A stretch of 64,000 bases of DNA. Source: Unio delphinus (lineage: Eukaryota; Mollusca; Bivalvia; Unionida; Unionidae). Position numbers and translations under genes: made by a program. Below the pieces are notes generated by a model. That model searched no databases, had not been told where the DNA came from, and worked only from the letters and a program-made list of their open reading frames with translations. Location: the NCBI GenBank assembly GCA_029339505.1, contig JAQISU010000022.1:15020001-15084000 (forward strand), read 5' to 3'. Below, in pieces: positions 1 through 64,000 of this stretch; within the stretch, counting starts at the first letter, position 1; each line of letters starts with the position of its first letter.

Positions 1-248
1 TTTTTTCTTCGATAACACCAATACATTATCTTTGGCATGGTTGACAACGTTGTGAATTAAATTGAGATTTCCACAGTTGGAAGTCATTGGGCCATTGATG
101 TACATTACGTGTCCTAGCTAAAGACAACAGATAGCCATAATGGTCACAAAACCATCAATCTACTTTGTCATCGTTTCGAGACGAATGACGATCAAAATAA
201 AACCACTAAATGTTGTAAAGAATATCCAAGACTGCGATGATGTAGATC

Positions 249-1570
249 AGGGGTGGCCAACCTTTTATTGCAGGCGGTCCATTATATTTTCTGATCAACA
301 TGCGTCGGGCCGCATGATTTTTTTGCCTGTTTGCAGCGTCAAAATGAAATACAAATATTTATGTTAAAAACTTAAAACTTCATTGTTAAATTACTGACAG
401 CATATGTAACTTTGAATAATATTGTGATGTAACAATGTTAGATTCCCATTCACATTAGATCAGTACAAGAACAGACAATTTATACTGTAAAGTTGTAAAG
501 TGTGTTGTAAACAGTGTAAACTTTATAAAGTAAAAACTTGTGCAAAACTTCTGTCCTCGTAGTAGTCACTGTAGTGTAGTAGTAACAGTAGTAACTGGTA
601 ACATGTGGGTATGGTTAACATTAAAAGCAGTGCAAAAGTAATTTACTATTTTACCGAATTAAGCATACGAACTAAGACTACTAATGTATTATAATAGGTC
701 TGACTTAATGTGAACCCTGTGCTTGTTTGTCCGCTGACATTACATGTACGTTAGGTTCAAATGCAGACACCGAAATGCGTAGGATGTCGTGCAGATGGTT
801 GTCAGTAAGTCTTGCCCTGTGCACAGATTTATTGAATTTCATGCGAGAAAATGTCTGCTCACATATGTATGTGCTGCCAAACAAACTCGTCATCCTCAGC
901 GCATTTGTTCTCAGTGCTGGATACGTGGCTGAATTCAACAGAGTAGAACCTGATAAAGTCTCCTTCCAAATATGTTTGCTTCATAAAACTATCTGACTGC
1001 AACTCCACAAGCTCCATCTGAAAGTGCGCTGGCACGTCATTAGCATTCACAAGGTAAGGACTTCCAAAGAGACGAAAGGCAATGTCGTGAGAACAAAAGT
1101 CTTTAAATCGTACATTGGACTCCTGCATCAGAGTTGCAACCAACTCCTTATAGCGATCAAACTGAAATGAGCTGTTTCCCTCTCGAGTTACGTCTTTACA
1201 TTTTGGAAAATGATCCAGTTTGTGTTCCTGCAGATGTGCAGCAAAAATACTAAGCTTGATCTCAAAGCCTTCACTGATTCATACAAAGTGTGAACAAGTC
1301 GTTTTGAACCTTGAAGCATGGTATTTAGCCGATTCAGGTGCGCCATCATGTCCGACAAAAACGCCAAGTCTTGTAGCCAGCTTTCATCTTCTAACTGAGG
1401 AACTGGCGAGTCTTTTGTTTTCATAAAGCTATAAATCTCATTGCGCAATGCATAGAACTTTTCAAGCACATTGCTACGACTTAGCCATCGCACTTCGGTG
1501 TGATATGGTAGGTCGATTATTTTTTTAAAATAAATTTTAATACGTGTGCTTCCTTGATAAAACAATCAGT
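249..1570 (-). pseudogene. hAT-type transposase remnant (Charlie/GTF2IRD2-like)
   Basis: Three broken minus-strand reading frames (1565-1188, 1143-859, 938-705) follow the order of a hAT transposase. The first has a VRWLSRSNVLEKFYALR block and a WLQDLAFLSDMMAHLN block, as in the domesticated GTF2IRD2/ZBED5-type hAT proteins. The last has FGSTYICEQTFSRMK and LTDNHLHDILRI, the C-terminal dimerisation region. The plus-strand motif CAGGGGTGGCCAACC at about 249 looks like the 3' terminal inverted repeat of the same element. The gene is broken by stops and frame changes and its N-terminal part is not visible. Family placement is from remembered motifs; the exact hAT lineage is uncertain. Confidence 0.7.
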
Positions 1571-3929
1571 AGGTTACTTTTTCGTTCAGATACTTTGGGT
1601 CCATTTGTTTTAAAAATAGATTCCGTACTTTGAGCAACATTGCTCAAGGTCTATTATTTAGTTACAGATTGTGTTTATCGTCCGATGTATCCAAATATGA
1701 CCTAGGTGATATTGTTACATCGCTCAGGTCTTGAAAGTAAGTCAGAATCATTGCGGGAAGTGAAGATTTTCTCGATAATGTACAACATTGTTTTTTCTAT
1801 TCAAGTTTGAAACAAGAGAAACTTATGCATTATTGTCAGGATGTGAGTTTATGTTTCTTTTGCAAACCAGCAGTAATCAATGTCACTTCATGTATTGAAA
1901 AAATATACGTGGTATAGAATTTTTTATTAAACCAACACAAAATTATCAAAATTTGTTCAGTAAGTTTCAAAATCGGCAGACCGAACGCCAGATGAATTTC
2001 TGACATACCATATACAATTGTAGTTTGATTTGGAAGTTCTTAAGCAGATGTAAAAAGATTCCTTTGTTTCGATTTCGAGGGAATTAATGAGTAGTTTGCT
2101 ATTTTGCTCGATGAGAGTTTAGACACTGTAAGTCATAAACCAGAAGAGTCTTCTGTTGCTATAATTTCAACTGAGAGAATTACACCTCAGCTTATCGTTC
2201 GTGTCATAAATATATTCATTAGTCGTTCTTTCATTACTGTCAAAATTTTAGAATGATTCCAATTTGATGTGAAATGAAACTGGCGGTTTTCATACTTTTT
2301 CTCCTTTTAGCAGTAGACTTTAGAGCCCAATGACATCAATCGGAGTGAATATGACCGCACTACACCACGTGGAGTGGAGAAGATGTTCAATTTTTCATGA
2401 TTGATTATCAATATGCTACAATTATTTCACAATTATTTCCAATACAATGGACAAATGATTTTGAAACATTATTTGGAGCAAGGGTGTGTATTTCCTGAGT
2501 CGTTGGATCGTGGCCAAGATGATTTATATGAAATTTGCAAACGTACAGTTTCAAGATTCCATAAGTCAATCTACCATTGATTTGACGTGTATGCCTTTTC
2601 TACACAGAAGCATCACGGTCCCGCATTTGCCACGTTTCACCACTACTCCCATAATGATATGAGCACAAAACGAGAATTAGGATATGTCTGCTTTCAGCTG
2701 CAAAAGAAAAAACTGAAATGTTGCTGATACTATGCGGACAGTACTTGCGGAAAATGTTGAGGATTACTCATAGACGAGGGATGTGTACATCCTTTGATGA
2801 AACACTTCTACTATTTTCAAACCTTGTCCACTAGTCTATTAGAAGACGTTTATACTACAGGCAAGACACTAGCCATCATTCCAAATAAATCACTTGTATT
2901 AAGGATTTTACGAACATATAATGTTGTGAAGAAGATATAAGTCGTACTTTATGGAATTTTCAAAATGAACATTAAGTTAGTGTATGTCATGAAAGAACAT
3001 TGTACTAGTGAAATTGAAGTTTAGTCATACTTTGAAATGTTGTCAACCTTGAAAAGTGTTTGTTTTTAATGTTTCGTATTTGCACAGAAGAGGAGGGGAT
3101 TAGACATTATTTGACATCTAAATAAACATACAAACAAACAGATACAACAGCGCATTGTGTAAAGTTGTCAAACTGATGGATGAAAATTTGCCAGACAGTG
3201 GGTCAAATATTTTACTAACACAACGTAGATCTCTGCAATTAATGTTTAGTACTAGAGTGATATCGGTGAATAATTCCAATTTTTATGAATTAAACGAATT
3301 TCCTGTAATATGATTGGATGTAAACGGTCACGTGATGTTGATCAGGAATTGTTTACACTTCGATAAATTCTGGGACTACTTTCGGTTTTTGAAATATAAA
3401 TAAAGATTGCAGACACGTTATTGTGAAACGATTTTGTAATCTGTAAAATATATAATTCTACAAATAAATATAACTTTTACACTTTTTATACTTTATATAG
3501 TAAGGGATAGCATCATCTTGTTCATATTTCCATAAAAATTGGAAGTATTCACTGAAAAAATCAAAAATGATTTCAGGTTTGATTGAAATTAAATTTAGCA
3601 CACTTGTTGAGTCGGTATCAGTTGTTATTATGTAAGGTCATGGTCATCTGACGTAACAGATGGGACTGACTAAAATTGAACAAGAATGTTGTCAGTAAAC
3701 AAAATGTGTTAAAAACCACGGTAACCATTGCCTATGATGTAAAAGATGAAGTTTAGGAATAAACGTAACTGTGGCTGTAGTCAATTTCTTCGTGTGATTC
3801 TATACAGGTTATGTATTACGGGGCGGTGTGAAACGCCGAATGAAAGGTAACTACGCGCTACGTAAATTCGAATGCATTATTGATGGAATAAGTTAATTTG
3901 ACGATAGAAATGATGAAATTGGAATTATA
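1571..3929. other. host-like intergenic DNA, nothing recognised
   Basis: AT-rich sequence with no long open frame, no recognisable protein motif and no clear repeat array. Part of it could be the 5' end of the decayed hAT element next to it, but I cannot see a matching terminus. Confidence 0.5.
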
Positions 3930-4068
3930 AGGATTAAATGATCATGGTTGGGTATTTATTGATGTGTAAATTTTACCTAATCACTCACAAAGTTAACATT
4001 GTTAACTTTGTCAGTGATTAGGTAAAATTTACACATCAATAAATACCCAACCATGATCATTTAATCCT
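3930..4068. repeat. near-perfect 139-nt palindrome (foldback, MITE-like)
   Basis: Two arms of about 68 nt are exact reverse complements apart from one base near the centre (CACTCACAAAG against CTTTGTCAGTG). There is almost no loop; the centre is near 3999. The sequence should extrude as a single hairpin. No coding capacity and no obvious target duplication were seen. Confidence 0.85.
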
Positions 4069-6281
4069 ATACTGAAAAAGAGAAGAAATATTGTCTTATA
4101 GCTGTAACCGTATCCATATAATTTAATAACGTGCGGTTACAAGGAGGACAGTATTTGGAAAGTATGTCTTCTCGTCATAAATGCAATATTGGTATTGTTC
4201 TAGAATGTATAACGAAATATACTAAAACAAGTAGAAACATATATTTTACAAAGACCTCACAACTCTTTCTCAGTCAGACTAGTTTTAGTTTGCATTTGTT
4301 TCCTCGCTATCATTCTGGACGTTATTAATAGGTTTTGTGGAGATTATAACTGTATAAATGCTAAGAACATAGTTGTGGTGTATTTACTATATTTTGTAGA
4401 GGTTCATATGGAGATCACGGATAGTGATGTTGTATTCATACTGAATTCAAATTGTGTGTACCTTCTCTTGAACATCATACCCCTATTCCACGGATACGAG
4501 TAACTGCGGGTGATAAGTAGTCATGAAAGAGTGCTGGTATTTGTAAGAATATTGGATAGCGTTGATAGTAGAAATGCACATGTGGGTATTGTGAATGGTT
4601 ATTTAACGTTAATCTTTTAAACATAAGATTTTATTTTCATCCTAAATTCCTACAAAGTCTAATGTTACTTTCCCAATGTACATGTATACTGCCACAGCTT
4701 AACGTTTATTTCTGTTTGGTCTAGAACCAGTGGACTAGTCCTATTAATACATTTCCATTTGAAACCAATGAGATGCAGCTTACTACATTTCTTGCCAAAC
4801 ATGCATTCACGTAGAATTGCATTTATAACAGAATTAGCACTATTTGATACTAAGAACAAGGAAATAAATTCTACACAATTAATTATGTGATGTGCTTTTG
4901 AAATTACATGTTGGTATTTGTTCTTGTGGATATACCAAACGAAAGAATGCTTGTTGTATAATTGGGTATGTTTGAAGTATGTAAAAGTTATTGAGGCCAA
5001 TCTCGAAATTTGCATTTTGGCCACACGCACTCAAAAATCATTTCATTTTGAAATCTCCTCCATCAAAATGACGTTGAAGTGTTGTGTATCTCTTTAAAGT
5101 CTATACTTTGCACATATTATATGTAGTGTTTCGTAAGAGTTAGCAGCATGGGCGGTGAATTGAGCTTTTACGGACGTACTGCAGGTTTTGTATTAGCGCG
5201 TTCATTTATTGTCGTCATGCCTGAATATTAATATTGGAATATGCGTTAGATGAAGTGCAGTAATGAAAATAAATGGTATCCCTAGTGTGAGCAAGGCAGG
5301 TGAGCGGACCCATTGCTAACGTCCAACAGTCGTTTTACCGTGCGTATGGTTATGTGTAGTTGTTAGATCTGTACGCTAAGAATTTTCAAAATGCGTTCGT
5401 GGGCATATTTGCGGGGCTGTGTTCACAACAACAGAAACTCATCTTGACACATTTGGAAAGTAGGTGTTAAACACGGAGTAGTTTTTAAGTGTGATGGTAT
5501 CCGCATTTTTCATGAATGTTTCCTGTAGGCATATTGCTGCAGTATAATGTTCGCTTAAATGCAGAAAAATATCAATGTAACTGTCTTTAAGTCCTTGAAA
5601 GTTTCATTGTACGATGATGTTCTTCATTGTACATTTAAGTGGAAGACAGTAGAGCTCGACTAGGCCTTCCGCAAAGGCAATCTGTGTGATTATATCAATG
5701 GAGGAAGTATGTGTGTAATTTATGGATGTAGGGCTGGAGACATCCTGAGAACATGGAGCAGTTTCTTCTGCATATATATTCTCACAGTCTCCAAATTCAT
5801 TGTGCAGCTTTATGGGGTCATCAAACCCATTTTGCTTCATATTTGCCACTTTCCTTTACTGTTTGCTGATTTTAGAGCTGGAGAGTTGTTGAATGTTGTT
5901 TATTGGGGGGTTTGTAATGCGGAACGTTTGAACTTGAAGGTTTGTTTATGTTTGGGCGTCTTTCTTTGCTGCTGGGATGTCTGTCACAGAGGTTTAGGTG
6001 GTCAAGTAGGGATGTTCTAGCTTGTACAAGGTTCCTGGCCGGTTGATAGCGGATGTTGGTGCTATAATTAACCTTCTGTTGTTCCTTATCTGTTTCCAGG
6101 TATCACATGTCTTTGAATTAGCATTGTTATCCTGTCCGCATTTGACGCAATGCGGAGCGGCTTTATACTCACATTCCGGATGAGAAATTGTTCCCGCATC
6201 GGCCACATATTTGTCTTCTGTACTATCGGTTTTCATGATGGCCGTATTTTTTACATTTGAGGCATCGGCGGAGATTTGCTG
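4069..6281. other. host-like intergenic DNA, no supported gene
   Basis: Only short unrelated open frames are present (the longest, about 120 codons at 4665-5030 on the minus strand, has no recognisable motif). No RNA gene or mobile element was recognised. Confidence 0.5.

Positions 6282-6366
<85 letters not shown>
6282..6366. repeat. (AT)n microsatellite
   Basis: An uninterrupted alternating AT tract of about 85 bp. Confidence 0.95.
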
Positions 6367-6369
<3 letters not shown>

Positions 6370-6998
6370 TAGGCATGGCAACGAATGACGTTTTTTGGTG
6401 TATTAAGTGAAGCGTGGGCAAAGCAGGTTAATATTGGGTAAAGTGAAAAGAACTAATTATACCACCTGTTTTAAGTTTTTATTTACACTTTTGGGCTTGC
6501 CAACTAATCCACGCATAGTCTTTTTGACAATACATTTTAGTAGTGCGGCAAGTGATTTAGCTTAATTTTTTGATTTCATGTCCACTAAGCAACGAACAGA
6601 TTTCTCGCCACATTCTTTATCATCAGAGTTGCATATAGTTTTGGTTCTTTTCAGTTGTTGTTTGTTTTGTTTTGAGTTTCGCTTGCTTTTTAACTTGTTG
6701 CATCACCCGTTCTCGACGACCCTCCGAGGAGTTCAACATGTGAATTATGAAATAAGGCAACATCATACAGTCAATTGTAATTTTGATGACTCGCGATATG
6801 CTGCGGAAGTGTAAATGTTGAAACCTGTGTTTAGTATTGATGAAAATATCAAGAGAACAAAACATTGCTCTTCTATTAGGAGTTTGAATGACTGAATTTG
6901 AATGCCTTTATCTTAGCCAGCTATCAATGATACTATTGAAATATCAAACAACTTCATAAACAAGACTAAGCTTTCACTTATACTGACCACATCAATTA
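6367..6998. other. host-like DNA flanking the large element
   Basis: AT-rich sequence between the microsatellite and the target-site duplication. No gene is supported; two overlapping opposite-strand frames at 6578-6865 have no motif. Confidence 0.5.
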
Positions 6999-7004
6999 TA
7001 TGAA
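6999..7004. repeat. target-site duplication, left copy (TATGAA)
   Basis: TATGAA immediately before the 5'-AGTAGT end of the outer element is repeated exactly at 43325-43330. Six-bp duplications are the rule for Maverick/Polinton integration. Confidence 0.92.
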
Positions 7005-7357
7005 AGTAGTAATAGGGGGCACTCTAGCCTCAATGGAAAATCCAGTCAAAAAGGGCTTGGGCACATCTAGCCTCAAGGGGAATTTAACATGGTGGGTCTA
7101 TCTAGCCTCAAGGGAAATTTAACATGGGGAACTATTTGGGCCTATCTAGCCACAAGGGAAATTGAACATAGTGGGTCTATCTAGCCTCAAGGGGAATTGA
7201 ACATGGGAACTATTTGGGCCTATCTAGCCTCAAGGGAAATTGAACATGGGGAATATGACTTGTATGGGTATAGGGAACTGTCTAGTGACAAGGGAAAAAA
7301 TGGTGGCAAAGAAAGCTAATATCTTTTCGAGACCTATGAGTGGCCCTGAAAAGGGCC
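7005..7357 (+). repeat. outer element left terminal inverted repeat
   Basis: It starts AGTAGTAATAGGGGGCAC and matches the reverse complement of 43003-43324 with a handful of differences. Inside are six tandem copies of a unit containing TAGCCTCAAGGG; the right repeat has five, so the left arm is longer by about 31 bp. The inner edge includes the minus-strand hairpin GGCCCTTTTCAGGGCC (7342-7357). Confidence 0.95.
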
Positions 7358-7618
7358 GTTATGTGTAATGTTAACAGTATCTTGTCGACATAGAGGACAT
7401 CTCACAGATCTTCTTCTCTTCCTTAAACTTCTCCTCACTGTCGGTCCATAGAAGAGAACTCTCTTTAAGCAACCTTGTCTTTCTACGTATGCCCTTCTCT
7501 TCCAAAAGGCTGTATCCGTAATATGAATGACACTCCACGATGATCTAACATACATGGGTATGTCAGTCCGAAACAGCATGGTAGACACAAGGGTAGAAGA
7601 TTCTACATTAGTCCACAT
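7334..7618 (-). CDS. small basic accessory protein, left-end gene
   Basis: 94 codons; function not recognised. The start is supported by a TATA box (TATAAA on the minus strand at 7664-7669), about 45 bases before the ATG at 7618. The product is basic near its C terminus (SLRKRRRSVRCPLCRQD) and contains one CxxC pair (CPLC), too little for a zinc-finger call. The frame runs into the terminal inverted repeat and through the histone-type hairpin, stopping just beyond it, so the last residues are encoded by the hairpin itself. Expression is likely from the divergent promoter shared with the gene at 7838. The true stop could differ if the transcript is processed just after the hairpin. Confidence 0.6.
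   Translation of the reverse strand: MWTNVESSTLVSTMLFRTDIPMYVRSSWSVIHITDTAFWKRRAYVERQGCLKRVLFYGPTVRRSLRKRRRSVRCPLCRQDTVNITHNGPFQGHS
7342..7357 (-). terminator. histone-type 3' stem-loop (left, inside TIR)
   Basis: On the minus strand the sequence is GGCCCTTTTCAGGGCC: a perfect 6-bp stem with a TTTC loop, followed by ACTC and, about 14 bases on, CGAAAAGA. This is the layout of a replication-dependent histone mRNA 3' end (SLBP-bound hairpin plus purine-rich U7-binding element). Confidence 0.85.
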
Positions 7619-7837
7619 CTTGTGATGAGAAACAGGTGAAGCGAATGCCGTGTACTGCGGTTATTTATAGTGGAAGAGCGGATTGAAACGTATTGAGTGT
7701 ATCCACCAATCCAAACATGCGTTACAAAAGTCAGTCACAGTCATCCAATTGAAAGAGAGCGGTCTGTGACGTCACCTTTTCTATATAGAGGTACTAGCGC
7801 CTGTGCGCAGTCAATCGATGAGACAGAGTTGTCAATC
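7619..7837. promoter_or_regulatory. divergent promoter with two TATA boxes, CCAAT and CRE-like sites
   Basis: Minus-strand TATAAA lies at 7664-7669 and plus-strand CTATATAGAG at 7781-7790. CCAAT occurs at 7706-7710 and 7745-7749, and a full TGACGTCA palindrome at 7767-7774, just before the plus-strand TATA box. CCAAT plus TATA plus a CRE-like site is compatible with a strong cell-cycle or stress-responsive promoter. The site calls are sequence matches only. Confidence 0.65.
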
Positions 7838-8476
7838 ATGGCGGACACTAAGAAGACGATGAATTGGGGTGAGACAGGAGTAGAGACAGCAAGTCATGGG
7901 CCAGCAGTGACTACTAAAGTCATGACAAATCTACATCCAGAAGAAGTTGATTTTAACTGGGATATTGTGGATTTTTTAACATCGCAAGAATTTATTCCGG
8001 AACCTTCTTTACCTTCTGCTTCTTCTTATGTACACGTCGATGATTTTAAGCAGAGACAAAAAGAAGAATTGAAGCGATTTTTACAACAACAGAAAGTAGA
8101 AGAACAAGCTTTTCTTATTCAACAGCAGGAACAAGAAGCAAGAAGGAAACACCAGGAAGAAACAGTAGCAGCAGCAGCAACAGAGAAGAAAGAAGACCAA
8201 GGACAAAAAGAAAATAGTGAAAATCAAATGGTCACGACGGTACTTTTAGATATTTTAGCTGAGTTAAGGAGTCTGAAACAAATGTATCAGACTTCTTTAT
8301 CACGACCGAAGAGAAAAAGACCTCGAGCTAAACAACCCGATCTCTCTGTGACTACGTCTGCCATACCACCGTTAGTAATTTCTACCAAATCATTGACAGG
8401 AACCACCAGTCCCGAAGTAGGTCTTGGCCGTGGCAAAGGCTTAAGACAGCTCAAGAGGATTTCATCCCGTTTCTGA
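7838..8476 (+). CDS. coiled-coil accessory protein with basic C terminus
   Basis: 212 codons from the ATG at 7838, chosen over the in-frame ATG at 7697 because the TATA box (7781-7790) lies between them and the context ATCATGG is good. The middle is rich in Q, E and K (QRQKEELKRFLQQQKVEEQ and similar), predicting a long alpha-helical coiled coil. It is followed by a leucine-rich stretch and a basic block (SRPKRKRPRAKQ) that could be a nuclear localisation signal. Function unknown. It ends 33 bp before a histone-type hairpin, so its mRNA is probably not polyadenylated. It resembles the three right-end accessory genes in size, charge and 3' signal but not in clear sequence identity. Confidence 0.75.
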   Translation: MADTKKTMNWGETGVETASHGPAVTTKVMTNLHPEEVDFNWDIVDFLTSQEFIPEPSLPSASSYVHVDDFKQRQKEELKRFLQQQKVEEQAFLIQQQEQEARRKHQEETVAAAATEKKEDQGQKENSENQMVTTVLLDILAELRSLKQMYQTSLSRPKRKRPRAKQPDLSVTTSAIPPLVISTKSLTGTTSPEVGLGRGKGLRQLKRISSRF

Positions 8477-8509
8477 GTTTGTATTAATTTAAACAAACAA
8501 AACAACAAC

Positions 8510-8525
8510 GGTCCTTTTCAGGGCC
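8510..8525 (+). terminator. histone-type 3' stem-loop after the 7838 gene
   Basis: GGTCCTTTTCAGGGCC has a 6-bp stem (one G-T pair) and a TTTC loop, followed by ACTCC. The purine element CGAAAAGAAA lies at about 8539-8548. Confidence 0.85.
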
Positions 8526-8702
8526 ACTCCAATTATTTCGAAAAGAAATACTATTTCAATTGCCTAATTGAATGAAAACTCAAAAGTCCTTTCTGATTTA
8601 TTTTTTTTAAACCCATGATGTGCGTGTGAGTGAAGGAATGTGTGAGTGTAGGTGATTATTCTATAAAATCAAAACCAAGACACACTTACTTTTTTTCTCT
8701 TT

Positions 8703-8712
8703 GGTTTATTCT
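8703..8712 (-). terminator. AATAAA polyadenylation signal for the zinc-knuckle gene
   Basis: On the minus strand AGAATAAACC lies about 85 bases after the stop of the 8792-9229 gene. This gene therefore has an ordinary poly(A) signal, unlike its neighbour at 7838. Confidence 0.55.
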
Positions 8713-8791
8713 AATACAAACGTTACAATTCAATATCATAACATAACATAACACAATACGACTTTAAAAAGTTCATAGGTTTTCTTCTGTT

Positions 8792-9229
8792 TCACTCTTT
8801 CTGTTTTTGCATTTTCTTTACTGTCACAGCTTTTTCTTTTTCCTCTTCAGTTTCGTTTCGTCTTCTTTTCTTGTCTTTGTGAACGTGTCGGGGTTCTTCC
8901 TTGGGGGAGGGTACATCTTCCTCCTCCTGTTCAGAATTCCTTTCCCCCTCCTCCTGCTCCTGTTGTTTCTTAGGGCAGTTTGGAGACCAATGTCCTTTCT
9001 CTTTACAATAATAGGTATCTTGACTTTTGTCTCTATTGGTACCTTTTCTGTTTTTGTCACGATCTGAACATTCTGTAGCCCAATGTCCTTTCTTCTTACA
9101 GATATAGCAAGTATCTTGACTTTTATCTCGATAGGAAGGAGAGTAGGCCGTCGGCTGGTCTGACGTAAACTTTCGTATAACCCCACGTAAAGCTCTGATG
9201 AGAAGTTCCACTTGTGTAGGTTCTTCCAT
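8792..9229 (-). CDS. CCHC zinc-knuckle protein, acidic/basic tail
   Basis: 145 codons from the ATG at 9229; the frame is open 12 bases further but without an ATG. Residues about 42-56 contain a classic retroviral-type knuckle, CYICKKKGHWATEC (CX2CX4HX4C). A second copy about 25 residues later, YYCKEKGHWSPNC, has lost one residue and its first cysteine. The two are joined by repeats of DKSQDT, suggesting a tandem duplication. The C-terminal half is highly charged (E/K-rich). Such knuckles bind single-stranded nucleic acid in Gag and CNBP proteins; a role in genome binding is inference. A minus-strand TATATAAAG at about 9281-9289 and an AATAAA after the stop frame the gene. Confidence 0.78.
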   Translation of the reverse strand: MEEPTQVELLIRALRGVIRKFTSDQPTAYSPSYRDKSQDTCYICKKKGHWATECSDRDKNRKGTNRDKSQDTYYCKEKGHWSPNCPKKQQEQEEGERNSEQEEEDVPSPKEEPRHVHKDKKRRRNETEEEKEKAVTVKKMQKQKE

Positions 9230-9278
9230 CGTGATGGTCAATGTGAGAATAAAATGAATACTGAAAGGTTAGACACTG

Positions 9279-9291
9279 ACTCTTTATATAT
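9279..9291 (-). promoter_or_regulatory. TATA box of the zinc-knuckle gene
   Basis: The minus strand reads CATATATAAAGAG, 50 bases before the ATG at 9229. Confidence 0.6.
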
Positions 9292-9362
9292 GCACGGATC
9301 GGACATGAATATATAGGGGTTATGGTCTTTAAAAGGTAGTCATTTGACTTTTTGCAGACAAG

Positions 9363-10236
9363 ATGAAAAGACCACATCATGTTGTGGAGAAAGGAGAAGA
9401 CAGTAAGAGACAGAAACGTAATGTATCGCCTAGCACAGTAGCTGAAGTCTTGGCTCAAATTCATGCCAGTGATTTTGAAGATGACATGAGTGAGCCCGAA
9501 TCCACACCCAGGCAATCGACGTCCAAGCAAATTGTACCACCCTTAGTAAGCCCTGAAAATTACTCTCACATTCGAGAGACGGAAAAGCGTTCCTCTCGAA
9601 AATTTAGAACAACGGCTTACACGTATGCCGTAAAGTTTAAAGATTTCAAGTCCAATGTACCTTTGGAGAATGCAGAAGGGTTCATTACCGAGGTGTGGGA
9701 TTCTGTGTTAACTACCCTGAAACAGCAATGTCAAGCTAAAGAAGACGATCGCTTGAGACTTTCTATTCATCACGATAATTTGAATTCTCCCGTTTGGATA
9801 GAGTTTACTAACCCATCACAATTAACACCTTCCAAAGTCATCGACAAAATTCAACATGTGCAACAATCCAACGACAAGTTTCACATCACCGATGGAAAGG
9901 CCATACTGTTTATGACCCACGTGTCTCTTCCCCAGGGGATCGGACGCAAAAAAGTATTATTGGTCGACAACCTTCGCAGCACCAAACTAAGCCTCGTCCG
10001 AATTAACAATCCTCAAGACCAGATGTGTTTAGCCCGTGCTGTCGTCGTGGGACGAACGTATGCCAACAAGAACGATACGGTAGAATGGAAAAGAGCCTGG
10101 AAAGCTATTCGACAATCGGACCGAGCCAAACAACGAAGTTAAGCAGAACTCCTGTTACAGCAAGCGGGGATATCCAGAGACAGCCCTTGCGGCATTCCAG
10201 AAATGCAAAAATTGCAAGACGTCTTGGCTCCACGTT
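9363..10236 (+). pseudogene. POLB: outer family B DNA polymerase, N-terminal part (interrupted)
   Basis: An open frame from ATG 9363 reaches a TAA at 10140-10142. The same frame then stays open to 10236, where the inner element begins, and continues after it from 26494 in register once one copy of the ACGTT duplication is removed. This part therefore belongs to the polymerase at 26504-29695. It holds a lysine/arginine-rich head (KRPHHVVEKGEDSKRQKR) and the N-terminal region that precedes the zinc cluster and exonuclease in Polinton polymerases, probably including the protein-priming domain. Two lesions separate it from the core: the TAA and the 16.3-kb insertion. A TTTAAAAGG at about 9328 may be the TATA box. 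Confidence 0.85.
10232..10236. repeat. target-site duplication of the inner element, left copy (ACGTT)
   Basis: ACGTT is repeated at 26494-26498. Five bases match exactly; a sixth does not, which is one fewer than usual for Polintons. Confidence 0.75.
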
Positions 10237-10512
10237 GGCAGCAGAGGAGGTGAATCCTACAACTTTTTTGGTTAAAATATGATTAAACGCTCAAAACGGC
10301 AAATAGAGCCTTCCTGCGAAATCTCATGTTTTAACCAAAAAAAAAAAATAAGTCTCCATTTGGCAAATAGAGCCTTATTGATTTCTTGCTCAAAACATGA
10401 GATTTCGCGGGTGATACTCTATTCGCGTTTTCGTTGCTTAATCATACAACGTCGCAACGTCGTTGTCACTCACCTCCTCTGCTGCTAGAACTTTCAGTTC
10501 TGGGTTAATAAT
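10237..10512 (+). repeat. inner element left TIR, itself a foldback hairpin
   Basis: It matches the reverse complement of 26221-26493. Within the arm, 10239-10252 (GCAGCAGAGGAGGTGA-type) pairs with 10469-10484, TGATTAA pairs with TTAATCA, and CGAAATCTCATGTTTT pairs with AAAACATGAGATTTCG, around a centre near 10350. Each arm can therefore fold into a branched hairpin of about 245 nt. Confidence 0.9.
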
Positions 10513-10524
10513 TCTTTTAGGATT

Positions 10525-11196
10525 TCAACCAAATATTTGATCGAGTCCGATACGATATCGTGTCCGAGGGTCATGTAAATTTATTGTTATAAATCCGTGT
10601 GGGGCCGACTGAGCATGACTAAAGAAATTTCGAAATTGATTGAAGTCCATATTGGAACACCATGACTGCCAAATATTTCGTAGTGTATGTGTATCAACTC
10701 CATTAAATACAGCAAGAATATTACAGTTATCTCTGATCACTTTTGGTATTTGAGTGTAGCGTTGAGTGACATATATCACATCAGTGTTTTTGTGCCTGCC
10801 TCGGGAAAATATTCTAGATGGGTTTTTTTGTTTATCTAACATGACATCATCGTATACAACTAAATTGTTGATACTTCCATCGAGGTCTTCTACTGATAGG
10901 GCCTCGTCAATATCTGTAATAAATTCAATAATATTCTCACCGGCAATCTCTGAAGCGTTTTCATTAAAATCTTTTAGCACTTCATAGCATCACTGATCAT
11001 CTACACTAGGAGCAACTAAATACAACTTATCCCATTTCATCCATCTCATTATTAAATTGAGTAACAATTGCGTCTTGCCAGATCCAGATGGTTCAATTAT
11101 AATTGCGCGGATAGAGTTTGGTAGCGCTGCATGATGCTTAACTGGTTCTCTTGTTTTAGTCGCTGAAAAATCAATTATATTCATATCTCTATACAT
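10525..11196 (-). pseudogene. ATP: inner packaging ATPase (FtsK/HerA, A32-like), one stop
   Basis: Read from ATG 11196, the frame carries a P-loop (IIIEPSGSGKTQLLLN) and, after a single in-frame TGA at 10990-10992, continues in the same frame to 10525 with the Walker B strand NLVVYDDVM and the helicase-like tail typical of polintovirus genome-packaging ATPases. The first P-loop glycine is replaced by glutamate, which may matter for nucleotide binding. Its start lies only 4 bp from the divergent zinc-ribbon gene at 11201, so the two would have to share or overlap promoters; a start at 11184 is possible. The long frame upstream to 11490 is antisense to that gene and is not counted. Confidence 0.85.
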
Positions 11197-11200
11197 AATT

Positions 11201-11741
11201 ATGGATCTATATTGTGTGAAGTGTAAAACGCGTACTAGCACAAATGATGTGACGACGATTACAACTAAAAATAACAGATCAGCACTTACTGGTAGATGTG
11301 CAACATGTGGTATAAAAAAGTTTAGATTTGTTTCTACAAAATCAAAGATTTTACAATCCGGAGATGTTTTAAAAAAAAAAACGAGGAGGTGATATCGCAG
11401 CCAAGTTGGTAAAACTCCCTGGAACACCGTGGGCAAAGTATCCAGGAGAAAAGCACCTTCCAGGATATAGCTACTGTGGCCCCGGAACACGATTAGATAT
11501 CAGACTCAATAATCATAATCAACCCAACCCCGGTGAAAAACAAATAAACGCCATTGATAAGGCCTGTCACCTTCATGATGTTGCTTATAAAAGCAGCAAT
11601 CTGCAACACAGGCATCTAGCAGATGTGAAATTAATTCATGCGTTGAATGCCATTCCTGATAAATCCTTCACAGAAAAATTGGCTTCATTTTTGATAAAAT
11701 CGGCAATGAAAAGTAAATTGATGTTAGGTGCTGGTAATTAA
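11201..11741 (+). pseudogene. zinc-ribbon/phospholipase A2 fusion, frameshift in A-run
   Basis: The N-terminal frame (11201-11392) has two CxxC pairs (YCVKCKTRT and RCATCGIKKFRF), like the DUF5679-type zinc ribbon. An 11-A run at 11371-11381 shifts the frame. The new frame runs to 11741 and carries the parvovirus VP1-type phospholipase A2 signature: a calcium loop YCGPGTRLD and a catalytic helix DKACHLHDVAY with the HD pair. A viral PLA2 of this type helps virions leave endosomes; here that role is inferred. The continuous PLA2 part suggests one gene with a length error in the A-run. It ends just before the integrase start at 11749. Confidence 0.82.
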
Positions 11742-11748
11742 TAACAAC

Positions 11749-12724
11749 ATGGAATCTATTTACTATTCTCCAAAAGGATACTGGAGGGGTAAATCAGCAA
11801 TCAATAAACTCGCTAGCGCTGCAAAAGTGAAAAAAAAACCCACTGCGGCTCATTGGTTATCTAAACAGGCACTATGGCAGATTTATCTACCACCGCCTAA
11901 ACAAATCAATTTCTCGCATTTTGATGTAACCGGACCCAATGAAGTTCATCAGGCTGATATATTATTTCTGCCACATGACCACGGTTACAAATGCGCATTA
12001 ACCATAATTGATATTGCAAGTCGATACAAAGAAGCAGAACCGTTGAAAACAAAATCAGCCACTGAAGTGGCTTCTGCATTTGAAAGGATTTATCGACGAG
12101 GTCCTCTGCGTTGGCCAAATCTATTACAAATTGATCCTGGCAAGGAATTTCAGGGTGCAGTGTTATCAACAATGAAGAATCATAATGTCACCATCAGACG
12201 GGGGCATACTGCACTGCATCGCGATCAGGCAATTGTTGAACGGTTTAATAGGACGATTGCTGAACGGTTATTTGGATATCAATACGCAAAAGAATTCATC
12301 CAAGAAAAAAGATCCCGTTATTGGGTTAAAAGATTACCGGCTGTGATTACTGCACTGAATAATGAGATTACTAGAACAATTAATTTGAAACCTATCAATG
12401 CGATTTAAAAGAAGTCAATACCTGAAATGGAAATTCGAAGAATTTCACAAAAAGATTTCAAAGAACCAATTCTTGGTAGTAATGTCATTGTGAGGTATTT
12501 ATACGAACCAGGAGAGCTTGAAGGGGGGGGGGGGGAGGGGCAGAAAAAGGGCTACTGATCCTATTTGGAGTGTTACTGCACACAAGATATCTAGTATAAC
12601 ACGATCTACGGGTAGACCTCCAATCTATAAACTGGATTCAACTGCCCCTCAGCGTGGGTTTACTAGACAACAATTACAAGTGATACCCGAGGATGCTCAG
12701 TTACCACCACGGGGTCTTAACTAG
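11749..12724 (+). pseudogene. INT: inner retroviral-like integrase, stop plus G-run frameshift
   Basis: From ATG 11749 the catalytic core is open and holds the DDE triad: D70 in VHQADILFLP, D129 in LQIDPGKEF and E164 in QAIVERFNRTIAERL. The frame hits TAA at 12406-12408, continues in the same frame to a 13-G run (12523-12535), and then resumes in another frame to 12724, with an SH3-like barrel region (VTAHKISSI, IYKLDS) typical of integrase C termini. No chromodomain is seen, unlike the outer integrase. It inserts element ends and makes the short target duplication. Confidence 0.88.
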
Positions 12725-12898
12725 CGCCGTTGCGTCTATTGCACTCAAGACAAGTCAACATCACATTGTTTCTGACATGACCGAGATTATTTTTTCTGTC
12801 AACGGTAAATTGGCGAGGATCTTTATATGAATACTGCCAACGCATTATACAATTGCAACTTGCGCAGTGATTATTCTGTTGTTTCTTCAAAGTGATTA
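12725..12898. other. short intergenic gap between convergent integrase and polymerase genes
   Basis: No gene; it separates the 3' ends of the plus-strand integrase and the minus-strand polymerase. Confidence 0.6.
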
Positions 12899-15800
12899 TT
12901 AATTCAGCATCAATATCAAATTCTCGTTTTTTTTGTCTTGTTGTTTGTAACCGGAAAGTTTTTTATCAATAATTTTAACATCAACGATGCTAGCATCATC
13001 TATTGTGGTGTCATCATCTAAAACAATTCTTCGAAGTTGATTCATTTTTCGTACTCTGGATACTGCAAGATAGACTAAATTTGACCATTCGATGCGATTA
13101 TCTACTATCCAAACAATTGTATCCGATATAGTCAATCCCTGTGAAGAATGTATCGTCGCTGCGTATCCTAGCGTCCACGGGGATTTATTAGCACGCAATG
13201 CATCTTCAACGACATTGATATCAACCAGCACAATATCATTTAATACGAGAATTTGTTTTTCACGCTGTCCTGGAATATCCACTTCGATGTTCTGTTTTCG
13301 TGTATCCGAAGGCCTATAACAAAGAGGCACTGGAAGTGTTGCAAATCTTTCTTTATGCAATTCAAATAATTTCATCTGAAGTGTGTCTCTGACTATTTTT
13401 CTACTGGCAATTATCAAATCATTTGGTCTCCATGCTTCCCAGAAATAATTCATTGGAGTTTCTGAAATTATTTCACGCGCTATCTCACACTGGATTCTAT
13501 CCGGTTGTAATCTAATTAGTTCCTTAAATTCTTTTAATTCATTATCAAGTGATCTATGATCGGTATCAATTTCTTCATAATAGTCTACAAAACCCTTTAG
13601 CCATTCATGTGGGGATGCACCGACAAATGGTGGTGGTTGGCCGTGATCACCGCACATGACGATTTTTGTATTTTTCAATAACAACAACTCAAAAAATGTT
13701 TTTAATACATCTTCTGACACTGTGTCTATTTCATCCCAAATGATAATTTCAGGAATAAATTTCTCTCCCATACGCTCAGGAGTCCATTTATCTCCCTTCC
13801 ATCGGAAAAAGCTGTGATAGGTACAGGCATTTACCCCTCGCTGTATCATTTCTCCTGCAAGTCTATGAGTTGGTGTTAGCACAATCAGATTTGATTTCCC
13901 ACGAAATAACTCAATTGCACGAGTTGTTTTTCCTGACCCACCACAGCCGTTTAAATAAACTGTTTTATACCGGCATATTGGATCAGATACCAGTGGTGCA
14001 TTAGAAAATTCTGATTGAATCTTTTTGAGATTCCGATAATTATTTTCAATTGTAACATCTGCTGATTGAATATAATCATGAAGCATTTCCTTCTTAATTC
14101 TCCATGACCCCCAATTCTCGTTGCCAGTAGCCTTGCTACCGTTTATAAAATCAGCCATTTTGCTGTTTATGTAAAATGAATCAGTGGCAACTCTAACTGC
14201 GGTGTTAGGAAATCTATTTATCATTGAAAACAGATTAATAGAAGCATAACCAAGCATAGAAGCTCTCAAATGTGTGTACTGCGGATTGTACCCATCGTTG
14301 TAGGTAACAATTGTACCCAATTTGGTTCCACCGGACATAAATGCGTCCTTACGATTAACATATAGACCCTTATTCGTTAGATCCGCGATTACAAAATCGT
14401 ATTCAGCATTGTCTATAATTAACCGTGAAGAATATCTTGTATTATCGTATTTACCACCCTGGGTAAATTTACCGATTATTCTTCGTCCAAGATCTTTTGC
14501 TTCGTTGTTTCTGATTTCAAATAACTGTTTAGACCAATCGATGATTTGTTGTTCATTAAAATCAGGAAACAGTTTTCGCTGTTCGCTAATTATTTTTTCT
14601 AGATCAGGTTGTGGTAACCAGACTGATTTCTGTGCTCGATAGGATATAATTGCTTCACTGACAATTAATGATTTTAACATCTTACAATCAAGCATATACC
14701 GTAATAACTCTATTGGCATCCAGTGTTTTTCAGACATGTGTTTACCAATCCAAAGATAACTACACGGATGAAGTCCTGTAGCCAATTCAAATGATACTAC
14801 ACGAGGGAATCCTGTTAAATCAAAATCAGGCAGTGGTCCATTAATAGCAACACGGGTCATTTCGTGTGTGGGGTGTCCAAATCGTTTGAAATATTTCTCG
14901 CATTCTCCATACCCAAGAAAACTTCCTGGATAACACGCAATCATATCAACGGAAATAACGGTTTCAGGGTCATATTTTGTATTCCATAACCCTCCATGGC
15001 TGTATTCAAGACAGCCCAATCTGACATCTGATAAAAACTCACTTCTCGTTGGTTTCCACGCGTTTTTCTTTCTAGCAAAATGTGCTGCAATTGATGGTAC
15101 TGTAAAACAGTTTGCTAATAATTGATCGTTGTTGAAATCTTCGATTTTCCCCCCAGAAAACTCACTAGCTAGTTTTTTCATTTGATTATGCAGCTCTTCA
15201 GTACGGTACAATTCTCCGTTGGGTCTTACAAACTGATCAAATCTACATTCATCGTCTGAAGCACTATGAAATAGCCACATTGACACAGGGTCTTCTTTAC
15301 TCAAATTGTAAATAGCATCAAAAATTTCTGCTCGGTAAAACACTCTTTAGGTCCCAACCCTGTTGGGAAAATATATTTTACGGTTCTATCCCGTGGGAAT
15401 ATTGTTACTGCAGATGACCACGCGTGTTCATTATGATCAATAATTTCAATTGGGGCTCCATTTTTATTATATTTCGATTCGTATAATACTTCTCCGGTGA
15501 TTGTCCTTACCGATATTGGAAATCTCAATGATGTTTCTAATTTATTTATATCCTGAATTGTTGCCCCATTCTGTTTCACCGTTAATTCCTATTCGGTTAT
15601 TTTCCTACGTCGCAGATCAGTTAGTTTATTTCCTCGGGATGCATTTGTGAAGTGTTCTATTATTCGTGTTGCTACACAATTGAGTTGCAAAGAATATTTC
15701 ATTGGTGCTAGTTTTGCAATATCAGGTTTTTCATTTAACGGATATATCCCGTAAACAACTGCTGTTACAGGATAAGATCTTTCGTAGTATGGTTTGTCAA

Positions 15801-16242
15801 TTCCAGTCAAAATTCCTGGTTTGGAATCTTGATTCACAGTGACAGTTTTTTTATCCTTGAGAATGGGTTCGTATTTATCCCTGATAATCCAATTTCCAGT
15901 GTCGTCACGGATAATGAATTTTATAGTGAAAAAATACCTTTTCTGCAAAAGATGTGATATTATCACTGCTGCTTTTTCATCATTCATGGTAGCGTCAACA
16001 CGACCATCAATTCGAAATGTTGACCAACAATGAGATGCTCCATCACGCTTGAATTCATTAAAACAGTCTCTGATTTTACTAATCATGGCTCTATCAAGAA
16101 TTTTATTCTTTGGTGTATCAGAAACTCTATCAAGATTAAATTTAGCATTTTTCCAAGGCGCAATTTTCGATAATCTCTCAAACTCCTCCATACTATAATT
16201 AAAACAAGTATTTAAATAGAAGGATTTTATATAATGAGTCAT
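12899..16242 (-). pseudogene. POLB: family B DNA polymerase fused to SF1 (Pif1/RecD-like) helicase
   Basis: Three consecutive minus-strand frames form one gene. 16242-15589 ends in TAG and the next segment (to about 15340) is in the same frame; a frameshift near 15340 leads to the 814-codon frame 15343-12899. In the last segment, polymerase motif A is VDMIACYPGSF (residue about 132), a basic motif B-like stretch (RRIIGKFTQGG) follows, and motif C is RVATDSFYI (about 385). A complete SF1 helicase then follows: P-loop GCGGSGKTT (about 466), motif II IIWDEID, motif III CGDHGQPPPF, motif V AATIHSSQGL and motif VI VYLAVSRVR. I see no convincing 3'-5' exonuclease motifs. A polymerase joined to its own helicase would make a compact replisome. 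The fusion is visible in one open frame. Confidence 0.87.
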
Positions 16243-16533
16243 TGCAAATGGCTCATGATTGGATCAACGACTCCGTGTAACAAATCATGCAGAAATGAAT
16301 TCTGTGAGTATCATATGCAAAGTTTTCGGCGTGGAAGCCTTGGTCCGTTACCCTGCATACGATGTGGGGTTGGGGTCAGGGGAAAATCACAATTATGTCT
16401 GAATTGCGGCGGCAAACGATACAGGGAACTAAAACGCTATTATGACAAACGAATAAAAAATACAGTCATTGATCCTACCGATGACAAAACCATAAAGACC
16501 CCTCAAGATTATATACAGAGACTTATATATTAA
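16234..16533 (+). CDS. small cysteine-rich zinc-binding protein
   Basis: 99 codons, open. It has several cysteine/histidine pairs (CNKSCRNEFCEYH, CIRCGVGVRGKSQLCLNCGG) arranged as two probable zinc-binding units, then a basic tail. The start overlaps the divergent polymerase start by 9 bp. Function not recognised; a nucleic-acid-binding regulator is possible but not shown. Confidence 0.65.
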   Translation: MSHCKWLMIGSTTPCNKSCRNEFCEYHMQSFRRGSLGPLPCIRCGVGVRGKSQLCLNCGGKRYRELKRYYDKRIKNTVIDPTDDKTIKTPQDYIQRLIY

Positions 16534-16571
16534 AGCAAATAATAAATTAGAAAAATAGTATTATTATACAA

Positions 16572-16943
16572 ATGAACCAAGAATTCAGACCTCACCCGGT
16601 GCTTGTTAATTATGAAGCATCCCGTGATGGTATTATCAGAAACCGCAGATTGAAGAAGCCAGTTGGATTTGTGACTAATCGAGGGTATTTGATGTTTGGT
16701 GCTGGGAAGAAAAATTATTATTGTCACAGATTCGTCTTCGAGGTGTTTAATGGATTGATCAAGGATGGTTATGTTATTGATCATATTGATTCCGATTCTC
16801 AGAATAATTCTTTATCAAATCTACAGGCTATTTCACAAGGTGAGAATTCAAAACGAGGAAACACTGGAAAATACTCGAAAAAAGCGAGACCTTTAAATCA
16901 TTCAATACAGTTACTAACGAAGAAATTTTTTTCCAATCTATGA
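16572..16943 (+). CDS. HNH endonuclease (NUMOD4-like, homing type)
   Basis: 123 codons, open. An N-terminal NUMOD4-like stretch (YEASRDGIIRNRRLKKP) precedes an HNH core with YCHRFVFEVFNGLI, VIDHIDSDSQNNSLSNLQ and the ENSKRGN segment. H, DH and N residues of the ββα-metal fold are present. Such enzymes nick DNA and often travel as free-standing homing genes in phages and large DNA viruses. Its place next to the polymerase fits a selfish passenger or a helper in replication or resolution. Confidence 0.85.
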   Translation: MNQEFRPHPVLVNYEASRDGIIRNRRLKKPVGFVTNRGYLMFGAGKKNYYCHRFVFEVFNGLIKDGYVIDHIDSDSQNNSLSNLQAISQGENSKRGNTGKYSKKARPLNHSIQLLTKKFFSNL

Positions 16944-17093
16944 ATAAAGCCGGTAAATATTTCAATATTTGTATATCCTCAGTACAATTTGTTGCAACAG
17001 GAGTACAAAATTCGGCTTTTTCTAAAAAAAATGAACAAAAAATTCGATTTTCGTATGTCTAATAACATCAAGGGAGATAATTCGTTTAGTTAT
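16944..17093. other. start of non-coding block between divergent gene sets
   Basis: AT-rich; contains AAGGGAGATAA at about 17070, the inverted form of the repeat that follows. No gene. Confidence 0.5.
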
Positions 17094-17241
17094 GAAAGAG
17101 TTATCTCCCTTAGATTGTGCAACTCGTTTAGTAATGAAAGAGTTATCTCTCTTAGATTGTGCAACTAGTTTAGTTATGAAAGAATTATCTCCCTTAGATT
17201 GTGCAACTCGTTTAGTTTTGAAAGAGTTATCTCCCTTAGAT
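17094..17241. repeat. 42-bp tandem repeat, about 3.5 units
   Basis: Units start at 17094, 17136, 17178 and 17220 and contain GAGTTATCTCCCTTAGATTG. TTATCTCCCTTA is a motif I associate with mollusc repeats. The frame is open on both strands, only because 42 is a multiple of three. Confidence 0.9.
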
Positions 17242-17706
17242 TCTGATTCAGCGCCGAGCATAATTAATTATCTGTTTTGTAAGAAAAGAAAGCAAATATA
17301 AAATGTTTTCAAACAATTATATTCTTTTTTTTAGTGTTTAATTCAAATATTCAGTCTCATTTAAATACTGTGAAGCACCATTGATAAGTATTCAAGGAAA
17401 TAGCAATAACACACCCTGTGGATTGACGCTGCTATATTAGTCACCTTATATACTATATGAAAGGTATAAAGCTGGGGCTTTCGAAGGCCAATCCGACCGA
17501 TCAAAAATAACCCACGCCATTGACACGTGTGCGTGGTTGACTTTTCTCAATCATGCAACCGGGTTTAATTTCATGGGTTGCTTTTGATTGGTCGGATGGC
17601 CGTAGAAAATCCGCCCCGTCGTTTCATGTTTGTGCTTTCTTGTGCTGTCCCACATCATTTCATCATAAATTCCATCATCATTGAATATAATCCATTCTTA
17701 ATTAAG
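17242..17706. other. non-coding DNA with an imperfect inverted repeat
   Basis: GGCCAATCCGACCGATCAAAA (about 17488-17508, one base more than shown here is not implied) is echoed in reverse complement by TTTTGATTGGTCGGATGGCC near 17582-17601, with AACCCA/TGGGTT also paired inside. The arms are about 90 bp apart. It could be a cis-acting site or a small foldback. No gene is supported. Confidence 0.45.
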
Positions 17707-17935
17707 TTAATTAAGTATATGTATACCTACAATCTGCCACAACACTCGAGTGGAGATATATACGGTATTGTACTGTCCTTAATTAAGTATATGTATACCT
17801 ACAATCTGCCACAACACTCGAGTGGAGATATATACGGTATTGTACTGTCCTTAATTAAGTATATGTATACCTACAATCTGTCACAACACTCGAGTATAGA
17901 TATATACGGTATTTATACTGTCCTTAATTAAGTTA
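17707..17935. repeat. 72-bp tandem repeat, three units
   Basis: Units begin at about 17707, 17779 and 17851 with TTAATTAAGTATATGTATAC and include ACACTCGAGTGGAGATATA. The third unit has diverged slightly. TTAATTAAGTTAATTAAG caps both ends of the array. Confidence 0.92.
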
Positions 17936-18404
17936 ATTAAGTATATGTTGTGACGTCACCCCCAAGCATATCTTCTGGGCGGTCTAAGATGGCGTTTGCC
18001 ACGTTAGGCCTCCCTTCCGGAGATGTATGTTTCGGGGTCTTGGGCTTACTTGGATGTGAAGGCAACCAAGGAGTTCCAAAGATGTGTTGTCGTATATATG
18101 TAACCTCTAGGTCTCTTTCACGCGTAAACATACCCTCTTGTGATTTTAACCCGTTATTTGACGAGTTAGATTCACTCTTAGAGGAATATGTTTCCGGTGA
18201 ATGACCTAAAATAAATAACATCCATGGATGTAATTAGCTCTCCGTCACATTTGGGTAGCCCCTTATGGTGTTCAAAATGAATTACCGGCCAAAAAAAGGT
18301 TCAATCGAAATCGAAGATTAAAAATCGAAGATTAAGAGAACCACAGTGGCCTATATCAAGGGGGCCAAATGACTGACAACCGATCATCATGGTTGTTATT
18401 TATT
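17936..18404. other. non-coding, no supported gene
   Basis: Short opposite-strand frames of 84-94 codons at 17937-18221 have no recognisable motif and overlap each other. CRE-like TGACGTCA occurs at about 17950. Confidence 0.45.
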
Positions 18405-18660
18405 TTGAAAAAATATATTTATATTTATATACAGACTGAATTCTGAAAAATATATTTATATTTAAATATTATTTATATTTATATTTATATACAGACTGAA
18501 TTCTGAAAAATATATTTATATTTAGATACTGACTGAATTCTGAAAAATATATTTATATACAGACTGAATTCTGCATTTATTTTTGAAAAATATATTTATA
18601 TACAGAATTAATTCTGCATTTTTTTTAAATATATATTTATATACAGAATGAATTTTGAAA
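18405..18660. repeat. AT-rich degenerate tandem repeat
   Basis: Repeated units of the type GAAAAATATATTTATATACAG plus ACTGAATTCT of varying length, about seven copies. Confidence 0.85.
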
Positions 18661-18718
18661 ATATTAACGGCTGATTTATTTTTGAAAAATGAATTAGAAA
18701 TATATATAATTATATAAT

Positions 18719-18886
18719 ATGAATTCTGAAAATATGAATAACATTATAGTTGAAATTGCAAAATTGAAATGCCAGGATATTAAACTATCTGACAATTTGA
18801 ATCCTGATAAAATTATGTCTGACTTTCAGGATATAGAATATGGTGTTAACAATAACAAGTATATGCTATATGATAAAAATCAGTGA
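18719..18886 (+). CDS. possible 55-codon ORF, uncertain
   Basis: An ATG-initiated frame with mixed acidic and hydrophobic residues (NIIVEIAKLKCQDIKLSDN). It lies just upstream of the virion gene block. Function not recognised; it may be fortuitous in this AT-rich stretch. Confidence 0.25.
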   Translation: MNSENMNNIIVEIAKLKCQDIKLSDNLNPDKIMSDFQDIEYGVNNNKYMLYDKNQ

Positions 18887-19241
18887 AAATGCATTAAAAA
18901 TATTTCACAGCAATAAAAATTCTATGAGAAAAATATTTTGTATTGTTAGTTGCAGCAATCATGATTTTGAAATGGAAAATCGACTACTTTACCCTACGGT
19001 TTTTTTTAAAAATAAAAAATCAATGAAAACAGACAAAAATCAATGAAAATCAATGAAAATTGGTCAAAAATCATCAAAAATGAATCCTAACAGCTTTTCC
19101 CTATGGAAAATCCCATGCAAAATCGACTCCTTGACCGTAAAATCTCAAAGATATTTTCAACTGAAAATCACCAAAACAGTCAAAAAATCAATGAAAATCA
19201 ATGAAAAACCATGAAAAATCAATGAAAAACCACCAAAAACA
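18887..19241. repeat. A-rich simple repeats (AATGAAAATC-like)
   Basis: From about 19020 there are many imperfect copies of CAATGAAAATCAATGAAAA. No gene. Confidence 0.6.
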
Positions 19242-20258
19242 GTGAATAAAAATAAAATTTCTGTTTATAAAAAATATTTCATAATGAATAAAAAAATAAA
19301 ATTTCTGTTTATAAAAAATAAAATCAATTCAACAATTATCAATCGAAAAAGGCTACGGGAATTCAAATTGAAAAATTGTTTGCAACTTCAAATAATGGTC
19401 AATGAAGCATTAACAACTAGATTGGCTTGTGAGCGACTAGACGCAATTAAGAAATTTATACTAATTCGCGACTCTGTCAGAAATAAACTGCAAGAACGAC
19501 AGAGTCTTCAGACTGACTTTGCTGCGGGATCTGAAGAGTTGTTTAAACCAATAACTACAACAACGAAACAGATAGTGTCAACAATCTCTGAAGAAGGAAA
19601 AAAACAGGAGACTTTTCTCCCTGTGTTAGAAAAAATAGCAAAAAGAACTAAACAAACAAAACAATCATTAAAAACACTTCCTCAGGATATATCAACCGCT
19701 TCAGAACGAAAATTTGATGGATTTCAAGAAGAACTAGTTAGTGGACTACCTAAATCAATTATATTTACCGATAGCGCTAAAAAACGAATTCTCAACGAGA
19801 ATATAGACAATTTAGGTGAATTTGCTGCTAACAGCTATGATTCACAAGAGAAGTTTTTCAAGGACAATTATACGAATTATAGAATGTCACATAATGAATG
19901 GGCTGATATAGTGTATGAAATAAATACTGGGAATTTAGATAGAAGGATGAAGGAATACAGGGACTTCAAGAGAAAATTTCAACTCCAAATAAGACAGCCA
20001 TACGATGAGGAGGAATTTCTGGTGAGTGGTCTAGTTGGAAACGCTAGCGTTTTATGTCCTGGTAATATTCTCAGTGATATAACACGATTAGAAGTTCTCA
20101 TCGGAGGAAAACGAGCTGGAAATAACTCTCCAGAAATAATTAATGAAGCAGCTGATATCTGCAGGCGGTTATTTCAAGGTGGTATCATGGATATTGCAAC
20201 ATATCGAGATTTCATTAACGAGTTAGCGGAAAATCATACTGATTATTACAGCGACTAA
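19242..20258 (+). CDS. helical minor virion protein (adintovirus-type, unknown role)
   Basis: Open to 338 codons; the true start may be the ATG at 19392, after a lysine/isoleucine-rich low-complexity head that looks non-coding. The body is mostly alpha-helical: a CERLDAIKKFILIRDSVRN start, then a long charged coiled coil (residues about 90-190) with threonine/lysine repeats, then a C-terminal segment with GGKRAGNNSPEIINEA. In this position, directly before the small pX-like and major capsid genes, MELD-type elements carry a long coiled-coil protein of unknown function. I recognise the gene order rather than a domain. Confidence 0.65.
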   Translation: MNKNKISVYKKYFIMNKKIKFLFIKNKINSTIINRKRLREFKLKNCLQLQIMVNEALTTRLACERLDAIKKFILIRDSVRNKLQERQSLQTDFAAGSEELFKPITTTTKQIVSTISEEGKKQETFLPVLEKIAKRTKQTKQSLKTLPQDISTASERKFDGFQEELVSGLPKSIIFTDSAKKRILNENIDNLGEFAANSYDSQEKFFKDNYTNYRMSHNEWADIVYEINTGNLDRRMKEYRDFKRKFQLQIRQPYDEEEFLVSGLVGNASVLCPGNILSDITRLEVLIGGKRAGNNSPEIINEAADICRRLFQGGIMDIATYRDFINELAENHTDYYSD

Positions 20259-20361
20259 GTCGAAAATTCTTTGGATTGAAAATTGCTAGCAATGAAAATC
20301 CGTAGATAAATAGTAATTAGAAATTGCTAGCAATTGAAAACACTAGTGTTTTTATAATAAG

Positions 20362-20833
20362 ATGATCATACACTACAACCATGACAAACCAACCAGCGTC
20401 TATGTGGTAAACTCACGATTGCCTGTTTATAGAGCATATTACGGAGATGGTTTCGGTGATACCATTGCAGGGTTATTTACAAGAATGGCCCCAAAAGTGA
20501 TGCCGTTGGCTAAACAATTAGGAATGAAAAGCAATTGATGTTATTCGTGGTAAGGGTATTAGTGCTGTTGGAGATCTTGCCGGAAAAGCGTTTTCAGCCG
20601 CGAAGAATAAAATAACATCATTGGTGCGACGACGAAAAAAGCAACCAGTTGTACTGCCATCTACAACTGTGATGCCTGCAAGTGTCAGCAAAGCAATAAA
20701 TAGCGCAGTGGAAGAAAAATTAGCATCATTAGTGACTCCATCACTTGATGTACAAAATAGCGCTATCATGAACGCGATAACAGGAAGTGGTTTGAAACCA
20801 AAAAGAAATTCGAAAAAGTTTCAACGACGATAA
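20362..20833 (+). pseudogene. inner minor capsid/core protein (pX/pVI-like), frameshift
   Basis: From ATG 20362 the frame runs 58 codons, with a glycine-rich hydrophobic stretch GDGFGDTIAGLFTRMAP, and stops at 20536-20538. A frame change around 20528 opens a second part to 20833 with a GISAVGDLAGKAFSAAKNK amphipathic helix, an RRRKKQ basic patch and a KKFQRR end. Glycine-rich hydrophobic start, basic middle and small size are typical of the adenovirus pX/pVI-like cement proteins of polintoviruses. Confidence 0.7.
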
Positions 20834-20886
20834 TGATTACAAAAAGTTAAAACGCTAGCGTTTCCAATTAAAAACACTAGTGTTTT

Positions 20887-22326
20887 ATGATAATAATGTT
20901 AAAAAAAACAGCTGATCCGGCGTTAGATATGGAAGCCCCAGTACGCAAAGATGATTCTGTCCACGATTATCAATACTATTCCTATCATGCTATACAACCC
21001 GACCTACGATCATGAATTGAACTTCAAGTTCATGATACCAGTAAATACTTTTTGCCATGTGAAGCATTTATCGAAGTAGAAGGAAAACTTGTAACAAACG
21101 ATGATGCTCACAATGATCCACCATATGCAGATCACGCAAATATCCGAGTTGGTTTTGTTAATAATGGCATCATGGCGCAATTTGACAGTGCAAAATATCT
21201 CATTGATGGAAAAGAAATTGAATCAATAGACCGTGATGTTGATATTGCAACAACAATAATCGGGCTAGCAAGATATTCTGATGATTATACAAGGTCGGCT
21301 GGTCTATCTATGATGTTTGCAAAGGATACCTCTGATAACGCTGACCACCTTCAATACATTAAGGTGTTAACACCGCAAGATACTGCAGAAGCAAATCAAC
21401 AAGAAGCAGCTAATCCAGAACGTCGAGCTAGACCCGGAGCTGCGTTTGATATTCTCGGAGGCGTTAATGGTAATTTCAATTTAGGATTTGCAGCACGAAA
21501 AGGAGCATTGCAAGGACAACAGCGATATTTTTCATGTGCGATTCCACTCCATCACACATTTAGATTCTGCAGAAATGTCAGAAAAGTCATCTATGGAGCC
21601 AAACACACAATCGCGTTAGCGCGAAAAGGCAATGACAATGATGCAATCTGGCGTACTGGTGCCGCTGATGGTAAAGTTGTTTTAACTAAATTAGCATTGT
21701 GGATGCCAGTAATGACCCCATCAATTACCACAGAGCAGCGGCTACTTTCATTTATGGACACAGGTGGCAAATCATTGCTAAGTTGGCTAACAACAACGAC
21801 TGACGTCAAACTGGATAATGTTGCTGATACATTTACATGGCACTTGGCATCAAAACAAGGCGTTTCAGCTCCACGTCATATTTTTATAGCGCTGCAGAAT
21901 CAGAATCGATCAGGGTCCCAAGAACGCAGTCATATGATATTTGATCGATTAGGGGTAAGTGAGGTTTCACTGAGAATAAACGGACAACAAGAACCATCTG
22001 AGGATATACAGCTTGATTACGACACTAACCATATAGCACGTGTATATCATAGAATGCTGTCATTTATGGGCCGTGATCAAAATGTTGATACTGGTTTACA
22101 AATATCGCAACTTGATTTTAAAAGCCTCTATCCGATTTATTACTTTTCCCTGGAACATCTTGATTTAACAAGGCAATCCGTCGTTGACATACGTTTTAGG
22201 GCTCGTATAGCTCCTGGTGGTGTTGATTATAGAGCGGTTGCTGTCATTCTCAGTGATAAATTAATGTTGTTAGAAGGAGTTGGTGGACGAATGAGACTTA
22301 TTGATGCACCAGTGGAAAATCTTTGA
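20887..22326 (+). pseudogene. MCP: inner major capsid protein (double jelly-roll), one early stop
   Basis: The frame from ATG 20887 has one in-frame TGA at 21013-21015 and is then open for 437 codons. The N-terminal blocks (QVHDTSKYFLPCEAFIEVEG, then KYLIDGKEIESIDRD) fit the first jelly roll of MELD/adintovirus-type hexon-like capsid proteins. The total of about 479 codons fits such a protein. C-terminal blocks (YHRMLSFMGR, FKSLYPIYYFSLEH, DIRFRARIA) are well preserved, so the stop may be the only lesion. It would form the pseudohexagonal shell of the particle. Confidence 0.78.
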
Positions 22327-22366
22327 TTGAAACTTTATAGCAATTAGATCAATCTGTATTTGTATA

Positions 22367-22783
22367 ATGTCGTATAGTAATATCAATGTGTCGTTAACAC
22401 CTGGTCAGTTAAAAAAATTGCAATAAAAATCCGCTAAACAATGTGGAACCACAATAACACTGAAACCTAATCAAATGAATGGCGGGGCAAATAAATTGTC
22501 ACTGACAACTCGTCAAGTGAAACACTTCAATGATGCTTTCAAGGATAAAAAAGGAGTTCAGATCACACTCTCTGCGGCTGCTATCAAAAATATGATAAAA
22601 ACAGGCGGTATATTTCCGTTGTTTGCTGCGATTCCAGGATTAATTGCGGCAGCAGCCCCAGCAGTTGCAAAAGCAGTCGCATTGGGGGCAGTTGGAAGTC
22701 TTGGTGCAAAAGCGGCACAAAGCGTTGCTGAATCATATGAACCGAAGAAGGGACGAGGGTATAAAAAAAGGGAAAGGGTCTAA
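22367..22783 (+). pseudogene. inner pX-like minor virion protein, one stop
   Basis: From ATG 22367 the frame is broken by TAA at 22424-22426 and continues in the same frame to 22783. An SLTPGQLKKL/SLTTRQVKHF pair suggests an internal repeat. It is followed by a strongly hydrophobic, alanine-rich segment (GGIFPLFAAIPGLIAAAAP) and a basic glycine end (KKGRGYKK). This is the usual pattern of the small membrane-active core protein placed between capsid and protease genes in these elements. Confidence 0.72.
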
Positions 22784-22806
22784 GACTACCAGGAACCCCC
22801 GTATTC

Positions 22807-23325
22807 ATGGTACAGCGGAAAAGGCCTGAGACTAGGACCGGTTTATTAACTCAAAAATCTTCGATTGTAGAGTCTTTGACTCCGTTGTCCAATTTTGATT
22901 TAATTGATGCTGCTAAAAAACTAGCCATAAAAGACTTCAGAGGTGTTTTTATGAAGGATCAATTGCCGACACACCCAAACAGCGTTGAAACCGGTATTAT
23001 TAATCTCGATAACAGCACTGGACCTGGTACTCACTGGGTTGCATACGCTATTGATCCACGTGGGATTGTCTATTTTGATTCATATGGATTAGCCCCGCCA
23101 AAAGAGTTTATGCGTTATATAAAAACTTTTCCAATGAAGACTTGGTATTCTACGCTACCAACACAACAAATGAATGATCCACCAATATGCGGCAGCGAAG
23201 TATTAAATGTCCTTAACGCTATTTCTAACTCCTTGGATAACCCAAAGGGAAAACCACCGCATGTTGTCGTAAATGAATACACTAGTAATCACTGGCAACG
23301 ACGAAGTCGTCAACAACGATTTTAG
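22807..23325 (+). CDS. PRO: inner adenain-like cysteine protease
   Basis: 172 codons, open. Catalytic His lies in GPGTHWVAYAI, the acidic residue in VYFDSYGLAPP and catalytic Cys in PPICGSEVLNVL, in the order and spacing of adenovirus-type (C5) maturation proteases. The head LSNFDLIDAAKKLAI matches the conserved start of this group. It processes capsid and core precursors during particle maturation. The triad is complete here, unlike in the outer element's protease. The frame overlaps no neighbour; the pX-like gene ends 23 bp upstream. Confidence 0.88.
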   Translation: MVQRKRPETRTGLLTQKSSIVESLTPLSNFDLIDAAKKLAIKDFRGVFMKDQLPTHPNSVETGIINLDNSTGPGTHWVAYAIDPRGIVYFDSYGLAPPKEFMRYIKTFPMKTWYSTLPTQQMNDPPICGSEVLNVLNAISNSLDNPKGKPPHVVVNEYTSNHWQRRSRQQRF

Positions 23326-23349
23326 AGAGAAAAAGAGTTTTACAATAAC

Positions 23350-24299
23350 ATGATTGATATTTGGAAAAGACCTCTGAAACCCAAACCCGATGACACTGCA
23401 ACGGGTGATGTAAAAAAAAAATTAAAGATGAAATAGCTGAAACGTTGAACTTAACAAGTGTTGATCCTAATGAAATAGTTGTATTTCAAGACAAACAGGG
23501 CAAATTGAAAACCAGTAATGTTTCTCTGGATGATATTTGGGTTAAACAACGAAACGCCGTTGAAAATGCAATAGCGTTATATTCCAATGATGGCAAACTC
23601 AAACCCGGGGCACTTATGTCTACAATTACAGATAAATTCACCGAATACAATAAAGAATTTGACGATCATTTGAAAAATTATAATAATTTTCGTAGAAATG
23701 TCATTCATAAGTTCTTTGGATCCCCGATTGTAGTTACACCATCCCTCGCAGAAATTAAAACGTTCATGGATGATCAAAATGCCGACATTAACCTCAAAAA
23801 TGAGTTATATAGGCTCAGTTTAAGATTTTTCGGCGATGATAACTTAATACCAATTAAACTCCTTGACATGATATACACGTTAAAAAATATCGAACAAGCG
23901 TTTGTAGAACTTCGAGATGCCCGCAAAGTAAAAATTCCGAATCACCGCGATGAAGTTAAAAATGTTGTGTACACGATGGCCAGTGGAATTTTTGATTGGG
24001 TTAAAAACACTCAAACTCAGCTCAGTTACATATTTGGTGGTTTGGGGTATATTGATGGAATTTATCGGTTTACAATAATATCTAGCGAACATTTTAATAT
24101 AACATGTACCGATTTAAAAAAATTAATTTTAGGAACAGGTGTTAACACAGTAATGTTTAAATCTAATCCAATTGAGGTACTATTTAAAATAAGTGCGGTT
24201 AGTGGTAGAACAGTTAGATTAACGATGCCGTGGGTGATAGAATATGTAGCAGAGGTACCTGTACCTGAACCTGAAAATCCCGTACCTGACGATGATTAA
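23350..24299 (+). pseudogene. unknown virion protein, possibly fibre-like; frameshift in A-run
   Basis: A 29-codon frame from ATG 23350 shifts at a 10-A run (23412-23421) into a 284-codon frame that ends at 24299. The body is helical, with a DEIAETLNL start, a QDKQGKLKTSNVSLDD segment and a C-terminal proline/glutamate stretch (VPVPEPENPVPDDD). I recognise no domain. Position after the protease suggests a virion or attachment protein; that is inference. Confidence 0.5.
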
Positions 24300-24341
24300 T
24301 TCTGACGGGAATTCTTTGAGTTTCATACTAGCATTTCAACG

Positions 24342-25001
24342 ATGATATTTAAAATAATAGAATTAGCGTTTCCATCTAGTTACAGATACAACACTGTACA
24401 GGAATATGCCGCATCGCTAAAATCACTTTCTGAACAATATCACACAAAAATAAAAAAATACCGCAGAAGAATAACCGCCATTGACATTACAGTGTATTCA
24501 GTATCCGGGATATTAGCAGGTACTGGTGTTATTTTATCGTCAGTGACAATGATAGCCCCAATTGCTGTTCCAATTGCATTGTCTGCGGTAACAACACTTG
24601 GAGGGGTTGCAATTGCAATTACATCAAAATTATCATCGTGTTCATAAATAAAATTACGTGAATATTCATCGCGTTACACAATTGTGTCAGATGCATATTC
24701 GCTATTGTCTTCGATGATTTCAAAATCACTTGATGACACATTAATATCCGATGATGAGTTTTCAGCGATGGTACGTGTTTATGATTCCGTGATGTCAAAA
24801 TTAGAAATACATCATGAATATAATAACAATGACAACACCGATGGAATTACTTCAACGAATAATGGAGAACACAAACCCAGTACAAACAAGCATGATCTCA
24901 ATAACCTCAACGAATCCAGAATTCAGTGTGAATTTCCCTTCCCCGGTTCCAGTGAAGGAAATCGCGCTAGCAAAATTACGAGTGTATCACAGTTGGCCTA
25001 G
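24342..25001 (+). pseudogene. inner small membrane virion protein, one stop
   Basis: A helical, basic start (YHTKIKKYRRRITAIDI) is followed by two hydrophobic segments (SGILAGTGVILSSVTMIAP and AVPIALSAVTTLGGVAIAI), then SKLSSCS and TAA at 24645-24647. The same frame continues with SDAYSLLSSMISKSLDD and LISDDEFSAMV. This layout (charged helix, two membrane spans, then a helical tail with an ISDEEF-type motif) recurs in MELD-type elements. The 3' end overlaps the penton-like gene, so the real stop may be earlier than 25001. Confidence 0.68.
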
Positions 25002-26195
25002 TATCAGATCAAAATCATTTGGTGGTCAACAACCCAATAATTCACTGGTGTTTGCAAATAAGAATAAAGACGACGGTACCCCAGACTGGAACGTTGTTTC
25101 CATACCAACCGGATCATACCAAATTGAACAAATCAATGCTGAATTGCAACGTAGAATAAAATCGATTACTGGACAAGAATCAAAAATAGCTATAACGGTT
25201 CATGAGCCAACACTATCATCTGCCATTGAAATAAGCACAGAAGGATATGTCGTAGATATATATCAGAGTTCTATTAGAACCGTACTAGGATGGCCTGAAA
25301 TCCCACCCGGGGTGAAAACCGTTGATTTACCAGAACCCAAAAAAAACCGATTATGTCACAGACAGGATAAAATCTGATAATCCAATAAAGAGTTATAAGG
25401 ATCACAGGATTACTATAGAATTTTTTGGTATCCATATCGATATAGGTAGAAAAGAGAAACATCATTTTGTTAACGAATCTAAAATTTTTGAAAATTTCAC
25501 AGCAATAAATAATGATTTTTCACTGTTGTTAATACCTCTTAAATCCGGCTCTCTCACCCGAGATGAATTTATCAGCGTCGTAGAAACATATGCAATAAAA
25601 TTATCGACGATATGGAAAAATTTAATTAGAAAATTATTAAATTATTCAGGGTATATTAGATGATGATGAACCTCTATCGAAAACAACATTTGCAACAGAC
25701 TATAAAATCCCCATCAAAGATATTCCAACATTCAAACTACCAGGATATAACGTACCAGAACTAAAAAAACTTCTCAGTGACACCATCGATATTGGTTTTA
25801 AAATAATTCATGATGCATGGAAAAAAACAACATCACCGGAAATAAAAATCCTGACACATAATAATGACCCAAATGGTGGTGGCAGGCATATCGCTCCGTT
25901 CAACGTGAATATATCCTCGGTGATTGCGCTCAATTTAGTATGTGACGTTATCGAAGGCAGCTATCAAATAAATCTAGAACGATCAAATCAAGCTCAGCAG
26001 GGATATATTCTATATTCATTTGCACCAATAGCCCCTCCAGGATTTCTAATTATTGAGTCTCCGGTGAATCCAGTCTATATGCGATGTCATAATAATTCAT
26101 TAACCAGAATTAATTTCAAACTCACTGACCAGTCCAATAATCTAATTGATCTACAAGGTGAGGTTCTACAAATTAGTCTGTTTGTGAAATCGTAA
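24814..26195 (+). pseudogene. inner penton-like minor capsid protein, two frameshifts
   Basis: Three frames in series: 24814-25377 (NPEFSVNFPSPVPVKEIALA, SYQIEQINAELQRRI, RTVLGWPEIPPG), then to about 25640, then to 26195 (IEGSYQINLERSNQ, PGFLIIESPVN, FKLTDQSNNLIDLQGE). The first shift lies at an A-run near 25342, the second near 25640. A long beta-rich protein with an NAEL block and a closing VLQISLFVKS matches the penton-like single-jelly-roll proteins of these elements, which sit at the particle vertices. Confidence 0.72.
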
Positions 26196-26220
26196 AAGGA
26201 TTTTCATCGTAGTGATCTTC

Positions 26221-26493
26221 ATTATTAACCCAGAACTGAAAGTTCTAGCAGCAGAGGAGGTGAGTGACAACGACGTTGCGACGTTGTATGATGAAGCAAC
26301 GAAAACGCGAATAGAGTATCACCCGCGAAATCTCATGTTTTGAGCAAGAAATCAATAAGGCTCTATTTGCCAAATGGAGACTTATTTTTTTTTGGTTAAA
26401 ACATGAGATTTCGCAGGAAGGCTCTATTTGCCGTTTTGAGGGTTTAATCATATTTTAACCAAAAAAGTTGTAGGATTCACCTCCTCTGCTGCT
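26221..26493 (-). repeat. inner element right TIR, foldback
   Basis: It is the reverse complement of 10237-10512, with about three substitutions and a shorter poly-A tract. It ends ...CTGCTGCT, so on its own strand it begins AGCAGCAG; the left copy begins GGCAGCAG. Confidence 0.92.
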
Positions 26494-26498
26494 ACGTT
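26494..26498. repeat. target-site duplication of the inner element, right copy (ACGTT)
   Basis: It matches 10232-10236. The outer polymerase frame resumes directly after it. Confidence 0.75.
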
Positions 26499-29400
26499 AC
26501 ACCTTGAAAGTACACCCTCAAGAAGTGCGAGGACCTCTTTTGTTTCGAGGCCACCATTTCAAAGACGGAAAATACATTCACGTCTATCATCACGATGGTC
26601 ATTTTGATACCATTACCAGTATCACTGGATTCCTGGGATACAGTTACTACTGTGAAAAATGTGATTATGGTTATAACAATCGAGAACAACACAAACATTG
26701 TGGATCGAAATGTGAGGGATGTTTGGCCTCTCAACCTCGTCTGGACAAAGGACAAGAAAGAGTGCATTGCCCTGTTTGTCAGCGCACTTTTGTCAGTCCT
26801 ACCTGTTACCAACAACATTTGAAGATGCAAGGTTCACAGCAAAAAGATACTTGTCAGCTTTTGAGATTGTGCCCTACTTGTGGACAAGGCATACGTACCA
26901 ATAGTGTTAAGTTACACGTTTGTCGAGGGAAGAAACGATGTCACATTTGTCACCAAATCGTGGACTTGGAGCACGAATGCTTCATTAAAAAATATCAACC
27001 CCAACCAGAAGATACCCAGAAGAAAGGGAATTTTATCTTTTTTGATTTCGAATGCGTGCAAAAAACTGGTATTCACATTCCTAATTTCTGCGTGGCTCAC
27101 CGTGCGTGCGAGCAGTGTATACAAGAACCTATCTTTAGTCATTGCCCTCACTGCAGCAAGATTCCTGGAGGACGTGAAAAAATCTTTCGAGGGTCAAACA
27201 CGCTTTCCGATTTTGCCCAATGGATCCTAAACCCCATTGACGAAACGTGGAGTCCAGAAGACATAGAACGTTACGGCGATTGTCATCGCCATGCCACGGT
27301 CATGGCTCACAATTTCTCGGGATACGATGGGCAATTTCTGCTCAGATACTATGCGGAGCAAAGTACCGAACGACCTCAAGTGACTTTAAACGGAGCCAAA
27401 GTAATTTCTATGCAAGTAGGACAAGTCCAGTTTAAAGATTCGATGTGTTACTTGGCCATGTCTTTGAGTCGCATACCTAAAACGTTCGGAATGACAGAAA
27501 TGGCCAAAGGTTATTTTCCACACTTTTTTAATACTGAAGCCAATCAACATACCATTCTACCCCATTTGCCTGAGGCTGACGACTACGACCCCGATAACAT
27601 GCGCACCGAACAACGAGAAGCTTTCCATGTTTGGTACCAGACTCACGCCTCGAACCCCTTTGACTTTCAAGAAGAAATGTTAAAGTACTGTGGATCTGAC
27701 GTGGACATTTTACGACGCTGCTGTGGAAAATTTCGAGAAGTGTTCATGGAGTACGGTGGGATCGATCCTTTGAGAGAAGCTTGTACCATAGCCAAAGCGT
27801 GTTCTTTAGTGTACCGAAAACGCTTCATGCCCGAAAATACTCTAGCTGTCGTCAGTCCTCAAACGACACATTTTGTCAAACGTCAATACTCGGTCAAAGC
27901 CCTACGCTGGCTTCATTACTTGTGCGACAAGGAAGACAAATGGATCCAACACGCTCGCAACGGAGTAGGCGAAAAGACCATCGGAACGTATTCAGTGGAT
28001 GGTTGGGACTTAGAAAACCCTCAGATCGTGTACGAGTTTAACGGATGTTTATTTCACGGATGTCCTATGTGCTACCCTCAGCGTAACACCAAAAATCAGT
28101 TTTTACAACGGACCATGGAAGACTTGTACCAGACTACTTGTCAGCGACGTTTGAAGTTAGAACAGCAAGGATACCAGGTAGTGGAAATGTGGGAACACGA
28201 GTACGATCAGCGTTTGAAAACCGATCCCGAGTTTAACCGCATCGTAGAAAGTTACAAGTGGGTGGACCCATTGAACCCTCGGGATAGTTTGTTTGGAGGA
28301 CGAACAAATGCCACTTGTTTGCTGTACCAGGCGGACGAAGAGAAAGGAGAAGAAATCAAATACTTGGACGTGTGTTCGCTGTATCCTTATGTGTGCAAAT
28401 ATTGTCACTTTCCCGTAGGGCATCCAGAATTGATGACAGAACACATTGACCTGGACCACATTCGTCAGTACGAAGGATTGATCAAGTGTAAAGTCTTACC
28501 TCCCACAGACTTGTACCATCCCGTTTTACCTCACCATTGCCAAGGAAAACTGATGTTTCCTTTGTGTCGCACATGTGCCGAAATGTGCAACCAAGACCAA
28601 CCTTGTCAGCACATCCAGGAAGAACGTGTCTTGACAGGAACGTGGGTGAGCGTAGAATTGTTTAAAGCTCTGGACCTGGGATACCAACTGTTAGAAGTGT
28701 ACCAAATTTACCACTTTCCCAAGACACAACAATACCACAAGGGCGACGAGACACAGAAAGGTATTTTTGCAGACTACGTGGATGCCTTTTTAAAACTAAA
28801 ACAAGAAGCTAGTGGCTATCCTTCCTGGTGTCACACTCCCGAAGACCAAAAGAAATTCAAAGAAAAATATCGGGAGCAGGAATGTATCACTTTAGACCAC
28901 ATCGAGAAAAACGAAGGAAGGCGATCGTTTGCCAAAGTGATGCTCAATTGCTTGTGGGGTAAAATGGCACAACGACCGTCTTTACCCAAGACGGAGTATT
29001 TGTCTGAGCCGTCTCGCTACTTCCAGATGATTCACGACCAAACCAAAGTCATGAAACACGTGGACGTCATTCGTGAGGACTTGATCTTAGTCAATTACGA
29101 AGAAGAACTAGACTTTGTAGAAGCCGACAAATTTGGAAATGTCATTATTGCGGCTTACGTGACAGCCCACACTCGCTTAAAATTGTACGAAGTGTTAGAA
29201 CTGGTAGGAGATGGTGTGTTGTATTTTAACACGGACAGTTGCATCTACATTCACCGACCGAACCAGTGTAACCCTGTCATCGAAGGAGACCGTTTAGGAG
29301 CCTGGACCGATGAGCATCCCAACGACAAGATTCTATGTTTTGCAAGTGGTGGTCCTAAAAATTACGGCTACGAATACCGAGACCCACAAGGAGAAATGCA

Positions 29401-29695
29401 CACCGAATGTAAAGTGAAAGGATTGACTCTCAATTATCGCACCAGCCGAGTGGTGAACTTTGACGTGCTTCAAGAAGCCTTACAGTCGGGACAGGATGAA
29501 ACGTTTAAAGTGACTACCCACAAACCGCACAAGATTGTCCGTTTACCCACACACCAAATCGTTAGCCGACCTTTGGAAAAAGTCTATCAAATTGTGTACC
29601 AAAAAAAAGTACGACTTCCCAATCACTTCACTCTACCGTACGGTCACGTCGAAATTGGGCAGCATATAAAAAGGGACATTGTCCAAGACCAATAG
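26494..29695 (+). CDS. POLB: outer protein-primed family B DNA polymerase, zinc cluster, exonuclease and palm
   Basis: 1063 codons open after the inner insertion (first in-frame TTG at 26504; the real start is at 9363). Numbering from 26504: a cysteine/histidine-rich zinc cluster at about 49-160 (YYCEKCDYGY, CPVCQRTF, CPTCGQG, CHICHQ), exonuclease motifs DFE (about 181), FSGYD (about 275) and YCGSDVD (about 399), polymerase motif A LDVCSLYPYV (about 622), motif B KVMLNCLWGKM and motif C YFNTDSCIYI (about 911). The order and size fit a Polinton polymerase. It copies the linear element from a terminal protein primer. All catalytic motifs are intact; only the upstream stop and the insertion inactivate it. 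Confidence 0.95.
29665..29672 (+). promoter_or_regulatory. TATA box of the BIR gene
   Basis: TATAAAAA lies inside the polymerase 3' coding end, 66 bp before the ATG at 29731. Confidence 0.6.
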
Positions 29696-29730
29696 TTCAT
29701 TTGTCACTACACTGACCAAGAAAAAAGAAG

Positions 29731-30279
29731 ATGAATCCATTTAAACAGACATCATTGAAATTTGGGAATTCTCAAGTGGAGTGCGATGCTAAACCTTGGG
29801 ATTGTAGTGATGCCAGACGCTGCGACCTTAGTGATTCAGCAGGATATCGTGGGAACGTTGCTATGACTACTACCCTTATATCTACCCTGGAAAGTGATGC
29901 TGTGCGTGTCAAACCTGAGGAATGCGAAAACGGTGCCACACGTTATTGTGGACTCCTAGGAATTTCACCGTACCTGCATCGAACAGAAGTGAGGAGAGTC
30001 GAATATTCGTTTCCGACAAGTTTGCCTGAATACTGTCACTTTAAAAGTCGATTCCAAACCTTCAAAGATAAATGGCCAAAATATCTGCCTGGACCAACTC
30101 CTGAAGAATTAGCCAGAGCCGGATTTTTCTACTTGGGCGAAGGGGATAAAGTCAAGTGTTTCAGTTGTGGTGTATCCATTTACGAGTGGGAACAGAAAGA
30201 TTCCGCTTACCTGGAACATGCTTGATGGTCTCCGAATTGTCAATACCTACCTTTAGTAGGACATAGTGATTGGAAGTGA
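29731..30279 (+). pseudogene. BIR-domain (IAP-like) protein, stop within the BIR
   Basis: The frame stays open to a TGA at 30223-30225 and continues in the same frame to a TGA at 30277-30279. From about residue 100 it holds a BIR: FKSRFQTFKDKWP, GFFYLGEGDKVKCFSCGVSI (the CxxC pair), then EWEQKDSAYLEHA, with the last zinc cysteine after the stop (WSPNC). H and C spacing follows the BIR consensus. The stop stands where BIRs usually have arginine, so a CGA-to-TGA change is likely. BIR proteins block caspases or regulate NF-kB-type signalling; a role in keeping the host cell alive is inference. No RING domain is seen. The N-terminal 90 residues are not recognised. Confidence 0.85.
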
Positions 30280-30291
30280 CACTGCTGCTTC

Positions 30292-30648
30292 ATGTCGTGT
30301 AACAAACCTAGACCAGTATATAATATAAAACATAATATTCAAGGATTACCACAAGAATTGCAAGAGAAGATCTACAAGGACGTTTGGCAGGGTCTTGCTA
30401 AAGAAAAATCTCATTGGGTGACTGTAGAACTTTTGTGTCGTGAAATTCACAAGAGGAAAGTGACAAAAATTAACCAACGTATTAGATTTCTCTGGATCAA
30501 GGGTATTTTTTTGCTCTGTTTCCAATTTAGTACGTTTACATCTGAAGATGTTTTGATCCTTCTTAACCGTTACCCTGAATGGCAGTGGGACGAAATTACA
30601 CGTTATATTAATCACTTTCGCTTTTGGAGGAGATTTGATTCTCTGTAG
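30292..30648 (+). CDS. unknown 118-aa protein
   Basis: Open frame from ATG 30292, 12 bp after the extended BIR gene. The segment GLPQELQEKIYKDVWQGL resembles the start of an F-box but is too short to call. The rest is aromatic and basic (HFRFWRRFDSL at the end). Codon use is like that of its neighbours. Function unknown. Confidence 0.5.
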   Translation: MSCNKPRPVYNIKHNIQGLPQELQEKIYKDVWQGLAKEKSHWVTVELLCREIHKRKVTKINQRIRFLWIKGIFLLCFQFSTFTSEDVLILLNRYPEWQWDEITRYINHFRFWRRFDSL

Positions 30649-30681
30649 AATATACACTGATGGTCTTCGACAAAAACGAAG

Positions 30682-30689
30682 TATAAAAG
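30682..30689 (+). promoter_or_regulatory. TATA box before the 30699 gene
   Basis: TATAAAAG lies 10 bp before the first ATG at 30699, which is unusually close, so translation may start further down or transcription may begin elsewhere. Confidence 0.45.
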
Positions 30690-30698
30690 AGAACGACC

Positions 30699-31136
30699 AT
30701 GCCACAACCTTTATCACTTGTGATCCAACAGATTCCGTGGAAGGATATCAATAAGAAGATTCACACGGTGAAAGATTACGAACACTTATTACAAGAACTA
30801 TACCCTATGAATTTTAGTCGACGTGTAGTGTGTGTTTTAGTGACTTGCTTTCTGGGATTTCGTTTACCTGTCGATTCCTTGTGGACACTTTACGAACACT
30901 ACCTACTAAAAAAAGACAGTATGGTGGTTCCTTTAAATGTCCACGAGAGACTCATTCTGTTCAAAGCCTTACGCTTTCATCTCAATACGTCTCGACCTCT
31001 ATAAGAAAAAAAGATTCGTCAACTTTTACGTACGGAAGCGGTGTACGAAGATGTGTGTGTAGCTTGTGACTTACACCCTCATTGGACAGATGTACGTAAC
31101 TGGAAAAGTTGGGATTTTGAGGCTTGGACAAACTAA
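30699..31136 (+). pseudogene. unknown protein with one in-frame stop
   Basis: 101 codons to TAA at 31002-31004, then the same frame continues 43 codons (KKIRQLLRTEAVYEDVCVAC and DFEAWTN) to TAA at 31134-31136. The helical, leucine-rich sequence with FSRRVVCVLVTCFLGFRLP is not recognised. The continued coding look after the stop suggests a nonsense change rather than a natural end. Confidence 0.5.
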
Positions 31137-31146
31137 GCATCCCATT

Positions 31147-31515
31147 ATGCCCAAGCGTTGTGTTCCTAAAATACATCATCGAGTGAAAAAAGTCACTTTT
31201 AAACCTGTGTTAGTGACAGTACCAGAAGAAGAAGAGAAAGAATCTGTCACCCAGGACAATCCGTCTGTTCAAGACAGAACTGTCATAGACATTCCCCCAC
31301 AAAGACCCTTTCGAGAAGACACGTATGTGACTGTACCCCATGTAGAGAAGACTATAAGAACATTACACACTACCTCTAGGACACCTTCGTTACCCAAACA
31401 ATGTTGTTCAGTGACTTGTTTATATGCCACGTGGATCGTTTCCCTATGTATTTTATCCCTGTATTTATCCATTTGGCTTTTATGTATAATTGTCTTTCGT
31501 GTTGTTCGAATTTAA
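31147..31515 (+). CDS. tail-anchored membrane protein
   Basis: 122 codons from ATG 31147 (the frame opens earlier but without support). It has a basic head (PKRCVPKIHHRVKKV), an acidic and proline-rich middle, and one strongly hydrophobic C-terminal segment (WIVSLCILSLYLSIWLLCII) ending FRVVRI. This suggests insertion in a membrane by the tail. AATAAA follows at about 31527. Function unknown; small membrane proteins are usual in Polinton virion gene blocks. Confidence 0.6.
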   Translation: MPKRCVPKIHHRVKKVTFKPVLVTVPEEEEKESVTQDNPSVQDRTVIDIPPQRPFREDTYVTVPHVEKTIRTLHTTSRTPSLPKQCCSVTCLYATWIVSLCILSLYLSIWLLCIIVFRVVRI

Positions 31516-31526
31516 ACATGCATTGA

Positions 31527-31532
31527 AATAAA
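31527..31532 (+). terminator. AATAAA polyadenylation signal
   Basis: AATAAA lies 12 bp after the stop of the 31147-31515 gene and just before the next TATA box. Confidence 0.5.
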
Positions 31533-31548
31533 CGTGTCTTGAAAAAAG

Positions 31549-31556
31549 TATAAAAA
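31549..31556 (+). promoter_or_regulatory. TATA box of the packaging ATPase gene
   Basis: TATAAAAA, 60 bp before ATG 31609. Confidence 0.65.
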
Positions 31557-31608
31557 CCTTTTGTCTTGTCTTTTATTTGTGTCAATCGTGTCATACCACT
31601 ACACGACT

Positions 31609-32340
31609 ATGGCTCACTCTGCTATTTCTACTACAATTTCCTCCTCCACATTCAAAGTCATTGACGAACACTTAGATCAGGCTAGTTGGAAAGCCTTGTA
31701 TCTTCGTCATCCTTTTAACATGTTAATTGCTGGACCGAGCGGTTCAGGCAAAACCGAATTTGTCAAACGTTTGATCGAACATAAACATCATTTGATCAAT
31801 CGTCCACCTCAACGCATCGTGTGCTGTTACAAAGAGTGGCAATCGGCATACAGCCTTTTGCAAGAAAGTCAAGGTGATTTCATTGTGTTTGTAGCAGGCA
31901 TTCCTAAAGAAGACGAGGGGATCGTGTCTGACCCTAGTCAAACTCATTGGGTCATTTTTGACGACATGTTAGGAGAAGACCAAGAAGAAATTAAACTGTG
32001 GTTTACACGTAAAGGGCATCATCGTAATGCCAGTGTCATTTACATTACACAAAATTTATTTCAACAAAGTAAAGCCCATCGTACCATTAGTCTCAATGCT
32101 CATTACGTGGTCTTGTTTAAAAGTCCTCGAGATAAATCACAAGTGCAAGTCTTAGCCAAACAGTTAGGAACACCTTGGCTAACTCATGCGTACGATGATG
32201 CCACTCAAACGCCACACGCCTATTTACTCGTGGATTTAAAACCCACCACCCCTGATTATTTACGATTTCGTACCGATTTGTTTCACGACTGGTGCCAGGA
32301 CGGAGGACCTGTCGTGTACACGTTCTCGTCGTCGACATAA
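31609..32340 (+). CDS. ATP: outer genome-packaging ATPase (FtsK/HerA, A32-like)
   Basis: 243 codons from ATG 31609, intact. Walker A is AGPSGSGKT (residues 41-49); Walker B is HWVIFDDM, with acidic residues at 118-119. The sensor-like YITQNLF follows, as in polintovirus and poxvirus A32 ATPases. It should power DNA entry into preformed capsids. TATA and AATAAA signals flank it closely, so it is its own transcription unit. Confidence 0.93.
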   Translation: MAHSAISTTISSSTFKVIDEHLDQASWKALYLRHPFNMLIAGPSGSGKTEFVKRLIEHKHHLINRPPQRIVCCYKEWQSAYSLLQESQGDFIVFVAGIPKEDEGIVSDPSQTHWVIFDDMLGEDQEEIKLWFTRKGHHRNASVIYITQNLFQQSKAHRTISLNAHYVVLFKSPRDKSQVQVLAKQLGTPWLTHAYDDATQTPHAYLLVDLKPTTPDYLRFRTDLFHDWCQDGGPVVYTFSSST

Positions 32341-32363
32341 CCATATGAACCACTAAAAAAATC

Positions 32364-32370
32364 TATAAAA
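32364..32370 (+). promoter_or_regulatory. TATA box of the 32410 gene
   Basis: TATAAAA, 46 bp before ATG 32410, with the same CTATAAAAACCTTG block as the ATPase promoter. Confidence 0.6.
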
Positions 32371-32409
32371 ACCTTGGGTCACTTTGACCCTGTCTCATAC
32401 ATTGTCAAC

Positions 32410-33306
32410 ATGACGTCCCTTCAGTCTCATCTTCCCATCAAATTGATTCGTGCCTTGTACGGTATCAGTAGCGAAAAAAATCCACAAATACGTGCTCACG
32501 TCTTAGAAGCCAGTCTCAAAGAAGTCTTACGATGGTTTACGGTGACAGCACGTCAAATACTGCAAGGCATCATTCACATTCCACATCAAACCAAAGGCTT
32601 TTTTGACAGAAACAAAGTAGCATTGACGCAACTGGCCGATCCTCGCATCGACACTCAAATCAAAAAGCAAAGCATATTGAAACCTGGAGGTAATGGTTCA
32701 CTAGGAGGTGTCATCATTCGTTCCCTTTTAAAATGGGATCCCAATGTTTCCAAAGTTCACCCCAAGAAAACAAAGAAAGCCAAACGAACCCCAAAGAAAA
32801 AGAACAAGGGTGCCAAGACCAAAACGCAGAAAAAGAAAAGTCCACAGAAAAAAGCGGTCACCCGCAAAAGAGGCACTTCGGCCAGGACACAACCTTACAT
32901 TCGTCAAACACGAGCTGTAAGAGAAGATCTACAAGGACGTTTGGCAGGGACTACGTTGCCAGTAGCCACAAGTGGTTCCACTTCTCCGTTGCGGGTGATG
33001 CCAGCCAAACCCAATTTGACACCCGTTTTTCCTAATTTGATGAAACATTGGAAATCTGCGTCTCCCAAAACGTCTCCTCCACCGGTGACACCCTCGTCCA
33101 CATTAGCGTCCGTAGCAGCTGCTCACAAAGTACCTGCCCCCAAAGTCAAAGTCCAAGAAAGATCTGGCATGTTAAAGAGTTTACTAGATTTGTCCAAACA
33201 AGAGCTGTCCCGATTGAGTCCGTTACGAACTCCTTCACGACGTGTGTTACCTGCCATGAAGTTGATACGACGCAATGATAATCAGTGGCGACGCATTCCA
33301 GTATAA
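32410..33306 (+). CDS. basic minor virion protein (Polinton core-type)
   Basis: 298 codons, intact from ATG 32410. A helical N-terminal third ends in ILKPGGNGSLGGVIIRSLLKW, a glycine-rich hydrophobic stretch. It is followed by a lysine-rich block (PKKTKKAKRTPKKKNKG and onward, residues about 115-160), then a proline/serine-rich tail with basic patches. The organisation is that of DNA-binding or cement proteins of polintoviruses; direct function is inferred. Confidence 0.68.
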   Translation: MTSLQSHLPIKLIRALYGISSEKNPQIRAHVLEASLKEVLRWFTVTARQILQGIIHIPHQTKGFFDRNKVALTQLADPRIDTQIKKQSILKPGGNGSLGGVIIRSLLKWDPNVSKVHPKKTKKAKRTPKKKNKGAKTKTQKKKSPQKKAVTRKRGTSARTQPYIRQTRAVREDLQGRLAGTTLPVATSGSTSPLRVMPAKPNLTPVFPNLMKHWKSASPKTSPPPVTPSSTLASVAAAHKVPAPKVKVQERSGMLKSLLDLSKQELSRLSPLRTPSRRVLPAMKLIRRNDNQWRRIPV

Positions 33307-33367
33307 AAATGACTTGAGGACCACACCGGGAATCAGTATTTTCTGTACCACTGCTGAACACTCAAGG

Positions 33368-33598
33368 ATGCTTCCTGAAAAACATGCACACCACCACCAC
33401 TACCACCCTCGTCGTTCTGCTGTCCAAAAAGGAAAAGGAAAAAGACAATCTCGTCATTCCACCAAAAGCTTAAAAACCAAACATCGACGTCATCCCCTCC
33501 AAAGACGTAGACCTTTAAAGAAAAAGAAGAGTCACCAAAAAGGAGAATCCTTTGGCAATTTTGGGAAACACATCGTTACCTTTTTGACGAAGCGCTAG
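33368..33598 (+). CDS. small histidine- and arginine-rich protein (core-like)
   Basis: 76 codons from ATG 33368; the frame opens at 33275 but overlaps the previous gene. It is almost entirely basic (HAHHHHYHPRR, HRRHPLQRRRPLKKKK), suggesting DNA condensation as for adenovirus core proteins. AATAAA follows at 33601. Confidence 0.55.
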   Translation: MLPEKHAHHHHYHPRRSAVQKGKGKRQSRHSTKSLKTKHRRHPLQRRRPLKKKKSHQKGESFGNFGKHIVTFLTKR

Positions 33599-33662
33599 TA
33601 AATAAAAGAGGGTGTGTGCCAAGTTATTGACGTTAGTGACATTGTAGAACGAACAAGTAAAG

Positions 33663-34067
33663 ATGTCACCTCGCAGAAAACATTCTTCTTTACTTCACAA
33701 AGGAAAGAAAAGGAAAGGACTACCTCCTCGTTTAGTCAAACACGGAGACGTGTTGTCTGTCCTGTCCAAAGCCTCTCCATTCATGCGAAAACAAATCATT
33801 AAAACGGCTTCCAAAGATGTTATCGATACGGTGTGCGAATGTTGTTTGAATGTTTTGAAAGGCACGATACCTTTGTCTCCACACCAGAAAAAATGCTTAG
33901 CCAAACATCGACACGTTCTTCGTCGAATGGTCCAAAAGAAAATACCCATCCGTGAAAAGAAAAAAATGTTGATGCAACGCGGCGGACTTTCACCCTTTCT
34001 TGCCATGTTGTTCGCAGGAATAGCAAAAAGTGTGCTAACGAACGCAATGTCAAGTATAACAATATGA
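33663..34067 (+). CDS. conserved Polinton virion protein (KKxL...GG type)
   Basis: 134 codons, intact. The sequence VCECCLNVLKGTIPLSPHQK followed by HRHVLRRMVQKKIPIREKKK and a closing RGGLSPFLAMLFAGIAK is a pattern I know from many invertebrate Polinton/adintovirus copies: a helical basic domain, then a glycine plus hydrophobic tail. Exact role unknown; probably an internal capsid protein. Confidence 0.75.
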   Translation: MSPRRKHSSLLHKGKKRKGLPPRLVKHGDVLSVLSKASPFMRKQIIKTASKDVIDTVCECCLNVLKGTIPLSPHQKKCLAKHRHVLRRMVQKKIPIREKKKMLMQRGGLSPFLAMLFAGIAKSVLTNAMSSITI

Positions 34068-34144
34068 TAAAATGGATGAATCAACAAATGGCTCAAGGAA
34101 TGGGTAGCAATATGTATGATCCTTGCAGAAGATAAAAGGGACTC

Positions 34145-34881
34145 ATGGAGCACCACGAACTCAGACGTAACCTTTGGAATCCCAAGGAAGGACGAAAACT
34201 GACTTTAGTTCCTTACAAACGATGGATGGAATGCCATCGTTGGCAAGAACAACGTACCCCCCCCATTTACCACCCAATCCTGATTTGAACGAGATGTCCC
34301 AATTACAACACGAATTGAAATCTTTGATGCATCGCCACGATTTGTCCGAAACCGAAAAATCGCAAAAGTACGGTCAACTTTTGCAACGACTACAACTCTT
34401 TCATCGAAAAGCTGTGGAACAAACAGCTTTACCTACTCTGTCCGATTTCAAGGCTCTAATGAATAATCCGTCGCCCTTAGCCTCTACAGTGGCCAAAACA
34501 GATGTCACCCTACCATTACCCAAGGAAGAAGAACCCCATGATCTCTTTCAAACACCCACTGCCACTCCCATTCCGAGTAAGATTGCTGCTTCCTTATTGA
34601 CCCCTTCCCCCACTCCCCAACGAGAAGAACTCAAAACTTGGTTTATAAAGATGACGGCTACTCCTTCTTCAACAGAAGTGAAAAAGAAAGAAAGGAAACC
34701 AGAAGTGAAAAAAGAAAAGAAGACCAAAGAAGCTATCCCATTACCTCCGCCACCACCACCACCACCACCAGTACCCTCGACGTCAACTCCTGTGGCACAT
34801 CGGACACGTAAAACCGTTTCCAAACAACCCCTATTTCGTCCCACCCAAAGCAGTATCCTCGAAGAGTGGGTCACTTATTAA
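34145..34881 (+). pseudogene. conserved Polinton gene before integrase, frameshift in C-run
   Basis: From ATG 34145 the frame (LVPYKRWMECHRWQEQR) shifts at an 8-C run (about 34257-34264) into the 34174-34881 frame. The second part has NEMSQLQHELKSLMHRHDL and EKSQKYGQLLQRLQLF, then a proline-rich linker with ten prolines in a row and a basic tail. The QKYxQLLQRL helix is typical of the gene next to integrase in Polintons. Function unknown. A GATAAAAGGG at 34131 may be the TATA box. Confidence 0.7.
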
Positions 34882-34887
34882 CCAAAC

Positions 34888-36000
34888 ATGGAGAAAGTAT
34901 TAGCCAGCATTTACTACGATCCAGCTCACCCTGCAGGTTACGGAGGCATTCAGAAATTGTATCGTGCTGCCAAAACTCGCCTGAAAAAGCTCCGTTTACC
35001 TGCAGTACAACGATGGTTACAAGAACAAGCGACGTACACTTTACACAAACCCATTCGACGAAAATTTCACAGAAGTCGCACTCAAGTGGAAGGCATCGAT
35101 CATCAATGGCAAGCCGATTTAGCCGATGTCTCTCATTTAGCCACCTACAATCGTGGTTACAAATATTTGTTTTGTGTCATCGACGTCTTTTCTAAATTTG
35201 CCTGGGTCGTACCATTGACATCCAAATCGAGCGGAGAGTTAGTACGAGCTTTGCAACTGGTGTTGAAACAAAGTGGTCGTCACCCTCTTCGATGGCAAAC
35301 CGACAAAGGCACCGAATTTCTGAACCAAGCTTTCCAACGAGAATTAAAGAAACGTGACATTCATTTTTTCACCACCGAAAATCCTGAAACCAAAGCCAGT
35401 ATCGTGGAACGTTTTCAACGTACCTTGAAAGAACGCATGTGGAAATATTTTACGCATCAACACACTCTCAAGTACATCGACGTCTTACCGCACTTAGTCC
35501 AAGCCTACAATCAATCTTACCATAGAAGCATTGGACGTGCCCCACAAGAGGTGACACCTGACAACGAAGTGACTGTTTTTGAGCGTCTGTTTGGTACGTC
35601 CCGGACGAGGGCTTTCCCCAAGAAAGGTGGAGAAGTGTTAACCCCGGGAGATTGGGTACGCATTGGTAAAACCAAACGCACGTTCGACAAAGGTTACTTA
35701 CCCAACTGGACCACCGAATTGTTTCGCGTTACTGGACGAGTGCGTGGCCGTCATCCTGCCGTCTATAAATTGGAAGACATGAACGGAGAAGTATTAAAAG
35801 GAACGTTTTACTTGCCTGAGTTACAACGTGTCACCAAAAAAGAAGACGACGTGTACGACATTGAAAGCATTCTCGAACGAAGAACCGGTAAAGTAGGAAA
35901 ACGTCGTGTCAAAGAAGTCAAAGTACGTTGGAAAGGATATCCACCTAGTTTTGATTCTTGGATTGACGCTTCGCAAGTCATCGACTATAAAAAGAAGTGA
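34888..36000 (+). CDS. INT: outer retroviral-like integrase with chromodomain
   Basis: 370 codons, intact. The DDE triad is D77 (HQWQADLADV), D139 (RWQTDKGTEF) and E174 (TKASIVERFQRTLKERM). An SH3-like barrel follows (GDWVRIGKTKRTFDKGY), then a C-terminal chromodomain (residues about 318-366: YDIESILERR, KVRWKGYPPSFDSWI). The chromodomain may steer insertion to marked chromatin, as in chromoviruses. It starts 6 bp after the previous stop. It is probably one of the still-functional genes of this copy. Confidence 0.95.
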   Translation: MEKVLASIYYDPAHPAGYGGIQKLYRAAKTRLKKLRLPAVQRWLQEQATYTLHKPIRRKFHRSRTQVEGIDHQWQADLADVSHLATYNRGYKYLFCVIDVFSKFAWVVPLTSKSSGELVRALQLVLKQSGRHPLRWQTDKGTEFLNQAFQRELKKRDIHFFTTENPETKASIVERFQRTLKERMWKYFTHQHTLKYIDVLPHLVQAYNQSYHRSIGRAPQEVTPDNEVTVFERLFGTSRTRAFPKKGGEVLTPGDWVRIGKTKRTFDKGYLPNWTTELFRVTGRVRGRHPAVYKLEDMNGEVLKGTFYLPELQRVTKKEDDVYDIESILERRTGKVGKRRVKEVKVRWKGYPPSFDSWIDASQVIDYKKK

Positions 36001-36005
36001 CCATC

Positions 36006-36426
36006 ATGCCCTTCAATACAGCTTCAGCAACCACAGTGACTACTCCTTCACCCACGTCATCTCTGCAAGATTTACAAAAGCAACCCTTGTGGGTGTGGTG
36101 TGGAGAACGTGTCCCAAAAAGCGCAAATCGTCTTTTTCTGTCAAATCTTTGTGGTGTATTGTGTTATCGGTGCAGCCATTGCTAATTTGAGTTTGCAGCA
36201 AGGAGACAAACAATTGTGGACTATTTTGCTCAGCAGTTGCATCGGGTATCTTCTTCCTAATCCTTCCCTGAAATACTCTTACAACGGGAACAAAAGTAAC
36301 AATATTGGGAGCCTTGCGTCCAACGTTAGTCATTCTCCTGACAGTCACGCTTCCAATCACAATCCTCTTTTAGACACTCCTTTAACCTCGAGTGACTCCT
36401 CGGACAGAAGAACATTGAAATTATGA
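36006..36426 (+). pseudogene. small membrane protein, frameshift
   Basis: From ATG 36006 (six bases after the integrase stop) a threonine/serine-rich head reaches LWVWCGERVPK. A frame change near 36110-36118 then leads to KAQIVFFCQIFVVYCVIGAA and LWTILLSSCIGYLLPNPSLK, two hydrophobic segments, and a serine-rich tail. The LLSSxxGYLLPNPSLK ending is one I associate with a Polinton membrane protein. Its role is unknown, perhaps in virion entry or assembly. Confidence 0.68.
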
Positions 36427-37356
36427 ACAACACTATTAACCAATTTTACTTAACGTTACCCAGTGACAGTTCCATGAAGGTGTTTCCTAACAACACGTTG
36501 TGCTGTTAGACGGCTAAATTACCTCAAGCCATACATTTGGATCAAGATGCTCATTGGAAAGTGGCTTTAGTGGAAATGATACACCCGACACAAACCAAAA
36601 ACATCGTCGAAAATCAAAACACTTTTACAGTAGAAGTGTTTGACGAGCAATTGCAAGATGCCTTAGACATACGAGGCAAAGGTGGCGAAAAGAAATCATT
36701 TGGACCCACAACTAAAACCCTGTCCACTCATAAATTCCTCATTCCTCCAGGCTATTATTTTAGTGGTCAACATTTAGTGACTACACTTGCTACCATATTC
36801 AATGTTAAGTTTGGTAAAGCCATGGATAAACTATCCCCACCAAATAATGTTACCTTTGAGTACTATCCAGTGGCTCGTCGTCTCATGATCGAATTTTCAG
36901 AGGATGAAATGATAGGCATTACCTTTTGTCCTGAATTGTTTGATATTTTAGGTGGAGACATTGAGTTGCTCAAGAAGAGAAATGAAAAAACAACTCATAG
37001 ACACTAAGGAGAAAGTTGCGAAATTTTTTAAATTCCCTGTAGAATTGAACCAAGGTCTCAACTTGATTTTTGTGTACTCCGATGTGGCAGAGTACAACGT
37101 GGTAGGACACACCTCTGTACCGTTACTGCGTGTCATTCCTTTCAAAGTGGATTCTGTCGTCGCCGCTAACGAGGAAGGTGGAAATACCTATCACGTTCAC
37201 CGTGAATTTGTACATCTTCATTATTTGCCAGTCAGTAAGTCGTATTTCGACAGTGTCAACATTACTACAAAAGGAGAACTAGGACAAAATATTCCATTTA
37301 CCAAAGGGAAAGTCACAGTGAAACTCCATTTTCAAAAACGATTCTCAAACAACTGA
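36423..37356 (+). pseudogene. outer penton-like minor capsid protein, stop and frameshift
   Basis: ATG 36423 overlaps the previous stop. The frame is broken by TAG at 36507-36509, continues in register to about 36985, then shifts to a frame ending 37356. Blocks HWKVALVEMIHPTQ, PPGYYFSGQHLVTTL, GLNLIFVYSDVAEYNVVG and VPLLRVIPF match the beta-rich penton-like proteins encoded just before the pX-like and major capsid genes in Polintons. Confidence 0.78.
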
Positions 37357-37363
37357 AAAAGTG

Positions 37364-37784
37364 ATGTATCCTGTGTACCAAGGAGTCACTCGACAACGAG
37401 GACATGGTTTAGGAGATGTTTAAATCAGCCTTTCGTTCTGTGGTCCCTCTTTTGAAACCAATGGTGACACGAGGAATGCACGCCTTAAAAGATGCCGCAT
37501 TGACTCACGGCAAAGATTTTATCCACAATGTTCTCATTGACAAACAAAACCCCAAAGAAGCTTTTAAGAGAGCAGGCTAAAATGTCTTGCTTCAAACGGG
37601 TAAAGAGATTTTGGGTCGACGAGAAAGTCCTATAAATGCCCTGAACGGTACCGAGTCTGGCATTCCTGCTTCCCTGACGACACAGCAAGGACAAGGTAGA
37701 AAGCGACGACGAAGGCACCCTTTCAAAAGTCTCCGTACCTCTAAAGTTAGAAAGACGAAGAAAAAAAAACTGCTCGAGACTTAG
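37364..37784 (+). pseudogene. outer pX/pVI-like minor capsid protein, frameshift and stop
   Basis: From ATG 37364 the frame reaches a glycine-rich GHGLGDV, then shifts around 37416. The second frame holds AFRSVVPLLKPMVTRGMHAL and is broken by TAA at 37578-37580 before continuing to a very basic end (QGRKRRRRHPF). A glycine-rich start, amphipathic helices and basic tail before the capsid gene identify it as the outer counterpart of the gene at 20362. Confidence 0.72.
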
Positions 37785-37835
37785 ACATTTTTGATTATTA
37801 AAAGTACAAAAATATAGAGACTGAGAGAAAAAAAA

Positions 37836-39160
37836 ATGATGCACCAAGAATCGTGTGCCTGTTCCAAGTCGGAACTAGATCTCTTTGCCATGCCACCCAC
37901 AATGATGACCATGCAAGAAGCCCAATGGGTTGAATTTCATCCCGTCTCCTCTTTGACGGATTCAGCTCCCATCGAGTTTTAAATCAAAGGACAACCCAAA
38001 GATTACATCGATCTCAACAACAGTTACTTGTATTTGAAAGTGAAAGTGGGCAGGACGGACAGCGCCGACCCGCCGGCAGCCGATGCCCAAGTAGCTCTCG
38101 TCAACAATTTCATGCATTCCTTGTTCAGCGAAGTGGATTTGTACATGAATAACAAACTGGTGAGCAGTAGTATGGATACTTACCCTTACCGAGGGTACCT
38201 CGAAAATCTCTTGACGTACGGAAAAGAAGCCAAGAATACTCATTAAGATGCTTGCGTGGTATGGAAACCTGACACCGCAGGTGAAAAAACGTTTAACAGC
38301 ACAGTCCCGGTCGCAGACGAGCGCAATCCTCTCAACGAGGGTTTTAACGAGCGTCGAAAGAAAATTCTGCAAGGACGTAGTTTAGAACTGTTCGATCGTT
38401 TGCATTTGGACATGTGGTTTCAAGAGAAGTATTTGCTAAACGGAGTAGATATTCGCTTGAGACTGAATCGTAACAGTGCTGCTTTCCATTTGATGGCTGA
38501 TACCGGCACATACAAAACCAATATCGACGAAGCCAGGTTATACGTGCGTCGTGTGGAAGTGTTACCTAAAGTGGGAAATGATATCAGTCACACTTTGAGC
38601 AGAACGACAGCCAAGTATCCGATACGCCGCGTTGAAGTCAAAACCTTCACCATTGCCATGGACCTAAGATCCAAGATCGAAGATCATCTGTTCCAAGGAC
38701 AGTTACCCAAACGTTTATTCGTTGGTATCGTCAGCAATGCAGCCTTCAACGGTACCCACAATAAAATCCTTTCGAGTTTAAGCACAACAGAATATCCAAA
38801 ATCGAAGTCAGTCGCGATGGCAAAACTTTGTGTACCAGACCTTTCGAACCCAACTTTACCCAGAAGAATTACTTGAGGTCGTACTTGTCGCTGTACGAAA
38901 CCATAGGACAGTTAAGAACCAACACCAGTCACGGTATTTCCTACGACGATTATGCAGGAGGTTACGCGTTGTGGGGTTTTGATTTCACTCCAGACCAAGG
39001 CAGCGACGAGGGACATTTCCACCCTATAAAATCGGGACAACTGCGTGTGGAACTTCAGTTTGCAATAAATCTTGAAGAAACGGTGAATGTCATTCTGTAT
39101 GCTGAATTCGATAATACCATAGAAATCAACAGTTTGAGAGAAGTCATTCTAGACTATTAG
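37836..39160 (+). pseudogene. MCP: outer major capsid protein (double jelly-roll), two stops and a frameshift
   Basis: From ATG 37836 the frame has TAA at 37980-37982 and 38244-38246, both followed by clear coding sequence in the same frame, and a shift near 38765 into the frame that ends 39160. Blocks DYIDLNNSYLYLKVKVG, FSEVDLYMNNKLVSSS, YPYRGYLENLLTYG, LDMWFQEKYLLNGVD and TFTIAMDLRS match the Polinton hexon-like capsid protein. Length of about 440 codons is usual. This copy cannot make a full capsid protein. Confidence 0.88.
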
Positions 39161-39165
39161 ACACT

Positions 39166-39652
39166 ATGGAAGACCCTTGTCCTTCTTTGAATAGTGGAGA
39201 ATCCATGGAATGGGAGGTTACAGAGAAAGCAGACCCTCAAGACCAAAAAGAAGAAGTAGTGATCATGCAGTCCAGATGGCCAGAACAGGAACAACAATTA
39301 GTTGCCTGTTTTAGAAGATAAAATGAGAGACATGATTAAAAAAGATTGTTATGGATGTCAAATCGATCATCCCAGGCAAATTCAACACGATAAATGTATG
39401 ATGATGAGTCAAGAAGAAAAATTGAACGATTATCTGAACGAAGCATGAAGTCTCATCTCAGAAGAAGCCGTGTTACTTCAGTGGTATAAAGACTTGTGTG
39501 CTCATTCCTCTCCTCCATTGTTTGCTCGAGAAATTGATCGCATCGAAGCTCTCTTGGCCAAGAGTAAAGAGACGAAGCAAACCATCAGTTACTTGTCAGA
39601 CCGTTTCAAGCAAAAAGTCTGGATCGAATTGATGACTTATCATCATCTGTGA
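39166..39652 (+). pseudogene. conserved Polinton gene before protease, frameshift and stop
   Basis: A 51-codon acidic frame from ATG 39166 ends at TAA 39319. A change of frame near 39302 leads to RDMIKKDCYGCQIDHPRQIQ and HDKCMMM, a cysteine/histidine set that could bind zinc. TGA at 39446-39448 interrupts it before a helical end (IDRIEALLAKSKET). The CYGCxxDHPSQxxHxxC pattern is common beside the Polinton protease. Function unknown. Confidence 0.65.
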
Positions 39653-39688
39653 AAAAAAAAGGAAAAAACAAGGCTACACAAGAAAGAA

Positions 39689-40246
39689 ATGGATACCTGG
39701 GAACTTTATTATCTTTTGAACCGTAGTTCGTACACTGCTTCTTGGAATCCTGTCGTGTGTGCTAAAGATGAAGTACCTCATCGCAAACCTCAAGAGAATC
39801 AAGCTTATGTCATCAACACAGATGACAGTCATCTTCCAGGAACTAACTGGGTAGCTGTCTACTTTCCTCAAGAGGGTTGTGTGGAATATTTTGATTCGTA
39901 TGGATTACCCCCTTTCGAAGATGATATCATTGACTTTATGAGAAGAAATGCCCAGACGACACGATTCAATAATGTGAAATTACAAGGCATAGATTCTATG
40001 GTGTGTGGACAATATTGTGTCTATTATCTGCATCATCGCAGTCTTGGATATTCTTTAGAACATTTAGTGACTTATTTTGATCGTCATTCGTCTCGAAACG
40101 ATGACAAAGTAGATAGATGGTTTTGTGACCATTATGGCTATTTGTTGTCTTTAGCTAGGAAACGTAGTGTAAATCAATGGCCCAATGATTTCCAACAGTG
40201 GAAATCTCAATTTAATTCGCAACGTTGTCAACCATGTCAAAGATAA
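39689..40246 (+). CDS. PRO: outer adenain-like protease with His-to-Asn change
   Basis: 185 codons, open. The frame aligns with C5 proteases: the acidic residue lies in VEYFDSYGLPP (D69) and catalytic Cys in SMVCGQYCVYYL (C106). Where the family has His in the PGTHW motif, this copy reads PGTNW (N53, codon AAC). The inner element's protease keeps His. Loss of the general base should abolish activity, so this open frame is probably not a working enzyme. N-terminal NRSSYTASWNPVVCAKDEVP is usual for Polinton copies. Confidence 0.88.
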   Translation: MDTWELYYLLNRSSYTASWNPVVCAKDEVPHRKPQENQAYVINTDDSHLPGTNWVAVYFPQEGCVEYFDSYGLPPFEDDIIDFMRRNAQTTRFNNVKLQGIDSMVCGQYCVYYLHHRSLGYSLEHLVTYFDRHSSRNDDKVDRWFCDHYGYLLSLARKRSVNQWPNDFQQWKSQFNSQRCQPCQR

Positions 40247-40476
40247 TATATTAGTGTTATGGAAGAAAAACATGTTTGTTATTTAAAATGTTTGTTATTT
40301 GAAAAAATTGTGTTTTGTGAGTTGTTTTGTTATTTGAATATAAATGTTGTGTTTTGAAACCAATGCGTCTGTCGTTTGTTTTACATTTGTATTCATATAA
40401 ATGCTCTTTGACTTTTTTTTCTATCCCTCACATCAAACTATCCAAACGTTTCAAAACCCTAAACCGTAGAGGAGTG
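40247..40476. other. intergenic, before first right-end accessory gene
   Basis: AT-rich with repeats of TGTTATTTGAA. No gene is supported. The frame of the next gene is open back to 40327 but contains its promoter. Confidence 0.5.
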
Positions 40477-40563
40477 TTTTCCATCACGTCCGCGCTTGAA
40501 CCATATAAAGCAGGGGTAGTCTCCAGTCTGGTCATCCATTGTTTGACTCATCCTCCTACGAAG
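40477..40563 (+). promoter_or_regulatory. accessory promoter 1 (shared block plus TATA)
   Basis: TCACGTCCGCGCTTGAA begins at 40484, TATAAAG at 40503-40509, and CAGTCTGGTCATCCATTG follows. The same order recurs before the genes at 41323 and (diverged) 42407. Confidence 0.78.
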
Positions 40564-40917
40564 ATGTGCTCAAGACTAGCTAAGCTGAACGAAGCTTACG
40601 TCACTCTGCATCGTATCAGACACAATCTGATGCCAAAGCATGAAGAGATAGAGAATGTGAGAATGCTACATGAAACGGAAGACCTCAAAGAAGAACTCTT
40701 CAAAGAGGAAATTCAAAAAGACAAAGAAGAATGGACTGAGAAGTATCGACTTCAGAAGCAGCAGAGAGAGCAGAGAGAACAGCAGCAGCAACAACAGCAG
40801 CAGGAACCAGACAGAAGTTTTGTCGACTGCCGTGTGGACACGAAAGAGTTCTCTTTCTCTTTCAGAAGAAGCAGACCTTATCCTGTTGCCAGACGAGGAC
40901 GCAATCTTAGACGATAA
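40564..40917 (+). CDS. coiled-coil accessory protein, glutamine-rich
   Basis: 117 codons from ATG 40564, chosen because TATA (40503) lies 61 bp before it. Helical and charged: KLNEAYVTLHRIRHNLM, then KEELFKEEIQKDKEEW, then a run of glutamines (CAG repeats at 40783-40802) and an arginine-rich tail (FRRSRPYPVARRGRNLRR). Unknown function. A histone-type hairpin follows 32 bp after the stop. Confidence 0.7.
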   Translation: MCSRLAKLNEAYVTLHRIRHNLMPKHEEIENVRMLHETEDLKEELFKEEIQKDKEEWTEKYRLQKQQREQREQQQQQQQQEPDRSFVDCRVDTKEFSFSFRRSRPYPVARRGRNLRR

Positions 40918-40949
40918 AAGATTGTCATCCTTCCTCGTACACACAAAAA

Positions 40950-40965
40950 AGCCCTTTTCAGGGCT
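40950..40965 (+). terminator. histone-type 3' stem-loop after the 40564 gene
   Basis: AGCCCTTTTCAGGGCT: perfect 6-bp stem, TTTC loop, preceded by AAAAA and followed by the full ACCCA. CTCGAAAAGAATT lies 11 bases further on, the position of the U7-binding element. Confidence 0.9.
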
Positions 40966-41237
40966 ACCCAATATTCTCGAAAAGAATTAATCATTCAATT
41001 TGCTAATGGTATGTGAGGAAGTTAGAAAAAAAATAGAAGTGAGTCTATAATCACTGTTTCTTTTTACTTTTGTTTGAAGTGCGTCTATAAGCACAAAGTA
41101 TTTTTCAAAATAACTTGTTAAATGTAAAATGTATGTAAGTCAAGTATAAAAGTGAGTGAGTGTTTTCTTTTAAGTCCACGTGTTTTTTTTTTTTTTGGTG
41201 ATGATAGGGATAATGTAAGTTTTTTGGATCTAAGGGT
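40966..41237. other. spacer between accessory genes 1 and 2
   Basis: Contains the purine-rich element after the hairpin and two copies of a GTGAGTCTATAATCAC-like segment (41039, 41080). No gene. Confidence 0.5.
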
Positions 41238-41322
41238 GATTTCCATCACGTCCGCGCATGAACTATATATAAAGAAGCACTCGTCAGTCTGACTACCCAT
41301 CGTTGACGCATCAACACCAAAG
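41238..41322 (+). promoter_or_regulatory. accessory promoter 2 (shared block plus TATA)
   Basis: TCACGTCCGCGCATGAAC begins at 41246, TATATATAAAG at 41264-41274, then CAGTCTGACTACCCATCG. Nearly the same as promoter 1 from TTTCCATCACG through CAGTCTG. Confidence 0.8.
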
Positions 41323-41781
41323 ATGAATAGAGTACAAAAATTAAGAGAACTTCAAATGCATTTGGAGAATGCTAGGCGTCTCCTGGACGAGCTGGCTATG
41401 GAGGCTATAACAGAGCAGGCCAAGATTGAAAAAGAAGAGGAGGAAAGAAAAAAGAAAGAAGAGGAGGAGAAGAAAAGGCCTATCTTACATCACCGCATGA
41501 TGAGACAAACTAGTCGAGTCACAGCCATGGTGAGGACACCTTCGCCACCAGAACCAGTTCGTCCACTACAGACACAAGCCCCACCGCAACAACCACAGCC
41601 TCAGCCGCGGTTACGAAATAGGAGAGTAGAGAGGGAACTTTTCACTATCTCTCAAAGTGAAGACTGGGATAGTGAAGCCAATCATTCTCCCTCTTCGTTC
41701 CCAATCACAAGAGTGAATTGGGAGAATGATTGGAGTAGAAGATGTGTGTGTGGGGCTAGACCTGGGAGATGCCAGCATTAG
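41323..41781 (+). CDS. coiled-coil/proline-rich accessory protein
   Basis: 152 codons. Residues 1-55 form a charged coiled coil (LRELQMHLENARRLLDELAM, then KEEEERKKKEEEEKKR). A proline/glutamine-rich linker follows (PPEPVRPLQTQAPPQQPQPQ), then an acidic/tryptophan end and a CVCGARPGRCQH tail with cysteines. Unknown function. A histone-type hairpin follows 30 bp after the stop. Confidence 0.7.
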   Translation: MNRVQKLRELQMHLENARRLLDELAMEAITEQAKIEKEEEERKKKEEEEKKRPILHHRMMRQTSRVTAMVRTPSPPEPVRPLQTQAPPQQPQPQPRLRNRRVERELFTISQSEDWDSEANHSPSSFPITRVNWENDWSRRCVCGARPGRCQH

Positions 41782-41811
41782 CCAGGTGTATTTTGAAGTT
41801 TAAAAAAAAAC

Positions 41812-41827
41812 AGCCCTTCTCAGGGCT
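41812..41827 (+). terminator. histone-type 3' stem-loop after the 41323 gene
   Basis: AGCCCTTCTCAGGGCT: perfect 6-bp stem, TCTC loop, then ACC and, 11 bases on, CAAGAAAAGAAA, close to the sea-urchin-type CAAGAAAGA U7 site. Confidence 0.9.
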
Positions 41828-41907
41828 ACCAAAATAACAAGAAAAGAAATACTATGTCAATTGCCAATGGGTATGAAAGAGGAGTAGAGTGATTATAAAC
41901 ACTGACT

Positions 41908-41916
<9 letters not shown>

Positions 41917-41958
<42 letters not shown>

Positions 41959-41969
41959 GTGTGTGTGTG
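41917..41969. repeat. (GT)n microsatellite
   Basis: GT dinucleotide run with one interruption (GC). Confidence 0.95.
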
Positions 41970-42300
41970 GTTAGTATATGGTGTGATTTTGGATAGTAAA
42001 TAATAGGGTTTGTTTTTTCTGCTTCCCCATGTGTGTGGTTAGTATATGGTGTGATTTTGGATATTAAATAATAGAGTGTATTTTGGCTGCTTCCCCGTGT
42101 GTGTGTGGTTAATATATGGTGTGATTTTGGATAGTAAATAATAGGGTTTGTTTTGGCTGCTTCCCCGTGTGTGTGTGTGGTTAGTATATGGTGTGATTTT
42201 GGATAGTAAATAATAGGGTTTGTTTTGGCTGATTCCCATGTGTGTCGTTAGTATATGGTGCGATTTTGGATAGTAAATAGTATGGTTTGTGAATAGTATA
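41967..42300. repeat. about 68-bp tandem repeat, five units
   Basis: Units contain GGTTAGTATATGGTGTGATT, then GGATAGTAAATAATAGGG and CTGCTTCCCC. Each begins with a short GT run, so the microsatellite probably seeded the array. The last unit is shortened. Confidence 0.92.
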
Positions 42301-42328
42301 TAATATGAAAATTGAATGTAAGGGGTGT

Positions 42329-42406
42329 TTTCTTTCACGTCCGTGCTTAAGATATATATACGCAATCGTCGGTCCTTGGAGCCATTCAATTTTTGAACAC
42401 ATCAAG
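42329..42406 (+). promoter_or_regulatory. accessory promoter 3 (diverged shared block plus TATA)
   Basis: TCACGTCCGTGCTTAAG begins at 42335 and TATATATA at 42353-42360, 18 bases after the start of the block, the same spacing as in promoter 2. Confidence 0.75.
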
Positions 42407-42982
42407 ATGAATTTCAACTTGTTCATCCAACTCCGAGACAGCTGGTTTGGGATCCTTGATGCAGAATATGAAGTGGAAAGACTTGAGGAAGAATTTCAGA
42501 GTAATCATGGCTTTGTAAGGCAACTGAAATTAGCAAGAGATCTATTAGAAGGTATGATAGAGGAGGAAGACCAGAAATTAAGAAGACGTACTAAAACAAA
42601 ATATATAAGAATAGGGGACTTGAAGCAGGCACTTGATCATGTCATCAAAGTCAGGTGCTTTCTAGAAGAAACATTACATCTGATAGAGTGGGAATATGTG
42701 CAGTGGGGTCTAGACAGGCTAAAGAAAGCAGAAGCAATGATGAGAATGGTAATGGAAGAACAGGTGATCCAGATTAAAGAAAACTGGTCTAAGGAGAGAA
42801 AGGAAAAAAAGAACAAAAAGAAGAAAGAGGACTTTGATCTACTCAATCTAAGATGGATGAGAGTTCAGGAAAAGTTTAGAGCTATGGGACATCCCAATTG
42901 GATTCCCGAGAAAGAAAAGAAGAAGAAGAAAACGGGAATCATTGGTAAAATTAAAAGGTGGTGGAACAACGGCAGAAAATAA
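42407..42982 (+). CDS. coiled-coil accessory protein, lysine-rich tail
   Basis: 191 codons from ATG 42407, chosen because TATA lies at 42353. Helical throughout: EVERLEEEFQSNHGFVRQLK, LARDLLEGMIEEEDQKLRR, EAMMRMVMEEQVIQIKENW, with heptad-like spacing, then KERKEKKNKKKKED and a basic end (KIKRWWNNGRK). No known domain. A histone-type hairpin lies 24 bp after the stop, inside the terminal repeat. Confidence 0.72.
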   Translation: MNFNLFIQLRDSWFGILDAEYEVERLEEEFQSNHGFVRQLKLARDLLEGMIEEEDQKLRRRTKTKYIRIGDLKQALDHVIKVRCFLEETLHLIEWEYVQWGLDRLKKAEAMMRMVMEEQVIQIKENWSKERKEKKNKKKKEDFDLLNLRWMRVQEKFRAMGHPNWIPEKEKKKKKTGIIGKIKRWWNNGRK

Positions 42983-43002
42983 AAGAATAAGAAGAAGTAT
43001 CC

Positions 43003-43324
43003 AAAGGCTCTTTTCAGGCCCACTCATAGGTCTCGAAAAGATATTAGCTTTTCTTTGCCACCATTTTTTCCCTTGTCACTAGACAGTTCCCTATACCCAT
43101 ACAAATCATATTCCCCATGTTCAATTTCCCTTGAGGCTAGATAGGCCCAAATAGTTCCCATGTTCAATTCCCCTTGAGGCTAGATAGACCCACTATGTTC
43201 AATTTCCCTTGAGGCTAGATAGGCCCAAATAGTTCCCCATGTTAAATTTCCCTTGAGGCTAGATGTGCCCAAGCCCTTTTTGACTGGATTTTCCATTGAG
43301 GCTAGAGTGCCCCCTATTACTACT
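43003..43324 (-). repeat. outer element right terminal inverted repeat
   Basis: Reverse complement of 7005-7357 with a few substitutions and one 31-bp unit fewer (five TAGCCTCAAGGG-type copies). It ends TATTACTACT at 43324. Confidence 0.95.
43006..43021 (+). terminator. histone-type 3' stem-loop (right, inside TIR), one mismatch
   Basis: CCAAAGGCTCTTTTCAGGCC and CACTCA: TTTC loop, stem with one C-C mismatch and one T-G pair, then CTCGAAAAGATAT at about 43033. The flank CCAAA before the stem is the classical vertebrate histone flank. The left-end copy of this hairpin has a perfect stem. Confidence 0.75.
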
Positions 43325-43328
43325 TATG

Positions 43329-43330
<2 letters not shown>
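43325..43330. repeat. target-site duplication, right copy (TATGAA)
   Basis: Exact match to 6999-7004. Confidence 0.92.

Positions 43331-43332
<2 letters not shown>

Positions 43333-43416
<84 letters not shown>
43333..43416. repeat. (AT)n microsatellite
   Basis: Alternating AT tract a few bases after the right target duplication. Open frames through it (repeating isoleucine/tyrosine) are artefacts. Confidence 0.95.
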
Positions 43417-43417
<1 letters not shown>

Positions 43418-44274
43418 ACACAATTAAATCCCTGTTAGTGTATAATAGAACTGCCTATTTAAATCTTTGTGATAAATGTGCCCAACTTTCAAAGTAAAGG
43501 GCGTTTAATCAACACTGACCATTTAATTAGGATACGTTTGTTACTGAAAAGCAGCTTCAAGTATGGCATAGTGCCATTGCGTTAATTATTGTGACACACT
43601 AACCTATTTGTATTTCTGACCCGTAAAATATAATCAAGGTATTTGGTTTAGGTAAGTGAGCGAGAACTTCTGCACCTTGAGGTGTTGTCAACTTTAGTCA
43701 TATCGCTATTATACACAGTGTATAGTATATATATATAATACATATTTAATTATCATAAAGTCATCGTTTTGTATTTCCAGGAGTGGATATTCCAGAATTT
43801 TTTCAATAGTTAAAACATATTTTACATTTTAATGATGTCACTGAAGTGGTCGTACATGTATCAGTTTCGGTAAGATTGTTTTACTTTACTAAAGCCAGTA
43901 CACCAATGGCGTAAATTATCTGGTGGTTGTTTTATAGCTACTATTTCTATGAACTAAGTCTTCAGGAAATATTGAACTTCCTTTGAGGATAAACACAATT
44001 TCAAAGTCATAGTAGAATTTATTTTGTGTTAGTGTTTGAACATCTGGAAATAAGTGATAATATTCACTTAAAATCTGATCGAAAACACCATCAACCGCTT
44101 CAGCGGCGGAGATTATAACCACTAGACCACCGGAGCGGTACTGTTAAGATACTGCCTTATACTGTATTGAGACCCTGAATGGATAGAGAAAATATCGCTC
44201 CTACTGACACTGAACCTGTGCAGGTGGTGCTAATGACAATTCGATGAAATGATACTCGACCCCGTTTATCTCAG

Positions 44275-44277
<3 letters not shown>
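43417..44277. other. host-like DNA, nothing recognised
   Basis: AT-rich, no supported gene. Confidence 0.5.

Positions 44278-44366
<89 letters not shown>
44278..44366. repeat. (AT)n microsatellite
   Basis: Uninterrupted AT tract of about 89 bp. Confidence 0.95.
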
Positions 44367-44370
<4 letters not shown>

Positions 44371-47300
44371 TCCCTGTTAAACTTTCCTTTCTGTCAATGT
44401 ATGTGAGGCATTGAATGACAGTACGTGTATGAAAGCAACGAAAACATGCGCAGCCCTTCCAATTGCTTTTGTGATGATAGAGGATAGTAAAATATAATAA
44501 TACGCGTTGGCTGTTGTATGTGCAGTGGTATATTGTAAAGTAGGTTTATGCAATGATATTCCATCGTTTCGTGTTTGTGGCTTCAGTAGAGATTTTCGAC
44601 AAACAAAACTAATATATTTATTATGCATTTTCTACACAAAACATAAATAAAAGGTATAACCTATGCTCAAACCCTACATCCTGGACAGAAAATAACATTC
44701 AAATGCAAATTACAAGTTTATGTTATGATATTTCGGACATATACAAGTAAGAATGGCACACTTACATAATATTCCATTTCCGTGATCATATTAGAGTCGA
44801 TATGGTTATATATGTTATTGCAGATAATGGCATGCTGCCCATTACTATTCACTAAAATGTATAATTAATGTTTTGATGCAACGAATCAAGGTATTTATCC
44901 ACAAACAAAGCAAGATCACGACACTAATGAGACTAAATTAATCATTCAAATCTAAGGAGGTATAGTTTAAGATTCGAGACAAACATTGATGCAAAGTCTC
45001 CAGAGAACATTGTGTAACTTATTATATGCGGAGTTCTTTATAAGGCAATAAGTCAATATTAACGGTGCATACATTCTGTTACATTGAAGAACCTGATTCG
45101 TAATGAAGGCAATACTGCACAGGGATACAATTATACGTCAATGCGTCACTCATATATATCCTCTATATTCTTCCCCGCCCTGTGTGTCTGTCTGGGCGAA
45201 GAAGCCCGTAACTCCATTCATAATTATGTAGGAAAAGATTAATGAAGGTAACGTAAATATTGCTCTTGTTGGCATCCTAATTTTATGTTCGAGCTAGAAA
45301 CTTTGCGTTTTAAAACGACAACGGTTTAAATTAACTTTATATTCAAAGATGTTATCATTTTGACCTTTGCCATTCCTTTACATGCCTTTAATATTTGTTG
45401 ACTTTAACATTAAAAGCTAGAATATATAATTCCTACTGTCGCAAGTTCAATCTTTTAAGATAAAATTAATCACATCATTCTTTATAAGAACAACATAAAC
45501 ATCAATAATAAGAACAATATTAATAATATCAATACTACTACGACTACTACTGCCATTTATACTACAAATTCTAATAGTAATAATAATAAAAATAACAAGA
45601 ATAATTAATAGAATTATAATAATATAATTGTACATAAAAACAATAATTATTAATATTTACGATAATGATGATCGGAAAGGTCTCTATTGCCTGCAATTGT
45701 TATTCACGGTTTTGTAAAGAACTCGAATCAAATTTATATTTCTGTAGGTGATCTGTAAACATTGTGACATTGAATTTCATCGTGTCTTTCACTTCAAACA
45801 CTTTTAAAAATGAAGCCCTCAACTCCTGTGAATTTGCATGATTCAGAACAGTGTTAGTCCTACTGTCGTGAGAATGGGGTGGGCAAACCGATACCTTTCT
45901 CACATATAAATAAGTTTTACTTACCCTCTCCACTCTGCATTCTTTATAGGAACATGTGATAATGTCATATAAAGGACACAAAGAAGAAAGGCAACGTCTT
46001 TATCCATCTCTGTTAAACAACCATGTATGCTTTAGAATGTGATTTAACCCAGCTACTTCAGAGCTATTTACTGTCAAGATATAGAAGGCTGGGAACAGAA
46101 ACTTTTTTGATGCTGGCGAATTGTTTAACAATGAAAATATTTGCTTATTTTCACGCACGTCTACATTTATATGATATATTATACTGACTGTATAGTTTAG
46201 GTTAAAATTTCTTTGTAGAACCTTTGTTACGTTACCGACATACATGCTAGACATAAAATACAAAATGACACATTTATTGCCATACATATCCATGTCCAGC
46301 TCATACAAAACTACGAACATTGCAGACATGTATATGTTGTCATTTATGCGACTGTAAGCATAGTCATATGTAACAACACGACAGGTTCTACGATATTCGC
46401 TGTTTCGTGTGCTTTCGTTTTTCTCCCTCTTTGTTCTGGTCTTCCAACGTTCTGGTCGAACATGAAAAACGATTCAATATTTCTTAATGAAAATTTTTAA
46501 ACTTTCTAAAACAGTGTCGTAGATATATCATTTTATAAATGTAGTTTTTCAATTATAATATTGCAACATTCATACATGTATTTCTCTATTCATCTATCTT
46601 TGCAAAGCTAACATTGATTTCCGGAGCAAACGTCCAAAACATTTAAATTTATCTCACGTGCATGTAACTTGTAAATATTTTTTTTAACCTCTTGTCCGTG
46701 TATCTCTTTATTATGTTTCCACAACTGACACTTTCATTGTTAGTGTACAATGTATGATGTATATCACTTACACGTGTTTCCTATATATACAGTCTCCAAA
46801 GTCTTCTGGCCCAAAGCCTTACAAGCTGTGGAATATAGATGACGCCGTATTCTTAATTTATTGTGTAGTTTCTCAATTGTCGTCCAGTGGGAGGTACTCC
46901 GCCCAGTATTTTTGACAAGAATATTGGTTAATGATGGGTTGTTCAGTTTTTAATGTGTAGTGAATGAGGTACTGGTGATGAGTAGGATAAAATTGATGTA
47001 CTATCTGGTAATCAAACTTGTATTGTGTGTTTTCTACTAATTAAGGATGCATCAGTTTTGTCTCATCATTTGATCCATCAGTATGACTTATTGTGTAGTT
47101 TGTAAATTCAGTGAGGAGTTCGTGATAAGAGTTGTGGAAGATGCAATTATTTGTCTAAAATTTTTTAAATCGTGTGGTTTAAATAGTACTTTTAGTTTTT
47201 GAAGTCTCAAAAGAGGTGTTTCGGAGATGGATGTTTTCTGAATTTTAGAAAGATACATTTTGGTACTGTCAAAGCCAGATAATATTCTAATGACAGAGGA

Positions 47301-50300
47301 AAATATGGTGTTTCGGTTATTTTCGTATAAGGGTTTGTATGTGGGTTGAAAACGGCCAAAAATGCAGGGTTAATGACGTTTGATCTTAGTTTGACTGCAT
47401 GAAGATTAAAAGTGAAATTGCATTATAAGTGACTAAACAAGACATTTCTTCCAGGGTAAGGGGAATGGGAACGAAGGATATTGTATAAACCGAAATTTAA
47501 TGAAACTAACATGTCAGAAGTGTAAGTTGTGCTAAAAGACGCAGTTACGGTGATAATTGGGATAATTATGCCGTACATTATAGGAATCAAGTCATTTGTA
47601 ATTTTGTTTAAATATGTATGATGTTGTTCTGTTCCAAATTGACCATAGTTTTTGAACTGAAATTATTGTTCCACTTGTCATGTCTGTATGTAAATTATTA
47701 AGGGCTGGCAGGATAGTTTTGTAGTTTGATATCACCTTAATTTATAAGTTAGGTAACATAAAGCTAGTGTTTATAAGTTCACACAGAAAATAGGTCATCT
47801 GTAATTTCATTTATATTTTACTTTATATTTAGCATGTGAGAATATACTTAGACAGTTTCTGAAAAAATGTTATATTATCTTTAATACCATGAAAGCGGAC
47901 GTTGTCAAAGACATGACACATAGTATTGTAAACATTTTCAACTGAAACGTTATATTTACTAACATAAAATGGTATGTTGTATTTCTGATGAATTGCCGAG
48001 GTGGTTTTGATGCTTGGGAGGTAAAATAAATACAAGCACAGTAAACACATACTGGACTAGTATCTGGTGCTGGACTTGACTATTATCCACGGCACGTGGA
48101 AACCAACAGGACGACCTCTACATATCAACTTCATGCAAATGAAAGCTATCACCTATGCCTTTGAATTCTGACAAATATGGCACAGATGGACCTCATTGCA
48201 ACCAACAACTATATCGGCAACCTACCCACTGTTATAAGAAGGGACAATATAACCCGACACTTTTATATATATATGTTTATAATGTCTAAATTTTATAGGA
48301 GTGTTCATATATTTGGCAAGGACATGGCTCAACTACATCAGTCTCCACAGCTTGTTAGCTTTACTTGATTCGCTAGTGTAACTTTGTAGGTAAGATTTCA
48401 GTATTCATTTGATTATTACCATATATAAGTATCACCGGTCATGTGACCACAGATTGTGTTGCTTTTGCAATTATCGTTCACATGTTGATAAACTATCAAG
48501 TCTTATTCAAAATACACGAGTTAGAGGTTGGCCGGTAAGCATCCCCTCTTCTTATTACTTATTCTCCTAACATAATGTGATTTGGAAATGTATTAAAAGG
48601 AGAAATCCAATTTTTATGTACATTATTTCTCTGAAAACCCAATCACATTATGAAAGAAATCCCAACCACCCGTACATCCTGGATTCCTTGGAAGTATATC
48701 AGGCAGTTGAAAACTACTAATAACTCGTAGTGTCAGGCAGAGGAAATGGGCAAGAATTATTTCACTTTGTCCATATGAGATGGACAAGTAAAGCTGATTG
48801 TCATCTTTTAGCTGGTAATTGATTCAGAAGGTAGCAGTTTATTATTCCTTGCGTAATGTGATTGGGTAATTATTCTCAGACAAGCGTAATTTACTTAGAA
48901 ATTCTATTTTACCTTTTCCTTCAGCCTTTCATTTTTGCCTTGTACTTCCTTGTCTGATTTTCTCCTCTGCTTTACTTATTCTGTCTTCAAAATCTCCACT
49001 ATACGCATCTAGTATGGATGGAATAAAATTAGAAGAATACTTTGAAAGAGAGATAGAGAAACTGGGCAAAGAGTGCCCCACGCTCAGAAACAGCATTGGT
49101 GCTGGCACAAGGGTTGTGATGACGTGTGTGAAACAGAGTACCATTTACCAGCCGATGTGCATTTAATACCAGTTACGAAGCGACTGGCTCTTGACAACAT
49201 AGCCACTGTACGAAGTGAAGACGGGAAAATATACATTTGACGCAACGGAAGACAAAGTATGTAAACGTGAAAAGTACTGGTAAAGGAAAGAACAATTACA
49301 ATTAAAATAGGAAAAACTCACTTTACCGGACTCCGATTAGAAATACAAATGGCCAAATTAAGAAGCGAGGATGAGAGAAAATGTTAGGTTGTAGTACGTA
49401 AAGAGGAAATGACTATGTTATTGGGTAACCGCACTATACACACATTTGTGTGAATGGTCACAATTACTTTTGAAGCAACTTTTTTTTAAAGCACCTTTTT
49501 TACGTCATGGATAAGTATTTTGTATGACTCAGGATTCAAAACCACTTCCTCCTGCATTCAAGACCGATCCTCTGTTTGGGAGAAGAAGATGTCTCACAAG
49601 TAGTGGCGTGGAATACCCTGTACAACCTCCACTCTCAAATCCTTGCAGAAGGGAAGAGGAGGAACACTACCTCTGTGGAATGAACTTAAAGACGAACTCA
49701 AAGAAATGGTCTCCCTGCTAAGATCCTCCGTACAAAGCAATGGTAACGTCTTTGCCAAGTGTCTGACACTATCAAAGAAAATTACTAAGGATTAAAATAA
49801 CATTCCAACAGTACAAATTGCAAATGATTAAAGAGAAATAAACCAAAACCAAGACAATAAGAAAAAAAGTAAGAAAGAGAAGGAAAATAATGTCATTAAA
49901 ACACGAATGAACAACTTTTTAACTAAACCAGTCATGGCCTAAACCAAATTCAGTACCTTTAAAGCTATGAAAAAAACCAGAATACAAATCCACCGGTTTC
50001 AAGGACACCAAGTTAAGATGAAACAACTTTGTCAAAGTCTTAAACTTAACGGAATAAGAAGTGATGAAATAGATAAAATAAATCCAATTAGAACAATAGA
50101 GGACGATACAATACGGTTCCATTATTTATTTGTTCTAGATGATAATCTAACCTAACATAGAAGAAAAACTGAATCTAATTATAATTAATAACAACAGCAG
50201 TGATGTAAATTCAGATGCAGCTTCAATACTAATGTGTCCCTAAAAATACAATGGGAAAACAAGACTGAGATAAAACATTTAGTGGAAGAGATAATACATA

Positions 50301-52930
50301 TTTAAATCAACGGACCCAATTTATCAAATGTACTGACAACAAGCGGAGTTTTAAAAAGATTTGACGGAATATTTGCACCAACTGTCAATCGAGAAATATA
50401 TATATAGGAGGGCATTTTAGCTGGGTTGATACAAAAGTAAATTGAAGCGCAGGTTTTAATATTAATGTAAAACTATTTAAAAAGGTAAAATATTCTGTGG
50501 AGTAATAACAAAAAATGTCACCTAGATAAATTCTATACATCAGAGGATGGAAAAAAATTCCAGAAAATGTAAAACATTACTGACATATTGAATCATATTC
50601 GTATTAGAAAAAGTAGATGAGTCAAGAATAAAATGAAATGGGGAAAAGTTATCAAGGAAAATGATAATATGTTAGCACATGGTGGTGGCGAGTATCATCT
50701 AGATCTATAAACTGTATTACAATTCACTGCATCATCAAAAACATTTTTCATGCACTTGTCCAGGGTAAGTGGTTTCAGTATCTTCACTTTTAACTCCAAT
50801 CTTGTCACTTGTCGTTTAATTTTCACAATTGTTACGTGTTTAGGTTCTAATAATCGGTGACAAAAAGGAGTGAAAACAAGAAGATTTCTAACATTTAACA
50901 TATACTTTATTTATCTGGAAAATCAATGTAACCATTGGGAAAAGAACTAATTTTTAGGCATAAAATCCAATAATAATCACTGGCATAAGTCCTAGTAATG
51001 AAATGTTCTTATAAACTTAAGTTTGGGTCTTGAAGAAAATCCAAGATGGAAAGAAAGACGTATGATGTAGTCTGTACTGTGCTGTATCTACACTTTCTTG
51101 TAGAAACGCAAGAAGTAACATTCCAGAGTTTGAAATCAGAATAATAATGTCTAATAATTCTGCATGAGCACTTAAACATTTCCAAAGAAATGAATTAATC
51201 TTTTAAAACTCCAAATGATCGGAAGACAATTATAACTTGAAAACTGGCCACAGCTAGAAAAACACGAACTTGATACCATGTGCAAAACACCAAAACTGCG
51301 ATTATTTATCTAACGGAAAAGGCTGTACACTAAACCAAGACGCAGGTTAGGAAATCTCTGAGGATCAGGTGATCATGTTTATATCAAATACTTCTAATTT
51401 GGCCTTAATGAAACCGTTACTTATACTCTAAGAATAAAAATACAAAATTGCTTACTTCACGAAAACTATTTACAGGTCAATCGGCATGTGTTTGAATACA
51501 ACCTCGATTTCATCCTTGTCAGGCCTAAGTTATGAATGAATAATACAACAAAGTTGTTTTCTTTATTCTCAATTAAGGTTAGAAACTAGGTCATCTTATA
51601 TACAGCGTTTCTAATTTTATGTTTTCGAAACACAAAATGTAAGGAAAATATCATCTCCAGTGGATAAATGTTACATTACAATAGTATGTAATGCAAAATA
51701 AAAACATTAAACTGACAAACAAACAATTAAATTAAACAATTAAGTTAAAATAAATATATATTAAATCAGATATATATTATATAATTTAATCTACAAAAAG
51801 TGACCAAAAAAGTAGTGTCCAACAAATGTATTGATTTCTTCAACATAATAATTTTCAGATTTTCATTGTCAACATATGTTACGTACACTCTATCTCTTAT
51901 CTGATATGGAAGCATGCGTACATCCCTCAGCAAGAATGGAATGGACTTTTGTGGAATTCATAAAAGTCACATTACCTTCATCGATAATGTTTATAATACA
52001 GATATGCTTCATTTTCTTTAACTATTTGTTTCCTTGCCGAGTAGTTGATATGCAGTGTGAATACTCAGTTGTTTGCGATTTAAATAAAGAGAATCTGTCA
52101 AGTTTTGTTTTGTCTTTTGTAGCAACATCATGTTTCAGAATTCATCATTTGACCAAATGATGACAGCTTTTCGTATTTGCATTTTACTGCATTCAATGTG
52201 TTATTTATTAGCCGCAATGTTGGTTTTGTTTAGTTAGTGATAATTTATATTTGTAAGTCAAAAAGGTTTACATTTTTGTACATCTTCATAATTCATATAA
52301 ACCTTAAATAAACAATAACAAATAATTGTTGTTTATTTCACCTTAATGCCAATTTTACAATTAAAGTCTTTTGAAGTGCATTTAATAATAATTATAAATA
52401 ATACATTAAAATGTATAACCAGCTACAACAAGATATAAAGAAAGTGCGGGAGTACACAGTAGTTAGTACGAGCATACAATTATTTATATGCCCACAATAC
52501 AATTGATCAGTTTATGTCAAGTTGTACAGCAGTCACAGATTTCATTTCCAAGGAATAATCTGAAGTGTGCACCCTTCAGTTCCCAGACTTTCTGGATAGC
52601 TTCCACTTGGGTTAAGGATGATCCCTATCAATAGCACATGGTGACAAGAAAATAAAAATATTTCCAGCAACAAAATTAAATGTCTCTACTAGCAACCGTT
52701 ACCAAACTTTATGAATATATTAGGGCAAGGAAGAACCAATCAACGTTTGGGTCAATGGACAAGATAATGAATTGTTTTCTGCACAATAACTTTAATTTCT
52801 CTGTGGTTGCTAGATGGCTTCGAGTAAGGAATAACTAAGTCATGTTTCTAGTCTTCATGCAAGGAATGTCCATTTTAAAAAGTCTTCAATCCTGTTGCTG
52901 GTAATAAATCAAATACACGTTTTTGTACAT
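44367..52930. other. long host-like intergenic or intronic DNA
   Basis: No gene supported. A minus-strand frame at 45700-45981 (93 codons, with ELRASFLKVFEVKDTMKFN) looks more protein-like than the others, but I do not recognise it. An ATA/ATT-rich simple repeat lies at 45490-45660. CATAATGTGATT at 48571 is inverted at 48641, giving a weak hairpin. Confidence 0.4.
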
Positions 52931-52935
52931 TATGA

Positions 52936-53093
52936 TGTGTGTACATTGTTTTTGACATCAATTAATTGCATTGTATTATGTCAATAATATCCTTTTTCTT
53001 GTAAATATACATGTGTGTTTAATGTTTTTAACACCAAGTAATTGCATTGTATTATATCAATAATATCCTTTTTCTTGTAAATATACATGTGTG
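52936..53093. repeat. direct repeat, two units of about 77 bp
   Basis: AATTGCATTGTATTATGTCA and the following ATAATATCCTTTTTCTTGTA recur with a few substitutions, both ending ATATACATGTGTG. Confidence 0.85.
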
Positions 53094-56215
<3,122 letters not shown>

Positions 56216-56219
56216 TATT

Positions 56220-57210
56220 ACAATATAAAAGCTTTAACAGAAGCATACATAGATGGTAAAGAGAAGAAAATGCCAGTTATAAAGACGGCAAGATTGCAAA
56301 GTGTAACAGAAACAAAATTAGGTTTGCGTATCTTTGGTGAAGTGGATATATATACTTATAAATCAGGGCCACATCCGATATATCCTTTTAATAGGAAGCC
56401 AGGCTTGTATACCACATTTCGCCTTTAGTGAAATAAGTCTATGAATATAATCGCTCGGATGTATGTAATTTGCCCACTGACTATACTGTTAACATTGGTC
56501 TGCAGAAGGAAAATCAACTATCACTGCGGTGCTATTTTCTTATCGCGATGGCCTAATTTAACAATTTAAAGGCCAAGGTTGTTCGATATCGTACGTACAA
56601 ATCTACGTATAAGGAGAAAAAAGCAGCATAGTTTAAGAACTGGAGAAAATCATAAACATTTACAACCTGGAAGAGAAAATGCAGTGCATTTACAACATCG
56701 ATGAAAAGGGTATTTCTGACAATTATATCCTTTTTTTCTTGAGCAATCACCGACAAAATCTCTAAACCGGCCGCATTTACGACTGGAATGTTTTATAAAG
56801 TAACTGTTGTATCGGCTGGAAATGCTTTAGGTACATTTATTTCGGACTGTTTTATTTTATTTTATAGGAAAGCGAATGAGAATTGAATTGCTTGAAGATG
56901 GAGCAACTGGAGTTTCTGCTACTGTTAGTGAGACTGGATGATCAAATGGTCAGATGATCTGAATCCAGGAAATATCTTGAGGAAAATTTCATTATCTATA
57001 TACAAGTGCCTGATCCATTGCATCCATTGATTATATGGCATGACGGGTAGACATCACATCTATCGTTGGAGATCACTGACAGAGCCAAGCAACATAATAT
57101 GATTCTGTTCGTATTACCGCTTCGCGCTAGTTATGTCCTACAACCACTCGACGTCGGACGTATCATACCGTTTCAGAAAATGTAAAACTGCAAAAGGTCC
57201 AAATGCATGC
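56220..57210 (+). pseudogene. pogo/Tigger-type transposase remnant (DDE_1)
   Basis: Translation in shifting frames gives, in the right order, a pogo-type helix-turn-helix (KKMPVIKTARLQSVTET and LRIFGEVD), then YNIDEKGISD with the first catalytic aspartate, SAGNALGTFIS, a PLIIWHDG block with the second, and LFVLPLRASYVLQPLDVG. Stops and frame changes are frequent, so it is long dead. No terminal repeats identified. Confidence 0.75.
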
Positions 57211-58345
57211 GATCAATTACATAATCATCTGTTCCTAAGCAAGCCACATGTGAGATTTCATGCAGATCATACAATTTAAATTTTTCCAGTTCAAAGCTTT
57301 AAACATCTGTTAAATAATTTGGAAGCTACCCCTTCGATACATCTGTTGTAGACAGCGTATCATTCATACAGTATTCAAAGCAAAGATACTGATTCCCAAA
57401 AAAAACTACAGACAAATATTAAGTCTATTATTATTGTTGCCATTGTTGCTATTTCGTGTCACCATTTATTTTCTCATCTCAATCATGACCGCTAGCGGCG
57501 ATGTGATCAACCGTTACGAAACAGGTAACGTTATAAACAAGTTAATCAGAACGCAGTACTGATACACAAACTGTTAGGAAACAAATGTCAGCAGCCATGG
57601 ATATTTGAAATTGTAGACTTTCAGCGCAGTTATAATGAAGAGTCAAAGTCAAAATGAGCTTTTAAGAAAACTTAAATTGTTTACGAATTATTCCGTGATT
57701 TCTTCTGAAAGGCTCAGAAACCGATACTGCGATGATACACTATTTTCTGACTGCAAGATTAGAAATAAACGATAACTAAACAAGGAAAGCATTTTTCATA
57801 AGCAAGTTGAATAATGCATTGTTTCTTTAACTTTTAGATTCGATTCCTGATTAGTACCGCGAGAATACTGAATTCTGTACAACAATGATGATAACGACTT
57901 ATAGTAATGATCAGTTGGTCATATTTACGTATTTATTCGTCTTAAATGAAATGTAAATTATTGTTTTAAAATTTAATACTAATTTTGTTTGACCATAAGT
58001 CTATGCAATAGTGATCATTGAATAAACTGTAAATTAAATGTCATAAACAAACGTCCAGACGAAACTTATTGATCATTATGGACTCTTGTCATGAAGGCCA
58101 GGTACTAAACTGGGTCATGAACAGAGAGCATCGAGTCTAATTGTCACAATATTTCGTAGTACGAGTTAGTTTATTAACATATGTAGCTTTTGTTGTGACA
58201 TCACATAGCCGAACATTCTATGCGAATTGCAGTGAAACACAACTTTTTGTTCATGTCGACCACAAATGTTCATTGACTTTGCCTTATAGACTTCTTTCGG
58301 CGTGTAAAATAATGACCTTCCAAAGAATATGGACGTAATGAGGAT
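57211..58345. other. host-like DNA, nothing recognised
   Basis: No supported gene; likely includes the 3' part of the decayed pogo-like element. Confidence 0.45.
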
Positions 58346-60100
58346 CCCAATACTACTACTACTACTAATAATAATAATAAAAAACAGGATCTTGTATAGC
58401 GCCTAATTTTAAAAAGCTCGAAGAGCTATACAACAAATATAATGATATGATAGAAAAAAAAAAAAAAAAAAACACCATGAAATTGGACAATCTATACAAT
58501 GTGGACACTATTTAAGTTAGGAAACATTTTTAGGTCCTTAAGTTTGTTCTTTCAGTCGAAATAGGTGAGTTTTAAGAGCAATCTAGAAAGGAATCACTGT
58601 GTCTTTGTGTTTAATTTCAATGGGCAATTGAGTCCTCGTTGCTGGGCCCTGGTATGCAAAAGAACGTTGTCCATATGTCTTTGTTTTCATAGTGGGAATA
58701 ATGAGTATACGATTCTCAAAACAGGAGTGTAAGTATCTTGCTGGTGTGTATCCATGGGTGAGCCCGGACAGTTATGCTGGACTGGAGTCTGTCAGTGAAA
58801 TGTAGCACAGAGAACGAAGTTTGTGTTTGATTCTGGATCGAATGGATAGCCAGTGTAGGGTACAGAGCAGTGGGGAGGTTTGCTCTGATCGTGGAGCTCA
58901 AAACAGGATCCGAGCAGCTCAGTGTTTAACTTGTTGACTATTGATGTTTCTGGAGTAGATATTGAGACGAACAAGACATAATTGAGTTACAATAGTCTAG
59001 TCTTAAAAGTACAATTGAAAATCAACTGAAAGATATTTGCGAATGGAACTGATGCGTCTCAGCTCAAGATTTGCAGTCTTGCATATGTTCATGACATGTT
59101 GATGCAATGTGAGAGTACTGTCTAGAGTAACACCTAGGTTTGGTACTAACTGTGTAAATTTAAAGTTGGTGTTGCTGATATTTATTGTTTGAGTTAACGG
59201 ATGTGGATGTGAATGAGAAAGTCTTTGTGTTGAAATCATAATGGCCTTAGTTTTACCTTCATTCATCTGCAGCTTGTTATATCTATGATTTCAGATAAAA
59301 AATGCACCTCTCTATTCCTTGGATGGTTAGTATGAACTTCAGTTGGGTGTGCTAGATTTATATCATTTGGTGTTATCAGCGTACATTTGATGAGATACTG
59401 GGTGATGATCTATGCCACTTGAGAGTGGCTGAGTGTATAGAATGAAAAGAACAGGTAAAAAAAACCCCAGATCCCTGTGGAACACCACAACATAGATCAA
59501 CTGGGCTAGAGTGTATTCCATTTGCAGGTAAAATTCATGTCTTGTTGACTAAGTAGGACTTGAACCACGGTAAGGCTGTATTGTGAATGCAGATACATGC
59601 TGGAGACGGTAAATTAGTATAGCATGGTCTATTGTGTCAAATGCTGCAGACAAATCAAGGAGGGTGAGTACTAATCTTCTCCACTATCCAATACAGAAAG
59701 GATGTCATTAAATGGTTTCAGAAGAGTAGTTTCAGTAATGTGGCAAGGGCAATATGCAGTCCGTACATAGCTTAAAAGACCGTTTGAATTCAAATGAGAT
59801 ACAAGTTGGTTTAGAACAACTTTCTAAGATTTTTTACAAGTACTATAGATTAGAACCTGGGCGGTAGTTCTTTAAGTCGTTATGGTCAAGTGTGGGTTTC
59901 TTGAGCAGAGGCTTTACGATGGCAGTTTTGAAAAATGATGGGAATTTACCAGATGAGAGAGAGAGAGAGAGAGATAATAATAACATCAGTTAGTAAAGTC
60001 ACTATTGGCTCAAAGCACTCGAGCATCTGTGATGTTGGAATTGGATCAAGTTCACATGACTTTGGTGCACTCTTCATAACGATTTTTCGTACTAAACTGG
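58346..60100 (-). pseudogene. CR1/L2-type LINE reverse transcriptase remnant
   Basis: On the minus strand, broken frames give LLDLSAAFDTIDHAIL, then CCGVPQGS, then a degraded YADD box (YADNT), and, in the open frame 59266-59003, NEGKTKAIMIST, VPNLGVTLDSTLTLHQH and LELRRISSIRKYLS. This is the palm and thumb order of CR1/L2/Jockey-like elements. The 3' end at about 58346-58400 has GGCGCTATACAAGATC followed by a TTATTA/GTA simple repeat, the usual tail of L2/CR1 elements. Many stops. Confidence 0.82.
59954..59975. repeat. short (GA)n run
   Basis: GAGA run within the LINE remnant. Confidence 0.85.
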
Positions 60101-61930
60101 GTGTATGATTGCCATTAAATGGTATCTAGAATCAAATTCTAAAATCCATAGCTGAAAGAATTGGCGTTGAAACTATAAATCATCTGTATGATGATTACAA
60201 CAGGTGGATATATTTTATCCAGGATACAATTTAGGGTAGAGACATGTAAGAAGATGTAGGTGGCGACTGAGTAGGTAATGAAACAGCAGAATTTGATGTC
60301 GTCTGCTATAAAGATCAGCGCGTTTCTCATTTTCATTTTTTAACATGAGCATTATTGATACTGTTACATACAAAATGCACGTGTACTGGAACAAAATAAC
60401 ACCGTATAACAACGAAAACACATATCTTAAAGCTTGAAAAACGTCGTGTTCAGAACTATTGATGGAATTTAAGAATTTGTCATCTAAGCCAATTTTTGTG
60501 TAGATCTTTTACTTGCTTTGAATCCACATGTCTGTTGCTATAGATGGCTAGCTGATATTAGCGACTAACGATATTACAGTCTAAAATAAAATTGACGCTG
60601 GTTATGTAGGTGATTTACTAAAACAAATATTTAATTTGAATTTGTCGGTAAGCATGTCTGAAGAATATGTAAAATGGAATTGTTAATGTGCACGAAACTA
60701 TAGTCTGAGGCTATATCCCACGTTTGTTTTGCACCCCCTGCCGATTTCAGTAGCGAAAAGCATAAATAAGATATTTTATAAAAATTGATAAATCTTACTC
60801 CGTTCATTCATTGATTTTTAATTTCAAACCCGATTGCGTTCATTGTGTCCAGAACACCATCGACTACGGGTCTCGTGCTTAACGATGTACTGGCAGCCAA
60901 AATTTAAACTTAGAAATTCTGTGTGTATAATATAACCCATAGAAAGATCTTTACCAAACTATAAAAAAGTGATTATAAGTATACCTCATCTGGTATAAAA
61001 GTTGTGGGTAAAATGATTCATGAAGTTCAGTGATTTTCTTCAAAAACGCCAAAGTACATAAATGGCCAATTTAAGTAGATATTTTTAAAACTAATTGCTG
61101 TTTAAGTATTTAACTGTCCATAAATCTTACATTCTGTTCAGAGACTTTGCTTAATTTTATTTGGAACACAATTCTCTGAAATAACACTGTAGAAGACCTC
61201 ACAAATCAACGATCTTCACGAAACTGGTCAATGAAGAATGCAGTCGCACATATTTAAAAAAATTGAACATCTTGGATATTTATTTATTAATTTTTTAAAT
61301 TTAAAATGTATTGTGTTAAGATTACTGTAAACTATTTAAAATTATATTGTGAGGATTTAAAACGTTTCATTTTTAACATCTCACCACCCTCTGGACAGAA
61401 CTTGCATGGCGTCAACGTACAACTGCACAAAAAGTAAAATGCTTGTTGTGCAGAAGAGCACAAGCAATAACGATAATCTACTGAACTGAAAAAGGCGTGT
61501 TATATAGCAAATTCAATGCCGAAGTATCATTTGTTTGGAAAATAGTGTCAGCTTTGCATATCAAAATCTCGATAAAACAAATACAGCAAGAATACTTTAT
61601 AGAAAAATGTTAAATAATTTCCAAGTTGCAACTTATACCACATCAGGATAACAAGTATTGAGTTATTAAAATTTTAGAAGTTATCCAGGTTTTGCTAGTA
61701 TGCCAGTAGTCTCTCTTTCAAAATATTTTGAGGTTTTACCATCCATACGCAGCCATATGCTGAGCCAAGCTGAAAATCTGATATAAATACATACTTGGCA
61801 TTCATGTCTGTCTCGTCATGTACGTCAGGCCAACAATAAGCATCCTCTGATCATGCAGCGCTCGAAGAAATTTATAGTCCCAACAGGTTCTGTTTTGACA
61901 CTAGTCACCTTTCCGATGTAATAATTACTG
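60101..61930. other. host-like DNA, nothing recognised
   Basis: No supported gene; probably intronic or downstream DNA of the minus-strand gene at the right edge. Confidence 0.4.
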
Positions 61931-61939
61931 TTGTGCTAC

Positions 61940-62470
61940 TGTGATGCCTGTTCGAGCAAACTTAAAACTCGTTCCTTCAGGCAAGAAATATCGGGAGCAT
62001 CTCGACTTTCTTCCTCTGGCTGCTCTTCATTGGTCCAAGTCTTTAGGATCTCTTTCAAGTTCTTCACCATTTGGTTGTAGGACAAACTAGTTTTAACGAG
62101 TGAAGACTTTAGTTATACAATGACCCGGTGGTAATGCAGCACAGCCTGAATTGCACTCAAGTCTCCCAGTTATGTTTCTTGAAATACTGAAACGCCCTCA
62201 GAATCCGAAATATTCAATATTTGCTCCAACAGCAGCTCTCAGCGCACGATGTATATCCATCTGCAAATTGTTATGTCCAAGATCATCTTGATACGAGGCT
62301 TAACAAATGTGATCAGAAAGTGTTTGAATTTGATCAGAAGTGACGGGAAATTTACCTTTAAGCTGATGGAATGGGATCAAAAACTTGTAGCTGATGACAT
62401 CTTGCTCAAGGGCAATTGTTCTCCCTTTGCCCTTTCTATTCAACCACGGTGGCTGTCCTCGTTCTCTGTA
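61940..62470 (-). pseudogene. possible downstream exons of a host gene, with stops
   Basis: On the minus strand, about 62465-62353 reads RGQPPWLNRKGKGRTIALEQ and onward to FHQLKG, with an acceptor-like TTTTACAG before and GTAAAT after. From about 62250 to 61945 another frame reads LEQILNISDSEGVSVFQE, LSAIQAVLHYHRVIV and NQMVKNLKEILKTWTNEEQ to a natural-looking TAG after LLEQASQ, but with two in-frame TAAs. It could be a decayed gene copy or a gene with mis-assembled bases. Not recognised. Confidence 0.35.
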
Positions 62471-63233
62471 AAAGTGCAAAGCAGCACAATTAATAATTTT
62501 TTTTATAAGACCTGTATCTGCAATTTTTGGGAAACAAAACATTTTTCTTCCACATTTTTAAACTTAAACATTGCTTAAGTCTTAAGTTATTTATTTTTGT
62601 CTATTCTTAATTGAGATCTTCAGGTCGTAGAATTTCATGTTTGAACTTTGTGAGCATATTTTATTTAGTTTTAGCAAAATGTTTTTGATTTTACTACATA
62701 ACTCCAAGTGACATTGATTGTAAGGATGGAAATGTTTTTTATTTTTATTAAAAATAATATATATAGAAAAGAAACAGACCTACCTAGATGAATTACTATT
62801 GGTGTATGATAATTACTATCCCAGAGATACCAACTTGAACTAACAATGAAACTAATGCCAAGAAATATTTTGATACAGCAGAAGAGATACATCGTAAGAG
62901 AGAAACCATCTTTCAGTTTATAAACGGCCAATAAATGTGAAAAAATGATCAAAGAATCAAGGACTAAAAAAAATATTTATATACAGAATGAGTAATTATT
63001 CACTCGTTTTACGAATTAATCCAATCATTATAGGTAGCTGTTATTTATGAAAATTAAATCGTTCTCGCAACCTCGGAATGCAAGATGGGTTAACACATGG
63101 GAATTGTAAACTTCCTGTCGCAGTATACACATATTTTATCGAATATCTTTTTAAATCCATTAAAGTAAAAAAATAAAAGAAATGCATAGAAATATTAATA
63201 GATGTTTGTAAAAGCAAGAAGAACAATACTTAC

Positions 63234-63303
63234 CAATGTGCTGTTGCAATTTCTCACAAACTAGACCGAAATCTGGATCGCTTGTCGATGTGAAGTCGGC
63301 CAT
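63234..63303 (-). CDS. probable first coding exon of a host gene
   Basis: ATG at 63303 in context TTAAATGGC starts MADFTSTSDPDFGLVCEKLQ and, after a few more residues, ends at 63234 before a consensus splice donor (G then GTAAGT at 63233-63228, minus strand). The exon would end in phase 1. The coding sense continues on the same strand near 62465, after a possible acceptor. Gene identity unknown. Confidence 0.5.
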
Positions 63304-64000
63304 TTAATTCGGAATCTCCTCACAGCGCGCGACTCGAAATAATTGAATATGACCTTGTGGTTTACAGGCTCGAGATTGGATTTCTTTAATGCGATATCGA
63401 AACCATGCGTATCATTATATTCAGAGAAACCGGGGCTTTTCAGCGCATACAGATATTATATATTAAGTTTAAAAAATGGCGGAGATATTTAGCCGGAAAA
63501 ATGAATCTATGTTTTGGAATACTTACCAATAAAATTTATTTTGAACATGCACATTTTAAACATAAAAATAAATGAAGACTGTTCACCGCACTACAATGTG
63601 GTGCTATTTTTAGGTCTTGACCCGGTGACTTTGTGATTTAAATGGAATTTACCTAGCGAATGCAAAATCTCTTGCTTTCATTGTGAGGTGTTGAGCTGAC
63701 CAAATCGTGCCCAACATTGAAACTTGCTTTTTTTTAAAATCCAACTTCCTATTCATTCACTTATTTCGTCAACAAACCAAACAAACCGTTAAAAAGAGCA
63801 AGAAATGAACTTTATTTCAGCATAAATTGTAGTATTGCTGGTTCATCTAACGATGATCGTTTATACGGAGCTCTGTCGCAAGTACGACACGTCTAAAGAG
63901 AGGATGCCAGTACATAGCTTAACGGAAGTATTTTCCGCAAATAGTGTGACGTCATTGCTTTTATTTGGTTGCTCCCGGATACTTCCATCAATTACGGCAA
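63304..64000. other. host-like DNA, possible promoter side of the minus-strand gene
   Basis: No supported gene. The segment 63310-63350 is locally GC-richer (CACAGCGCGCGACTCG), consistent with sequence around a transcription start. Confidence 0.35.

Follow-up and report, generated by a model that had tools for sequence, protein, structure and literature searches.

Histone-type gene ends and promoter elements on the accessory genes of a Polinton in Unio delphinus

The Polinton and its accessory genes

The stretch of the Unio delphinus genome analysed here (64 kb; hereafter the window) contains a complete Polinton insertion of 36.3 kb (Table 1). Core genes of Polinton/Maverick elements are present, namely those for a double jelly roll (DJR) capsid protein, a type B DNA polymerase (PolB), an A32 packaging ATPase and an RVE integrase, and so are the inverted repeats, the AG...CT ends and the 6-bp target duplication, whose flanks were read by eye. 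The terminal repeats pair 7004-7360 with 43325-43003 at 88.5% identity. A candidate for the adenovirus-type protease (22807-23325) matches Peptidase_C5 at 16.6 bits, under the cut-off of 21.3. The capsid protein has its best named relative in the freshwater mussel Sinanodonta woodiana, at 67% over 77% of the query. The element thus resembles known Polinton/Maverick elements and adintoviruses in its capsid, PolB, ATPase, integrase, inverted repeats and 6-bp duplication, and differs from them in accessory genes that bear histone-type ends and promoter elements.

Several other features were seen within the element or its flank. Two inverted copies of a palindromic, MITE-like repeat of roughly 270 bp (10238-10512 and 26221-26492) give weak matches to miRNA families, under the gathering scores. 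Between these repeats sit a second integrase-core ORF (11749-12408; 32.1 bits, just under the cut-off of 32.6) and a helicase-like gene on the minus strand (12899-15280), which may represent a nested element or an additional module. An HNH endonuclease ORF occupies 16572-16943, and a gene with a BIR (inhibitor-of-apoptosis) domain (29731-30225) lies directly 3' of PolB. A 246-bp sequence is present in inverted copies (93%) in the left flank of the window (2-247) and ahead of gene B (40026-40270), and a TG microsatellite with imperfect repeats of roughly 60 bp, identified by eye, separates genes C and D (41913-42310).

Table 1. Features of the Polinton and of its accessory genes, with positions in the window.
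Feature	Position	Strand	Remarks
Polinton element, 36.3 kb	7005..43324		complete insertion (6-bp target duplication, TIRs, core genes); termini AG...CT
Target-site duplication TATGAA, 6 bp	6999-7004 and 43325-43330		flanks read by eye
Left terminal inverted repeat	7005..7360		inner edge at left-end hairpin
Right terminal inverted repeat	43003..43324		inner edge at gene D hairpin
Major capsid protein (double jelly roll)	21172..22326	+	Pfam DJR-like_dom, 68 bits
DNA polymerase B	26825..29695	+	Pfam DNA_pol_B_2, 147 bits
Packaging ATPase (A32-like)	31609..32340	+	
Integrase with chromodomain	34888..36000	+	
Left-end gene, small basic protein	7334..7618	-	frame crosses hairpin in window
Left-end gene hairpin, perfect 6-bp stem, TTTC loop	7342..7357	-	Rfam Histone3, 35.0 bits (7318-7362)
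GAAAAGA of left-end gene	7322..7328	-	13 nt past hairpin
Accessory gene A, 212 aa, coiled coil with basic tail	7838..8476	+	divergent to left-end gene
Gene A hairpin	8510..8525	+	Rfam Histone3, 29.3 bits (8505-8550)
GAAAAGA of gene A	8540..8546	+	14 nt past hairpin
Promoter element of gene B (TTTTCCATCACGTCCGCGC)	40477..40495	+	histone-type
Accessory gene B, 117 aa (from inner ATG)	40564..40917	+	
Gene B hairpin, outer pair A-T	40950..40965	+	Rfam Histone3, 35.4 bits (40945-40991)
GAAAAGA of gene B	40979..40985	+	13 nt past hairpin
Promoter element of gene C (TTTCCATCACGTCCGCGC)	41240..41257	+	histone-type
Accessory gene C, 152 aa	41323..41781	+	
Gene C hairpin, TCTC loop	41812..41827	+	Rfam Histone3, 33.2 bits (41807-41851)
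GAAAAGA of gene C	41841..41847	+	13 nt past hairpin
Promoter element of gene D (TTTTCTTTCACGTCCGTGC)	42328..42346	+	histone-type
Accessory gene D, 191 aa, helical, lysine-rich	42407..42982	+	relatives found; structure model
Gene D hairpin, one mismatched pair (C-C)	43006..43021	+	Rfam Histone3, 19.8 bits (43001-43045)
GAAAAGA of gene D	43035..43041	+	13 nt past hairpin

The left-end protein has a pI of 11.3 over its first 92 residues; its frame runs across the hairpin in the window, as the earlier note on this DNA had described, and ends ahead of the hairpin in some other copies. The model of protein D is a helix bundle (mean pLDDT 69.9) for which viral and solved structures gave no fold match at E <= 0.001, and the model of protein A shows a coiled coil together with disorder (mean pLDDT 63.2). 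The search for relatives returned 19 for protein A, and most protein relatives lie on short contigs. No LxCxE motif occurs in A, C, D or the left-end protein. A histone-like accessory protein was considered and is not supported: a Pfam profile scan of proteins A-D gave no histone match, and by this measure A-D do not encode histones.

Histone-type signals at both gene ends

In the histone pathway, the stem-loop binding protein SLBP and the U7 snRNP bring about cleavage just past a hairpin; no poly(A) tail is added, SLBP mediates export and translation, and the message decays at the end of S phase. The purine element of histone genes pairs with U7 snRNA. This combination of stem-loop and U7 is regarded as nearly private to histone genes in animals. 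The earlier note had proposed that the same arrangement is present at five genes of the Polinton, each with a 16-nt hairpin built on a 6-bp stem. All five hairpins are found where that note had placed them and four have the perfect stem, but the hairpin of gene D contains a C-C mismatch in the window copy; it is fully paired in other copies. The comparison with the Rfam Histone3 model (RF00032, gathering score 34 bits) that the note had suggested was carried out, and the model matches all five gene ends, two of them above the gathering score and three under it (33.2, 29.3 and 19.8 bits). The purine element, expected 10-18 bases downstream, starts 13 or 14 nt past every hairpin, and the plus-strand hairpins do lie shortly past the stops, at 23-33 nt for genes A-D, the mismatched hairpin of D being the one at 23 nt.

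The combination is rare by chance. Using a pattern that requires a 6-bp stem (G-U allowed), a TYTH loop, an AC flank and GAAAAGA within 32 nt, four sites were found on the two strands of the window versus none in 200 first-order Markov sequences of window length; when GAAAAGA was dropped from the pattern, the window held six sites versus a Markov mean of 1.12. No further hairpin with GAAAAGA was found elsewhere in the 64 kb. The 3' ends of 28 ORFs, hand-picked from 43 and consisting of A-D plus 24 others, were also compared, and none of the 24 has a hairpin within 300 nt. AATAAA or ATTAAA is absent within 300 nt of the stop for A, B and D, and C has ATTAAA at 282; the absence of a poly(A) signal does not set the accessory genes apart, because 15 of the 24 other ORFs also lack one.

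The left-end and gene D hairpins lie at the inner edges of the inverted repeats, a position that would suit signals acting on DNA, for example as marks for recombination or replication. We consider such a role very improbable, given that the other three hairpins are internal, after genes A, B and C, that all five share the orientation of the gene that precedes them, and that what they match, flank included, is an RNA model.

The host histone genes provide a positive control. In the host genome searched (2.505 Gb), one contig starts with tandem 6.8-kb repeats that carry H2A, H1, H3, H4 and H2B, and each of these five genes is followed by a hairpin of the same type and then by a GAAAA element. 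Four of the five hairpins score above the Rfam cut-off and that of H4 was recognised by pattern only. The hairpin-to-element spacing is 14, 14, 13, 13 and 13 nt for H2A, H1, H3, H4 and H2B, compared with 14, 13, 13, 13 and 13 nt for Polinton genes A, B, C, D and the left-end gene, and the stop and the hairpin are 29-38 nt apart in the host histones versus 23-33 nt apart in A-D. No canonical poly(A) signal is present within 300 nt for the five host histones. When the host histone and Polinton gene ends are aligned, the two sets are hard to distinguish. The agreement with host histone genes in sequence, order and spacing bears out the proposed likeness to replication-dependent histone 3' ends.

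This likeness also bears on a viral alternative. Mimiviruses and their virophages follow a 'hairpin rule' for polyadenylation, and Polintons are relatives of virophages, so that the hairpins might be polyadenylation signals of this type. The Polinton hairpins are, however, 6-bp, G+C-rich structures that have a TYTC loop and are accompanied by a separate element downstream, as in the host histone ends, and the 24 other ORFs checked are devoid of them, which leaves a hairpin-rule signal scarcely credible.

The resemblance is not confined to 3' ends, and the promoter element of B, C and D is an addition to the earlier observation. Upstream of a TATA-like stretch, these three genes carry the sequence TTT(T)C-NN-TCACGTCCG. 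The core TCACGTCCG occurs at three sites in the window, all before accessory genes and none elsewhere on either strand, versus a second-order Markov mean of 0.21 (maximum 1 in 100 runs). Inspection of the host histone repeat reveals a nearly identical element to TTTC-NN-TCACGTCCG, TTTTCAATCACGTCCGC, at three sites: upstream of H1, upstream of H2B and, in reverse orientation, some 178 bp ahead of H2A. The 6.8-kb repeat would be expected to hold 0.01 such sites (second-order Markov mean). Host H4 has the related sequence TTTTAGGTCCGCG, and none was seen for host H3. Genes B, C and D have histone-type anatomy at both ends.

Gene A and the left-end gene, which are divergently arranged, have TATA-like boxes and no TCACGTCCG element. 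Their lack of a histone promoter element would be in keeping with signals that serve SLBP-dependent stability and translation without a poly(A) tail, for example during infection or stress of the cell, rather than S-phase timing, and a 3' end alone does not establish timing. The presence of the host histone promoter element on B, C and D points instead to the same regulon as that of the host histones, and we regard a role restricted to stability and translation as unlikely, if by no means far-fetched.

Persistence of the signals in other copies

The earlier note had taken absence of the hairpins from other copies as evidence against its proposal. Instead, they are present in other copies, including copies chosen by their PolB gene. 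From 10,882 first-look candidates, at least 48 PolB copies were scored, the window included, each with an identity of at least 95%; a stop is absent from 45 of these 48, and 43 have PolB in an open frame of 1361 residues, compared with 1073 in the window. The Polinton family appears to be young and abundant on the strength of these copies. From the first eleven rows of this set we took six copies (L076-L081), the hairpin playing no part in the choice; the rows passed over were the window itself, one whose open frame is shorter and three that contain a stop. In each of the six, 3.5 kb were read at the expected position. A perfect hairpin followed by GAAAAGA is present in all 15 readable ends, five for each of the genes B, C and D. 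One stretch contained D alone, and the D end of L081 falls in a run of N. This is the least biased of our conservation tests, and since the copies are close kin (best matching blocks 89-99.9% identical), the 15 intact ends are not 15 independent tests.

Gene B is 86-87% identical in all five of the stretches that include it, and protein D is 95% identical to that of the window in three copies and 55-56% identical in the other three. Across the six copies gene D thus occurs in two forms, while B and C are much alike and the D promoter is identical, a pattern that resembles an exchange of modules at the right end. The left halves seem to differ as well: in three PolB-anchored copies the region from -20.5 to -7 kb relative to PolB contained neither gene A nor the left-end gene nor a terminal repeat of the window type, and neither A nor the left-end gene was present in twelve stretches (L082-L093) taken from the upstream side of PolB in five copies.

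The promoter element persists alongside the hairpins. In five PolB-anchored copies, TCACGTCCG precedes B in 5/5 and D in 5/5, whichever form of D is present. At gene C, the TATA-proximal element is altered at a single base in 5/5, and three have an exact copy further up. Among 30 loci of the B type, the window included, 17 show the near-exact promoter pattern upstream of B and 22 upstream of C, and in one of them (L051) the element has the host form, TTTTCAATCACGTCCGCG. Older copies, 121 kb in total, hold five exact TCACGTCCG sites, each upstream of a gene D match, out of 26 decayed loci with such a match.

The same 30 loci were obtained with a 101-bp query holding the B hairpin (40 scored of 1078 first-look candidates), and the retention of the B hairpin in 30 of 30 is hence ascertained. 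The C end, 862 bp from the B hairpin in the window, is reached in 16 of these loci, in which gene C copies are 77-87% identical at the DNA level. The full C stem and GAAAAGA are kept in 15 of the 16 rows, window included, and the remaining one departs within the loop. Mean pairwise identity at the C ends reaches 0.90 in the hairpin and 0.91 in the purine element; it is 0.75 in the spacer before the hairpin, 0.52 between hairpin and element, and, further downstream, 0.81 and 0.56. Conservation as high as that of the hairpin is also seen in the final 82 nt of ORF C (0.946).

Covariation points to maintenance of the paired structure. In 12 Polinton rows, which were selected for having hairpins, four of the six stem pairs are altered on both sides, a result reached in 9 of 500 shuffles, and 98.6% of cells are paired versus 90.3% in shuffles (0/500). 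Sliding the stem partner abolishes the signal, and a set of 18 rows that includes six host rows likewise shows compensatory changes at four of six pairs.

These data can be set against the view that a host histone 3' end was captured once and then duplicated among accessory genes and copies as a functionless relic. Hairpins do decay in old copies: among older copies ascertained with the Rfam model, five of nine C ends are perfect, three have one bad pair and one has two (two of the nine were read by eye), and loci containing gene A keep a perfect stem in two of nine, the rest being altered, lost or not reached. Genes A and C also have, as judged by eye, a common sequence just past the purine element, which could reflect such a duplication. 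A relic is nevertheless difficult to reconcile with intact hairpins at every readable end of the six PolB-anchored copies, including the three with the divergent protein D, with compensatory changes at most of the stem pairs, or with a spacer that varies between a hairpin and an element that are both kept, and we judge this explanation improbable.

A genome-wide Histone3 search returned at least 74 matches (75 scored of 434,796 candidates) and cannot be used as a count; for this reason the conservation figures were drawn from the C ends and the PolB-anchored copies. In the first 30 loci of that list, no histone motif was matched and 27 have an accessory-gene match; one of the 30 (L009) has a weak match of 43 residues to H2B. 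Later loci include the host histone cluster (L061) and a lone H2B (L072).

Outside the host genome, scans with PolB, a capsid alignment and a gene A alignment gave no relative, and four matches to the hairpin pattern in viral contigs, which have no Rfam support, were taken as chance. One environmental relative of protein A (P0048; JGI and ENA sources), among the 16 of the 19 relatives that were aligned, is 64% identical to A in the alignment and 59% in the search for relatives, and has a tail beyond the usual end. Back-translated by hand, this tail would fit, at the amino-acid level only, a 6-bp hairpin with a THTC loop followed 13 nt on by GARAARAGR, and the window's gene C, in one frame, yields a similar string.

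A predicted link to the host histone regulon

The hairpin observation is confirmed and is stronger than had been claimed. We consider it very likely, from sequence comparison, that this Polinton family has terminal accessory genes organised in the manner of host replication-dependent histone genes and predicted to undergo histone-type processing, because their signals agree with those of the host in sequence, in order and in spacing, are located on accessory genes and persist in other copies. By analogy with the host genes, the accessory genes probably yield non-polyadenylated, S-phase mRNAs. The broader proposal, which we hold with moderate confidence, is that they are enrolled in the host histone regulon through both promoter and 3' processing and give rise to non-histone, non-polyadenylated S-phase mRNAs, possibly at histone locus bodies.

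A mechanism can be outlined on this basis. At least three accessory genes begin at a TATA-type promoter that bears the host histone promoter element, and this common element would tie their transcription to the host histone regulon. Each of the short genes stops some 30 nt ahead of a histone stem-loop, to which host SLBP would bind, and the purine element 13-14 nt further on would be bound by the U7 snRNP, the pairing with U7 being predicted from the likeness of GAAAAGA to the host histone element. The mRNA would be cut a few nucleotides after the hairpin and would not be polyadenylated. The accessory proteins would then arise in S phase, when the Polinton's own DNA polymerase could also work. 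A second benefit may be prompt termination ahead of the terminal repeats, suggested by the position of two hairpins at the inner edges of these repeats.

The genes described here share with animal replication-dependent histone genes the stem-loop, its flank, the purine element, the spacing and the short distance from the stop, and B-D share a promoter element with the host histone cluster. They differ in that the products of A-D are non-histone by Pfam and the genes reside in a mobile element. In the open-access literature searched, we found no paper linking histone 3' ends to Polintons or adintoviruses. The nearest precedent is section 16 of a 2025 survey (PMC12220804), which lists six 'histone 3'UTR stem-loop' hits in a collection of PLVs and virophages and leaves them uncommented there. 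These hits represent the same kind of RNA feature in related virus-like elements and lower any claim of first sight; that section gives a count alone, with no gene, host comparison, promoter or mechanism. Virus-encoded histones, such as the H4 of bracoviruses and the histones of Marseilleviridae and medusavirus (PMC10145014), are, as described in that source, another meeting of viruses with histone biology, in which the histone protein itself is encoded, in contrast to the regulatory signals only that are present in the Polinton.

The combination of stem-loop, purine element and promoter box provides a signature with which other Polintons and adintoviruses can be screened. If the proposed processing takes place, it would explain how RNA data selected for poly(A) could miss Polinton transcripts, and the five non-histone genes on a mobile element would constitute a natural test of what the signal requires. 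Polinton transcripts may then compete for SLBP and U7 snRNP, which is possible because the family appears abundant in the host genome. The findings suggest that this Polinton borrows the histone switch that animals use during DNA replication, and, if so, a virus-like element would be linked to S phase.
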